Origin: Macrocystis pyrifera
Lineage: Eukaryota; Sar; Phaeophyceae; Laminariales; Laminariaceae
Length of the DNA stretch: 64,000 nt
NCBI GenBank assembly: GCA_031763025.1
Contig: JASSKH010000002.1
Span: 19,906,168-19,970,167 of the forward strand
Reading direction: 5' to 3'
Shown one piece after another: positions 1 through 64,000 of this stretch. Each line of letters opens with the position of its first letter. Within the stretch, counting starts at the first letter, position 1. Under the pieces are notes generated by a model. It was not told the origin of the DNA, did no database searches, and was given only the letters and a program-made list of their open reading frames with translations. A program made the translations under genes and the position numbers.

Positions 1-150
1 ACTTGGGTTTGGTGTACCCTGATGGCCTGGTTCGAGTTTTTCATACCGAACACTGGAAAAAAAGCGCTGGTGTGTTTTGTCATTTTATCCGTTAGGACAG
101 GAAATTAATTTTGCTTCTAGATACCCTAGGGAACCCTAGGGAATATGGTG
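1..150. repeat. Dispersed AT-rich repeat, copy 1
   Basis: This stretch is closely repeated at about 4938-5100. Shared blocks include a stretch ending gatggcctggtt, the block ccgttaggaca and the closing ctagggaata. A further diverged copy lies at about 4780-4860. No reading frame is supported. Copies of the same repeat therefore sit on both outer sides of the LINE-bearing segment at 0.17-4.6 kb. Confidence 0.7.
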
Positions 151-167
151 CACGCGGAGCTTCACGA

Positions 168-291
168 GGAGGCCAGACAGAGCCCATTCGTGCTTCCTGC
201 GAGTCTCGAGACACACGCGACGCCTAGCCATGCAAACGGCGACGGCGCTCCTTGCAACACCCCCCCTCTACCTGCCTGGAAGAAGTTGATA
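168..291 (+). repeat. Left half of a repeat split by LINE insertion
   Basis: The sequence from ggaggccagacagagccc to the C-rich ccctctacctgcc matches 14098-14203. The continuation of that repeat (gctgacacccgcg, gccgggctcgcccgcgg, gtgctctga) is found not here but at 4512-4600, beyond the LINE. The 14.1 kb copy is uninterrupted and so looks like the pre-insertion state of this site. Confidence 0.65.
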
Positions 292-300
292 GTATGCAAC

Positions 301-1048
301 AGAGCGGTAAAATGGTGAGATGAAGAAGTGAAAGAGGCTGTAAGAGCAAGGAGAAAGGCACACGCAAGGTATACATCGAGTAAAACTTCGACAGGGTGGG
401 AGGAATATGCTATAGCTAGAAAGAAAGTAAACGAGATGGTAGAGAAGAATAAGAAAGGGATATGGAAAGACGTAGTAAATAAAACGAATGAAGACTTTGA
501 GGGCGGGATGAAGCAGATGTGGGTAGGGATAAAAGGGATACTTGGCAAACAAGCAGGAGAGGCAGACACGGGAATAGCTACTCTAAGAGCACAGAACGGT
601 AAAATGGTTAGTAGTTCGAAGGGCAAAAGGGAGGTACTAGCAGAGCATTACCGAAAGCTAGGAACACCCACAGCCAGCGAAACGTTCGATGCAGAATTCG
701 AGAAGGAAATCAACGTGTGTGCAGCAGGCGAACGTAGATACATCAGAAAGGGAAGACAGTGGTTCGGGAGGGTTACATAGAGAGTTCACAAGGGAAGAAG
801 TAAAGAAGTGTGTAGCTAAACTTAAGAATAGAAAGGCAGCAGGGGCAGACCAAATAAATAGTGAATGAATTTAAGAATTACGGGGGAGAAGGAATGCTTG
901 CCATGATGATCATGTTGTATAACTGGATATGGAAAAACGAGTACGCACCTAGGAGGTGGAGAGAAGGAGTAGTAGTAAATTTTATTCAAGAAAGGAGATA
1001 AGGCTGACCCGGGGAACTATAGAGGGATAACGCTACTAAGCACAGTTA
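301..1048 (+). pseudogene. LINE ORF2: linker and N-terminal RT
   Basis: The linker reads DEEVKEAVRARRKAHARY and ends near 780. After a frame change, RT begins at about 783 with KKCVAKLKNRKAAGAD, then NYRGITLLSTV, the standard entry region of LINE reverse transcriptases. The frame is broken near 777 and 857. The RT is cut at about 1048 by an inverted-repeat element and resumes at about 2565 with KTFCKILNDRM, so the two halves are one gene. The product would copy element RNA at the target site. Confidence 0.85.
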
Positions 1049-2563
1049 GGGTGGGAATGGATTCGTTTTAGTACGTAAAAAAAAAAACAAAGGATGTCGC
1101 ATGGTCGTTATCGGGGGAAAAAAATCTTTAGGAAATTAACCAATCCGTGATTGGGAAAAAAAAACGTTTGCAACCAAAAAATCCGTTCTATGATGCTGCC
1201 TCTCAAAAATAAAATAAAAAGGAGTGCCGGCATCGATGTTGTGGCGTTGAGCTGTAGTTGGAAAAAAAGTCAGCCTTGCTTTTTGCACGACACGTGTTGC
1301 AGGACAGCGCACAACCAAGCCCAGAGGATGGAGTTGCAGCGTAGACACGGACGCGCGAGCGTGAACGAATCGCACGTTCTTGGGGAGGCCTTGGGATTGG
1401 CGACCGGCAGCACGAGAAAGCTGCCCCCCCCTGTGAAACACATCTTGTACAGATCAAGTCGCAGCATGCGGTCCTGTTTTACTGCTGTTAACAAGTAAAC
1501 AAGAAGAACATACCTCGTACCTACACACAGAGCATCGACACTCGGCTGCGTGTCGCTATACTGCACTTCGCCGAGACCGGGAGTTGGACAGCGCTGCCTG
1601 CACCTCCGTGACAGCGCGCCCCACTTCTAGCTCACGGGCAAGTTGTTGTTGTGCGTGCAGCTAGGCTTTTGAGCCTTGCGGCCAAGGCTGCAGTCACCAC
1701 GCGCCTGAAATATGCATGCTGCTGCTGTATGTACTCGTACGTACGTCGTACCACTCTGTCCGGAAATGTAAAGAAAAGCTTATTTTCACATTTATGATTA
1801 AACCATTCCTATATTTCCGGACAGGGTGGTACGCTAGAGTATTTTTACTCCGTCGTTTTCTCACGTGAGACAACAATAGTGATGCGTTCGCATCTGAACG
1901 CTAGGGGTAACTCGCTTCCTGCTGCATCAAGGCCCGATCACAGATGGTCTTCGCTGCTGCGATGACACCGGGTGTGATGGCGATCGCTCGTCGTGCGGCC
2001 GCCTTCATGTCTGGCACAGTTTGCCCGATACCATGAAGACTGGACGTCCCTTTGTTTTTATCTCGGGATATTTTTTGTCGAATTTCCCATCAACAATTGA
2101 CTCTTCAAAAGAGGGTCAACTCGTGCAACAGATTTCATGTCGGCGTCTTGTCGGATTCAGGTGCGGATTGCATTGCTGTGTGCGCAAAGTCATTCCGCAT
2201 CGATTGACTAGTTTAGATTTTCGAGTATAGTCAAATAGACAGAAAGATACGAATACAACCTAAAAAAATCGAGTTTTCCCCGCGTATTTCCACAAAAACT
2301 TAGCGGAGCAAAAATCTGCAGATCAAAACACAACCAGTCAGTGGATCATTCTCCATCGATGGGAGGTGTCTGTCAAACTTTATCATCCAATTCGTTTCCC
2401 TGGTCGAGTAATCAGGTGCTCGGTGCTACACGTGAATGTATTCTAAAACCAAGTAAATAGGGTGGTGGCAGACTATGTTTAAAAATTGTTCTTTCGACTT
2501 TTTTTGAACGGATTCTCGAATAGACTGGACATTTTTTTACGTCTAAAACGAATCCATTCCCAT
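1049..2563. mobile_element. DNA transposon (1.5 kb) inserted in the LINE RT
   Basis: The ends are inverted repeats of about 33 bp. The left end reads GGGTGGGAATGGATTCG at 1049, and its reverse complement closes the insert at about 2543-2563. The A/T runs after the core also match (gtacgtaaaaaaa against tttttttacgtc). Both junctions lie inside RT codons. The flanks carry gTTAg and gTAAg, so a short TA-containing duplication is likely but not exact. No transposase is recognisable, so it is probably non-autonomous. Confidence 0.75.
1751..1829. mobile_element. 79-bp MITE with TA duplication
   Basis: The inverted ends are CCACTCTGTCCGGAAAT and ATTTCCGGACAGGGTGG, which differ at one position. They are flanked by TA at 1749-1750 and 1830-1831. 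Size and duplication fit a Tc1/mariner-type miniature element. It is nested inside the 1049-2563 element, giving three insertion layers. Confidence 0.7.
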
Positions 2564-2564
2564 G

Positions 2565-4189
2565 TAAGCAAAACATTTTGTAAGATTTTGAACGATAGAA
2601 TGGGAACGATGATGGAGAAGGCAGACAAAATAAGCGAAGGGCAAGCAGGGTTTAGACCAAACCGTAGCTGCGTAGACCATGTGTGCACCTTAGGTAAGAT
2701 TATTCAAGGTAGGAAAGACGCGGGACTAACAACGTACTGTTTCTTTCTAGATGTGCAGAAAGCCTACGCCACAGTATGGAGAAATGGATTGTGGAAAAAA
2801 CTGTGGAAATAGGAATCAGAGGAAAGATGTGGAGAATGATGAAAAAGATGACGGAATGTGCGAGAAGTGCTGTGATGGTGGACGGGGAAATATCGAAGTA
2901 TGTCGATATTTTACAAGGAGTTGCACAGGGATATATGTTGTCACCTAACTTATTCAAGATATATATTAACGGCCTGATAGTAGCAGACGACGGAGCAGGG
3001 CAGGGAGTCACGGTAGGGTAAGATACGGTGTCGGGATTGATGTTTGCGGATGACTTCGTGGGGATATCAGAAACACCCGAAGGATTGCAGAAACAAATAG
3101 AGAAGGCGCTAGAATACACCAGGAAATGGAGGGTGACGGCGAACGTCAAGAAATGCGCAGTAGTTGTTTGCAACGAAGATAAGGTAAACCCGGTAAATTT
3201 CAGTTGGAAGTGGGGAGAAGATGAATTGCCGATCGTACACCAGTATACATACCTTGGCGTAGAGATCTCAAAAGACTGCTCTTGGGATACACACATAGCA
3301 AAAGTAATAGGAAAGGGTAAGGCACAAGCAGGCAAGATGGATGCGATCCTAACAGACCCGAACCTCGACACTAGGATTAAGAGATGTATCTTGATGAATG
3401 TGATAGTACCAAAGCTAGAATATGCAGGAGAAGTATGGGAAGGGAACGCGAAACTCGTAAAACAGTTGGAAACAGTATAAATGACAGCAGCTAAAAAAAT
3501 CCTAAGATGCTCAATCAAGTACGACTAGTAATACAGTATTGAGAGCAGAACTGGGAATGCGCCCACTCAAGACAAATAGAGACATGAGAAAGTTGAACTG
3601 GCAATATAATATAAGTAAGGAACATGCCAAAAAAGAGGTTGCCAGCCATAGTTGATAAGAGAAAGTAACAAAAAGGCGAGCTGGAATAAGGTGGGATGGC
3701 GTAGTTGAGAAAGTATGGAAGGATCTAGGGGGAAACCAAGCAGAGATGATGTCCGCCGGGAAGTTTGGGAGGTACAAGGCAGAAGTAGAAGAAAGGATAG
3801 AAACAAGGGAAAGGCTAGAGCTAAGAAACAAGGTGGAATCGGAAAAACACTCAAGAGATATACGGGGGATTGAGGGAAGGAATAGGAATGAAAACGTATT
3901 TGCATGGCCCAATGGACTTCGCGAAAACGCTGACACTGCGCTTTCGTGTAGGGGACCTGGACCTGCCAGAAAGAAGAAAGAGGTACACCAGTAGCCGGGA
4001 GGAGGAAGTAGACGCACAGATGTGCCCGTGTGGCAAAGCAATAGAGAGTAGAACTGACATAGTAGGAGAATGTGAAATATACAAGGAGGAACGGGATGTG
4101 TTAGAAGGAGATGAGGAAAATAGACGAAAGTGACATGGAGGAGTATGATACAATGAATAGCAGCGAGAAAACGATCGCTATCCTAGGAG
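2565..4189 (+). pseudogene. LINE ORF2: RT core and C-terminal region
   Basis: RT resumes at KTFCKILNDRM, then GQAGFRPNRSCVDHV, FFLDVQKAYATVWR, GVAQGYMLSPNLF and the catalytic box FADD at about 3043-3054. Frames change near 2812 and 3021. Thumb and connection segments run to about 3480, then stops occur near 3650. A Cys-rich C-terminal stretch at about 4021-4105 begins CPCGKAIESR and continues GECEIYKEERD, resembling the terminal zinc-binding segment of many LINE proteins. The reading carries on across the 4235-4340 insertion. Confidence 0.85.
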
Positions 4190-4234
4190 ATAGATGGTGG
4201 CCACAGGAGGCCAAACAGGAAGGGGATAAGATTA

Positions 4235-4340
4235 TTACGGGGGTCCATAGTTAACAGGACCAAATATTGTTAGTAAAAATACCTAAATATATAGGTTTTT
4301 ATGTATGCTATAGGTCCTGTTAACTATGGACCCCCGTAAT
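4235..4340. mobile_element. 106-bp MITE, Tc1/mariner-like
   Basis: Perfect 27-bp inverted ends begin TTACGGGGGTCCATAG and are flanked by TA at 4233-4234 and 4341-4342. The insert splits the C-terminal LINE coding region, which resumes just after it. Confidence 0.85.
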
Positions 4341-4342
4341 AG

Positions 4343-4471
4343 CAAAAAGTTTCTCTAATATATGGAAACAACGTAATGAGCGCCCAATTGTTGGAGGTGT
4401 CTCTATTAGGAGTAGGAACGGTGCTCCGTCTCGAAAGGGATGCGTGGTCAATGGTCAAATGACTAAGGCAA
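4343..4471 (+). pseudogene. LINE ORF2 extreme C-terminus
   Basis: After the MITE the frame reads NIWKQRNERPIVGG, then SRNGAPSRKGCV, and stops at TGA around 4469. It is continuous with the LINE reading upstream of the insertion (ILGDRWWP at about 4180). A run of 24 C follows at 4488-4511 and is either the element tail or part of the C-rich target. Confidence 0.7.
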
Positions 4472-4487
4472 GCAACAAATGAGTATG

Positions 4488-4600
4488 CCCCCCCCCCCCC
4501 CCCCCCCCCCCTGCTAGCACCCCCGCTGACACCCGCGGCGGCGCCGGGCTCGCCCGCGGTACCGTGCTCTGACTACACGCACGCGCATGAAACGAAATAA
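4488..4600. repeat. Poly-C run and right half of the split repeat
   Basis: C24 at 4488-4511 is followed by gctagcacccccgctgac and cggcgccgggctcgcccg. This matches 14203-14280 and completes the repeat half seen at 168-291. Confidence 0.65.
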
Positions 4601-4639
4601 AAGGGCTTCAGATTATATATAAGCAACGCTTGACTCGTA

Positions 4640-5110
4640 CCTGGTACGTTCGTTTGAAGACGAGTACACAGTACAAGAAGGCGCTTCTATTGACGAAGGT
4701 AGTGTTTATTCGAAAATATAAGCTGTACCGGGACATTTTTTGTCAGAAAACGGTATACCTTGACAGAAAATTTCATATGACTTCTGTTTGGTGTGCCCTG
4801 GTCACCTCGTTTTACTTTTCGTACCGTAAACTGGCAAAAATACGATGATGTACCGTTTTTTGGAGTTTTCGCAAGTTATACGGACGGACATGGATGTTTT
4901 CCAAAAAAAAACGGTATACCTTCACATAAAATGCCATCTAACTTGGGTTTGGTGTACCCTGATGGCCTGGTTTGGGTTTTTCGTACCGTAAACTGGCAAA
5001 AAAGCGATGGTATACCGTTCTTTGTCATTTTTTTTTTTTTCCGTTAGGACACAAATTAATTTAGCTTCTAGTTTACCATAGGGTAAACCTAGGGAATATA
5101 TCGACCATTG
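4640..5110. repeat. Tandem-like AT-rich repeat, copies 2 and 3
   Basis: Two diverged units share a block ending cgtaccgtaaactggcaaaa at about 4818 and 4983. The second unit continues as in 1-150. There is a poly-T run at about 5028-5040. No coding signal. Confidence 0.6.
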
Positions 5111-5689
5111 GAATGTGTTCGAAAATATAAGTCATGCGGACAGACAGACAGATTTACAATAACCGCAGATGATACTCAGTTTTACAAACTGAGAACACGC
5201 GCGGGCGCGCACACGTAGAAGGGCAAACATAAAATCGGACCGTTCTCGACCACAGTCTGGAAGCGACCAACCTGCACCCTCTTCAATGTTCGTGCATGTA
5301 GTACGCGTATTTCGCTTCCCGTATTTTCGTACTGTTTTAGTACGTATGCGAGCGTGCATTTTCCTACACCACCCGAGAGCCTACGGCCAGAGACCGTAGG
5401 AAAAAAAGGTTGTTGAGCGCCCGGTGATGCGAGAAAAACAGGGCTTACAGACGAACTAATTTGTGTGGACGATTGGCGTTTGTACTGGATTGCTTCATGT
5501 ATCCTTGCTGACCAGAGATCCGGGCCGTTAAGGGCATCGACTCCGGCCGTGCCTTCGGTGTATACTTCTGTACGCTGACATAAATACCTGAAGGTACCAC
5601 TGTACTTGCAATTGGCAACAACACTACAGTATGCCCCGCTGATGCACCGGCACCGCTTTATGCAGCAAGGTCGCGTGCGAGTGGACAGC
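5111..5689. other. No gene seen
   Basis: Short frames on both strands show no family motif. I see no repeat with another part of the window. Confidence 0.4.
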
Positions 5690-6135
5690 CTCCGAAATAC
5701 ACATGTCCGGGTAATTCCAACTAATATACAGGCGCCGAAATCGATTGCCTGGAAAAAGTCCAACTAGTAGACAGCATCCAAAAATAATTGCCTCGACAAT
5801 TCCAATCACGGAGAGCACCTAAAATCAAATGTATGGACCAATCCAAATAGTAGACAACATCCCAAATCTGTTGCCTGGACAACTTCAACTATTACCTGGT
5901 AAAGAGCATCTGCGTTCGATTTCCCGGCCAATTCAAATTAATATGAAACACCGGAATTCAAATATCCGGGCAATTCCAATTAATAGGCAGTTTCCGAAAT
6001 CGTCTGTCCCGGCAATTCCAACATACAGTCTCCGAAATCGATTGTCCGGGTACTTGCAATAGACAGTTCCTGAAGTTATTTGTCCGGACACTACAAATGA
6101 ACACTCTTAGACAGCTTCCGAAATCAATTGTAGAA
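5690..6135. repeat. Diverged minisatellite, ~42-bp unit
   Basis: The units approximate ccgggcaattccaa, then ttaatagacagtttcc, then gaaatcgattgt. About ten degenerate copies can be followed. They differ by many substitutions and small indels, so the array is old. Confidence 0.75.
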
Positions 6136-7078
6136 CCGAGTCTACTGGCGCGTAGGGTGTGATGCCTTTGCATTTAAGCTCCAATTGAAGGGAAGATAAG
6201 CCCCAAGCCTTTCACCCAAAACAAGAGTATCTTTGTGCTGTCGCGTACTGTAGTCGAGTAAACGGGCAGGATGCAGGATTTTTTACCCGACATACTCTGT
6301 GTAATCAAAAACAAACGAATTTTTCCTCGACTACACTGCGTATTCCGGTAAATCCTAATGTTCCGATCTATGCCGAGCGGTCGGAAGAATCTTGTGACAT
6401 TGACACGAGTACGGATAAAAACTGCAAATAATCATCCGACTAACTCTTGGGTATTTCCAAAAAAATACAATTACCGACCCAGTCGATCTACCTGCGAGCA
6501 TTTTAGTTGCAAGCATACTCACAAAACAGAGCGTTGACATCCTTCCTGAACCATCTCTGTATCGCATGCCCTAGTCTTTGCCCTGTTCATTGTAGTCTGC
6601 ACATCTGTTTACGTCTGGCTCCAAAAGCATACAACATGAGACAAAAACAATGTCTGGGGTTCCCCCAGAAAGGGCCAGCACGTAGTTTGAAAACGCTAAT
6701 CGACTCGAAAGATGGTATCAGTGGGATGAACAAATGCGTCGATATATAATATAATTAGTACCAGGTACGGCAGAAGAATCGCGAGAAAACTACAAAAATA
6801 TGAGCGTTCGTCGGCGACTGTCGTTGAAAATGCAAGATGGTGTTGCACGACGGCATACATGCGACGTTAGTTGACCAACTACAACTCAAGACTAGTACGA
6901 GATGCGTTTTGCCCCCCCCCCCCCCGCCCCGAATTCCAGGAATCCACCGGCCATCATTCTAGACACTCAGGCGACGCTCTTTCTTGATTCCCTCCCCACA
7001 AGCCGAACACAAACTTGTAAATAAACTGTGCGTACGTCAATTTGTAAGCTGGCACGGACTTGTTGGCGTGTCTCTGGT
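6136..7078. other. Intergenic, includes a poly-C run
   Basis: A C-run lies at about 6911-6926. The part from 7078 downwards is the 3' flank of the minus-strand RING gene. A polyadenylation signal is not clear. Confidence 0.4.
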
Positions 7079-8588
7079 TCAGAACAACACGAGACAGAGC
7101 ACCACGAAAGACCCAAGCACGAGCAGCAGCCGTGATAGAAACTCCTGCTGTGCCTCCTCCGCTGCGAACAACCTCTCCTCACCCACGGCGGCTGCCCTAC
7201 GACCAGCTGTCGCAGCTACCCCCCCTTCTCCCCCCATCCTCCCGCTGGCGCTCTCTTCTCTTGCTGATGTTGCGGCGGTTGTCCCCCGTTCTCCGTTCCT
7301 AGAATTTCCACGTTCCGCCAGGAAGGTGAAGCTTTGCTGTGACACGAAACCAGGAACGGCGGAAATAACGCAACATCAAAATGGCCGGGGAAGTCCGTGT
7401 GATATCATTTAAAACGCAATCGTTCAAGAGCACTGCTGTAAACAACTATCCTAACAAGCCGATTGCTCGACATACAGTCTGGCCATACTAAATAGCCTGG
7501 CGGGAGTATCGCCCCGGAGGAAAGGCACAAGTGACTTATACACGTACACCCACACTGGGTTTGAGATGAGGTCCTAACGTTAACTTTGCCGTCAACATAT
7601 AGCACCTCATCACAGTTGTGCCACTCACAAATTGCAACCCGAAGAGGGAAGGAAAGAAACCCAGACCAGCTTGGAAATGCAATTGACCGCCTGTGGCCCC
7701 AACCCCACCGGCTTCCATCCCTGTCCCACTTGCCCCAAACCCAGCCCACCCTCCGCCCATCCCTGCGCCGTGAGCGAACGGGTTAGGAGACCTGGGTCTC
7801 TCTGCTCGTGGCCGTTCTGCCTCCGGTCGACTGGGTACATTTCCATGTCCTGCAGACTTCGTTCTACCGTTAAAAGAAGGTGCGAAGCGTGGGAGTGTGG
7901 TAAATGCTGAAGCTACTGTAGGCTAAAAGCGTTTGTAATATAACTGAACTCGCAACTTATGTGCGTCGAGTGTGCAATCGCATTTTACGCGTCGCGTGAG
8001 TGAATTGCCAGAACAACCATACCAGTGCGGCGAGGTGAATGGCCACCAAATACACAGCCCGTTTGACAGAACTTTATGCAATGCACACATCCAAATGCGT
8101 TCATCCAGGGCACTGTTTGGGCAGAGCGTAGAAATCGAGGACAACCAAATAGATCAAAATCAGTTCCACGGAACCGAGGGTGAAGGTTGCGAAATCTCAC
8201 CTGGGGTCAACGTTTGCAGCCCCACGGCCATAAAGGGGAATGACGTTCGTAGCCGTGACCCCAGCCTTGCACACCGGGCACTCCGTCTGGTTGGTATTGA
8301 GCCACTGCAGATTGAAGCGTGGAAGCCAACGTGTGGACGGCGCAACGTAGCTACGCATATTTGTTTCGAGTCATCAATTGAGATTATTAAAGGAACCTGA
8401 CAGGGAATTGTTGTTAAGTGTGGCTGCGTTCCCTTTCAAGTAAAAACTTCACAGTGCAGGCCTTCACCATCTGATATTATTACTCACCCGGTACAAACAT
8501 GGCCAGCAGAAAAGATGACCACACCGCGTGACCACCGGCTCCGTCACCCCGTCCAGGCATATATTGCACTCGAAAGATGAATCTTCAC
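7079..8588 (-). CDS. RNF5/RNF185 (RMA1)-like RING E3 ubiquitin ligase, partial
   Basis: Four exons read in phase on the minus strand: 8588-8488, 8304-8201, 7830-7629 and 7336-7079. The three introns (183, 370 and 292 bp) start GTGAGT, GTGAGA and GTGAGT and end CAG. Exon 1 gives FECNICLDG, then [12 protein letters not shown]. Exon 2 gives [15 protein letters not shown], then IPLYGRG. Together they form the complete C3HC4 RING with the PLYGRG tail typical of this family. Exon 3 is Pro/Arg-rich, then Gly-rich, ending [11 protein letters not shown]. Exon 4 ends with a hydrophobic anchor, [16 protein letters not shown], at the stop. Family members sit in the ER/outer mitochondrial membrane by this C-terminal anchor and ubiquitinate membrane or misfolded proteins. 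About 220 residues are seen; the family is usually 180-250. The exon with the start codon was not found: an in-frame TAA lies just upstream, at 8617-8619. All key Cys/His are intact, so the gene is probably live. Confidence 0.92.
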
Positions 8589-11429
8589 CTGTATCAGGCG
8601 ATAAGGGCGTGGAAAATTATCCTGGCGAGCCTTGAAAAATGAAGGTAGTGTATGGACTACGGGGGCGTACGTACTTAGCGCAAGTAATGATAACACAATG
8701 CGGTACCATAGTATACGCATTGCCCTTACCGATTAAAACGACGTAGTCGACAACGTCTGTACCCCCTTTAGTTGCCGCTTGACTGGATATCGGTCGCCCA
8801 CGGCTTGTTAACGCCTAGTCGAAGCGACTCGAATCACGGTTTCATCTTTGAGTGCAAACTCACTGCTATCACGCTTCGCAACTCATCTCGTTCCAGCACT
8901 CAACCGCCATGGCCACGCTTAAGCGCCCATCATTCACGATAGTTTATCTCGCGGACGGTCAGAGTTCAACGGGTGGGGCGAATAGGAACGAGAAGGCTCC
9001 TAAACATCGAAACGCATCCAACAAATTACGCGAAACACTGCGCCCAATGAGACTGATGGTATAATATATCCTAAGCGGAAAGTGGACATGAGCTCGATCG
9101 CCCCACAACACAAGCCTGGCGTTATACCTTGGCAGTACAAATCATCCGCGCCGATCGATATTTTCGTTCCCCGCTCTCTTGCGTTCGAGCATGAATGCTG
9201 CCACGGGGAAAACGCTAGCAGGGCAGTAACTGCTTCCGATCGCAAGCAGATTACGCAAGAGTGGAAAGCAGGCACAAGGAACACCTGAAGAGGCTCCGAA
9301 CAGCGGGAGAAAGAACAGTCGGCAACCAGAATATAGCAACTCCAGCTTCCAGCGGGGAAGGATCTTGTTACGGATAAACATTAGACCTTCAAATAGGGGT
9401 TTAGGGTCCCCGGAAGTGTGCCGCGCAAGTCACTGATCTGCGACCGTAGCTGGGACATACGTGGGTCCTGGAGCGATGCCCAAACGTCGGCGAATATCTG
9501 CGCCGAAAACTACGGATATTGCCGACCTAGCGCTTCTCGGCCCGGGGCACATGCTATCGACAACATGCCGCCCCACCACAATTCTCGCTAATTCAACCCA
9601 ACCCCGCAGTACAAACGCGTATCCTCGCCTGGCAGGTGCCATACGTAAGGAAGCTCTGCATAGTACTTGAAGCTCTATAATAGTAACGAGCAATTGTTCA
9701 TCTTCGTAACCTCATCAGTAGATCCATATTTGGCGGCAAGCGCACGTCACAAACAGCATATCTTCATCGTGCGGTAGAAACCCTAGTTGAGGCAGTACAA
9801 TATGTGTTGTGTATCAAACCGAAACCTTGGCATCGGTAATCTCCCCGGACATAAAACGGCATTGGACTTGGGGGCACAACGTAAATTACATTGTAATCGG
9901 CGGAATATCAGCAAAGTCTGAGGGTATCTTCTTATCCTGTCATTGCCAACACGCAGGACAACCCCAAAAATTGGGTTCGAACATGAAGAGGTAAAAGACA
10001 GAGCACAAACACAGGAGCATCAGAAAACACGATGTACTTCGCGCCCTCTCTCATGGGTTGCTCAGTAGAATCCCAAAGGCTTTGTGTTCCCATAATTTCC
10101 CCCAGGCAATGCTAATCGGTGAGCTTAAGCGTGGCAGCCGTTGCGATGTTTCGGGTTAATACTAGAAGAGCGCCAAGAGTTGCCGAAGAACTAAGATAGC
10201 TACATACAATAACAGACAGTAAAAGCGCCAAGGGTTTCGTTGACAAATCATCAAACCTGATAATCTACAGACTGACTTTTAGACGGCAAAAAAAAACAAC
10301 GGATTCTTCGCCTACTCGCAATTGATTGGCTTATGAAAACAAATGGCATACAACAACTCACGACATCGTCGTGCGCTTTATCTACATCAAGTCGTTTTGA
10401 AAACATGCCTGTCTGCCTGTCTTTCTGATATCATGGTTCCGCGGCCGAAAGCGTTTCAGCGCCGTCTTCACGCACGCGTAGAGAGAATGGGCGACACGAC
10501 CAGTGGAACACTGTGTATAGTGCCGTGCCGAGTCGTGCCCGTCGCGTGATGGTGCATTGTCGACAGTTCTCAAGCGGTTCCAAGCCATAACGCCAGCATT
10601 GCTGCTGGCTTGATTTCTCAACCGAATAAACAGAAACAAGCAGCCCATTGGCCGATAATAATTCCACCCATTGAACAATCTCACGCCCGAGGCTGATGGC
10701 ATCTGTTAGAAAATTGGTCCGGCACGGGGGTTCGAACACGTATTTTAGTATATTCCAGTCAAGTAGAGCCAGCGTCGCTGCTGGTATCTACTTGAATTCA
10801 AAATATAAAACAGGGCCCCGATTGGTCAATGCTAATTTCCAAAAAAGCACACGGCACCATTGCTGGGGTGGTTTCTTCGCGTCCCAGGGGTCGGGGTTTC
10901 CATAATGTAGGTAGCGTTATTGTTACGGGGATGGGCGGTTTGCGTTCCCCGTTTGAGTATTCCGTTAATTCGGTGATTTGTTTGGCCGGGGATGAACCGG
11001 GAAAGCTGGGTATTCTACTGTAGTTACCTGCAGTGGTGCCAACTATCTGACTAATGGAGTTTCCCGGATTACGGAAGGCTTCTTTGCTACGGGTGGACCA
11101 CTCGCTGAGAAAGGGAGGTAAAAATAAAAGGCCCACTACAACTCATGACACATCAAGACCCATCGTCATCGACGATAGCGGTGCCGATGGCAGTGCCGAA
11201 GGCCGTCGGAGTTTATTTCATTACATGTTTGTGCGTAAGATGCAACCAAACAGCGCCAGTCGACTATTAAAAGTCAACTGAGGTCAGTTGTTGGCTAGTT
11301 TCGTCAGCGAACTGATATTTATCCAAGAAGCTTAGCCAACTCATAGCCCTACCTGTTCTGGGTTTGCGTCGACTTGATAGGTGTTTGATCCTCCCTTATT
11401 GAGGATGATTTGTTTATGCCAATAGTAGT
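8589..11429. other. Non-repetitive host-like DNA without recognised genes
   Basis: This should contain the 5' end of the RING gene. Short frames exist on both strands (for example a 70-codon plus frame from 8852 and a 112-codon minus frame ending at 10798), but none shows a known motif. Apart from the RING gene it is among the least repetitive parts of the window. Confidence 0.4.
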
Positions 11430-11474
11430 AGCACTATTGAATAGCAGCAGTAGCAGTAGCAGTGGTACTACTAC

Positions 11475-11524
<50 letters not shown>

Positions 11525-11560
11525 TTGGTAGTAGGTATCAGCAGTCAGTGGTGCTGTAGT
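11430..11560. repeat. (TAG)n microsatellite
   Basis: A near-perfect TAG array of about 20 units lies at about 11467-11524. Imperfect AGC/AGT repeats flank it on both sides. Confidence 0.95.
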
Positions 11561-12149
11561 AGTAGTATTGGTACTAGGTATTAACAGTCAGTGGGTGCTG
11601 CCGTTGCCACGAGTCTGCAGCTGTCACCATGAGTATATTATACTGCTTTTGAGAGTCATTAATTTAATTGCAGAGAAGCATTTCATCACAAGTGCAGATA
11701 TCTTTTTCATGATGCCCCTAATCGTAGGTAGACCTGTTGCTACCTATCGACGTTAAGAGTGATGATAGAGCTCTATTAATAGCGCTGTTGCCACGAGTCA
11801 GCTGCTGTTGCCGTGAGTACTTATTTGACAGGCAATATATATATTTTTCATGACAAATAGATGCAGATAACTTTTTCATCGTGCCCCAACCGTACGTATA
11901 CCTGTACATGAATGAATACGGAGAAGCTCATTCCTACTAATAGTGATGTTTTTGGTTATTTGGCCTTTCTGTATTATTGACGCTGCTTTTGACACGCAGG
12001 TAAACAATTCTGAAGTAGCTACACCTATGCCAATGGGAACGCCAAGTATCAATAAAAAGTTTGAATTCCGAAGATACCCGCCAAAAAAAATAGAACAGGC
12101 TTCCTATGGGTACGTTTAGAAAAAAAAAAGTTCCCAACTTTTGGAAAAG
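11561..12149. other. No gene seen; degenerate repeat fragments
   Basis: Two loose copies of a ~200-bp segment occur at about 11590-11730 and 11785-11910, each with gccacgagtc and a cagata-tctttttcat stretch. No supported coding region. Confidence 0.45.
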
Positions 12150-12650
12150 CCCGAAAAAAGCAAATCTGGGGCCGATGTTGGGCCAAGATCGGCTTGAGAA
12201 AAACTCAGGCCGATCTTTGGTTCGAAGCGGCGAGATTCCGAGTCCTCCACAGACATCGATCGACAAAACCAACGATTGCGTCATGAAATCTGAACGGAGT
12301 GCGCTCGTTAGGGGCTCCGACCCACCCTTGGGTCACAGTCTTCACACAATGGCCAGTGACGTGTGGCGGGCGCTGACCAGGCGTACGATAAAAAACAATA
12401 AGCCGCTGGTGTGTACAAAACAGAACACAAAATTTCTCGATCGACCTCGAATGGCAAAAAACAGGCTTTTTTTCAGGTTTGGGAGGATACCGCAGGACGC
12501 CGCCGGCAAGCTCTCGCCCCCTAGAGCATTTATCCACTTTCTATCTTCGATGCCATCATCTGTACTCGTTGGCCTTGCCCGATACCGAGCGGGTTGGCCG
12601 TGGGCGGAGTTTCTATCGAGGTCGAGCATCTATCGTGGCACGAGGTGATT
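12150..12650 (-). repeat. Single diverged copy of the 58-kb satellite unit
   Basis: In reverse orientation this carries, in the same order, the blocks found in the 972-bp satellite: cgggcaaggccaa, ctagggggcgagag, acgcctggtcagc, cagatttcatgacg and gttttgtcgatcgatgtc. The internal duplication present in the array is absent, so it resembles an ancestral or dispersed form. Confidence 0.75.
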
Positions 12651-14097
12651 TTTAACAGCGTGTTGACAATTTGCATCGAGAGAATACAAGTTGCGCCGCC
12701 TGCAGCCGTTAGAAAAAAAAAGAATAAAAAATGAAACATTTTTTCCCTTTTTTCCCACAGCGGCGGTACGAGGATATTTTCGGCTGTTTTTTTAAAGCAA
12801 TAATTTTGAAAGAAAACTTTTGGACTTCGCGTTACCATTGGCATAGGTCTTAGTATAGTATATAATAGTTATAGTTGTAGTATTAATATTAAGAGTAGCC
12901 CATGGTACCGAGTGCATGCTGCTTCTATTAATGCCTGTGCAATAGCAGTAGTAGTACCTGCACTACAAGTAGTAACAATAGTCATACAGTCATTGTGGTG
13001 TCTGCTATTGCTGTTGTTGCCGTCTGCATACTGCTTCTACCTGGCCAGTAGCAGTAGATGCCCTCAACCGTATATATTATGTAGCCTGTAAATTTACAAA
13101 TTCTCAATAGTAGTCGTACTAATAGTGGTATAATGTTTTGTAGCGTGCACGTTGCATCTACCTTTACTACAGTACATATATCTGCGTAGTAGTGGTGTAT
13201 ATTAAGAGTAACAGTATAGTGCTCATGCCCCCAACCCATGGTACTGCTTGCATGCTGCGATGCCGTTGTATGAAAGTTATTACTATAGTAGTAGCTGCAG
13301 TAGCAGTTGTACTTGGTAGGTAGTACAAGGCGCTTCGCTCCGCGGGCGGCCTACGCCGCCCGCGACGCTCGCTCAGGAAGGAAAAGTACATCAAATTATG
13401 CGAAGTGGACAGAGGTCCATGATTGAATATAGTTTGTTATGATTGTAGTTGACAACTGGCGGCTTGATAATGTCAAGAGTCCCGCCGCCATGCTTCAGGA
13501 AAAAACAGCTAGGACGCCACATACGCTTCGCGTCGCGGGCGGTTCCGCGCCCTACGCTCGCTCACATGCCCTACGTACGTCCATACCTCAGGTACGGTAA
13601 TCATTTTCTTCTGGTATGCTTGCTGTTATGTACGAAAGAGAAAGCACAGCACGGTACGGCAGCACCGCGAAAACAATGAAAATGAAGCCGAAAAAATCGC
13701 AAAGAAAAAAAAATCCACGTCCTCTTGTCCCCTCATGTAATATTTTTTTGCCTGATTGGAACACCTTGCACCGGTCAAAAAAGAAAATGGTCTAACAGCA
13801 GAGCTTCTCTCTAGGCCTCGTACGCCGCCCGCCCCTCTCGCGACCACCTCGCCACCGATTCGGTGCGGGCAAGAGCTTTCCTGACTCTCTGCTACAGTGA
13901 GCCCCGTCGCCCGCCTCGCGTCAAGCCCGGTGCTCACCGCGGCCGTCGTTCGCCAGCTCGACAATGTTAGTGCTCAGACTGCGTAGCTCTCTCTTTGAAC
14001 TCCAGCCCAGTCACAAAAACAAGCACCGCTTGAATATTATCTTGCAATCCCGAACGAGCCTTATAAACTCGTACATACTCTATCCAAAATCACAAAT
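12651..14097. repeat. Interspersed short repeats and a GC hairpin, no gene
   Basis: Blocks such as cccatggtaccg followed by catgctgcttctac recur at 12899, 13026, 13229, 14480, 14561, 14732 and 14765, and inverted near 18010. At 13338-13361, CGCGGGCGGC and GCCGCCCGCG form a 10-bp palindrome. A GC-rich stretch at 13800-13960 has a 112-codon minus frame with no recognised domain. Confidence 0.5.
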
Positions 14098-14400
14098 GGA
14101 GGCCAGACAGAGCCCATTCATGCTTCTCGTGTCTCGCACACGCAACGCTTAGCCACGAAAATGGCGACCGCGATCCTTGCAACCCCCCCTCTACCCGCCA
14201 GCACCCGCTGACACCCGCGACGGCGCCGGGCTCGCCCGCGGTGCCGTGCTCTGAGTACACGCACGCACACGAAACGAAAGGAGAAAAAAGGAAATGAGGA
14301 CTGAAAGTGCCAAGAGAAATGGAGAAAACAAAGAACCGCTGGAAAAGGTCCGGCAAGTAATAAAAGCAGGTGATTCCTAAGTGGGAGCTCTGAGAGGCCA
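14098..14400 (+). repeat. Uninterrupted copy of the repeat split by the 0.3-kb LINE
   Basis: It contains the left part seen at 168-291 and the right part seen at 4512-4600 joined directly. It continues into gaaaggagaaaaaagg and a short frame from 14294. It acts as an empty-site comparison for the LINE insertion. Confidence 0.65.
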
Positions 14401-14821
14401 GGGATGTACCAACTGAGCACGCTCAGAGAGTTAGATATCTGTAAGCAGTTGTATATACCTTGGTAGTGTAGTATTTATGCATGCTGCTTTTACTTGTACT
14501 TCATCGACGTATTACTGGCAGTGGTGTACGTGGTATAGTATAACAGTATAGTAGTCACGCCCCAACCCATGGTACCGCGTGGTTATTTGACCTCTCTGTT
14601 CACCATCGAGGTTGTCTGAATTGTATGAGCGCTTGGTCATGCTCTAGCACTAGTACATAGTAGTATCATAGTACAGTTAGTAGTTGTAGTAGTAGTGTAC
14701 CAGGCAGTATTTTGTAGAGTACATGCTGCTTCTACCTGCGTGGTGTATAGTAACAGTATAGTAATCAACCCATGGTACCGCGTGCATGCATGTAGTAGTG
14801 CAGTATTCACAGAAAGAGTAA

Positions 14822-15250
14822 GGGTGTGTCTTAACCCCCCCCAAAGAGCATGGGAACGAGCGGAATGGAGCGAGGCTGTTCGTGGTCATTCGTTCCGTGC
14901 CTGTGTAAAAAAACGTGTTTGGGTCCATGCAGAATCCTGGGCTTCGCCAGCCGAATCAGTACGAACGGTATCTTTTGCACATGCCAGAGCACATTGGTGT
15001 CCACATCCATCTTCGGTGGTGTCCATCTACATCAAATAAGATCCTACATGTTCCCGTTCGGTTGGGCCGTTCGGTCCTCCCAACAAGAAAAAGGGGTGCA
15101 ACACTTCTTCTTCCTCTTCCTAGATATACAGTTTTCTCGGGCTGCACTGAATCTATTCGTTTCCCACTACCAATCAGCATCCATTCATGCAGCAAATAAT
15201 ATTCCATCCGGCCCGTTCCAATGCTCTCCAGGGGGGGTTAAGACACACCC
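14822..15250. mobile_element. 429-bp Harbinger-like non-autonomous element
   Basis: The ends read GGGTGTGTCTTAACCCCCC and its reverse complement, with the similarity extending to about 37 bp (gagcatgggaacg against cgttccaatgctc). TAA is duplicated at 14819-14821 and 15251-15253. A 3-bp TWA duplication is typical of PIF/Harbinger. No transposase inside. Confidence 0.8.
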
Positions 15251-15253
15251 TAA

Positions 15254-16889
15254 CACTCGGTTCCTGCTGACCACGATTACTCTTTCCTTCGAGCAATACG
15301 CCCACGCATGGCTCACGTTTCCGCCAAGAACAGCTATACGTGTGTTGCTGTGACTCCTTTTTCGCCCCCGGGATTTCACATTATCTGCGTCCCGAAGGGG
15401 ACCCTTGCATATATATATATATATATGTATCATGGTTGCGCGGCTGAGCGATGGTTCAAGACCTGGTGCAGCAGTGGTATTAGATACATACAGCAAAAAG
15501 CAGTACTCGTACTACGATCGTAAGAAGATTTTCTGCAACCCAGATTCACGTGAAATATACTTATTTGTTGTAGCAAAAAGTATGAGTCGTCGCCAACTAC
15601 TCGTACGTACAGCAGAAATAACCACACGCCGAAACAATGATTCGACCGTTCCAGCCAACTTCGGCAACCGAACGGGGTTTGAGCGATCAGTCCTCAGCGG
15701 CCCACGACCAGACTTCAACAGCAGCATGTGCAGATATTTACGTATCGCATGAGGGCTCTGGCGAGCTACGATGTGCTGTTCTGTGTTGTGTGTGCGGTTA
15801 TCGCATCACCAGAATAACTATCATACGATATGACCAGGCTCTTGGATCGTTGGAACCATACAGCAGTGTTACACTCAAATTCCAAGTTAGTATTGAGTCA
15901 AAAATACTTGCAGCTATTAATACTGTAAATACGATCAAAATAACCCGCATGCGCAGCTAGCAGTCCAGGTAAGAATTTGTCCGCCCTGTATTTGAACAAA
16001 AGACAGGTAGCTACTGCGCAGAGGCAAAGGAATATACTATACTGTTACTCGTAATGTTGTTATTCTCACATGAACTCCTCGCTACAATGCAATGCATCCT
16101 GTGGTCGCAGGATAGGTTTCAATAACTCTAGAGTGGAAGGATACCTCGGTAGAAACAAAAAACAGGCGAAGAATAATACACATGATAACCCTGGCACATC
16201 TACACCTCAGACAAAAAAAAAAAAAGAGAGGTCCGCGCTTGTGCGTATCAGGTACATACGGTACGCTGTACAAGCTGCTACAGAAACCGAGAAGACCGCA
16301 AACTACCCAGGAAAGAATAGACAGGATGAAAAAAACAACTCTACGTCGAAAAATTGAAAAACGAGGTCGAAGAATAAAAAATAAAAAAGGGAGTATAGAA
16401 AAAAACAAAACAACTAATCCATTCAAGCAAGAAACCAAGAAATCAAGAAAGGAAACCACACAAGAGAATGCACAGATTTTCGCAGATTGAAGGCTCGCAA
16501 GCTACGCGAGGGGTGTATAAACAGAGACAAAAACCAAAAAACAAGCATACTTACTCCGCTATTAAGAACACCCGAGCATCAAAAAAGGAACAAGAAAAAA
16601 CGAAAACGAAAAGAAGACGACGAAGCAAACCAAATGAAACAGCAGATAGCAAATAGCAAAAAGGGAGATACACACAGAGAGACAAAGCAAACGGGAAAAA
16701 AGGAAAGAGGAAAAAAAAACAGAAAGCGAGAAAAAGGGGCAAAAAGGAGCCGGGGGGGGCAGATAATACGATAGACAGGGACTGGTGCATACAGACACGC
16801 AGAGTTGCCCGGGTGGCACCATGCTAGATACTTGGGTCCCAAAGAAGGGAGCGCATCATGACGATGATGGCCATACCCAGGTGTCAGTC
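15254..16889. other. No gene; (AT)n and A-rich stretch
   Basis: An (AT)n run lies at about 15412-15427. From about 16200 to 16760 the plus strand is strongly purine-rich (poly-A and GA-rich). As it abuts the 3' side of the minus-strand LINE at 16.9 kb, it may be its tail region. Frames here are compositional. Confidence 0.45.
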
Positions 16890-17945
16890 TGTTGGGCAGA
16901 CCGCCTCACCCCCCCCCTTCCCCCCCGTCCCCCCTCGACCCCCTTTCGCCCCTGCCCTTCTGCGCACGTGCATTGGCGTCAACGGTTGTAGTCGCGGTTG
17001 CAGCCATCCTGTGCCATTCTGCTGATACCTCCTTCTCATCCTTATGCCATTTCCGCATGAAGAACTCCGCCCCTTCCTCGACCCGTCGGAACCATCTGCC
17101 GACTTTCTGTGCTTCCTCGCGCCACCCTTCGAGCTTGATGCCAACCTCCTTGAGTTCCTCCTAAAGGTACCTCATCCAGTCCCACTCCTGTCCTCCAGAG
17201 TAGCCCTTACCCCCGACCATCTCCCCAAACATCACCTTCGGCAGGCGCTCCTCTCCCATGCGTGTCACAAAGCCCGCAAACTACAGACTACGCCTCCGTA
17301 CCGTCGTCTCTACGCTCTCGGAGTTTGTCCTGAGAAGTGCGCTGGCATAAGATAGAATGTGGTCTTCGCGCTTTCGTTTCGAGGCATCGGAGAAGCATCT
17401 TGTGGTGGACCTCCCGTAGCCTGCCGTAGTCAGTCTTGCTTGGGCTCCAAGTAACGCATCCGTAGAGCAACGTTTCGATCACCTCGGCTCTCGGCATCCG
17501 CACCTTCAGTCGTAGGCGCACACCCGGGCGGTCATAGATTTCCATCTTATGCCGCCCGTAGCGCGCCCAGGCCCTCTGGAGTCGACGCGTTACGTCGACA
17601 ACTCTGCTCGTCCAATCTGCGCTGATCGCGCCGGCCAAAAACACAAACTCGAGTGTTTGTACACACCGGCTGCGGTGACGGTGAACGGCACTTTCCCCCC
17701 ACCTTTCGTTTGCAGACACATTATCTCCGTCTTGGCCTCCGAGATCGTCAGGCCGAACGCAGCACATGCAGTCACGATCACCGTCATCATCCTCTCCAGG
17801 CAGTTCGGTGATAGTGATATAATGCCCGCATCGTCAGCATACAGCCTTGCCCACATTGTCTGGATCTCTTTATCCTTCCCCTGCCCGTCGGCGTGTTCGG
17901 CCCGTGCCTTTCCCCTCCTATTTTTATCTTCTCCTTTCGTTGGAG
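16890..17945 (-). pseudogene. LINE fragment (-): RT YADD box to C-terminus
   Basis: The reading begins MWARLYADDAGIISLS (YADD at about 17840), then GLTISEAKTEIMCL. After a frameshift near 17640 it continues with VRMPRAEVIETLLYGCVTW (about 17440-17500) and a C-terminal VGRWFRRVEEGAEF segment near 17080. The order and motifs match the larger LINE at 25-29 kb (VRMLKAEVIETLLYGCVTW; GKWYRGILEAAERL), so the two are diverged members of one clade. The endonuclease and the N-terminal RT are missing. Confidence 0.85.
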
Positions 17946-18231
17946 TTGCACCATGCTGTCCGTGATGTACACCACTACCACTAGTACGCAGATCGATCTA
18001 CTGTAGTAAAGGTAGAAGCAGCATGCACGCTACAACTACCTGGTACTACACTACTACGACTACTATTTATATTGATTTTGTACATATACAGGCGACGTCT
18101 TATATACGGTTGAAGGCATTTACTGCTATTGGACACGTAGAAGCAGCATGCAGAGGTAAACGGACCGAGGGAGCCAGTTTTGTGGTCACGTACGTGCTCA
18201 GTGTGCGGTGTGTGGTGCACGTCAAAGGGAA

Positions 18232-21105
18232 ACGTGTAACATATACAAGGTTCCCCTCCGGGAAGTGCCTAAATAGGGGAGTGGCGCAAGAGCGAAATAA
18301 TACTCGTATAAAATCCTGCACACCCGATTAGAAATAGTACCTGCATCCACCCATCATTTTAACGTGAAGAACACACATATTTTTGAGGACAGACTATTAT
18401 TATACTGTATGCGGAATTAGTGTGGGATCATTACTACAACTAATATAGAACAGGGTATCGGTATAAGTGGATACATATGTTGATCCCGATGACTCGCGAC
18501 GATCAATTCAATGTATGTATGCGGCGTAAACGTGGTGAGTACAAAAAGGTTGCGTGAGGTCGAGGTTGCGCCATAATACTTGTGACCGGCTGAGTAAGGT
18601 ACAGCACAGCACATACATACTGGTACCATATAGATTACCCCAAAATAAATTCTTCTTGGTGCTCAGGGTAGCATCAAGGTTTCACAGATACATGCGCGAG
18701 AACAACTCGCCGTAGCTCGAGTACTGAGTATTGGAGTACTGGCGGCCAATATATTGCGAGTACTGACAAGGCCCAAATACTGAGAGTAATGAGAGTATGA
18801 GCAGTACCGAGCCCCGAGAATATACAGGTAAGTATGTACCCGCAGTAGTATCGAAACACGAACTACTTGGAGTAAAGGCAATATGTGAAGTACAGAACCT
18901 CGAGATACTGAGAGTATTCGCAGAACACACATATATATTTAGATTCCTCGCAAATGCGTAGTATCTCGAAATACTACCAGACTACTTTAAGTACTCGAGT
19001 TGTCTCCAGCGAAAGTAGCTTGCTCCAACTCCCACTCGTGTGGGACTATCTGGCAGTGTTTTGTGCCGATGCCAGGCATACTGAGGGTATTTCGGTGCTG
19101 CGAGTATTGAGTCTCATCACAGAAGCAGTACGAACACAACCTACGGACGAAATACTGCTAGACTAGTATACTCGTAGTACCCGCGGTACAGAACTCCGAG
19201 ATACTTAAAGCACAACAGCAGGGCGTATCCACGAGAGCAGCAGCAGCAGCGAACCCCGTACTAGTGCGAGCCCGAAAGTATACGCAATAGTACCTGAAGT
19301 AGTAGTACAGAGCCTCAAAATACTGCGAGTACTCGCAGTATATTGAGTACAAAAAACCCGAAATACTGCGATGGTACGAAGTACCTATAATAGCAGTATA
19401 TTTTCCAACATAATTTGCTCTATACTCCCAAGTATTGGGATTATTATTAATAGCTGTGAAATGTTGAGGTATGAACGCACGCCACACGTAAGCGCGCCCA
19501 AACTCATTACCACACAAGTAACCTGTATTCTGCCATATTATACGTTCAAAAAAGCAAGATGGATGAACGTACTTGTGGCACAAAAAAAGTCAGAAGTGAA
19601 AAAAAAGCACACACACTCACAACTTGTATTACAATAGTTTATCAAATACTATACGTTCAGAAAAGCAAGTAGGTGGATGAATGTACTGTTGTAGTACTGG
19701 TACAAAAAAAGTCAAAAGTGAATAAAAAAAAAAGCGAAAAAGCGTGGATGGTGCGAGTCGAACCTCGGAAACGAAAATTTTATCGAGCGCTAGAGCAGTG
19801 CTCGTACGACTGGCACGTGGTGTTTTTTACGCAATGTAAAACACATTGCGCGATCTCCTACAGCAGTAGGAGTAGCTTGTACAGGTACGACTGCATATAT
19901 ATATACAGCAGTACCGCTGTAAAATGCCACGTGAGGAACGTACGTGTACTGATCCCCTTTCAGCTGGCTCTAGGATCTATCGGTCAGCAGTGTAGGATGC
20001 ACAGCAATCAGAACTACTGCTGTAAATATGATTTGTACGAACGCTGCTGTACGATTTGTTGTACAGCAGTAGTAGTACGAACGATTTGTTTTCGTTGTAC
20101 TCGAGTCGACGAATATATCGGTCCGGGGATAATCGGTACAGAGCAAAAAATGCCGGTCACTCATTGCGGAAGGTACATGCATAGGCCAAATGCCGATGAC
20201 AACAACGAACACTATTGATAGTACTGAGCGTACAGCGCGGATCTTCCACATGTGCATAATACCCTGCCTGCTGCTGCTGTTGGCGCACTGTGCCGAGCAC
20301 AGCTGGAGCAGTGGCAATGTTGGATCACACACAGCAATAAGCAGAAGAAGCAGGAAGATATCTTTTATCAGATGCCGGTGTGGTCGTGGCGTGGTCAAGT
20401 GATGGATCGAAATCTCCGATAAACCAATTTTGATAACCATGATACGCGCAAGGTGTGCCCACTGCTGCGGCTGCTGGGCAGCAGGGTTGTGCTGCTGTAG
20501 GAAGCTGGAGGTAAGCACGCTCTGTGCACTGCTGTGGCTATTGTTCTCTAGGCGGTGGTCCGTGCTCCGTGCAACAACACAAAAAAAATGTAAAGGGATA
20601 CACGTCATCCTGGGCCTGGGTACATGAGGATCAAAACATATATGACAGACGGTGGAATGCGGACGGCGGGCTCCGACAAATACAACCAACCACAACGACA
20701 CTCGGCAAATGGGTGTGTCGAACACGCACGGCGTGTGGGCGGCAGCGTTGGAACGGTGGGATCTGTGCATGTTGTCTGATGTGTACCTGGTACATGTCTG
20801 AGCTGTGTGCTCGTCACCGCTCATGAATGCTCTGGGAGAAAACAGACAGCATGTACCGATACGTACGTACGAAATAAGGCCTCTCGTACTGAAACCAGGG
20901 AAATCGTCTTATCCACTCCCGCCGAAAAAAAAACTTTGAGCACCCGCCACGCGCTCCAGAGTGTACGGATCGCGCCGAGACCTCGACCAATATGTCCGGC
21001 CGGGCTTCCTGCGTCCGAGCATTTGGTTTTATGTCGAAACGTGCTTTGCACGAAGAGAAAAGTTGGCAAAAGTACGAAAATTTGACAAATATACGTATAC
21101 ATATG
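18232..21105 (+). repeat. 2.8-kb interspersed repeat, copy A
   Basis: It starts at acaaggttcccctccggg and ends near acgtatacatat. Homologous copies lie at 22713-24527 (+) and 29450-32238 (-), and a 5' scrap at 63822-63890. An internal ~115-bp block starting at ttcagaaaagcaag is tandemly doubled at about 19540-19720. The 18.7-19.4 kb part is rich in gagtactgcgagtatt motifs. A 284-codon minus frame (19970-20824) is not preserved in the other copies, so I regard the repeat as non-coding. No clear terminal inverted or direct repeats. Confidence 0.8.
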
Positions 21106-22312
21106 AAGCTCGACAGACGTGTATTGCTGCTGCTGTATCTGCTGATGTTTCTGCTGCTGCTGGGGTTGATAAAAAACGGGCGATTTCAAAATTATTGAGA
21201 TTTTCAACACAGAAAAAATTGAGAGGAGAAACTTCTCGTGCTCGTGCGGAATTGACTATTGTTGATTGCTCGCCACGACTCGCGAGCGCACCGGTAGGTT
21301 TCAAGCCTATTGCACCGAAAAAAAAGAACATGAGACCACGATCACTCGATTACTCGACCTAGTGAACACTGCACACACCTACGATACGAACACTGCTGTT
21401 CTGCTGCTGTTGTAGTGCGCAACGTGGCTGCGCGTTGCTTTTGAAATACGGAGGAAGCGTGAGTTCGTAGGAATGGTCGTGCTGCCTCTGCGCAGCATCC
21501 AATTAATTGCACATTTCTCGAGATTTTGTATTGTGCTCGTTCCTACTTCCTAGGTAGACAGGAATCACGGCCCACACACGCACAAAAAGCGCTATCCGTG
21601 GCCGTCACAAAAGGAGAGCTTGATGAACGACTGTTGCTGTGCCGTGGCTGCCTCTGTACAGAGCTCGACGGACGGTGTATTCAACACAACCAGTGCCATG
21701 TCATCAAACTGCGTACGACAGGCATGACATACACATTCCATGACCCAGAGAAACGAAACGACACAAAGAGAAATAAAACGCAAAAAACAAAGACAATTCG
21801 AAAGAGAAAAATAAACAATGTGAGAGTTCGGGTCCTTCTATGAAGGACCCTTTTCTCCCTGGCGCGTTCGGACTTCATGGCCCGAACGTCAACCACTATG
21901 AAGGTCCATCCGTGATGGCGGATCTCATAGACCGGACGTTGGTTAACGTATCTTCACGGTTGGCATTTGTGATCGGAGATTTACGGTATCTACGTACCCT
22001 GTCCTCCACATCGCCCCCCCCTCTATGCGCCTCAAGTCTACCTTTGCTAAGGATGTATGTGACGTTGGGGCGAACATTCGAGAGGGAATGCTAGTGGTAG
22101 GTGGAGTCTTGGCAGGGGAACGTATCGTCTTCTTCACTGCTCACGGTCTGTACCTAAATTCCCCCCCCCTGACTGTGGGGCGGGGTGCTGGGCGAGGCGA
22201 AGCCGGAAGGCGCTCCCTGGTCGGACGCTACAGTTTTACGGCCGGCCGAAGCTACCGCTGCGGCGTACGATTTGCTGCCTTTTTTCTTGCCCATTTTCCT
22301 TTCTTTTTTTGT
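21106..22312. other. No gene; small palindrome
   Basis: GGGTCCTTC-tat-GAAGGACCC at about 21831-21851 is a 9-bp perfect hairpin. Frames of 84-105 codons show no known motif. Confidence 0.4.
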
Positions 22313-22313
22313 T

Positions 22314-22480
22314 TTGTTTTGTTTTATCAGAGTTCAGCACTCGTCGACGCCAATATGGAGGGTGTCTCCGTTGCAGGTGTCGGCCTTATCTTCGTCTTGT
22401 TTTGTTTTGTTTTATCAGAGTTCAGCACTCGTCGACGCCAATATGGAGGGTGTCTCCGTTGCAGGTGTCGGCCTTGTCTT
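22314..22480. repeat. Tandem duplication, ~86-bp unit
   Basis: The segment from gttttgttttatcagagttc to ggcctt-tcttcgtctt is present twice in direct order, with one clear difference (ttatc against ttgtc). The second unit runs into the left arm of the inverted repeat at 22446. Confidence 0.9.
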
Positions 22481-22698
22481 CGTCTTGGACGGGGTTGGCC
22501 GAGGCCTTCACGTGCACGTTTTCTTTCGTGATATGTGGCAAGGAGGTGCCTCTATAAGTTCTCTCCTTGCAAGACGCGAGGGAGGCTTGTGGAGGCACCT
22601 CCTTGCCACATATCATGAAAGAAAACGTGCAAGTCAAGGCCTCGGCCAACCCCGTCCAAGACGAAGACAAGGCCGACACCTGCAACGGAGACACCCTC
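22446..22698. repeat. 107-bp near-perfect inverted repeat (hairpin)
   Basis: The arms 22446-22552 and 22592-22698 match at 104 of 107 positions by my alignment, around a 39-base spacer. The left arm begins GAGGGTGTCTCC and ends GGAGGTGCCTC. The arms are GC-balanced and not simple repeat. A transcript would fold into a long double-stranded stem. Confidence 0.92.
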
Positions 22699-22712
22699 AA
22701 TAACAATATATA

Positions 22713-24527
22713 TAAAAAGGTTCCCCTCCGGGAGGTGCCGTATTAATGGGGGAGTGGCGCAAGAGCGAAATAATATTCGTATCCAACCCTGCACACTTGT
22801 GTAGAAGTAGTATACCTGCATCCACCCATCATTTTAACGTGAAGAACACACACAACATATTTTTGAGGACAGACTAATATAATACTGTTCACGGAATTAG
22901 TGCGGCATCATTTCTATAATAATATAAAATAGGGTAGCGGTAAGTGGATATATTGATCCAGCTGAATACGTCCAGAAAAGCAAGGTGGGTGAATGTACTG
23001 ACTGGTACAAAAAAGTCAGAAGTGGAAAATAAACACACAACTTATATTACAGTACAGTATATAAAACTAAACGCTCAGAAAACCAAGGTGTGGACGAATG
23101 TGTACTACTGTTGTTGTAGTCCTGGTACAAAACAAGTCAAATTTTAAAGTGAATTTTAATAAAAGAGCGTGGATGGTGCGAGTCGAACCTCGGATACGAA
23201 AATGTTATCGCACGCAATATAAACGTCTACGCTAGAACAACAGTGCTCGTACAACTGATGAGACGTCATGTTTTTTACGCAATCTAAAACACTTTGCACG
23301 ATCTCCAGCTTGTACAGGTACGACTGCATATACAACAGTACTGCTGTAGAATGCCACGCGAGGAACGTACGTGTACTCACCCCCTTTCAGCTGGCTCTAG
23401 GATCTACCGGTCAGCAATGTAGGACACACAGCAATCAGAACTACTGCTGTAAGTATGTTTTGTACGAACGCTGCTGTACGAATAATTTGTTGTACAGAGT
23501 ATGAACGATTTGTTTTTGTTGTACTCGAGACGACGAATATATCGATCCGGGGATAATGGGTCACACATTGCGGAAGGTACGTGCATCGGCAATGCCGATG
23601 ACAACAACAACGAACTGCAGTAGCACTATGCTTACAGCGCGGATCTTCCACATGCGCGTAGTACCCTGCCTGCTGCTGCTGTTGGCGCACTGTGCTGAGC
23701 ACAGCTGGAGCAGTGGCAATCACACACAGCAATAAGCAGAAGAAGAAGCAGGGAGAGAGGTGTGTGATGCTGGTTGGTGTGTTCGTGGCGAGGTCAAGTG
23801 ATCGATCGAGTAAACCAACTGGGATAGCCGCAGTACAATCATCCATACGCGCAAGGTGTGCCCACTGCTGCTGCTGCTGGGCAGCAGGGCAGCAGGGTTG
23901 TGGTGCAGTAGGAAGCTGGAGGTAAGCACGCTCTGTGCACTGCTGTGGCTATTATTCTGTAGGCGGTGGTCCGTGCTCTGTGCAACACAAAAAAAAAGTA
24001 CAGGGATATACGTCATCCTGGGTATACGTATACGGATCAAAAAGTATATGGCAGACGATGGAGTGCGGACTGTAGGCTCCGACAAACGCAACCAACCACA
24101 GCAACACTGCGCATATGGGTGTGTCGCACACGCACGGCGGGTGGGCGGGGAGGCGGCAGCGTTGGAACGTTGGGATCTGTGCATGTTGTCTGTTGTGTAC
24201 CTTGTATATGTCTGAGCTGTGCGCTCACAGCTCGTGAGAGCCTAGGGGAGAAAACAGACAGCATGTATGTACCGACACGTACGCACAAAGTAAGGCCTCT
24301 TATTACTGAAACCAGGGAAATCGTCTTATCCACTCCCGCCGGAAAAAAAACTTTGAGCGCCCGCCACGCGCTTCAGAGTGCACGGATCGCGCCGAGACCT
24401 CGACCAATGCGTCCGGCAGGGCTTCTCGTGTCCGTGTACTTACTGTTTTGCCTAAAAGTGATCATACGAAGAGAAAAGTTGGCAAAAGTACGAATTTTTG
24501 ACAAAGATACGTATACATATATAAGAA
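22713..24527 (+). repeat. 2.8-kb repeat, copy B (internally deleted)
   Basis: It matches copy A at both ends but lacks about 1.06 kb. The sequence goes from tattgatccagctga directly into atacgtccagaaaagcaagg. Copies A and C have the gagtactg-rich section between these points. Confidence 0.8.
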
Positions 24528-25066
24528 ACAAAATATTGTGCCCCCCTCGCAGGGGATCTGGCAGACACTTGAAAAGAACGAACTGGAAAAAAAAAAGGAA
24601 AAAAGAAGAAAAACACCACAAATAATAGTCGTCGTCAACAGAGTAAGACTAAGAACCAAGGGAAAATAACAGGCAAACCAAACCAAGCACAAAGCATCCT
24701 TCAGGTAGCGGCAGCAGTTTATGGTACGAGTAGCACAGCCAGGGTCTCCCTGCTGGTCCGCCTGGTACCTTGCTACCCTGTCTGCCGCCTCCGTCCAGCG
24801 TTCGTCAAGTATGCCCCGTCCCTCGGCGTTAGACAATACCAAACGAGCAAGGCAGGCTCGTCATCCACCCACGCCACACGACTCCTTCAATAAGGTTTAT
24901 CAATCGGAGGAAGGAGGAGAAAGAAATAAAATAAAAATCACATAGGGTCAGCGCAAAAAGAGGAAAATAAAATGAAATAAGAAGAAACAAAAACAAAAGG
25001 AAGACAAAGGAAGACCACGTTCGAACCAGCTGCACCAGTTGGTGGTACGAGTAGTATAGGCATGTT

Positions 25067-27576
25067 CTACTTCCTAGTCTGCCCGATACCTTGGTACCCC
25101 GTCTGCCATCTCCTTCCTACTTTCGTCCACTGCAGTTTCCTTTGACTCCTGTTCCCCCCCCCCCCCCCTCTCCGCATTCCCTGGTCGGGTTTTCTGCTAC
25201 TCTTCTTGTTGCCCCCCTTCCCCCCATTCCCTTGGACACCACCCACGGCGTATGCGCGGCGCTGCCTACTCAGCTCAGCCTCAGCCTCGTGCCACCTCAC
25301 CATTAACCGTTCGGCTGCTTCGAGGATCCCCCGGTACCACTTCCCCGCCTTTTGTGCAGCAGTGGGCCACAGCGCGGTCTCAACCCCAAACACCAAGGGG
25401 GCAAGTTCCGTCGACCCTTCTGTGGCTCGGAACTCCCTAAGGTCTTCGACTATGCATCTATGCCGAGTCTTAAACTGTCAACCAGGTCTCGGGTTTTCCC
25501 CACCAGCCATCGTCTCGAACACTACCCGACTGGGTAATCGATCCTTGCTCTGCCGTGCCACCCCCCCCCGCGGAGAAGAAACGCCGTTTGCGGATGGTCG
25601 TTTCGATGCTCTCGCAACGTGTCATCTTGAGGGCCTTCGCGTACGAGAGGGTGGTATGGTCAGTACGAAGTCGGCGCTGGAAGCCAATGACTCGCAACAG
25701 GACTTGGTGGTGAGCCGTTCGAAGCTTGGCAAAGTGTTCCGCTCTGAGGGTCCACGTCACACACCCGTAAAGCAGAGTCTCAATCACCTCGGCCTTCAGC
25801 ATTCGGACTTTCAGGCTAAGGGGGGAGGTCGTCCTATCATACAGCTCCGGGCCAAACCATTTGAGGCATGCTCTCATGAGACGGATCCGTCGGTCGATTT
25901 CGAGCGAGAGGTCAGCGTTTTCATGGATAATGCCGCCTAGGTATAAGAACTGGGCCGTCTGCTTATACCTCTGGCCTGCTGCTTCGATGACGAGCGGTGG
26001 TGCGAGGGTTTTCTGGTCTGGCGTTTGTAGAAGCATTGTCTCTGTCTTCTTTTTCGACACCGTAAGGCCTGCTGCTTCGAAGACAGTCACGATGACTGTC
26101 CTCATTTTCGCGAGCCTTTCAGCCGACTTCGAGACAATTCCTGCGTCATCGGCGTACATCATACCCCATACAGCCCTCCGCACGCACGCCAACGGCTCCT
26201 GCTCCTCCGTTCCGACTACTCCAGCATCACTGAGCTGGACCAAATCCCTTACGATAGATACGTCATGGCTAAAGCGTACTAGTACGACGTGTAACGCAGC
26301 AGCGAAGAATACGTTGGACAGTAACGGTGATAGTACACAGCCTTGCCGCAGCCCCTGCGTGACATGCAAACTACACCGAGTGCTCGCCGTCATCCGTACG
26401 CACGCGAGCCCGCATACCATCGTGGAAATTACCGATAATTCTCAGCATCTTGGTTGGTGCGCCAAAACGTGTGACTACCTCCCATAACAGCTCTCGGTCG
26501 ACAGAGTCGTACGCTTTCTGCAGATCGATGAAGCACAAGTACAGAGGGATTTTCCTCTGTCGTCCAAGCTCTTGCAACCGGCGCACGACGAACAACATAT
26601 CAATCGTTGATTGTGCGGGGCGGAAGGTACCGCACTCTTCCTGCGGGAGTAATTCCTCGGTCTCGCAGTAGTTACTGAGGCGGGACGCGACGATTTTCAA
26701 CAAAACTTTGCCTGCGTGGGCAACAAGCGAAATCCCTCTGTAGTTGTTGCAATCAGTTCGGTCCTTCTTTTTGTGAAGGACCTTGATGATCGCATCTTTC
26801 CATTGCTGGGGGACTTCTCCTGTTTCCCAAACAACAACAAGGATGTTGTGAAAGCACTGGGCGAATGCGGGGTGGTCGATGTTCAGAAATTCGGCCGTGA
26901 GACCATCTGGCCCGACAGTTTTTCAATCTGACATCCCCCCCAGTCCCATGGATGGTTGATCTCCGAGCGATAGTCTAAGCGGTCGTGGTGGCAAGAGGTC
27001 GATGATCGTGGGATCGAGTTCAAGCGATTTCGTGTTCAAGAGTGTGTGGTAAACCCCCCCCCATCGTTCACGAATTCGCACCTTATACCGCAACAGCGTG
27101 CCATCCTCGTCCCTAATGAATTGTTCGCTTCTCGCTTTAGTCCCTTCCAATCTTACCGTACTCTTGAGGTGCTTGTAAAAGCCTCTTTGGTCGTTGTTCG
27201 CTAGGGGTCGCTTGGTTCCAGCGAGGTACGCTTCGAAGTACGCATGCAGTCCTGCGGCAATCACCTTCTGCAGGTTCGCACACGCAGATCTCAGTGTCTT
27301 CCACGCGGTTCTACCCCGGGGGTGGGCACGCAAGAACTGTCGTGCATCCTCCCTCGCTGTCCATGCTAATATGAATGCGGCCAAGGTTTCGGCAGACTCA
27401 CACCATCCATGTCTGCGGTGGCGACGTGCAGGGGGTGGTACCTCTTTTCCGATCGCATCAATAATAGCCGCAGTGAAAAACTCAACCATGCCAGACGTAT
27501 TACGGGGCTGGTTAAGCTGGTTGAGAGTGGAGATGACCCTCGCGACTACTCGTTCACGACATTTTTCATCGGACAT
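25067..27576 (-). pseudogene. LINE reverse transcriptase and linker
   Basis: The linker frame lies at 27576-26923. RT motifs follow: [18 protein letters not shown] (about 26530), GLRQGCVLSPLLSNVFF (about 26340), the catalytic MYADDAGIVSKS (about 26150), GLTVSKKKTETMLLQ and VRMLKAEVIETLLYGCVTW. Frame breaks occur near 26923, 26400 and 25480. The C-terminal piece at 25396-25067 carries GKWYRGILEAAERL followed by RWHEAEAEL. It has no RNase H. The enzyme would carry out target-primed reverse transcription. Confidence 0.9.
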
Positions 27577-27624
27577 AAAAAGCTGCCTGTCGAACTCTCG
27601 GCGCTTTGTCGTTCTACGTATGTT

Positions 27625-28510
27625 TTACGTATGTCTGTTGGACGCAAAGTGACCACTGAGTCGGACTTTGATATACAAGATGTTGCGGTCTGAGTCAGCC
27701 GTAGCTGGGGCAGGAGGCTGTGGGACGGCTTTAACATCTTGTACTCTAGGTCGATGGGCTTGACGGGTTAGGATGTAGTCGATCCGCTTTCGGTCATTCG
27801 GGGTGGTGCCGTTGTGTGTATGCGAAATCCCACCCTTGCGCGTGCTGAAAAACGTGTGGGTGAGAGCTAACTTGCAATTGGTGGCGAACGACAGGAGTCG
27901 TTTGCCATTATCCTTACGAACATCACGTCCATATGCTCCAAGCACTCTACTTTCATGATCACCGCACCCTTCCATCCTCTGTCCAGTTCGCGCGTTGGCA
28001 TCCATCAGCACAGACACTCTTTCGTCAGGATCTTTTCCACCAAGTCCTCCAGCTTCTGCCAGAAACTACGTTTCAGTTCGACATCCTTGGTACAATCAGT
28101 TGGGGCATACGCAACGACGAAAGTAACTGCCTCGCATTTGCTAGCCAGCTCGAAGCGCATAGACATAAGCCGCTCGTCAATGAACTGATGAGTGTACACA
28201 GCCTTACTGCACAACGATTCCTTTACAGCTAGACCTACTCCGTACAGCCCTTGCCTGGCAGCTGTTGTTTCCTGACCTGAACAAAAAAAACGCGATACCC
28301 TGCCGCCCGGAACGTCGTGCTACCGGACCTCCGAGTTTCCTGCAGGCCAATGAAGTCACAGCCGAGTTGTCGTCCCTTCGCCAGTACACGCTCGTCATGT
28401 CCGTACCCGCTCTTCCCCTTTACAGCCAGGGTGTGCACATTGTAGGTCGCTACCGCCACCAGTGCCTCCTTTCGTCTCTTACGAGCCTCGCGTGCTGTTT
28501 TCTTTGCCAG
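27625..28510 (-). pseudogene. LINE AP-like endonuclease
   Basis: Motifs in order are VAVATYNVHTLAVKG, GCDFIGLQETRRSG (catalytic Glu in QET), VVAYAPTD, MDANARTG, THTFFSTRKGG and RKRIDYILTRQ, ending near the position of the usual SDH (here DSDRN, His lost). Two frame changes (near 28205 and 28010) break it. This fold nicks target DNA for LINE insertion. Confidence 0.88.
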
Positions 28511-28976
28511 CCGACGTGAGGCTCGTCCCCGCCTCCTCGTTTCTTCTGTTGTTTTTTTTCTTTCTTGATGGCGAAAGTGGCTCTCCGTTTCGTAGCCCGG
28601 TACGCGCCTTGGTTTCCGTTGGCTGGGTGCAGCCGTCCCAGCCAACGCCGACACTCCCATCCTTCCTGTCGTGCATGCATACCCACGCTGTGGCCAGCCT
28701 CTCCACTCCCCCGACTGCCCATGTAGCGCTCTCTGCTGTGGTGATGTACCCGTCCCGCCTGAGGGATGAACTCCTTGCCGTCGGGGTTAAGAAGAAAAAA
28801 CATCACCACCACCCCACGCGGTCCTGAAAGCGACCAGGCCACCAGCCGGACCGCGCAAGGTACCCTCTCTACCCAGCCCGAAGCTCGATGTTCGTGTGAC
28901 TGTCGCTAGACCGTTGCAGGTCCTGGCGGACTTCCTCGGCCCACCCCAACGACGGGGCAGGCCGAAGATCAGTTTT

Positions 28977-29035
28977 GGCCCAGCATGATGCATCGCAGAT
29001 ATGACTACTGCAGGTATTATTGAGGTCGCGCCTCA
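28977..29035. repeat. 60-bp repeat shared with 34972-35030
   Basis: The block running from cccagcatgatgcatcgcag through tactgcaggtatta to gaggtcgcgcctca is almost identical at both places. Confidence 0.8.
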
Positions 29036-29449
29036 CTACCACCAATTACTACAGCAGTAGCTTTCAACTGATTTTGGCCAATTTTGAACCAATCAGAGAG
29101 GCCATACGGACACGATTTTTTCGCTGCGTGTGCATCTACGGTCCCTCGATTGCACAATTCTTGTGTGTAAACTCTGTACTCGTATGTACGTACATATGTG
29201 CGCTGTGATTTTCCGCGTACGTATTTATGCATACATATGCCTGGTACGTACGGTGATTTCACTTTTTCTTCTTTGGGGTGTACGACTGAGATGTCAGGAG
29301 ACCGCATTTCGTCTCTCCGATTTCGGAAAATAGATAATTGTTTCATATCGGAAAATAAATATTTGTCACAACTGCTGCACCAATTTTAATAATTCCACGC
29401 CATCCAGCGTCAAAAGAAAAATCATCTTGACTATACACCACAAAGCAAT
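29036..29449. other. No gene seen
   Basis: This is a short unique stretch between the LINE and repeat copy C. Frames here are short and without motifs. Confidence 0.4.
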
Positions 29450-32238
29450 CAGTATATGTATACGTATGTTTGTCAAATGTTCGTACTTTTGCCAACTTTT
29501 CTCTTCGTGCAAAGCATTTTTCGGCAAAACACCAAATGCTCTGACACAGGAAGCCTGGCCGGACACATTGGTCGAGGTCTCGGCGCGATCCGTGCACTCT
29601 GGAGCGCGTGGAGGGCGCTCAAAGTTTTTTTCCGGCGGGAGTGGATAAGACGAACCCCCTCGTTTCAGTACGAGAGGCCTTATTTGGTACGTACGCATCG
29701 GTAAATGCATGCTGTCTCTTTTCTCCCCTAGGCTCTCACGAGCTGTGTCACAACAGACAACATGCACAGATCCCAACGTTCCAACGCTGCCGCCCACCCG
29801 CCCACCCGTCGTGCGTGTGCGACACACCCATATGCGCGGTGTTGCTGTGGTTGGTTGCGTTTGTCGGAGTCTGCTGTCCGCATTCCACCGTCTGCCATAT
29901 ATTTTTTGATCCGTACGTACCCAGGATGACGTATACGATCCCTGTACATTTTTTTTGAGTTGTTGCACGGAGCACGGACCACCGCCTACAGAATAATAGC
30001 CACAGCAGCAGTGCACAGAGCGTGCTTACCTCCAGCTTCCTACAGCACCACCTCTCTGTTGCCTGCTGCCCAGCAGCAAAAGCAGTGAACACGAACACAC
30101 CAACCAGCATCACACACCTCTCTCCCTGCTTCTTCTTCTGCTTGTCGCTGTGTGTGATCCAACATTGCCAATGCTCCAGATGTGCTCAGCACAGTGCGCC
30201 AACAGCAGCAGGCAGGGTACTACGTGCATGTGGAAGATCCGCGCTGTAAGCTTAGTACTACTTTAGTTCGTTGTTGTTGTCATCGGCATTGGCCGATGCA
30301 CGTACCTTCCGCAATGTGTGACCTATTAACCCCGGATCGATATATTCGTCGTCTCGAGTACAACAAAAACAAATCGTTCGTACTGCTGTACAACGAATTA
30401 TTCGTACAGCAGCGTTCGTACAAAACATACTTACAGCAGTAGTTCTGATTGCTGTGTATCCTACATTACTGACCGATAGATCCTAGACCCAGCTGAAAGG
30501 GGATCAGTACATGTACGTTCCTCGCGTGGCATTTTACAGCAGTACTGCTGTATACGCAGTCGTACCTGTACAAGCTACACTACTGCTCTAGGAGATCGTG
30601 CAAAGTGTTTTAGATTGCGTAAAAAACATGGCGTCCCAGTTGTTCTAGTAGACGTTTATACCGCGCTCGATAAAATTTTCGTTTCCGAGGTTCGACTCGC
30701 ACCATCCGCGCTTTTTATTTTATTTCACTTTTTATTTTTTTTGTACCAGGACTACAACACCAACAGTAAGTACTAATAACACAATCGTCCACAACTTGCT
30801 TTTCTGAGCGTATAGTATGATATACTGTAATATAAGTTGTGTGTGTTTATTTTCCACTTCTATTTTTTTTTGTACCGAGCAGTACATTCATCCACCTTGC
30901 TTTTCTGAACGTATAATATGATATAATACAAGTTACTTGCGTGTTTTTACCCAAGGTCAAGAGTTTGGGCGCGCTTACGTGTGGCGTGCATTCATACCTC
31001 AACATTTCATAGCTACTCCCAATAGTTGGGAGTAGAGTAACATATGTTCGAGAAAGTACTGCTATTATGGTAGGTACTTCGTACACTCGCAGTATTTCGG
31101 GGGGTTTGTACTCGAGATACTCCGAGTACTCGCAGTATTTTGAGGTTCTGTCGATACTATTAAAACTGCGTATACTTTCGGGCTCGCACTAATGCGGGGT
31201 TCGCTATTGCTGCTGGCGTGGATACCCCCTGTTGTGCTTCAAGTATCTCGGGGTTCTGTACTGCGGGTACTACAAGTATTCTAGTCTAGCAGTATTTAGT
31301 CCGTTGGTAGTGTTCGTACTGCTGCTTCTGCGAGACTGAGTACTCGCAGTCATGAAATGCCCTCAATATGCCCAGTATACTTCGAGTATGGTGTATACCT
31401 CAACCGTCTGTGCACCGTGTCGACAATTGTCACGCCCAGCGTTCGGCACCAAACACACCCAGATAGTCCCACACGAGTGGGAGTTGGAGCAAACTATTTT
31501 TGCTGGAGACAACTTGAGTACTTAAAGCAGTCTGGCAGTATTTCGAGATATGTATTTGCGAGGAATATATATGCATGTACTGCGAATACTCTCAGTATCT
31601 CGAGGTTCTGTACCGTGCATATTGCCTTTACCCCAAGTATTTTTCGTGTTTCGATACTACTGCGGGTACATACTTTCCTGTATTCTCGGGGTGCGGTACT
31701 GCTCACACTCTCATTACTCAGTATTTGGGCCTTCTCAGTACTCGCAATATTTTTGCCGCCAGTACTCCAATACTCTCAGTGCTCGGACTACGATTTGTTC
31801 TTGAGCATTTATCTGTGAAACCTTGATGTTACCCTGAGCACCAAGAAACATTTATTTTGGGGGAACATACATAATATATTATACCAGTATGTATGTGCTG
31901 TACCTTGCTTAACCGGTCACAAAGTGTTATGGCGCAACCTCGATCTCGCGCAACTTTTTTGTACTCTCGAATTAATCGCCGCGAGTCAGCTGGATCAATA
32001 TATCCACTTACCAATACCCTATTTCATATTATTTACTGTAGTAATGATCCAACACTAATTCCGTGAACAGTATAATCGTCTGTCCTCAAAAATATGTTGT
32101 GTGTGTTCTTCACGTTAAAATGATGGGTGGATGCAGGTACTACTTCTAAACAAGTGTGCAGGGTTTCATACGAATGCTATTTCGCTCTTGCGCCAATCCC
32201 CTATTAGAACGGCACATCCCGGAGGGGAACCTTGTAAT
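29450..32238 (-). repeat. 2.8-kb repeat, copy C (inverted)
   Basis: Reverse orientation of copies A and B: it starts near tatgtatacgtatgtttg and ends cccggaggggaaccttgt. It includes the central section missing in copy B. Frames homologous to those of the other copies are broken at different places. Confidence 0.8.
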
Positions 32239-32949
32239 ACGTACCAGGTACGATATTTGGTTCCAGATTAATTCCACGCCATCCACCGTCCTCTCTTTTT
32301 GCTCTCAAACCCATGGAGCCAGCCACGCCCGTCCACTATAGATACATTCGTACATAGATACGTCGAACACACAGGTAGGTGCCCACACAGCATCATCGTC
32401 ATCATCAGCAGTGAGCAATCACAATCACAATCATTTTAATGAGGCGCGCGAAGCGCGCAGAGCGCGCGAGCCTTTTTTTCTTGGACTTTTCCAGGAAAAA
32501 AAAGCCTCTTCATAGCGGCTCGGATACGAGGGTAGGGTGCCTTGTTTCGAGTTTCTCTGTGTATGGGTGTGGGCGTGTGTGTGATTCAACTTTTTTTTGG
32601 GCCACGTTTGACCACCGCTCTCAACGCACACGGCACCAATTCCAGTCCCGGCGGGCTCTGTGCACGCACACACAAACGAAACCTTCTCGTGCTGGTGCGG
32701 TGGTAAGTCGTTCACAGTTGGTCGAGCTAGGTGTGGCAACGTGTGTAGGCACATGTTTGTGCTGGGCCATGTTAAAAAACACACAGAACCAATAACACAT
32801 TAAAACGGTTTTTGCTTTGTCAGTTTTACCTGACGAAACCCAGCTCTACGAGAATACTCGTAGGCAGACTGTGCCTGTCTACAGCAACGAGCGTTCGGGC
32901 CATGTCCCCGAGACATGCTGCAGGCCCACCCCTCTGCTGATGACGGGAC
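32239..32949. other. No gene; short hairpins
   Basis: At about 32448-32475 the string gcgcgcgaagcgcgcagagcg is self-complementary. At 32468-32506 a T-rich and an A-rich arm around cttggacttttccagg form a weak stem. No coding motif. Confidence 0.4.
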
Positions 32950-34850
32950 GGAGAAGCAGGAGAAGATCTGCTGTATAGTTGTTGTACAGCAGTAGTAGTG
33001 GGTGGCACTGCTAGAAGCTCTGTTGGACACACGTCAGGTTGCAGATTTTTCGTCTTCAAATTATGAGTTCGGAACCAGGAAACACATGTACGAAGGGCTC
33101 ACACACAAGCCGAGCGTACAGCGACGCTGACCTGGCCTCGTGTGTCCTACTGCTACTGCTGCTGCTGTTTTGCTGCTGGAGAAGCTCTGTAGATGTCGTA
33201 CATCAGTAGTAGCGGTGGCACCTGCTACCTGCTAGGAGAAGTTCTCTCTTGGACAGAGCATGTCGGGTGCAGATTTTTAGTCTTCAAATTATTATGCCGA
33301 ATTTCGAGTTCAATACCAACACAGGACAAAATCGAGTACGTGCACAAAGGGTTCAAGGGTTAGATTGACAACCCGAGCGTACAGCGACGCTGACCCTGGC
33401 CTTGTGCGTCCTACTGCTACTGCTGCTGGTGTTTTGTTGCTGGAGTAACACTGCTGCTGTAGATGTCGTACATCAGTAAGTAGTGGTGGCACCTGCTACG
33501 AGAAAGAAGCTCTTTCTGTTGAACAAAACATTTCAGATGCAGATTAGAGTGTCTGCGCATAATATTTTTGTTTATCAAGGATTTCCGTCAGAAAGGTAAT
33601 CAATCTCGAAAGCCTTTCGGCATGCGCATAATCGTAGACCAAAAGTAGCTACATATTGGATTCTTATGTTTGAAAAAAAAACACTTGCGGCAGCGGCAGC
33701 ACTTTTTTTTGTACCAAACGAGCCGAACACAAGAAGTCGTGCACGCAGCAGTACCTACCTGCAGCAGCAGCAGCAGCAGCTGCAGGAGCAGTAAGCAGCA
33801 GCAAGCACTAACAGGCAGAAGTGCGAAATATCTTGCGCTACTCGACATTCGCTGTGCAAGCAACGCCACCACAACGAGAAGATCGCCCTCCTTCTTCGTC
33901 GTCCTCTCTGCCCGAAAAGGGGTCGAAGCCGCGAAGATCAGTGGCGTGGCGGCAAGGGTGCACGTGCTTGCAGCACCAGCAGCGCCAGCGACAGCTCTTG
34001 CAGCAGCGCTTGCTTGAGGCAGCTCTCTCGCTTCCAGCAGCGCTTGCTTGCAGCAGACCTTGCTTGTGTGCAGCAGCGCTCGCTTGCAGCAGCGCTTTTG
34101 TTTGCAGCAGCGGCTGCTCACCGCAGTGCTTCCAGCAACAACAGCACTTACTTACTTGTAGCAGCAGCACACTACATGCAGTAGTAGCAGTAGTCGGTGA
34201 CGTACAGCAGCAGCAGCAGCAGCAGGAGCTGCAGCAACATCTACCTATCTGCTGCTGCAGCAGCAGGCAGCAAAGGCATGCAGCATCAGCGGCAGCAATT
34301 CTTCTCGCAAAACTCCGTCCGTAGCAGACATGGTCCGAGGGTCCGAGGCCACCCTCGGGGCAAGCTTGGCCAATCCAAAGCGTCTGGAGAGTTTTCGGCC
34401 AACAGAATGCAGCGGTCGAATCTCATATCACACATATATGGCTCTATTAAACAATATAATATGCTATCCAAAAATGCATAACTTTGTCATTTTTAGGCAA
34501 ATTTGATCAGGATATTTGATTAGTCGTCGGTAACGGGGGAATAGATAAGCAAAACTCGTAATATTTTTTCTTTTGCGCAGACACTCTATTTTTCGTCTTC
34601 AAATTATGCTGAATTTCAACCAGAAAACACTGCTGGAAAAAACATGTGAGGTGTGTTTGTGTGTTTGTTCTTGCTCTTTCTACCCGTTGGCAATGTCCGT
34701 GTCGATTCTTGACTCCCCGAGACATACGATACGACGAATACAAGTTCTGTGGTCACAGCAGTGCATATTTTTCGTCTTCAAATTATTATGCCGGATTTCG
34801 AGGTGGAAACCAGGATACACACAACAAAATCCAGTACCGGTATTTGTAAT
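32950..34850. repeat. Tandem repeat, ~180-270-bp units, interrupted
   Basis: The landmark gcagatttttcgtcttcaaa (with variants) recurs at about 33041, 33272, 33539/34588 and 34764. gagcgtacagcgacgctgac recurs at about 33111 and 33380. The third unit is split by the transposon at 33546-34587. The intact units therefore show what the site looked like before insertion. Confidence 0.8.
33546..34587 (+). mobile_element. CAG-rich DNA transposon, copy 1 (1042 bp)
   Basis: The inverted ends AGAGTGTCTGCGCA / TGCGCAGACACTCT are flanked by ATT at 33543-33545 and 34588-34590. Removing the insert and one ATT restores gcag-ATT-TTTcgtc, which is exactly the sequence at the intact neighbouring unit (33041). 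Inside are CAG/CTG arrays and a segment beginning cacttgcggcagcgg that is shared with copy 2. Long frames on both strands come from the CAG repeats. No transposase. Confidence 0.9.
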
Positions 34851-36442
34851 AACATTTACGATATTGAGCTTCACCAACGACGGCGTATAGGCAGTAGTAG
34901 GTAGTACAGCAGCAAGCAGTAGATGTTCGTTCGTGTTGGTTCAGCACAAAACAGAATAATCCGTTTTCGCCCAGCATGATGCATCGCAGATATGACTACT
35001 GCAGGTATTACTGAGGTCGCGCCTCATTACCAGCAGTTGTGTACTACTGTACGAGTATTGATTTCGGTCTCGGCGACAGGACTCTACGTCCTTTCAGGAC
35101 TGCAGTCTCGTTTTTGGGACAAAGCACTCAAATTCCAAGTCGTTTGTCCCCAATACGGGACTGCAATCCTAAACGGGTTGACTCAACCCTCTAGGGACTC
35201 TACAGCATAAAATTGACGAAAAAAAACTGAGTACCACGTACAGCAGTGGCCACTGCAGGGTTCGGGGCATATAATATGATGCAGATTGGTGTCTGGTACA
35301 AAATGTACAAGGAGTCGTACAAGCACCGGCGCAAACATGGTCCTACTCGCTGGGCGCTCACGCTAGCAGGTAGCCGGTTGACCACACCACAGCAGCACTG
35401 CAGTTACCATTGCTCACCCCTTGACAGACAGCAACTTCGCCTCCACATGCCTCGCCCGAAACCAAACTACTAGTTTTTAGTGTGAAACACTCGGCCCTAC
35501 ACCCTTGACAGCAGTGCACGTTTTGCCTTCCTTGACCTGTCTCCTGCTATCTTTGGTGTACGATGAACTTCAGTTGACATGATGTGTACTCTGTTGTTTT
35601 CTATAGCCTTTACCCTGAAGAAAACAAAAAAGAAACCGTAATAATAAAAGTCCGTAAAATGGAATATAGACGAGACGTATCACCCAGCTTGCAAAGTTGA
35701 GTATCAACTAGAGGTCGATATCACTTCTGAAAACGCTCTGGTATGATATATGATATATATGTTAAAAAAAAGTGATATATGTATCATATCATATGATATG
35801 ATATGACAGAAAACCCTCCCAAGTGCCCGAGAATCTCCCGAGATCCACTTTTCTCTTCCAAGATCCGAGTTCTTCGAAATACCCTGACATGGCTCTAGCT
35901 AATCTAGCTCGCACACAAGGAGCCATCATAGCTGGAAAGAGCCATCAAAGCTTGTCTGCTGTAGTCCACAGCAGCAGTCGTTCTCACGGCATGGTCTTCT
36001 TTGTGGTTCGCGTTGAAGTTGGAGTTGTCATTGTTTAATCTTTATAACGATGATTTTCGTATTTCGGCTTGCTTTTGTGTTAATATTAGTAATACTGTAT
36101 AAAGAAAGGCGGAGTGCTACTGTTGATTTCAGGGTGAAGATTCTAGTATGTGGTGTCGTCAGTGTGTTGTTGCACAGCAGTGCAGTCTTCATGATACTCT
36201 ATTTTGAGGACAAGCAGTTGAAATTGTCTGGTGATTGCACACAACTATTAATAGCTGCTGTGCATGCCTTGAGCCCGAGGTATTCCTGATTGTTGCGTGC
36301 GTAATACCTTACAGCAATGTGCGCCTTGTTTATTCCGTGGAAGCGAAATATATGCTGTTGTACCACCATGTACGTACGTACGTGGTACGTACGTACCCCT
36401 GGTATAGCTGGTATTTTATTAAAAACTAACAAAGCACGTTAT
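34851..36442. other. No gene; one hairpin MITE and GATAT repeat
   Basis: At about 35088-35172 gactgcagtctcg and cgggactgcaat form the ends of an ~80-bp hairpin element, related (inverted) to 38848-38912. A (GATAT)-type run lies at 35742-35805, preceded by actagaggtcgatatcac. Frames are short. Confidence 0.55.
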
Positions 36443-36445
36443 AAT

Positions 36446-36852
36446 AGAGTGTCTGCGCAAAAGAAAGAGTATTAAGAATTTTGCTTATCTATTCCCCCGT
36501 TACCGACGACTAATCAAATATCCTAGTCAAATTTGCATAAAAATGACGAAGTTATGCATTTTTGGATAGCATATTATACTAGAGCCATATTTGTATGATA
36601 TGAGATTCGACCGCTGCATTCTGTTCGCCGAAAACTCTCCGGACGCTTTGGATTGACCAAGCTTGCCCCGAGAGTGGCCTCGGACCCTCGGACCATGTGT
36701 CTGCTACCGGCGGAGTTTTGCGAGAAGAATTGCTGCCGCTGATGCTGCATGCCTTAGCTGCCTGCTGCTGCAGCAGCAGATACTATTAGGTAGGTGCTGC
36801 TGCTGCTGCTGCTGTACGTCACCGACTACTGCTGCTACTACTGCATATAGTG

Positions 36853-36885
<33 letters not shown>

Positions 36886-37302
36886 AAGTAAGCGCTGTTG
36901 TTGCTGGAAACACTGCGGCAATAAGCAAGCACTGCGGTGAGCAGGCGCTGCTGCAAACAAAAGCGTTGCTGCAAGCGAGCGCTGCTGCGCACAAGCAAGG
37001 TCTGCTGCAAGCAAGCGCTGCTGCGAGCAAGCGCTGCTGGAAGCGAGAGAGCTGCCTCAAGCAAGCGTTGCTGCAAGAGCTGTCGCAGGCGCTGCTGGTG
37101 CTGCAAGCACGTGCACCCTTGCCGCCACGGCCCTGATCTTCGACCCCTTTTCGGCCAGATCCCCTTTTCGGCCAGAGAGGACGACGAAGAAGGAGGGCGA
37201 TCTTCTCGTTGTGGCGGCGTTGCTTGCACAGCGAGTGTCGAGGAGCGCAAGATAGATCGCACTTCTGCCTGTTAGTGCTTGCTGCTGCTTTCTGCTCCTG
37301 CA

Positions 37303-37337
<35 letters not shown>

Positions 37338-37559
37338 AGGTGGGTACTGACTGCTGCTGCTTGCACGACTTCTTGCGTTCGGCTCGTTTGGTACAAAAAA
37401 AAGTGCTGCCGCTGCCGCAAGTGTTTTTTTTTCAAACATAAGAATCCAATATTTAGCTGTTTTTCGTCTACGATTATGCGCATGCCGAAAGGCTTTCGAT
37501 TATGATTACCTTTCCGACGGAAATCCTTGATAAACAAAAATATTATGCGCAGACACTCT
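36446..37559 (-). mobile_element. CAG-rich DNA transposon, copy 2 (1114 bp, inverted)
   Basis: The ends match copy 1 (AGAGTGTCTGCGCA) and are flanked by AAT at 36443-36445 and 37560-37562. The interior is homologous to copy 1 in opposite orientation, with longer CTG arrays (about 36853-36886 and 37302-37339). A 277-codon minus frame covers most of it, but its middle is Gln/Ser/Ala repeat and the frame is interrupted in copy 1. Confidence 0.9.
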
Positions 37560-37562
37560 AAT

Positions 37563-39075
37563 AATATAGCCTACCAGGTATTATACTGCTGTATATAGTA
37601 TAGGTGTTGTAGGCGAGTAGAGCCTGGTAGAGGAGTTAAAATATACTACTAAATACCAATTAAAAAAATGTAAAGGTTTCCAACTACTAATAACTCGGCC
37701 TCATGCCATGAACACATTATTATTACTGATGGTACTTTATACTGCTCTTCTCGCTGGCTGTGTGTGCATCATCACCCACCTTTCGTCCCAGCTTGTGCTC
37801 GAAAACGTTATACGAGTAATATATACGGTTCGCCCTGCTATTACTGACGCTGGACACATGTTTGACTATTGAAATATGTGCTTACCAGCAGTGCAAGAAG
37901 AGCATTACACCCCACCCCAACCCAAGAACGTCCTTGGCTACTCTGTGTGGCCTTAAAGAAAGTTGAAATCTTGACTTTTATTCCAGATCACAAATGATAT
38001 ATCGATATCATATCATATCATATGATACGATATGATACATCATATCACGGGTTTTTTTGTGATATTGATACGCTTATATCATATCACATATCGTATAGTA
38101 TATCACATTTTGTGATATGATACCGACCTCTAGTATCAACTACTTTATCAGTCGAATCCACAGCTGACGTATTTCATAATTTTACAAAGTAAGATTTTGG
38201 AGACCAGACGCAGTTTTTTTCAATGGATTTCCAATAACAAAACACCGCTCGTGTCGCGAGTACTTCACTTGGGGTTTACTGGTAGTATGTAACTGATTTT
38301 GGGCCAAAAGTGGTCAGGTATACTTGATTTTGGCTATTATAAAACCCTTTCCAATACTACTCATACTGACGATACTACTTACCTTCCCGTTTCTTCCCCA
38401 TCTTGCATGTTCATTTTTGGCTCATGCTCGGGGTATGTGTCTGAGCTTTGGCTTCCCATTTTATTTATTTATTTGGGATTCTTCTCCTTTTCTTTTTCGG
38501 TTTGGTTCTTCGTTGCTTCTCATTCTTTGTGGTGTATTTTGGTTGCTGGCGTATATATGTATGTTGTGTCGGTCGCACCTATTAATAGTGCGAAGGCATG
38601 GTATTGCGCAGGCTATTAACGCATTACGGTGTGTTATCTCTGTGTCGTAGTCTGTGACCACAGAGCTCGTATCTTTCTAGGGTGAAGAATCAGCACGGAC
38701 ATTGGGCTTGCTGGATGTCGACGAGTAGAAGAACGGTTTGATGTGAAGAACACACACACCAGGTACCACATGTCCATCTTTTAACACCAACGCATCCACC
38801 AACGCACAAAAGTTGACCACGAGTTATGAATATCAACCCCTTTGAGGACTGAGTCTCGTTTTGTGGACATACTTGGAATTTGAGGGGTTTGTCCCCAAAA
38901 CGGGACTGTAACTTATCTTGCCTGGAACAGGAGAGAAGACCTATATATTTGATTTGCGAAGAGATCTAAAGTGTTTCCACTTCTTCCCTACGCGGGAGTG
39001 ATGCAGTAATGGGGGAACAAAGGACAAGCTCAATCGTGGCAAATTGAAAGCAAAGCAGAAACTCACGCAGCCTAC
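37563..39075. other. No gene; GATAT microsatellite and hairpin MITE
   Basis: An imperfect (ATATC)n / (GATAT)n array lies at about 37993-38122, ending in gaccgacctctagtatcaac-like sequence that is inverted relative to 35705. A hairpin element lies at about 38848-38912 (gagtctcgttttg against caaaacgggac). Confidence 0.55.
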
Positions 39076-39235
39076 CTGTGTTGCGCTCGGCGGGGCCTCC
39101 GTAGTTTTCCCGGCCATCAAGAAAACCAGGGCTTCCAGACCTGTCGCCACTTGTTGCCATTGATGATCGTCGACCATCCTCGTCCAGACAGAACGTCGGC
39201 GGGCCTGGCATTGCAAGGGGAATAGGCGTAGCCAT
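39076..39235 (-). CDS. Possible first exon of an unknown gene
   Basis: An open frame starts MATPIPLAMPGPPTF, is Ser/Gly-rich, and stops being open shortly after a plausible donor (CACAG|GTAGGC at 39075). Codon use looks gene-like, but I recognise no family and cannot find the next exon. It could be chance. Confidence 0.25.
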
Positions 39236-39554
39236 AAACGGAACCTTGGTGTGTTTGCGTTTAGGCGCAGCAGGTTCCACGTGCAGTGCGCCTTTGATTA
39301 TGAGGCACACGAAAGTGGTGGGTGTTTGTGCTAATTTTGTTGATACACGTGTCAAAGATGTTCAGCGACTGAAGCCGTGTGAGCCGCTTCACCACTCTGT
39401 CCAGAACTATAACCTATTAATAGCATAAAGTATGCGAGCGGGGGAATGCCATGTAGATATTGCCTATGGTTCCGGCCGTACAAGGAAGGTGTTCCAATCA
39501 AATAGCGCTAATTTACGGGGGTTGACTATAATAAATAGATAAATAGCCGCAATA

Positions 39555-40815
39555 GGCAATTTCGCAGTGTTAGGACCTGAAACCTTTGTGACGTAGGCCA
39601 ATCACACACACTAAAATCAAGTAAATTGTGACAAAATTCGTAGGTACGCTGATTGGATGATGACTTGAACATGTGAAGAACCTAGCTTGACATTTCCGTC
39701 GCCGATCGCAGCACGGCACACCTGTGCCATAGCAACAGTGTCTGCAGGAGAAGCGCCTCATGGCAGATAGAAAGCTCTGCTCGATGGAGGAAGCATCTGA
39801 CGACCGCGCAGCAAGCAGCTAGCAGCTTCGACACGCAGCAGGCACGCCGCCCACAATCGTGTGATGCCACCGGACAATCCCGAGACCGGAGACACAGATC
39901 ACAGCAGCAGCATGCCCAGTAGAGCGATGGCAAAGCTTGACAAGCGGTTGCGAGCGACGAGAACAAAAAAATAAAAAAATACAAACGTATAAACGAGAGG
40001 CAGAGCCACCTCGACACCCCGACAGCAAGCATATACATCTGTTGTTGTTGGAACTCGTACGATCACAGGGACTAGCTATGTCGTTGCTGCTGTTATTGCA
40101 GCGTCTGTGCAGCAGCTGTTTGTTGTTGTCGTAGAGAGAGAGCGCCTACTCCCCCAAATCCGAACGTGAGAAGAGACGAGGGAGGGGCTTTGGGAAGAGC
40201 GTGGCGGAATTGTAAGGACCGTTGGGGCATAAATATGAAGACCAAACGGTCGTTACATTATTGCATCAGAATGGCGCATCGGCGTCGTGGGATGGCTGGA
40301 GCCATTTGTAATTTTTTTATAAATTTTGAAATACGTCAGCTGTGAGTTCGACTCCATTTTTACCTAATTTTACAAGTATTTTTTTTTATAAATTTTGAAA
40401 TACGTCAGCTGTGTTGTGATAAACCGAGCGCTCGTATTCCACGTGATTCCTTGTAATTTTATAAATTTTGAAATACGTGAGCTGTGAGTTCGACTGATTA
40501 AATAGTTGATACTCAATTTTTATAAAAAAAATTATCCCACATGCTCCGACGAATTGGTGGTTTAAATCATGATATATGATGTAGCTCTGCACAAGATCTT
40601 TCGAACGTGGCTATTTTCACGGCGAGGTTCCAACTAGAGCGCTCTCGTGGTGGCGTCGCAGCAGAGAGCACATACATCACAAAACATGGCACGGGCAACA
40701 ACATAAAGGCAATTTTCTAGTAGTGGGGCCTGGGGGGGGCGAAAAAAGAGGCGAGGGAAACATTTCCAAGGCTTGCGCAGGCATTCTCGATACGGGTCCC
40801 TCAAGTTTTCGACTT
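39555..40815 (+). mobile_element. GGCAATTT-ended element, copy 1 (rearranged)
   Basis: The left end GGCAATTTCGCAG at 39555 is followed by the body shared with 43.95-46.8 and 61.3-63.3 kb (caatcacacacactaaa, gtggcggaattgtaa, ggcgaggttccaact). Near 40708 the expected end is replaced by an inverted terminal piece, GGCAATTTTCTAGTAGTGG running rightward to about 40815. Non-coding as seen. Confidence 0.75.
40318..40495. repeat. Three tandem ~70-bp units inside copy 1
   Basis: The block ataaattttgaaatacgtca + gctgtg occurs at about 40319, 40388 and 40460, ending gttcgact in the first and third. This insertion is absent from the other copies of the element. Confidence 0.8.
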
Positions 40816-43800
40816 TTGTGTTTGCTTGAGTTGAAGTTGGTAGCATAGTCGTCTCGATAACACGCCGCCATGACGGCATGCCTGCTGGGGAAGCAGTTGC
40901 CGAACAGCGCCATTCCGTTCTCCCGCTGTACGAGCGCTCGTCTCAACGACACACAACGGGACTAAGGTTATATGATACCTTCAACTCGGTCGTTCTGTGC
41001 AAAACGATGGTCGACTCGAAGTGCGCCATCGCCTCGCCTCTGCGTTCCCTGCACCTGAGGACCTGGCGCCCGGTTTAAAAAATATCGAGGAAATACGGTG
41101 GCCGGTCAAAGCTCTATCGAATATTTCGGTAGTGCAATACGTAACCGTAACGCCCAGCGCCCCTCAAGTGCTACACACAGAAGTACCCTCGTCCTTCCCG
41201 CCCTCGTCTACGCCCCTCTCCACGAAACAGGTCTCGTATATGCCCTATCCGCGAAACAGGTGCGCCTGTATAGCACCAGCTACTCTCCGCGCGTGAAGCT
41301 CTCTGTCACGGGGAAGCTCGGACGCAGCTGGTCGGGCTGTGGGGAGCGGTCAAGATCATGAGGGAAACATCACTAGGTGCCTTTGTCCTGTACACCAGGT
41401 CGCCGCCAATACCTGTGTCATGAAAGGCCGGGCAAGCGACGAGAAAGCGTTGCACAGAACGACATGCGATATCTACTGCCGCAGGCCGGGACGCAGCGCC
41501 CGGAACCGGCGCCCTATCTCCCACCTGCAGGAAATCGCAGCAGACGGTGACGAGGGATTTCATGCAGCCGTAGAGGCGAGCGTCCTGCCCAGGAAGGAGG
41601 AGGGTTTGCTGAGGGAGGGAGGGAGGGAGGGGGGGCGTGTATGCCAAGACAATACACGGTCAGAGTCTGCTGAACCGTATTTCGATGATTTAGCGTTGCT
41701 GGGCATATATATCATCCGCAGGCGGAATCTTACAAGCCACCGCTGGACGATGGTGCGGAGGCATTGGCGACTTCAACAACGAGGACCTTCTTACGGGCAA
41801 CACCGCAAAGCGAGCAGTTGAGTCATTTAATGTTTGCCGGAGCTCTAACGTAAGGATGGCGGCATGCGTGTAAATATTCTACTTTTTTTTTGCGTATGGT
41901 GGAGTCTGACATTTCTGATGCAAGCGAACGATATTGTGTAGCCCTTGCGTGTGATTGGGACTTCGGTTTCGCTGTCTTATTCGCTCATCTGGCGTGGACC
42001 GCATAATTTTCCATTTGATCGCCAGATAACACTGATGATGAAGGTGACGACGCTGCAGGTGGAGCCAGACCAGGCAACGAGTGGATCGGTCTCGCCCTTG
42101 GTTAGGACGACAAAGTCGCGGGTCTAATGGGACCAGGCGACAGGGATATACTGGTGAGCGGCGGGTGTAAATGCTTGTAAAACTATCCAAACAACATGTA
42201 GAGGCTTGCAAACTTCAGTGCGTGTGTTGGCAGCCTACTCTCGGTTACGAGTCGTGCGAAGGCATGGGGAGTACTCTTGTTGGCAGGGAGATAGCTAGCT
42301 AGCTTTCTTGAACAAATAGATAGCGGTACTACTGTCGTAATATAACTTCTATAATGTGATATGTAAACTGTGTCAAATGCGCGTACCTTTCGGATGTACA
42401 AGAGTGGCTGCTCACTTGAATCTGCGGACACGCTTCGAAGTCGTTTTCGGGCCACAACCAATCACCGCTGTCGTGGCAACACTATTCTTGCCTTCTTGTT
42501 GCCTCCCTCATATTCAGGGCTACCGCCGGTATCTCTGCACTCTCCATTCGCCATTGCCATCAACAGGAAGATAGCCAGCCAACCTCAAAGCTATGCTTCG
42601 GTGTCTGAGAAACGCGGATAGCTCCCGATCATGAAAGTCGCCGCGGAGTCGTCAGGGGGGTGATGCAGCAAGCACTGACCAAGATTTCAAGCACTGCCGT
42701 GGCCACGCCTCGAAATTTTTCTCCCAACCCCTCAATGCGGGATTTGTTGGCCCCATCCATGGTCGCCGCCAGGACGGTGGGGGCAGGGGCAAATATCTGA
42801 GTCCGCGCATTGCGGATGGATATCGCCAGGGGGGGGTGAGCGGAGGGGATGGCGGTCGTACACCGATGGAGGAACCCGGAAGTTGCCAGGAGTGCACGCA
42901 CCGCAAGGGTGGGTGGTCTCAGATCGACCCTGGACCCATAATTGGACGAGCAACGGCACATCGTGCCTGCTGACCCTGGCCCAGGGATGGAAAACGTATT
43001 CGCCGAAACGCAGAGGACAATTGAATTTCCTCCTTGCATGTTCCCTTTCGTCCGTGGGTCGTACGACGACTCTAAATATGGCTGGCGTGGTCGCAGAGAC
43101 GATTCTCTTTAGTTGCCACTGACGTTTAACATGGGCTAACGTGAAGGATTTGGTGTAGCACTGGCTGCTGCTGAATACATTTGGCGATTGAAACCGTCTT
43201 GTTCTTAACACACGTTTTGACGTTTTCCGTGTATTGTATGTTTTTTTGGAGAAGACCGAAGGCGATGACTCTGCGTTCTGTGTGTTGTCTAAAATGCAGT
43301 GAACTTCGTCATTACACCACCAGACAACTCTCCATGCATCTATATTTAACATAGTAGTATATTATACGAGATACCACTTCCATCGGTCACGTTGCGTAGA
43401 GTATCTCATGTGTGATCCTTCTGTGTCCTCAGAGATAAAATTCTAGAGCAGCAGCTAGCTGCAGTAGTACAGGATGAATTTTCTAGTTTTTTGTTGCCTA
43501 TCTTTGCGACGACATCCCCGCAGCCCTTCACCTGCAACAAATATACCGGTACTGCCAGTCTATCCGGAAAGTACCAGGTAATCGAACGTGAAAAACCGTT
43601 TCGCAATCGGATTTTATCTCGAACAGATATGCACTAATACATGAAGTCGACTTTTGACGCTGAAAACAGAATCTTGCCTTCCACCAGAACACAGGTAAAG
43701 GAGCCCACTGTAAGAGTAAATGACAGGAAAATGAGAAAATTGAATGCGGTTATACTGAACTCAGTATAGAACGTACCTTTGACAAATAAGAAATTCGGAC

Positions 43801-43949
43801 TCGACCAGTATTCCGGTTTCTTATTTTTTCCCACTATTTTCAAGTGATTGGTATTGTAGCTCGCCCGACAAAAACGCGTTCTATTTTTTTCGCGCTTCGC
43901 GCGAACAATCTACCAGGTATATATATTTCTGGACCCCTACCTATGGTCC
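40816..43949. other. Unrecognised region with open frames
   Basis: Longer frames occur at 41339-41821 (+), 42732-43352 (-, beginning MLNIDAWRVVWWCNDEV) and 42629-43039 (-, containing KSRIEGLGEKFRGVATA). They look partly protein-like, and the two minus frames overlap in different phases, as in a decayed gene. I recognise no family. A GGGA repeat lies at about 41615-41632 and a GGCT-poor AT-rich part at 43640-43860. Confidence 0.3.
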
Positions 43950-46797
43950 CTGAGCCGTTGCTTGTGCCATGATCATGTGCTCTCTGCTGCGACGGCACCA
44001 CGAGAGCGCTGTAGTTGGAACCTCGCCGTGAAAATAGCCACATTCGAAAGATCTTGTGTAGAGCTACATCATAGTCATTTAAATCACCTCAATTCGTCGG
44101 GGCATGCGGGATATTTATAAATAGCCCCTGCCATCCACGACGCCGAATGATACGTATGTGCCATTCTGATGCAATAGTGTAACTATCGTTTGGTCTTCAT
44201 ATTTATGCCCCAACGGTCTTTACAATTCCGCCACGCTCTTCCCAAAGCCCGTCCCTCATTTGGGGGAGTAGGCGCTCTCTCTCTACGACAATAACAAACA
44301 GCTGCTGCAATAACAGCAGCAACGACATAGATAGCTAATCCCTGTGATCGTACGAGTTCCAACAGATGTATATGCTTGCTGTCGGGGCGTCGAGGCGGCT
44401 CTTCCTCTCGTTTATACGTTTGGATTTTTTTGTTCTCGATTGCAAGCGCTTGTCAAGCTTTGCCATCGCACTCTTCTTCCTCTACTGCTGCTGCTGCTGT
44501 GATCTGAGTCTCCGGTCTCGGGGTTGTTCGGTGGCATCACACGATTGTGTGCGGCGTGCTTTCTGCGTGTCGCAGCTGCTAGAGCTGCTAGCTGCGCGGT
44601 CGTCAGGTGCTTCCTCCATCGAGCAGAGGTTTCTATCTGTCGCGGGGCCCTTCTCCTCCTGCAAACACTGCTGCTGTGGTAGGCGTGCCGTGCTGCGATA
44701 GGTGGCGGAATTAACGACTGTCTATGTCTTCAAGTCATCATCCAATCAGCGTACGAATTTTGTCACAATTATAGGGTTTCCCCGTGAAAAAAAAACGTCG
44801 CGAAGATCGTCGTCTGGGGAAAAAAAAGACGTCTCGAGGTTACGCCGCTTTTTTATCCGTAAAAATACGAAAATCTGGGAATTTTACCACGACGAAAAAA
44901 TCTCACGAGAGGTACTTTTACGGCCTGTTTTTTTTCGTCGTGAGGATGAACAGCTGCGAACAGACCGCACCCAGCCCATCCCCCCCCTACTCCATATATA
45001 TCCCAACCTTGGCATCCCTCATCTGGGTCGCTGAAAGCAATCCACAGATCTGGGTCGCTGAAAGCAATCCACAGCAGCCGTGTATACCACGACGACAATA
45101 CCGCTTCAACGTGGGGCCGGCCGGCACCGCAGGAGATACTGCTTTCTGTTTGGGTGCGACCCATGTACAGCTCTGCGCTGATCGCCTGTTGAGTTTCTTG
45201 TCGACGGAAACATGTCCTCGGGTGCACGCAGCAAGGGGCATGCAACCACACCAACAGCGAGCGCAAGACATTCCCTTCGCACTCGCATCCCGCAGAGCCT
45301 AGGCCGTCGCGAAGGGTATGGAGAGCCGCAGCATGCCGGACTGGGGGTGGAGGGGGGTGGCGTTGGGCCAGTGAGGGCAACCGGGAGCAACAGCTCTTCT
45401 GTGTGTCTGGGTGATAGTTTTCAAATTGGCTCGCTGGGACTCTCACCGGAGTTGTAATTTGTGAGCTCGAGGGGTGGGGGAGCTGCTGCTGTCACAGTGG
45501 TTGGAGGTTCGAGCGGGGTGGAGGAGGCAGATCACAAGGACGAGGATGAGCAGGGGGGGAATAACGCAGGCGGCGGTACCGCAGCAGGATATTATGCTTG
45601 GGGTTGTATGTAGCGGGTCATTCGGAGCATATGGCGTTCGTATGATGTACGAAGCTACATGCACGGAGGATCGCTGCCTACGTGATTTTGCGTTTTTGAA
45701 GATACTACTACTGTAATGACCAGATACGAGGTATGACACCTGGCAGGAAGTACGTACTGCTGTTTGCTTTATGTACTCGTGTGTGGGGCAACTGCTGCTG
45801 TACGACCTTCAGGCATCCAGTAAACAACACACGCGTGATTGGACCCACGAATGGAAGGGGTGTAGCAGTAGCGCCAGTTTAGTAGCTGTTAACCGTGTCA
45901 TGAGATAGATGCGGGTTCATGAGTTACAAGTGATGAGAGCATTAGGGATGCGCGAATCGGCATACTGTAAAATAAATGTAGGAAATTGGATTTCACGACC
46001 ACAAACTCTCACAGACGTGTGAACCTCCCCCCTCCCTTGCGCACAACGTCTGCTGTACAAACTTGGGGCCGCCGTATGTGAATTTACACGCAGACATGCA
46101 CGGTCGCAACGCACTACTATTTTACCCCAACCTACCCGACGTCCGTGGGGACTCGTACCACTTTTGTTAAACGAAAGCTTTTATCTTCACACACCCGCGG
46201 GGATAACTACCGTTTCCATGTCATCAGTGTCCCACGGAAAAAGAGAACCTGGGTTGTAAAATCTTTTGCTGCAATTCGACGACAGTTTATCGGCGACCAG
46301 CACCCCCACTCCCCGACACAACACATTACCTCCTCCGACAATCAAAACTACTCGTCGACATCCAGCCTCTAACCAAGACACCGCCAAGAGAGTATGCCGG
46401 ACAATGATTCCTCTTCGAATCCTCAGTTTGGCGAGACGATTACGTACGAATCGGACGACTCCTATCTTGAATGTACGTGCGTGCGTGGGATTTTACTTTT
46501 TTGCGGAGCATGCGTTCAAGTTTAAGCGCGGGCCTTCATTGTTCACGAAAAGGCACGAGCGGCGAGATCTCCATAACTTTCGCAGACTACGCGTAACTTT
46601 CGCAGACTACTCGCCAAACTGTTCTTCAAACGTCACGGCGAACTTCACGACGATGTTTTATGAACTGAGACGACGTTCTCCGCGACGTTCTTTCACGGCG
46701 TTTTGTAAAAAATACGGGGAAACCCTATATTTGGTTGGTTTTAGTGTGTGTGATTGGCCTACGTCACAAAGGTTTCAGGCCCCAACACTGTGAAATT
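43950..46797 (-). mobile_element. GGCAATTT-ended element, copy 2, split by an insertion
   Basis: Reverse-orientation copy: ggcaccacgagagcgctgta at about 43990, gccacgctcttcccaaagcc at 44230, and caggccccaacactg at about 46780. It is interrupted between gtcacaATT (44770) and ATTtggttgg (46729) by the 1.96-kb element. Intact copies read gtcacaatttggttgg at this point. Confidence 0.8.
44771..46728. mobile_element. 1.96-kb DNA transposon with ATT duplication
   Basis: The perfect 15-bp ends ATAGGGTTTCCCCGT / ACGGGGAAACCCTAT are flanked by ATT (44768-44770; 46729-46731). Subterminal regions carry many cgtcg/cgacg motifs, typical of transposase-binding ends. A 23-bp block (ctgggtcgctgaaagcaat) is doubled at 45027-45072. 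Frames inside (for example 197 codons minus at 45446-44853) match no transposase I know, so it may be non-autonomous. Confidence 0.88.
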
Positions 46798-46806
46798 GGC
46801 TCTATT

Positions 46807-46884
46807 GGCAATTTTCTAGTAGTGGGGCCTGGGGGAGGCGAAAAAAGAAAAAAGAGGAGGGAAATATTTCCAAGGCTTGCGCAG
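46807..46884. mobile_element. End fragment of a GGCAATTT element cut by an LTR
   Basis: GGCAATTTTCTAGTAGTGG to ccaaggcttgcgcag corresponds to the right terminal region of the family. It stops abruptly at the LTR start TGTAATGCGG. Confidence 0.8.
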
Positions 46885-47386
46885 TGTAATGCGGTGACCG
46901 CTCTAGGGTAGTGGTAAGGGTAGTGGTAAGGGACGCAGGTGGTTCTGGCAGCTGGAAAGCAGTGATTCGCTTCTTCTGATTTAGATCTTCTTATTGATGG
47001 CGAGAGCTGAGGAGGTGCTCTGGTAGAGAAGTGAGAGGTAGGGGGGCGGGACTCGACGCCCAGATATACTCGTCCCACCCCACGCCACAAGCTCTCCTAA
47101 ATTCCTCTTATCTGATGTACGCCTACAGAACTTTCCTATGGCTACCGGTCGTTCTTCTGCTAATATAAGAACTTCTCACTTCGTGGTCCTATCTGCGTTA
47201 AGGAAGATTACTCTCGTCTAGGGGGTTATCCGCCCTAGGGAACATTCCTAAAAGAACATTACTCTCGACTAACGGAATATCCGCCGGGTTAATCCATTCT
47301 TTGGATTATTCTCGTATTCGTGAGACTATAAGACTGCAACGTATTATATATATCTATAGCCCATGAGTGCTCTACTCATATCACAT
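46885..47386 (+). mobile_element. Probable LTR (502 bp)
   Basis: It begins TGTAATGCGGTGACC and ends ATATCACA. One base later, TGGCCCACCCTGAATAG at 47388 could serve as a primer-binding site. The first ~105 bp recur at 63891-64000 with about one mismatch in the aligned core, also as an insertion into a known repeat. It contains a TATATATA box at about 47345 and degenerate repeats of attactctcg. No second LTR or coding region follows, so it is a truncated element. Confidence 0.6.
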
Positions 47387-47919
47387 TGGCCCACCCTGAA
47401 TAGTCGTATATGCAGACCACAATATGGTCGGAGGGTGATGACAAAGTTCATCCCGAACGGCCAGGAAAAAGGTGGTCGAAGATGCGGCTATTCGAAACAA
47501 AAGAAATTTGGCTATAGATCCCCCCACACCTCGTAATAAGACCCAAATACTACGGCGAGGTGGTGTTCGCTGAGAACAACCACTAAAAGGGAGACTAAAG
47601 GAGAGAGAGAGAGACAGAACTTAAAGCAGAGGCAAAAGGAGAAATCACCCAAAATGAAAACAAAGAAAGACGAACGCAAAAGGAGACGGAAACCGAAGCG
47701 AAGGCTGAAGAAGAAAACGAAGACCGAAGTGAAGGAAAAAGAAGGACGTACAAGGGTGTTACTGGAGCCATTGTCTGGGGCCCAAGGAGGTACGAAAGGG
47801 TTGTTCGCTGAACCGGGTTGGCGAACGAGGAAACTCTAAAAAGGAGACAGTGATCACAATTCAAAAACATATATATATACAAGGCTTTCCTTCGGAGTGG
47901 GTATTCCGTCGTTTCTTGT
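47387..47919 (+). other. Leader-like region after the LTR, no clear gene
   Basis: Purine-rich, with a 61-codon Lys/Arg-rich frame at 47654-47839 (RKPKRRLKKKTKTE). It may be a remnant of the LTR element's internal region. No gag motif. Confidence 0.35.
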
Positions 47920-48118
47920 ACAAATACATTTAGTTTGGTTGGCTTTGGGCTATGACGCCAATTGCAGTTTTGGTTGGCTTTGGGCTTTGACGCCAATTGC
48001 AGTTATATTGCAATTGGGTTAATAGCCCAAAGCCAACCAAACTAAATGTTATGACGCCAATTGCAGTTATATTGCAATTGGGGCAATACCCAAAGCCAAC
48101 CAAACTAAATGTATTTGT
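47920..48118. mobile_element. 199-bp foldback element
   Basis: The outer ends ACAAATACATTTAGTTTGG and its exact reverse complement close the element. Inside, ggttggctttgggct followed by gacgccaattgcag is repeated directly and inverted. A GT may be duplicated at both sides. Confidence 0.8.
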
Positions 48119-48569
48119 GTAAGAAATGGTGAAGGATGTAATAATCGCGTTTATTTGTGAATGTAATGTGAAACGTAAGATCGGGTGACGCAAGAGTAAG
48201 AATGACATTCGTCTAACAATAAGGATAACATATTTCATCAGTGCGGGGAGAGAGTGGAGTAGTGCATGGCATGTGGATGATATACAACATACAGGCTGTT
48301 GTTTCAAGGAAGGTTCGGGACAGAGGGGAAAGCAGCAGTGCCGGCGACGACAACGGTTATGGAAAGTTGTATAGTTGCTGGGCGGCCGCGATTTCGATTT
48401 AGCCAGCATAGGAGTTTGGATGAGACATGATACGTAAATAGTCTTCCAGGCTGCTGTAGTAACGAGGCGGGAGGCCCAGAATGTGGATATGTCCGCTGTT
48501 GAACCCGTTGGGTATGTGTAGGGAGAAATAATCGTGATTTTGGGAAATGTGGGAACAATTTGTTGCCTC
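48119..48569. other. No gene; 3' side of the zinc-finger candidate
   Basis: Unique sequence. Minus frames run through it without recognised motifs. Confidence 0.35.
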
Positions 48570-48780
48570 TCATTCGTCCTGGATGGAGACAATCTGCTTG
48601 GCGTACTGCTTCGGAATTCCGCGAAGCCCTGGAGCAGGCGAAATGGAAGGGAGTCTTTTTGCGCTTGATGATGATGTCTCCGTCTTTGATGGTGGAGTCC
48701 GTCAGGCGGCAGTTGTAGCACTTGCCACCGACCTGATCGAAGTAAACAGGGTGCGCGGGGCGGGAGTGGCGTGCAGGGAA
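48570..48780 (-). CDS. Zinc-finger exon candidate (PARP-type-like C2HC)
   Basis: The minus frame reads GGKCYNCRLTDSTIKDGDII, then TPFHFAC, i.e. C-x2-C near 48715 and H-x2-C near 48635 with an IKxG box. This spacing resembles PARP-type zinc fingers. An AG before gtcggtggc is a possible splice acceptor. Right after HFAC another frame reads GIPKQYAKQIVSIQDE and stops at 48570, so either a 1-base shift or an unseen splice separates finger and C-terminus. Together with 51372-51662 it may be one gene, but the splice phases of the two pieces do not match directly. Confidence 0.35.
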
Positions 48781-48839
48781 TGGCGGGGGAGGGGGAAGGG
48801 GGCGGGGGGGGGGGGCAGAGTTCATTATTTGTACTGCTC

Positions 48840-50900
48840 TACAGCGGCACAACAGCAGTACGTAATCGCTTGCTATACGACGGCAGCAGCAGCAGCAGAA
48901 GCAGCAAGTACATGCGTAAAACGCAGCAGGAAAACGGCCAAAATATTTTTTTAACGTACCAAAACGACCATTTGGGTGCAAAAACGACCAATAAAAACAG
49001 TAATCCGAATACATAAGAACAATCAGTGGATATTGAGCCAGCATTAGCAGTATCAGCCGCAGCAGCCGCAGCAGCAGCAGTAGCAACGGCTTCGAGCAGT
49101 GGTTGCGGCAGCATTAGCAACATCAGCAGCAGCAGAAGCAGCAATGGATCGCCGCAGCGTTGGCAGCAGTAGCGGCATAGCAAATATATGATAAAAAAGA
49201 GGAAACAAAGTATGTACCCTGGTATGCCGCGACCGCAAAAACTACGGAATTTCATTGGCGACACAAAAATATGTACACACAAATGACCAACATGATGTAC
49301 AACGCAGCAGTAGCACCACAGCAGCGTAGCAGCGATATGGAAAGAACGAAGCCCAAAACGAGAAAAAGCAGTACGTACGCAAAATGCAGCTGCAAAATGA
49401 CCAAAATATTTTTCCCAGGTACTCAAACGACCATTTAGGTACAAAAACGATCAAGAAAAACAATAATCCGAGTACATGCGAACATCCAGTGAATATTGCG
49501 GCAGCATTATTATTAGCATTAGCAGCAGCAGCAGCAGCAGCAACAGCAACGGATCGCCGCAACGTTGGCTGCAGCAGCAGCATAGCAACGATGTGAAAAG
49601 AAGGAAGAAAAAAACTATGTACCCTGGTCTGCCGCAATCGCAAAACGTACGGTAATTATTGACGATACAGAAATATGTACACACACACGAGTGTAATACA
49701 CACACAAATCACGTCCAGCATGATGTACGGCAACAACGCAGCAACACCACAAAAAAAATCGTTGACGATAGAGAAATATGTACACACGCACAAGTGTAAT
49801 AGGCACACAAATCATGTCTAGCATGATGTGTACGGGAACAACGCAGCAGCGCCACAAAACGACAAAACGACCAAGAAACACAATTATCCGAGTACATACG
49901 AACATTCAATTCAGTGAATATTGCGGCACCACTATTAATAACAGCAGCAGAAGCAGCAGCAGAAGCAGCAACGGATCGCCACAGCGTTGGCAGCAGCAGC
50001 AGCATAGCAACGATATGAATAGAAGGAAGAAAAAAAGTATGTACCCCGAGTCCGTCCGAAAAGTATTTTTGGTACCTCACTAAAGATAGACCCAACCCCG
50101 CATGCTGTACGGCAACAACGCAGCAGCAGCATACGAAGTAACAATACGAAAAGAACCAAGTTAAAATACGAGAAAAAGTAGTTCGTACGCAAAATGCAGG
50201 AGCAAAACGACCAAAATATATTTTTTACGTATAAAAAAAAAACATTTGGGTACAAAAATGGCCAACAAAAACAATAATCCGCGTTGGCAGCAGCAACACA
50301 GCAACGATATGAAAACAAGGAAGAAGAAAACTATGTACCCTGGTATGCCGCGATCGCAAAACCTACGGAAATTCAGTGACGATACAGAAATATGTACACA
50401 CACAAGTGCAGCATGATGTACGGCAACCACGCAGCAGCACCACAGCAGCAGCAAGCAGCAGCATAGCAACGTAGCAACGATAGGAAAAAAAATCAAGCCA
50501 AAAACGAGAAAAAGCAGTACATACGCAAAATGCAGGAGCAAAACGACAAAAATATTTTTCACGTATCAAAACAACAATTTGGGTACAAAAACGACCAATA
50601 AAAACAATAATCCGAGTACATACGAACATTCAGCAGTCAGTGGATATTGCGGCAGCATTAGCAGCAGCAGAAGCAGCTACCTGGTACAGCATTAGCATTA
50701 GCAGAAGCTGCAATGAATCGCCGCAGCGTTGGCAGCAGCAGCGTTGGCAGCAGCAGCAGCAGCAGCAGCAGCATAGCGACGATATGAAAATATGGAAGAA
50801 AAAAAGCATGATGTACCCTAGTATGCCGCCATCGCGAAACCTACGGAATTTTATTGACGATCCGAAAATATGTACACTTCCAGCATGATGCACGGCAACA
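48840..50900. repeat. CAG-rich tandem repeat, ~400-460-bp units
   Basis: About five diverged units. Landmarks are aacaataatccgagtacata (48990, 49460, 49880, 50275, 50605) and tatgtaccctggtatgccgc (49212, 49617, 50040, 50335, 50814 with variants). Each unit also carries a (CAG)n/(GCA)n block. It lies between the two zinc-finger exon candidates and would be intronic if they are one gene. Confidence 0.85.
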
Positions 50901-51371
50901 ACGCAGCAGCACTACAGCAGCAGCTAGTGCACAGCAGCAGCAAGTGCACAGGAGCAGCAGGTGCACAGCAGCAGCACTCATGGCGTGGCGCTGACAGCAG
51001 CAGCAGCAGCAGCAGCAGCCGAAAACGAGCAAAGGGGGTACGTAGGGTCACCAAAACATGTACACACAGAAATCGTGTGCACCGAAAATGCACCACAGTA
51101 GCAGCTGCACTCACATCGTTCGGTGCGGTGACGGCGACAGCTGAATCCTCCGTTCCTTCGTTCACGTCCCGCAAACAGTTGTGCGTGTGCGCGTTCGCGT
51201 GCACTGTGTAAGAGGAGCCGACGCAACGCACGAAGGGGAAAGAACGAGCATGGATGAGTCCAAAAAATAATAAACGCTTTGAGGTAGGTTTGTATGCAAA
51301 AAGGCAATTGAAAACCCCCAAAAAACGTACTGGCAACATACAGCATTCAACAATAGACCCAAGACACTCAC
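50901..51371. repeat. (CAG)n stretches and unique spacer
   Basis: CAG/CAGCAG runs lie at about 50915-51020, followed by unique sequence. GTGAGT at 51371-51366 (minus) is a strong donor for the exon to its right. Confidence 0.5.
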
Positions 51372-51662
51372 CACTGTCAGCAGTCTCGAGGGGGTACGAG
51401 ACAGTCCCTTCCTTGATCGGGCGAGCACATAACTCGCAGTTGGTTGCCCAATACAGGATGATCCCGCCACCATCGCACATGAGATCCTCGCAGGTGGCGA
51501 AGGCCACGTTTTTGCCACCAGGCGCGGAGTTCTTGGGCAAGTAAGTAAGTGCTGGTCCGTGCACCGGTCGCAAACAACAGTCGGCACCAGGTCGGTCTTT
51601 GTCGTTGCCGCTCTCTTGCCAGAGGGCGAGGACCACGCGCCTCTCGACGAGGGGGAGGTGAG
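51372..51662 (-). CDS. Cys-rich exon candidate, zinc-binding
   Basis: A single open minus frame runs from a pyrimidine-tract acceptor (cctaAG at 51663) to a GTGAGT donor. It contains TCEDLMCDGGG and then NCELCARPIKEGTVSY. The CxxC followed by IKxG repeats the pattern seen at 48.7 kb, supporting a shared protein. The plus strand also has an open 96-codon frame here ending near a GTAAGT, so the strand is not certain. No family name can be given beyond zinc-finger-like. Confidence 0.35.
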
Positions 51663-53025
51663 CTTAGGGGGCGTGGAGAAGAGAGAGGCGGGGGATGCAG
51701 CACCAGCAGACAGCAGCAAGCAGCTTGGCCGCCTACAGCTGCATCTAGATGCCGTTCGTCGAAGGCGAGACGCCTCTTCTAGGCGTTGTGCAAAGAGCTG
51801 TCTATTGGTTGCAGTTTGCGAAGAAGAAAGAAGAAAGGTTGTTTGGCTGTTTGGCTGTTCGGCTGTTTCAAAGAAGAAGGGCTGTTCGCGAAGAGCTGTC
51901 TATCAGTCGGTCTGTCTGCCAAGAGCTAGCAAGTGACAACGACCTCAAAAATCGTAATTATAGTTGTATCTATATCCGCTAGGCGCCATGCCTTGTCTTG
52001 TGGCGAAGGTCCTAACATGGTAGACATCACGCGAGACAGAAGGGACACAGCTAGAGTGCTATGAGGGCTGCGTGCACTAGGGATTACTAAAGCCGAGAGA
52101 CGCAACAAACAACGCGGCGTATTGGAGACCTGTTCGTGGTGTGAACAATACCAGCAAACGTAGCAAGGTAGGCAACTCAACAAAAACAATCTCAAAGATG
52201 GTGGCGGCAAGAAAATCCGCAAGAAAATCGGCCAAATGCGTGCAGTTCGAAGTTGTAGATAGCGCGGGGCCCAAACACTAGCGTGTGCAACTCGGTCAAC
52301 CGGGGCGACATCAAACGTGGTGTCGTTTGCCAGAGGACAGAGGGGTGTGCGGAATACCGGACAAGAAAGAAAGAAGAAGAAAAGGGAAAGAGAAAACGAA
52401 ATACCATCGGGACCACAAAAAAAGACAAAAAGCTGGACACAGGTCAGGAGAAATCGATCGTGTCCGAACCGCTTATGTATGGCCGATAACTCAGCGGCCT
52501 TCCGGGGCGGCAATGCTATCGGGACCCTACTTGTCAAACATGGAAGAAACACGGGTGAGCTGGAAGCTCGATATAGTCTTAGCTCGAGGACCGTCTGAAA
52601 CACAGGTCGGCGGAAGTCGACTAAGGTCAGAGTACAGCTCAGGCTACAACACGATTTTACCTCGACGTGATATCGCCGATAATTGGCTGTAGGCTAGTGG
52701 AGTACAAACACAAATGCAAATGAAGGTATCGCTACGAGTCAGTGACCTGAACGTAAGGAGGTTACACGGAGCCGTAGGGGATAAGAAGAAAAACAAACGG
52801 GGGAGGGGGGAGACGATGATACTCCCAAACACATCCAAAAAGGAAACATACACGGCCTCGGATCGGTAGCCAACACGGGGTCGGTCGAGCGATACCGGTG
52901 GCGGTAGATGGAAACAAACACTCCCAAGAAGATGACTGCTGATGACTATTGAAGACTAACCCTGAAGAACTACTCTTAAGATATTGTAGACTAACCAGAA
53001 CCAAATACCCAGAACTAACAAAATA
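51663..53025. other. No gene; possible 3' flank of the Ty3 element
   Basis: A 225-codon minus frame (52603-51926) and a 135-codon plus frame (52285-52692) overlap without motifs. The part near 52700-53025 should include the 3' UTR/LTR of the minus-strand Ty3 element, but I see no purine tract or LTR match. Confidence 0.3.
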
Positions 53026-53109
53026 CTAAACTAAGGCTAACCAGGGGGGGGGAGTGGAAACGGTGGGGGTTCCGCGGGACACATCAGAGTTCCGCGGCAC
53101 CCCACGTGC

Positions 53110-54145
53110 TAGGCTCCCATTCCCATGGCGTTGAAGACACCACGATCCGTATACGGCGTTCCGTGCTGTAGTGTAGCGGGCGGGTTGGAGGTCGATCTTG
53201 ATCGGGCCGGGGTCGTCCAGGAACCGGACGATGTAGGAGCTTCCCGGTGCAGGCTCCGGCGGAGTTCCCGAAGAGGCGTCAGGGGGTGAGTTGTGAGCGA
53301 CCTTGCCCAGCCGCCACAGGCCGTCGCGCGCCTTGTACCATATGTGTGCTCCGGAGGGTAGGATGGTGGTGCTGAAGTTGTGGAGCCAAAGGCTGCGGGA
53401 GACCAAGGCGTAGCCTGGGGCGAGGAAGCTTTGTCCTTGAGATCGGGCCAGTTCGCGGTGAGCGGCGCCGATGCGCATCTGGCGGTAAAGGCGGTTCGTC
53501 TGGCGGTGCTGGGTTGGTGATCGTGACCAGTAAAGTAGGATGTGGCGCCGGAAGTGTTGAAGGTCCAGCTCGCGTTCCCAAGAGGGGCTGAGAAGTCCAG
53601 TCCAGTGAGTCTCGTACAGAACGGCCATGACCCCGCCGCGGCCGCGTACGAGTTGATGGCCAGTGATCTGCTTAACCTCGAGGCGTTCCGGTGGAGGAGT
53701 GACGTCGTCGACGGTGACGTGGTAAGGGGGGGACTTGGCGGCAGAAGTTGTGAGCACGTATGTAGTAAGGTCCGCGGGCAGCTGCTTGGGGATGTCGCTG
53801 GTGTCGTCGGGGTTCCGGCAAGGTTTGCATCGTTGGACGGAGACGCGTGGCTTGGAGTCCCGTCCCGGGAGGTCGAATGGAAGGTCGAGGAAAAGTAGCT
53901 TGTCGTGAAGGGGGCGATTGTCGGGGGTGTTTGAGGCGGGCGTCGGCCCTGCGGCGAGGACCTTGAAGGGGCCATTCCAGTTCAGGGAAAGCTTCGTCTT
54001 GAGGACGGTTGCGTCGGTGCCCTTTTTGACGCCTTGGCGGATGGTTGAGGCGGAGTTGTAGACCCAAACCCAGCCGCCTATGGCGAAGGGGGGGGATGCT
54101 AGGAGGGCGGCCATGATGGGCGCATTGCGGCGCTGAAGATGCGAG
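53110..54145 (-). pseudogene. Integrase C-terminus, chromodomain and SH3-like tail
   Basis: Starting near 54110 the frame reads FAIGGWVWVYNSAST and LKTKLSLNWNGPFKVLA, the usual post-core integrase segment. A chromodomain-like stretch follows at about 53690-53533: EVKQITGHQLVRGRGG, ETHWTGLLSPSWERELDL and RRHILLYW (aromatic and acidic positions kept). Further on, at about 53360-53170, GAHIWYKARDGLWRLGKV and YIVRFLDDPGPIKIDLQP resemble a small SH3/Tudor-like barrel. Chromodomains steer Ty3 integrases to modified histones; the extra tail may add a second contact (inference). It stops at 53026. Confidence 0.75.
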
Positions 54146-55010
54146 ACGGTTGAGTCGGTGTAGGTCGCGGACGAGGGAATACGCGCGTCGTTGTCGGTCG
54201 GTGGCGAGGTTGATGTAAACCAGGTGATCGTGGTTCAAGCTTTGGTGACCGCCGATGTTGTCGGGTTCGAAGACCGAGAGCGGGAGGCGAGGAAAGCGGC
54301 CCATGTGGATTTCGTTAGGTGCAAGCCCTGTGGCGGCGTTCACGGAATTGTTGTAGGCCAACGACACGTGTGGGAGCAGCACGTCCCAGTCGGTCTGCTG
54401 TTCGTTGCCAACCATAGAGAGCATGTGGGCCAGCACGTGGTTGACGCGCTCGACGCCGCCGTTGGTGCAGGGGTGGTAGGAGCTGGTGTTGACCTTGTGG
54501 ACGTCAAGGCGTTCGTAGACGATGTTCGCAAGCTTGGAGGTGAGATGTAGTCCGTTGTCGGAGAGAAGTGTAACCGGGCACCCCCAGAGAGGGATGTACT
54601 CGTTCAGGAAGATGTCGGCAGTGCCGGCGGCCGTGAACTGCGCCGCTGAAACGGCATACATATCGGCGCGGCGGCTGAAGCGGTCTGTGAAGAGGAGGAT
54701 GTGGACGTTCCCGCGCGGCGTGAGCGGCAGGGGCCCGAAGTAGTCGACGCTGACGGTGATGCCAGGCCCGTTGGGCAAAGGAAGAGAAAGGATGGGCCAA
54801 CGAATGGTGTGCCGGGAGGTCTTCCGCGCCTGGCATTGAAGGCAACGGCGGATCCACCAGCGGACGGAAGCGTCCATGCCAATCCACCAAAAGAAACGTG
54901 CCAACATGCGGACCGTTCGGGTGACTCCCAGGTGTAGAGAGGTGGTGGCGTGGCATGTGTTCAGCACCCAAAGGCGCATTAACATTGGCACGTAGACGCG
55001 TGGGGTAGAG
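54120..55010 (-). pseudogene. Ty3/gypsy integrase core
   Basis: The HHCC finger reads CHATTSLHLG (about 54960) through RRCLQCQARKTSRH (about 54835). The catalytic triad is D in VDYFGPLP (about 54740), D in LLSDNG (about 54560) and E in GGVERVNH (about 54450), with exactly 35 residues between the second D and E. The core frame is intact from about 55.0 to 54.15 kb, then shifts into the next frame. It would join element cDNA ends to host DNA. Confidence 0.92.
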
Positions 55011-55311
55011 GGGGCGGGTGGTGGTAGGCTGTTCCCGGATGAGGTTGTGGGTGGTCGTTGGACCAGGAGGGTGGTTTCGTCGTCGGTACGGTGTAGCTTG
55101 CTTTTGGAGGACGTCCGAAAGTTGTGGGCGCCGGGCCGGGGGGATGAAGTCCAGGAGGTCGTGCGGCGTGGGGCTGGGGGAGTCCAACGACAGGAAGCGG
55201 ATGGTGGCGCAGCACAGGGGCTCCGCGCGTTTTTCTCGCGCCCAGTCTTTTTAGGTGTAGTGCTCGACGCAGGCGAGGAGGTAGGGGTCGTCATCGGGTT
55301 CGACGACGGGC

Positions 55312-56012
55312 TCAAGAAGGGGCACTACCGGTGGTGTTGGTGCCGGCGGAGAGGGCATTGTTGAGGGTGTCGTTCTTTGCGTAGTGGGCGCCAATGGCTT
55401 GGGTGGCGGTCGGCGTCCAAACCGGTAGTCGGCTGTAGGCCGAGGGGTTCCCGCGGCAGCGGCGACGCGATGGCGGGTCCGAGAAGATACCAGACCTGGA
55501 AGGGCTGGTGTCGTGGCGCCAATGGTGGGCGGCGGAGAAAACGACGGACGGCATGGAAGCCGAGCCTGGAGGAGCTCCGGTGTTCACGGTGGCATTCTCG
55601 GTGGCGGCAAGCTGTCCGGTGATGGAGTCGCGGGTCGCAATAGGCCCGATGAAGGTGTGGGTTGCGGGGGAAAGGGTGGGGTGCCCCATACGTGGTCCGA
55701 GTAGGCGAAAGTCGCGGAAGTCGTCGTCGGTGAAGGGGAGCGGCTGGATGGTTGGGATGGGTCTGGAAGGGGGGGACACGAGCCCACCCAAGCCGATACC
55801 CAGGGTGGAAGGGTCGTTCGGCGCGAAGCCGCAGGGGCGGATGAGGTAGATGCCGACGGTGTCGGGGCCAGTGAGGCGGTTGCGTCCGGTGCGGTCGGCG
55901 TCGGTGGCTGGTTGGGGAAGCAGGGAGAGGAAGTCGGCGTTGTCGTTGGCCGTGCCCTTCCGGTACTCCAGCGTGTAGGTGTACGCTGAAAGGAGCTCGA
56001 GCCGTTGGGCTG
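55312..56012 (-). pseudogene. RNase H C-terminus and RH-IN linker
   Basis: QRLELLSAYTYTLEYRKG and NDNADFLSLLPQP at about 56012-55910 match the closing segment of Ty3 RNase H (the usual LLSAYDFEIEYRPG... NADALSRLP pattern). A long Pro/Thr-rich spacer with FTDDDFRDFRLLGPRMG follows to a stop near 55312. The catalytic part of RNase H is absent. Confidence 0.8.
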
Positions 56013-56770
56013 TCCGGGGGTACGGTGATCTTGAACGGCATGAGCGGGCACGAGCCGAAGTCAGTCTTGGTGGTGGAGAAGACGTCCTGGAATTCGCAGA
56101 GGACGTCTCCCAGGTTGTTGATCACCGACGGGGTTCATCTAGAACCGTGCAGGTCGAAGTTGACGTCGCGTAGGTGTAACGGCAGACGTTCCCAGAGGTC
56201 GAGGAAGCTTTCCCGTTGGTCGGCGTTGAGGCGTGCAACAAGTTGTGGGCACGGGGCTTTTGGTGCGGTAGGAGAGTCGTCTGTCGATGGGCTCTGGTCG
56301 GCCACGGGGATGTTGTCGTGGAGGGCATGTACATCCGGAATCGGAGGGGGATAGGGAGGGGCCAAGGAAGGGTGTCCAAGGGTGGAAAGTGGTACCTGTA
56401 CCAGTGGGGAGCAGGAGGGTCCGAGGAGGTCGCCCGGCTCGAGATCGGTAGATCCAGATAGTGGGACCGTTTGGTATTCGTCGGAGACGAAAACGGCCGG
56501 GTCGGAAAGGGGGTTCTCGCGGGGGAGCATGTTCACCATGTAGTTCCCGGTAAATGCTGGAGCGCCTGACTGACGCGCCTGGTTGACCTTGACGAGCTTG
56601 GGGGTGGAGGAAAGCGAAATAGCTTTGTTGCCGGCGAATCGGAGGGGGTAGACGTCGTCAGTGGAACGATCGTCGGGAATGAATGCTGAGGCTCCGTTGG
56701 GGTCATGGTGGTTCAAGGAGAGCTCACCGCGGGTTCGCCGGGGAGGTTGGTAGGGGGGGGTGGGCTGTTG
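56005..56770 (-). pseudogene. Protease-RT spacer and RT entry segment
   Basis: The frame passes from the protease end through a spacer (DDVYPLRFAGNKAISLS; VPLSGSTDLEPGDLLG) to LLxEF-type RT entry: NLGDVLCEFQDVFSTTKTD, then CPLMPFKITVPPDSP. At about 56005-56015 this joins the RNase H end in another frame. The whole polymerase core, including the YxDD box, is missing. Confidence 0.8.
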
Positions 56771-57330
56771 CTGGAGCGTGGTATACGAGCGTTGCTCGAA
56801 GCGCATCCAGCTGTCTCGTCCCAGAAGGATGGGGTGTTGTATGGTTCCCGCAGGAACTACGCAGGCCCATACTGCCAGGGCAGCGGTGGGGACTAGAGGC
56901 GCATACACTGGATGCTTAAGCGGATGGAGACGGAGGTGGAGAGGGGGGCTGAAGTGCCGAAACCTCCCCATGAACGGGGGGAACTGTGCCGTTCGCACGC
57001 ATCGGTGGCTGCCTGGGAAGCCTTCAGTTGTTCCACCGCGGTTGCGGTGATAAACGACTGGGGCGAGCCGGTATCGAGCAGTGCCACGAGTTCGCGGCGC
57101 GTAGTGGCGGTGGGGCCGCTGTGCACGAGTACTTTCGTCGTGAACGACGCGTCGTCGACGGTAATGATGCCGCTTGTAAGGCATGGTCCGTGTTCCGGTA
57201 TCGGCGGGCGGCGGGTAGGGAGGTGGCTGTGAGTTGCGGTGTTGATGGTGGACACTTGGGCAAAGTGGCTGCTGGGGTAGGCGTCGGGGGTAGCGGTAGG
57301 AGTGGCCCAAGTGGAGAGGTAGGCGGTTGC
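56771..57330 (-). pseudogene. Retropepsin (aspartic protease)
   Basis: GIITVDDASFTTKVLVHSG, then ELVALLDTGSPQSFITA with the catalytic DTG at about 57048-57091. After a frameshift near 56950 it continues to PILLGRDSWMRFEQRS, the ILG-D box that closes retropepsins. It would cleave the element's polyprotein. Confidence 0.88.
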
Positions 57331-57449
57331 CATGGAGGGGTCGGGCTTGTTTCGTGGATGCCGTCGGCTGTGGGGGAGACCCGGGTGGAGTCGGTGGGGG
57401 CGGGTGTTGGCTCCGGGTCGTGAAGATGGGGAGGAAATGGAGGCTGGGC

Positions 57450-57990
57450 GGAGCAATTGGCGCCGAGGCTTTCTCGAGCGTCCATCAGTATCCTGCCCAG
57501 CAGATTCCAACCACGCCAACGCGTCGGGTCACAGGCGTCCGGATGGTCGGCCTTGAAGCCTATGCCCCAGATGAGGTCGTGTGGGCTGGCCTCGGCAATG
57601 TGCTTTGTCGCCAGTTGCTATTAGCTCCTCCCGTAGCTCCGGGTGTTGGCGGAACTTGGAGAAGTTAATGTAGAGGACGATGGTGTAGCGGTGTCGCTCC
57701 TAGACCATTTCGTCGAAGTCGGAAACGGTTCGCCCAAGTGCTTTTTGGCGGGCCGGGTCGCGGGTCGCTTTGATGCGGCGCTCAGTTGTGATGTCCCCGA
57801 AGAGCGCGGCCTCTGCGCCATCATCATCTGCCCAGCGCAGTTGTATGTGACGCCATCGTGTTCGATGTCGCACAGGTACCACTGCGAAAAGACCGAAGAG
57901 GAGTCCCAGAAGAAGTGGAAATATGAGGCGGCCTCTGCGGTGACGTGTGCAGTTGATGGCGTCTTTGGTGTTGGGGGTGGGGGGCGACGA
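57450..57990 (-). pseudogene. NADAR (YbiA-like) domain in the Ty3 element
   Basis: Sense frames read YFHFFWDSSSVFSQWYLCDI, then HDGVTYNCAGQMMMA. After a shift near 57815 they continue ALFGD, RDPARQKALGRTVSDFDEMV, an in-frame TAG near 57700, then FRQHPELREELIATGD. After another shift near 57603 they read HIAEASPHDLIWGIGFKAD and NLLGRILMDAR. These are the NADAR signatures in correct order over the usual ~150 residues. The family includes N-glycosidases of riboflavin intermediates and ADP-ribose-linked substrates. The conserved Glu normally in the (A)EQxMMA motif is Gly here. One stop and two shifts show the same degree of decay as the protease next door. Confidence 0.85.
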
Positions 57991-58205
57991 TAATTTTTCC
58001 TATCGCCGCCTGGCGTCGACGGAGGTAGAGTCAGCAACGATCGAGCGGTGCTGACCGGAACCCTCGTGTTCGCGGGGGAATTGCTCGGCAAAACCGAGGT
58101 ACCGGGGCGGTCCTCGCCGGGGCTTATAAGCCAGGCGGGACGACCCTCAAGCGCCCTATCGTCCAACGTTTGGAGAACAGGGGCATACTCGCTAGGGGAT
58201 GCCAC
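57991..58205 (-). pseudogene. Pro/Ser-rich segment upstream of NADAR
   Basis: An open minus frame with LDDRALEGRPAWLISPGED and RRPPPPTPKTPSTAH runs in frame into NADAR. No capsid or zinc-knuckle motif is seen. The upstream end of the frame lies near 58205. Confidence 0.5.
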
Positions 58206-58396
58206 ACCTGGGGTCCGTGTCCACGCTTTGCGCGAAGCAGGCGAGGGGGACGGGTCAGGCGGCTCAGGGCAGACCCTGGTCGACGTTGGTCGCGAGTCTT
58301 CCGTATTTAAAACGGGACTGTTCCTCGAGGCTCAGGGACAGCGGTGGTGTCAACACCGTGGCAGCTGGAGGAAGCCCGTCGTTCGCGGGTTCAACG
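58206..58396. other. Junction between Ty3 element and satellite
   Basis: GC-rich; no LTR or primer-binding site recognised. Similarity to the satellite begins at about 58397. Confidence 0.4.
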
Positions 58397-60838
58397 CTGC
58401 CACATATCACCGACCGAGGTGTGAGAACTGTGATACTAGTGTGGGTCGGAGCCTCTAACCAGCGCACTTCATTCAGAGTTCGTGACGTAATCGTTGGGTT
58501 TGTCGATCGATGTCAAACCTGAGAAATTGTCTATTTTTTGTCATCGGTGAGGGGTAGAGATTTTTTGTCGTCTGTCTTCTACAGACCAGTGCCAAAATGG
58601 TTTTTTATCAGACGCCTGGTCAGCCCACGCCACATATCACCGACCGAGGTGTGAGCACTGTGACACTAGGCTGGGTCGGAGACCTTAACCAGCGCATTCC
58701 GTTCAGATTTCATGACGGTGTCGTTGGTTTTGTCGATCGATGTCTGCCGAGGATTCTCATAAAAGTTGGCTCTAGTCACTGGGAATGACTATACATCGCT
58801 CCAGTATTTGCCAAAACAGGGGTTTTACATACATTGCGCGGCGCGCAATTAAAGTCCGCGTAAGCTGTCCCGTGACGTATAAAATTTGCCCCCGGTGGCA
58901 AGTCTAAAATAACACGGGGCAGTTGACGCCAGCTATCTTCCAATCAAATGGCTGAAATAACGCGAACGACGGGAGCCATCTTCCAATAAAATCGCTGTAT
59001 TAACGGGAACCACGGGAACCACGTGAAATCACGCCGCGCACAAACTAGAAACTAGAAGAAGAAAGACACAGCTCGCAGCTCGCACACCCGCAGTCACGCG
59101 ACGATTGACCTTCGATCTCGACATATACTCCACCCATGGTCAACGAACTTGGTACCGGGCAAGGCCAATGAGTTTAAATTATGGCCTGGGAGGTACAATT
59201 GGAATCCGTGGTCTAGGGGGCGAGAGGTTGGCCGCGGCGTCCTATGCTCTTCGTCAGAGCTTTCAAAAAGTTCTGTTTCGTGCCAACGGAGAGGAATCGA
59301 GAGTTTTTGTCGTCTGTTTTCTACATACCAGGTGCCAAATATGTCTTTAGTAGACGCCTGGCCCACCCACGCCACATATCACCGACCGAGGTGTGAGAAC
59401 TGTGATACTAGTGTGGGTCGGAGCCTCTAACCAGCGCACTTCATTCAGAGTTCGTGACGTATTCGTTGGGTTTGTCGATCGATGTCAAACCTGAGAAATT
59501 GTCTATTTTTTGTCATCGGTGAGGGGTAGAGATTTTTTGTCGTCTGTCTTCTACAGACCAGTGCCAAAATGTTTTTTTATCAGACGCCTGGTCAGCCCAC
59601 GCCACATATCACCGACCGAGGTGTGAGCACTGTGACACTAGGCTGGGTCGGAGACCTTAACCAGCGCATTCCGTTCAGATTTCATGACGGTGTCGTTGGT
59701 TTTGTCGATCGATGTCTGCCGAGGATTCTCATAAAAGTTGGCTCTAGTCACTGGGAATGACTATACATCGTTCCAGTATTTGCCAAAACAGGGGTTTTAC
59801 ATACATTGCGCGGCGCGCAATTAAAGTCCGCGTAAGCTGTCCCGTGACGTATAAAATTTGCCCCCGGTGGCAAGTCTAAAATAACACGGGGCAGTTGACG
59901 CCAGCTATCTTCCAATCAAATGGCTGAAATAACGCGAACGACGGGAGCCATCTTCCAATAAAATCGCTGTATTAACGGGAACCACGGGAACCACGTGAAA
60001 TCACGCCGCACACAAACTAGAAACTAGAAGAAGAAAGACACAGCTCGCAGCTCGCACACCCGCAGTCACGCGACGATTGACCTTCGATCTCGACATATAC
60101 TCCACCCATGGTCAACGAACTTGGTACCGGGCAAGGCCAATGAGTTTAAATTATGGCCTGGGAGGTACAATTGGAATCCGTGGTCTAGGGGGCGAGAGGT
60201 TGGCCGCGGCGTCCTATGCTCTTCGTCAGAGCTTTCAAAAATTTCTGTTTCGTGCCAACGGAGAGGAATCGAGAGTTTTTGTCGTCTGTTTTCTACATAC
60301 CAGGTGCCAAATATGTCTTTAGTAGACGCCTGGCCCACCCACGCCACATATCACCGACCGAGGTGTGAGAACTGTGATACTAGTGTGGGTCGGAGCCTCT
60401 AACCAGCGCACTTCATTCAGAGTTCGTGACGTATTCGTTGGGTTTGTCGATCGATGTCAAACCTGAGAAATTGTCTATTTTTTGTCATCGGTGAGGGGTA
60501 GAGATTTTTTGTCGTCTGTCTTCTACAGACCAGTGCCAAAATGTTTTTTTATCAGACGCCTGGTCAGCCCACGCCACATATCACCGACCGAGGTGTGAGC
60601 ACTGTGACACTAGGCTGGGTCGGAGACCTTAACCAGCGCATTCCGTTCAGATTTCATGACGGTGTCGTTGGTTTTGTCGATCGATGTCTGCCGAGGATTC
60701 TCATAAAAGTTGGCTCTAGTCACTGGGAATGACTATACATCGTTCCAGTATTTGCCAAAACAGGGGTTTTACATACATTGCGCGGCGCGCAATTAAAGTC
60801 CGCGTAAGCTGTCCCGTGACGTATAAAATTTGCCCCGG
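58397..60838 (+). repeat. 972-bp satellite, 2.5 copies
   Basis: The period is exactly 972 bp (for example identical frames at 58597, 59569 and 60541). Copies differ at only a few positions (gacgtaatcg/gacgtattcg; cgctccag/cgttccag; cgcgcacaaac/cgcacacaaac), so amplification is recent. Inside each unit a ~120-bp block (gccacatatcaccgaccgag to gtcgatcgatgtc) occurs twice about 230 bp apart, and a ccatcttccaat-type block also occurs twice. Short frames in the unit are not protein-like. The array ends at gccccggtggc. Confidence 0.95.
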
Positions 60839-60905
60839 TGGCTTGGTAGGTGGTCCGCGTGCCTGTCAAGATCAATTTCGCGGGTTCAAGTCCCACCGAG
60901 TGCAC
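60837..60905 (+). other. tRNA-like sequence with box A/B, probably pseudogene or SINE head
   Basis: GGTGGCTTGGTAGG resembles box A, and GCGGGTTCAAGTCCCAC resembles box B and the T-arm, with suitable spacing. CTGTCAA would put GTC (Asp) in the anticodon loop. The acceptor stem pairs at only about 4 of 7 positions and the anticodon stem is poor, so a functional tRNA is unlikely. It starts exactly where the satellite stops. Confidence 0.35.
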
Positions 60906-61231
60906 ATGCTCATAGGGACTTTTTTTTGCATAAAAAATTGATAAGCGGAAAGCGCGAAAGCGTGAGTTGGCTATATTCGATGAAAATCGACGAGCAGTGG
61001 GAATGCTGAACCCTATGCGCGACAAAAATAAAAGGCACGTACCGGGGGGGAGAAGGGACGACACCTGTGACCACGGCTTGTCCAGAAGATCGTCGAGGGT
61101 AAAACCTCCTACGAGTGGGCTGGGAAGTAAAAGTGATGGATAAAAAAAAAATATAAAATAAAAAATACTAAACTTCAATGAAACCAATACCTCCATACTA
61201 AAAGCTAGAGGAAACCAATCTCACCACAGGA
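60906..61231. other. No gene seen
   Basis: A-rich near 61141-61170. No motif or repeat match found. Confidence 0.4.
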
Positions 61232-61300
61232 GAGGGAAACATTTCCAAGGCTTGCGCAGGCATTCTCGATACGGGTCGCTCAAGTTTTCGAGTTTTATGG
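61232..61300. mobile_element. End fragment of a GGCAATTT element
   Basis: gagggaaacatttcc to caagttttcgagtttt matches the terminal region of the family in reverse. The next copy inserted at its end, duplicating TTTTATGG. Confidence 0.7.
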
Positions 61301-62315
61301 GGCAATTTCGCAGTGTTGGGGCCTGAAACCTTTGTGACGTAGGCCAATCACACACACTAAAACCAACCAAATTGTCACAGAATTCGTACGCTGATTGGAT
61401 GATGACTTGAAGAACCTAGCTTGTCAATTCCGCCGCCCATCGCAGCACGGTGGGGCTTTGGGAAGAGCGTGGCGGAATTGTAAGGACCGTTGGGGCATAG
61501 ATATGAAGAACAAACGGTCGTTATACATTATTGCATCAGAATGGCGCATCAGCGTCGTGGATGGCTGGGGCCATTTATAAATATAGTCCCCATGCTCACA
61601 CGAGTTGAGGTGGTTTAGATGCCTATGATGTAGCTCTACACAAGATCTTTCGAATGTGGCTATTGTCACGGCGAGGTTCCAACTACAGCGCTCTCGTGAT
61701 GGCGTCGCAGCAGAGAGCACATACATGGCACGGGCAACAACACAAAACTCGAAAACTTGAGCGACCCGTATCGAGAATGCCTGCGCAAGCCCTGGAAATG
61801 TTTCCCTCTCTTGTGGTGGAAATCGAGTTTATAAGCCTTAAATTCATGTAGCGTTTGTTACGTAACATTTTTAGTATACATACATTTCCCTACAATGGCG
61901 TCGCAGGCAGGGCGTGAGATTTTGAAGAGTGAGGTCCGTGGTTCGATTCTCGCCTTCGTCCCCCAAGAAAAAAGGAAAAAAAAAAAAAAGGGGAATATCT
62001 CATGTTCAAGAACCTGTAAAACTCCCTCACTTAGAAAACACCTAGAAAGGAACGATGAGAGCAATGCGATCATTGCATACTGAGTCCGGTATACCGAAAA
62101 ATCGGAGGTAAAACTTGGATACTCAGAGTCTCATCGGGGTTCCTGACTTACTCGCAAGGAGAGATAAGTCAGGTTTAGTGACGGCGAATGTTGTGGAAAT
62201 CGAGTTTATAAGCCTTAAATTCATGTAGCGTTTGTTACGGAACATTTTTAGTCTACATTTCCCTACACTCCTCTTTTTTTTCGCCTCTCCCAGGCCCCAC
62301 TACTAGAAAATTGCC
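61301..62315 (+). mobile_element. GGCAATTT-ended element, complete, 8-bp duplication
   Basis: The ends are GGCAATTTCGCAGTGTTGGGG and (inverted) GGCAATTTTCTAGTAGTGGGG, which continue to match through GCCTG. TTTTATGG is duplicated at 61293-61300 and 62316-62323. Compared with the copy at 62330 it lacks the central CAG-bearing ~500 bp. A 456-bp LTR-like element is nested in its right end. An 8-bp duplication fits hAT or P-type transposition. No transposase. Confidence 0.85.
61812..62267 (+). mobile_element. TRIM-like miniature LTR element (456 bp)
   Basis: Direct terminal repeats 61812-61894 and 62189-62267 (83 and 79 bp, starting TGTxGTGGAAAT and ending CCCTACA) differ by a few bases and a 4-bp indel. 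One base after the left repeat, TGGCGTCGCAGGCAGG at 61896 could be a primer-binding site. The interior has GGTTCGATTCTCG (box B-like) and an A-rich run at 61969-61991. It interrupts the host element where other copies read tttccctc-ctctttttt. The polypurine tract is not obvious and flanking duplication is imperfect. Confidence 0.5.
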
Positions 62316-62329
62316 TTTTATGGGGGAGA

Positions 62330-63289
62330 GGCAATTTCGCAGTGTTGGGGCCTGAAACCTTTGTGACGTAGGCCAATCACACACACTAAAACCAACCAAA
62401 TTGTGACAGAATTCGTACGCTGATTGGATGATGACTTGAAGACATAGACAGTCGTTAATTCCGCCGCCGATCGCAGCACGGCAAACCTACCACAGCAGCA
62501 GTGTTTGCAGGAGGAGAAGCGCCCCGCGACAGATAGAAACCTCTGCTCGATGAAGGAAGCACCTGACGACCGCGCAGCAAGCAGCTCTAGCAGCTGCGAC
62601 ACGCAGAAAGCACGCCGCACTCGTGTGATGCCACCGAACAACCCCGAGACCGGAGACTCAGATCACCGCAGCAGCAGTAGAGGAAGAAGAGTGCGATGGC
62701 AAAGCTTGACAAGCGCTTGCAATCGAGAACAAAAAAATCCAAACGTATGAACGAGATGCAGAGCCACCTCGACACCCCGACAGCAAGCATATACATCTGT
62801 TGGAACTCGTACGATCACAGGGACTAGCTATCTATGTCGTTGCTGCTGTTATTGCAGCAGCTGTGTGTTATTGTCGTAGAGAGAGAGCGCCTACTCCCCC
62901 AAATCCGAACGTCGATTGGCGAGAAGAGACGAGGGAGGGGCTTTGGGAAGAGCGTGGCGGAATTGTAAAGACCGTTGGGGCATAAATATGAAGACCAAAC
63001 GATCGTTACATTATTGTATCAGAATGGCACGTACGTATCATTCGGCGTCGTGGATGGCTGGGGCCATTTATAAATATCCCGCATGCCCCGACGAATTGAG
63101 GTGATTTAAATGATTACGATGTAGCTCTACACAAGATCTTTCGAATGTGGCTATTTTCACGGCGAGGTTCCAACTACAGCGCAATCGTGGTGGCGTCGCA
63201 GCAGAGAGCACATCATGGCACGGGCAACAACACAAAACTCGAAAACTTGAGCGACCCGTATTGAGAATGCCTGCGCAAGCCTTGGAAAT
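62330..63289 (+). mobile_element. GGCAATTT-ended element, copy 4, right-truncated
   Basis: GGCAATTTCGCAG at 62330 begins a copy with the full central region (CAG-rich 62485-62710, gtggcggaattgtaaag at 62953, ggcgaggttccaact at 63159). It ends at cttggaaatg near 63289, before the expected terminal region. Confidence 0.8.
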
Positions 63290-63821
63290 GCCGTTCGCAG
63301 CTGTGGAGAAAAAGCCTGTTGTATGCGGATGAAGTGCGTTGTACAGTGCGCTGTCCTCTGATGAACTGATGTGTTGGTGTTCGTGGAGTAAATGCAGTAG
63401 GCGGAGATCAAGAGTATAGCTGAAAAGTCGTATTAATATCTTCGGGCAGGTGGGCAGATGCTGAGGGAAAACGATGAACCGACGAGAGGGGGCGGGGGCG
63501 ACCTCTCCTCCTTGCTCGTCTCGCATTCCCAACTGCTCCGATTATATCGTTCCTACTTTATCCGTGCTCATGAGAAGAGCTGATCTACCTTCTGCTGTCT
63601 GTTGACCAACGTCTCTCCTGTGCCAAGAGGCAGAACAGGAGCAGTATTCGTACCTGTCTTTGACCCACATACCTTCTCTATCCCTCCTATGACCCAGCAC
63701 TTATCCTATCAGCACTTCTCAGTACAGATTACGTAGATCTCACCTCCGTACTGCTGTTGATTGGCCTATTTCTGTGCCTACTCTCTCTTCCTAGTTCTCT
63801 CATTTCCTTTCTCCTATAGCT
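63290..63821. other. No gene recognised
   Basis: A 154-codon minus frame spans 63532-63068 but runs into repeat sequence. CT-rich from 63540. Confidence 0.35.
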
Positions 63822-63890
63822 TACAAGGTTCCCCTCCGGGAGGTGCCGTATTAATAGGGGAGTGGCGCAAGAGCGAAATAATAATACTCG
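63822..63890 (+). repeat. End fragment of the 2.8-kb repeat
   Basis: acaaggttcccctccggg to ataatactcg matches the starts of copies A and B, then is cut by the LTR. Confidence 0.85.
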
Positions 63891-64000
63891 TGTGAAGCGG
63901 TGACCGCTCTAGGGTAGTGGTAAGGGTAGTGGTAAGGGACGCAGGTGGTTCTGGCAGCTGGAAAGCAGTGCTTCGCTTCTTCTGATTTAGATCTTCTTAT
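63891..64000 (+). mobile_element. LTR start, cut by window end
   Basis: TGTGAAGCGGTGACC onward is nearly identical to 46885-46995. It interrupts a known repeat at tactcg, so TG marks a real insertion edge. Confidence 0.7.

Follow-up and report, generated by a model that had tools for sequence, protein, structure and literature searches.

A NADAR domain in the Pol region of a decayed Ty3/gypsy retrotransposon of giant kelp and in its better-preserved siblings

Judging from sequence comparison, the NADAR domain on the minus strand of the window (the whole 64,000-nucleotide stretch of Macrocystis pyrifera DNA analyzed here; GC content 49.65%) is part of a decayed Ty3/gypsy LTR retrotransposon, and NADAR is the first recognised Pol domain in sibling elements elsewhere in the genome. 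The Ty3/gypsy assignment follows from the order of Pol domains and from the LTRs. The window copy is dead: it is 5′-truncated and frame-broken, its catalytic Glu is gone, and the subfamily of which it is a member has no reverse transcriptase (RT). For the NADAR of the siblings, the reading we favor, and consider rather likely, is that of an ADP-ribosyl hydrolase made as part of Pol, which would clear ADP-ribose from guanine of the element's RNA or cDNA.

All five NADAR signature strings listed in an earlier note on this DNA are present on the minus strand, and the Pro/Thr-rich linker and same-strand retropepsin that it had described lie immediately downstream (Table I). The window NADAR consists of three collinear pieces in two frames, which were scored separately against the 163-position Pfam profile: piece 1 (E 9.9e-05) covers profile positions 1–87, piece 2 (E 0.01) positions 49–82, and piece 3 (E 1.5e-12) positions 116–162. 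Piece 3 is the only one above the Pfam cut-off by itself (48.5 bits against 35.1), and none of the three pieces, scored in this way, matches profile positions 88–115. The entire stretch from 57914 to 57465 aligns with the NADAR of sibling L009. Frameshifts, also reported in the earlier note, number two inside NADAR, where they are accompanied by one in-frame stop and by replacement of the catalytic Glu (E43 equivalent), and a further frame change falls within the protease. Taken alone, the window protease gives a weak Pfam match under the cut-off (PF13650, E 0.069); compared with the L009 protease region, one of its two pieces is 57% identical and the other 67%. Approximately 1.17 kb of RT and RNase H is deleted at 56002–56003. 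In the integrase, the H2C2 zinc finger (E 4.8e-16) and the rve catalytic core (E 1.2e-04, under the cut-off) are both matched.

Table I. Features of the window element and of the LTR sequence at the right edge (window positions)
Feature	Position	Strand	Basis
LTR part	63891..64000	-	L010 LTR comparison
Pro/Ser-rich N-terminal Pol region	57960..58319	-	Open, sharing the frame of NADAR piece 1
NADAR domain (PF08719), degenerate	57465..57914	-	Pfam pieces and alignment to sibling L009
Pro/Thr-rich linker, NADAR to protease	57202..57464	-	Sequence
Retropepsin (LVALLDTGS), internal frame change	56774..57201	-	Motif and L009 identity
Pol segment, protease to RT	56162..56740	-	40% identical to family I (L009)
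RT N-terminal stub fused to RNase H C-terminal stub	55927..56158	-	Alignment to siblings
Integrase, H2C2 zinc finger and catalytic core	54125..55009	-	Pfam, L009/sibling alignment
Integrase region, C-terminal part	53335..54144	-	Sibling alignment
Element 3′ part	51959..53118	-	94% identical to L030
Approximately 4 kb without L010 match	47880..51958	.	DNA comparison with L010
3′ LTR of window element	46885..47386	-	87.7% identical to L010 LTR

At the DNA level, the window element matches L010, a sibling with both LTRs, in two stretches, one running from 58404 down to 51959 and the other from 47879 through the 3′ LTR. The interrupting stretch, read as a later insertion or exchange, contains degenerate repeats with CAG/TGC-rich runs (48897–50939). 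Toward the 5′ end, the match breaks off at 58404, at the start of a tandem array (58399–60842). The array comprises approximately 2.5 copies of a 972-bp unit, which are more than 99% identical to each other and adjoin the 5′ end of the truncated element; since the match ends there, comparison with L010 found neither Gag nor a 5′ LTR for the window element. The LTR at the right edge is most likely, on sequence grounds, the 3′ LTR of a neighboring NADAR-Gypsy element to the right, because it runs 391 bp past the window into sequence that precedes the 3′ LTR in L010, and because another RT-deletion junction lies just right of the window (C200:19975111). The sequence beyond this LTR also led us to drop it as the window element's own 5′ LTR. 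Related dispersed repeats, some of them inverted, surround the element at 39554–40822, 43957–44770, and 61222–63290.

A PF08719 profile search of the host genome (537,376,219 bases, 223 contigs) returned 1,264 first-look candidates. The 150 that were scored all lie above the cut-off, with E-values down to 9.4e-51, so that at least 150 NADAR copies are present in the genome and a chance match in the window is ruled out. Twenty-eight loci were read, comprising eight short, best-scoring loci and 20 of 10 kb, mostly with long stop-free frames; two proved to be the same place, leaving 27 distinct loci, a choice biased toward well-preserved copies. In 27 of these 27, a protease lies downstream of NADAR on the same strand, and the prospect raised in the earlier note, that other copies of the element lack NADAR, is not borne out among them. 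NADAR, protease, and RT share one frame in L009, L010, and L016, in agreement with the placement of NADAR inside a Ty3/gypsy Pol.

In L009, one frame of 1,696 residues runs through NADAR, protease, RT, and RNase H (NADAR, E 6.7e-48; RVT_1, 4.3e-25; RNase H, 8e-31), the longest in the PF08719 search; a separate search with the short brown-algal protein P0034 lists a NADAR match whose frame is 2,349 residues long. Around L009, the 20 kb that were read yielded no LTR pair. L010 likewise has NADAR, RT, and RNase H in a single frame (1,231 residues), and is 15,263 bp long from end to end. Its 465-bp LTRs differ at 1 of 465 positions (99.785% identical), which suggests a recent insertion; if they are taken as TG...CA, GGTA on either side may be a 4-bp duplication. 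Upstream, an ORF ending in TGA resembles Gag and includes a zinc knuckle (CX2CX4HX4C); Pfam found nothing in it. The NADAR-Pol frame comes next, in register with this ORF and separated from it by further stops. L010 is the one element whose 5′ half was read, and in it NADAR stands behind the Gag-like frame. The Pol order protease-RT-RNase H-integrase is present in both L009 and L010, and L010 carries LTRs at both ends; the window copy retains the protease and the integrase with most of RT and RNase H gone, and has the 3′ LTR only.

The 20 ten-kilobase loci form two families. Family I (seven loci: L009, L016, L020, L021, L024, L025, and L026) has NADAR, protease, RT, and RNase H. Family II (13 loci) is 49% identical to family I in NADAR and 76.5% in RT; RT is present in two of its loci (L010 and L011) and absent from 11. 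These 11 and the window copy share a deletion with the same breakpoint, which spans element positions 9053 to 10227 in L010 numbering and removes most of RT and RNase H. Genome-wide counts were made with 30-base patterns allowing up to three mismatches, with reversed patterns as controls. The deletion junction occurs at 121 places (71 and 50 on the two strands; controls 0 and 0) and is commoner than the intact-site pattern of the sister elements, which occurs at 68 (32 and 36; controls 0 and 0), the ratio of 121:68 being rough because the two patterns differ in their letters. One of the 150 best-scoring NADARs lies upstream at near-constant spacing for 56 of 100 listed junctions and 22 of the 68 intact sites. 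The remaining junctions and intact sites may have damaged NADARs that fall below this list, as in the window, or none.

This near-constant spacing argues against a stand-alone host NADAR gene that merely adjoins an unrelated retrotransposon, a possibility raised in the earlier note to which we assign next to no probability. Short brown-algal NADARs do exist (P0012, P0034, P0035, and P0057), yet they do not explain the window copy, given the identical order with the protease in the 27 distinct loci and the single open frames that link NADAR to RT. Fused open frames and fixed order together rule out a neighboring host gene.

An integrase frame of 993–1,029 residues is open in four of the 11 RT-less loci. 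The subfamily spread although it lacks RT, and its members must therefore have been copied with RT supplied from elsewhere, for which we infer that relatives resembling L010 are the obvious source. Common loss of RT followed by later spread, the hallmark of a non-autonomous LTR element, is thus found here. A bolder proposal, which we regard as a long shot, is that the subfamily is trans-mobilised and has kept its NADAR, protease, and integrase frames because NADAR shields its RNA, or particles shared with relatives, from ADP-ribosylation. If this were true, ADP-ribosylation would be an arm of genome defence in kelps.

Active-site residues were mapped through alignments to the Phytophthora NADAR structure (8bau) in 25 loci, L005 and L008 being left out because their matches begin later. 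The equivalents of E43, K50, E125, D130, and W133, residues that bind or act on ADP-ribose in the Phytophthora protein according to the available part of PMC11543638, are kept in 24, 24, 25, 25, and 25 of the 25 loci, respectively. E43 and K50 are the catalytic Glu and Lys, and E125 is the Glu typical of the YbiA subfamily, to which the siblings belong by these three residues. Unlike the 24 siblings that keep it, the window copy is without the E43 equivalent. In an AlphaFold model of P0004, a homologue whose linker sequence matches, pLDDT is at least 90 for 149 of 260 residues. The model matches 8bau (E 8.8e-11, 27% identity) and Escherichia coli YbiA (2b3w; E 7.5e-07, 22% identity), the sole PDB matches with E up to 0.001. 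The element NADAR thus appears to keep both the fold, as modelled for the close homologue, and the ADP-ribose-binding and catalytic residues, as read from the kelp copies.

Comparison of families I and II gives a NADAR dN/dS of 0.14–0.19 (Nei-Gojobori count, four pairs), and values from one pair each of 0.17 (protease), 0.08 (RT), and 0.285 (the part of Pol lying between these two); these ratios are rough, since dS between the families is approximately 2–3, near saturation. NADAR divergence between the families nevertheless looks like the product of purifying selection. Selection across copies, suggested for study in the earlier note, is accordingly apparent between families and weak within them. 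Within-family pN/pS is 0.57 for family I (12 copies) and 0.50 for the RT-less set (11 copies), and 0.61 for RT-less copies against L010 and L011, whereas the two wrong frames, counted as controls, give 0.70 and 1.20 in family I, and 1.67 and 1.26 among the RT-less copies. These values, from copies picked with a bias to good scores and long frames, lend weak support to constraint within families, including after the loss of RT.

The weakness of within-family constraint, together with the 121 junction copies reached by a NADAR-carrying subfamily without RT, would suit a NADAR that has no catalytic task and serves as a nucleic-acid-binding or structural module, or is a passenger kept by linkage. 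The spread of the RT-less subfamily may indeed mean that NADAR is only carried along. We nevertheless judge a non-catalytic NADAR improbable, as the catalytic residues are kept in 24 or 25 of 25 loci, between-family dN/dS is low, and the domain persists in the two kelp families as well as in a Pol from Ectocarpus.

Known NADAR activities bear on the substrate. The accessible portions of two reports state that NADARs reverse guanine ADP-ribosylation of DNA (PMC11543638) and that, among the hydrolase families tested, they alone reverse guanosine ADP-ribosylation in RNA (PMC11833690). As the first recognised Pol domain, the element NADAR would be made in step with Pol, packaged with it in the particle, and perhaps released by the adjoining protease. 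It would then strip ADP-ribose from guanine of the RNA template or of single-stranded cDNA, and modification by a host or invader ADP-ribosyltransferase would thereby be kept from blocking reverse transcription. Other substrates are possible, since E. coli YbiA acts in riboflavin metabolism (PMC11543638, in the part available). One candidate class is soluble ADP-ribose derivatives or NAD-derived signals, through which the retrotransposon NADAR would blunt a NAD-based alarm of the host rather than act on nucleic acid of the element itself. For viral NADAR domains in general, an excerpt of PMC9503650 proposes soluble derivatives as targets, and the ADP-ribose-binding residues kept in the siblings are compatible with these; fusion to Pol suits a nucleic-acid substrate better, and we hold the soluble-substrate alternative to be unlikely, if less so than a non-catalytic NADAR. 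Returning to action on the element's own RNA or cDNA, transposons in Ectocarpus are described, in the available text of PMC12477816, as subject to small RNAs and chromatin marks, without a silencing apparatus on a par with those of animals or plants. Against this background, an element-borne NADAR that reverses guanine ADP-ribosylation would make this unexplored modification testable as a form of transposon control.

The earlier note knew of no described retrotransposon family with this layout, a point contradicted by Dinatale et al. (2025; PMC12477816), the available part of which reports a NADAR-bearing Gypsy lineage, for example Gypsy-12_Ec32, in the related brown alga Ectocarpus. The NADAR-Gypsy layout is therefore already described; the interpretation of the note stands as to Pol membership and selection, and falls as to novelty. 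Besides that paper, no other title on NADAR-bearing retrotransposons appeared among the literature matches listed. As far as seen, the kind itself is known, and what is added here is its members in kelp, their division into two families, and the subfamily without RT. NADAR-bearing Ty3/gypsy elements are thus no peculiarity of Ectocarpus: they are abundant in giant kelp, in two divergent families.

The kelp elements were compared by sequence with P0001, a Pol of Ectocarpus sp. CCAP 1310/34, to which their RT is 71–74% identical, and by description with Gypsy-12_Ec32. They differ from the Ectocarpus lineage in their host, in the presence of two families with NADARs approximately 49% identical, and in the RT-less subfamily. 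A putative chromodomain follows the integrase in the Ectocarpus lineage, as described in the accessible part of PMC12477816, and L009 has a weak chromodomain match under the cut-off (E 0.0073). That same text also mentions a NADAR-like domain in Tx1 retrotransposons of the oyster Crassostrea gigas, which are, however, LINEs and carry it in ORF1. The NADARs of Phytophthora nicotianae (8bau) and E. coli (YbiA, 2b3w) share the fold and active-site residues but are not fused to Pol. Animal RNA viruses, according to an excerpt of PMC9503650, also have NADARs inside a replication polyprotein, with unrelated replication genes. A parallel of another sort is a large orchid Ty3/gypsy element with an AlkB m6A RNA demethylase, likewise an enzyme that removes a nucleic-acid modification; in the part of PMC9289625 available, it is a different enzyme, encoded in an additional ORF, and its activity is demonstrated in vitro.

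The NADAR part of the L009 Pol, searched among long proteins, has one match, P0001 (1,398 residues), which comprises NADAR, RT, RNase H, H2C2, and rve. In this gene model, NADAR is followed almost directly by the start of RT, without a protease stretch; our guess is that the model is wrong. When family I, family II, and P0001 are compared with one another, RT is 71–77% identical and NADAR 46–56%, which fits a NADAR already present in their common ancestor.

A tree of 75 rows unites 18 of them in one group with support of 96/92, the bootstrap being not fully settled and the inner order weak. The group comprises family I NADAR, P0001, ten further rows, and five short proteins, of which two come from Ectocarpus, one is from Pylaiella, one is from Scytosiphon, and one is a EukProt entry. 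Rows of these kinds also share one side of a branch in a first tree of 122 rows (SH-aLRT 92) and stay grouped after the addition of 14 viral sequences (SH-aLRT 96), all of which fall outside the brown-algal group. Close kinship with known viral NADARs was rejected, the best 80 of 517 viral-contig relatives being at most 51% identical to P0004. Family II NADAR sits elsewhere on a long branch, which may reflect a separate NADAR origin; a tree joining both families is not rejected (p-AU 0.123).

The short brown-algal NADAR proteins look like stand-alone genes from their length and, in four of the five (P0012, P0034, P0035, and P0057), from a common N-terminal Cys/His motif resembling a small zinc finger. 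Grouping with them bears on the source of the element domain, and points to exchange between the element and a brown-algal host gene, in either direction, rather than to a fresh gift from bacteria or viruses. Short brown-algal proteins are the nearest named kin of the kelp NADARs, whereas NADAR hits outside Ectocarpus were almost all bacterial in PMC12477816, the available part of which suggests horizontal transfer as possible for that reason. When the kelp genome was searched with P0034, identity reached at most 59% among 150 of 1,403 candidates listed; introns break such matches, so that a stand-alone NADAR gene of kelp could escape a search of this kind. A further Ectocarpus protein, the stress-induced Esi0017_0056, has 391 residues with NADAR at 132–291 and is reported to raise stress tolerance in Arabidopsis (PMC7922944, in the portion available); it could represent a gene of the host or a fragment of a NADAR-Gypsy Pol.
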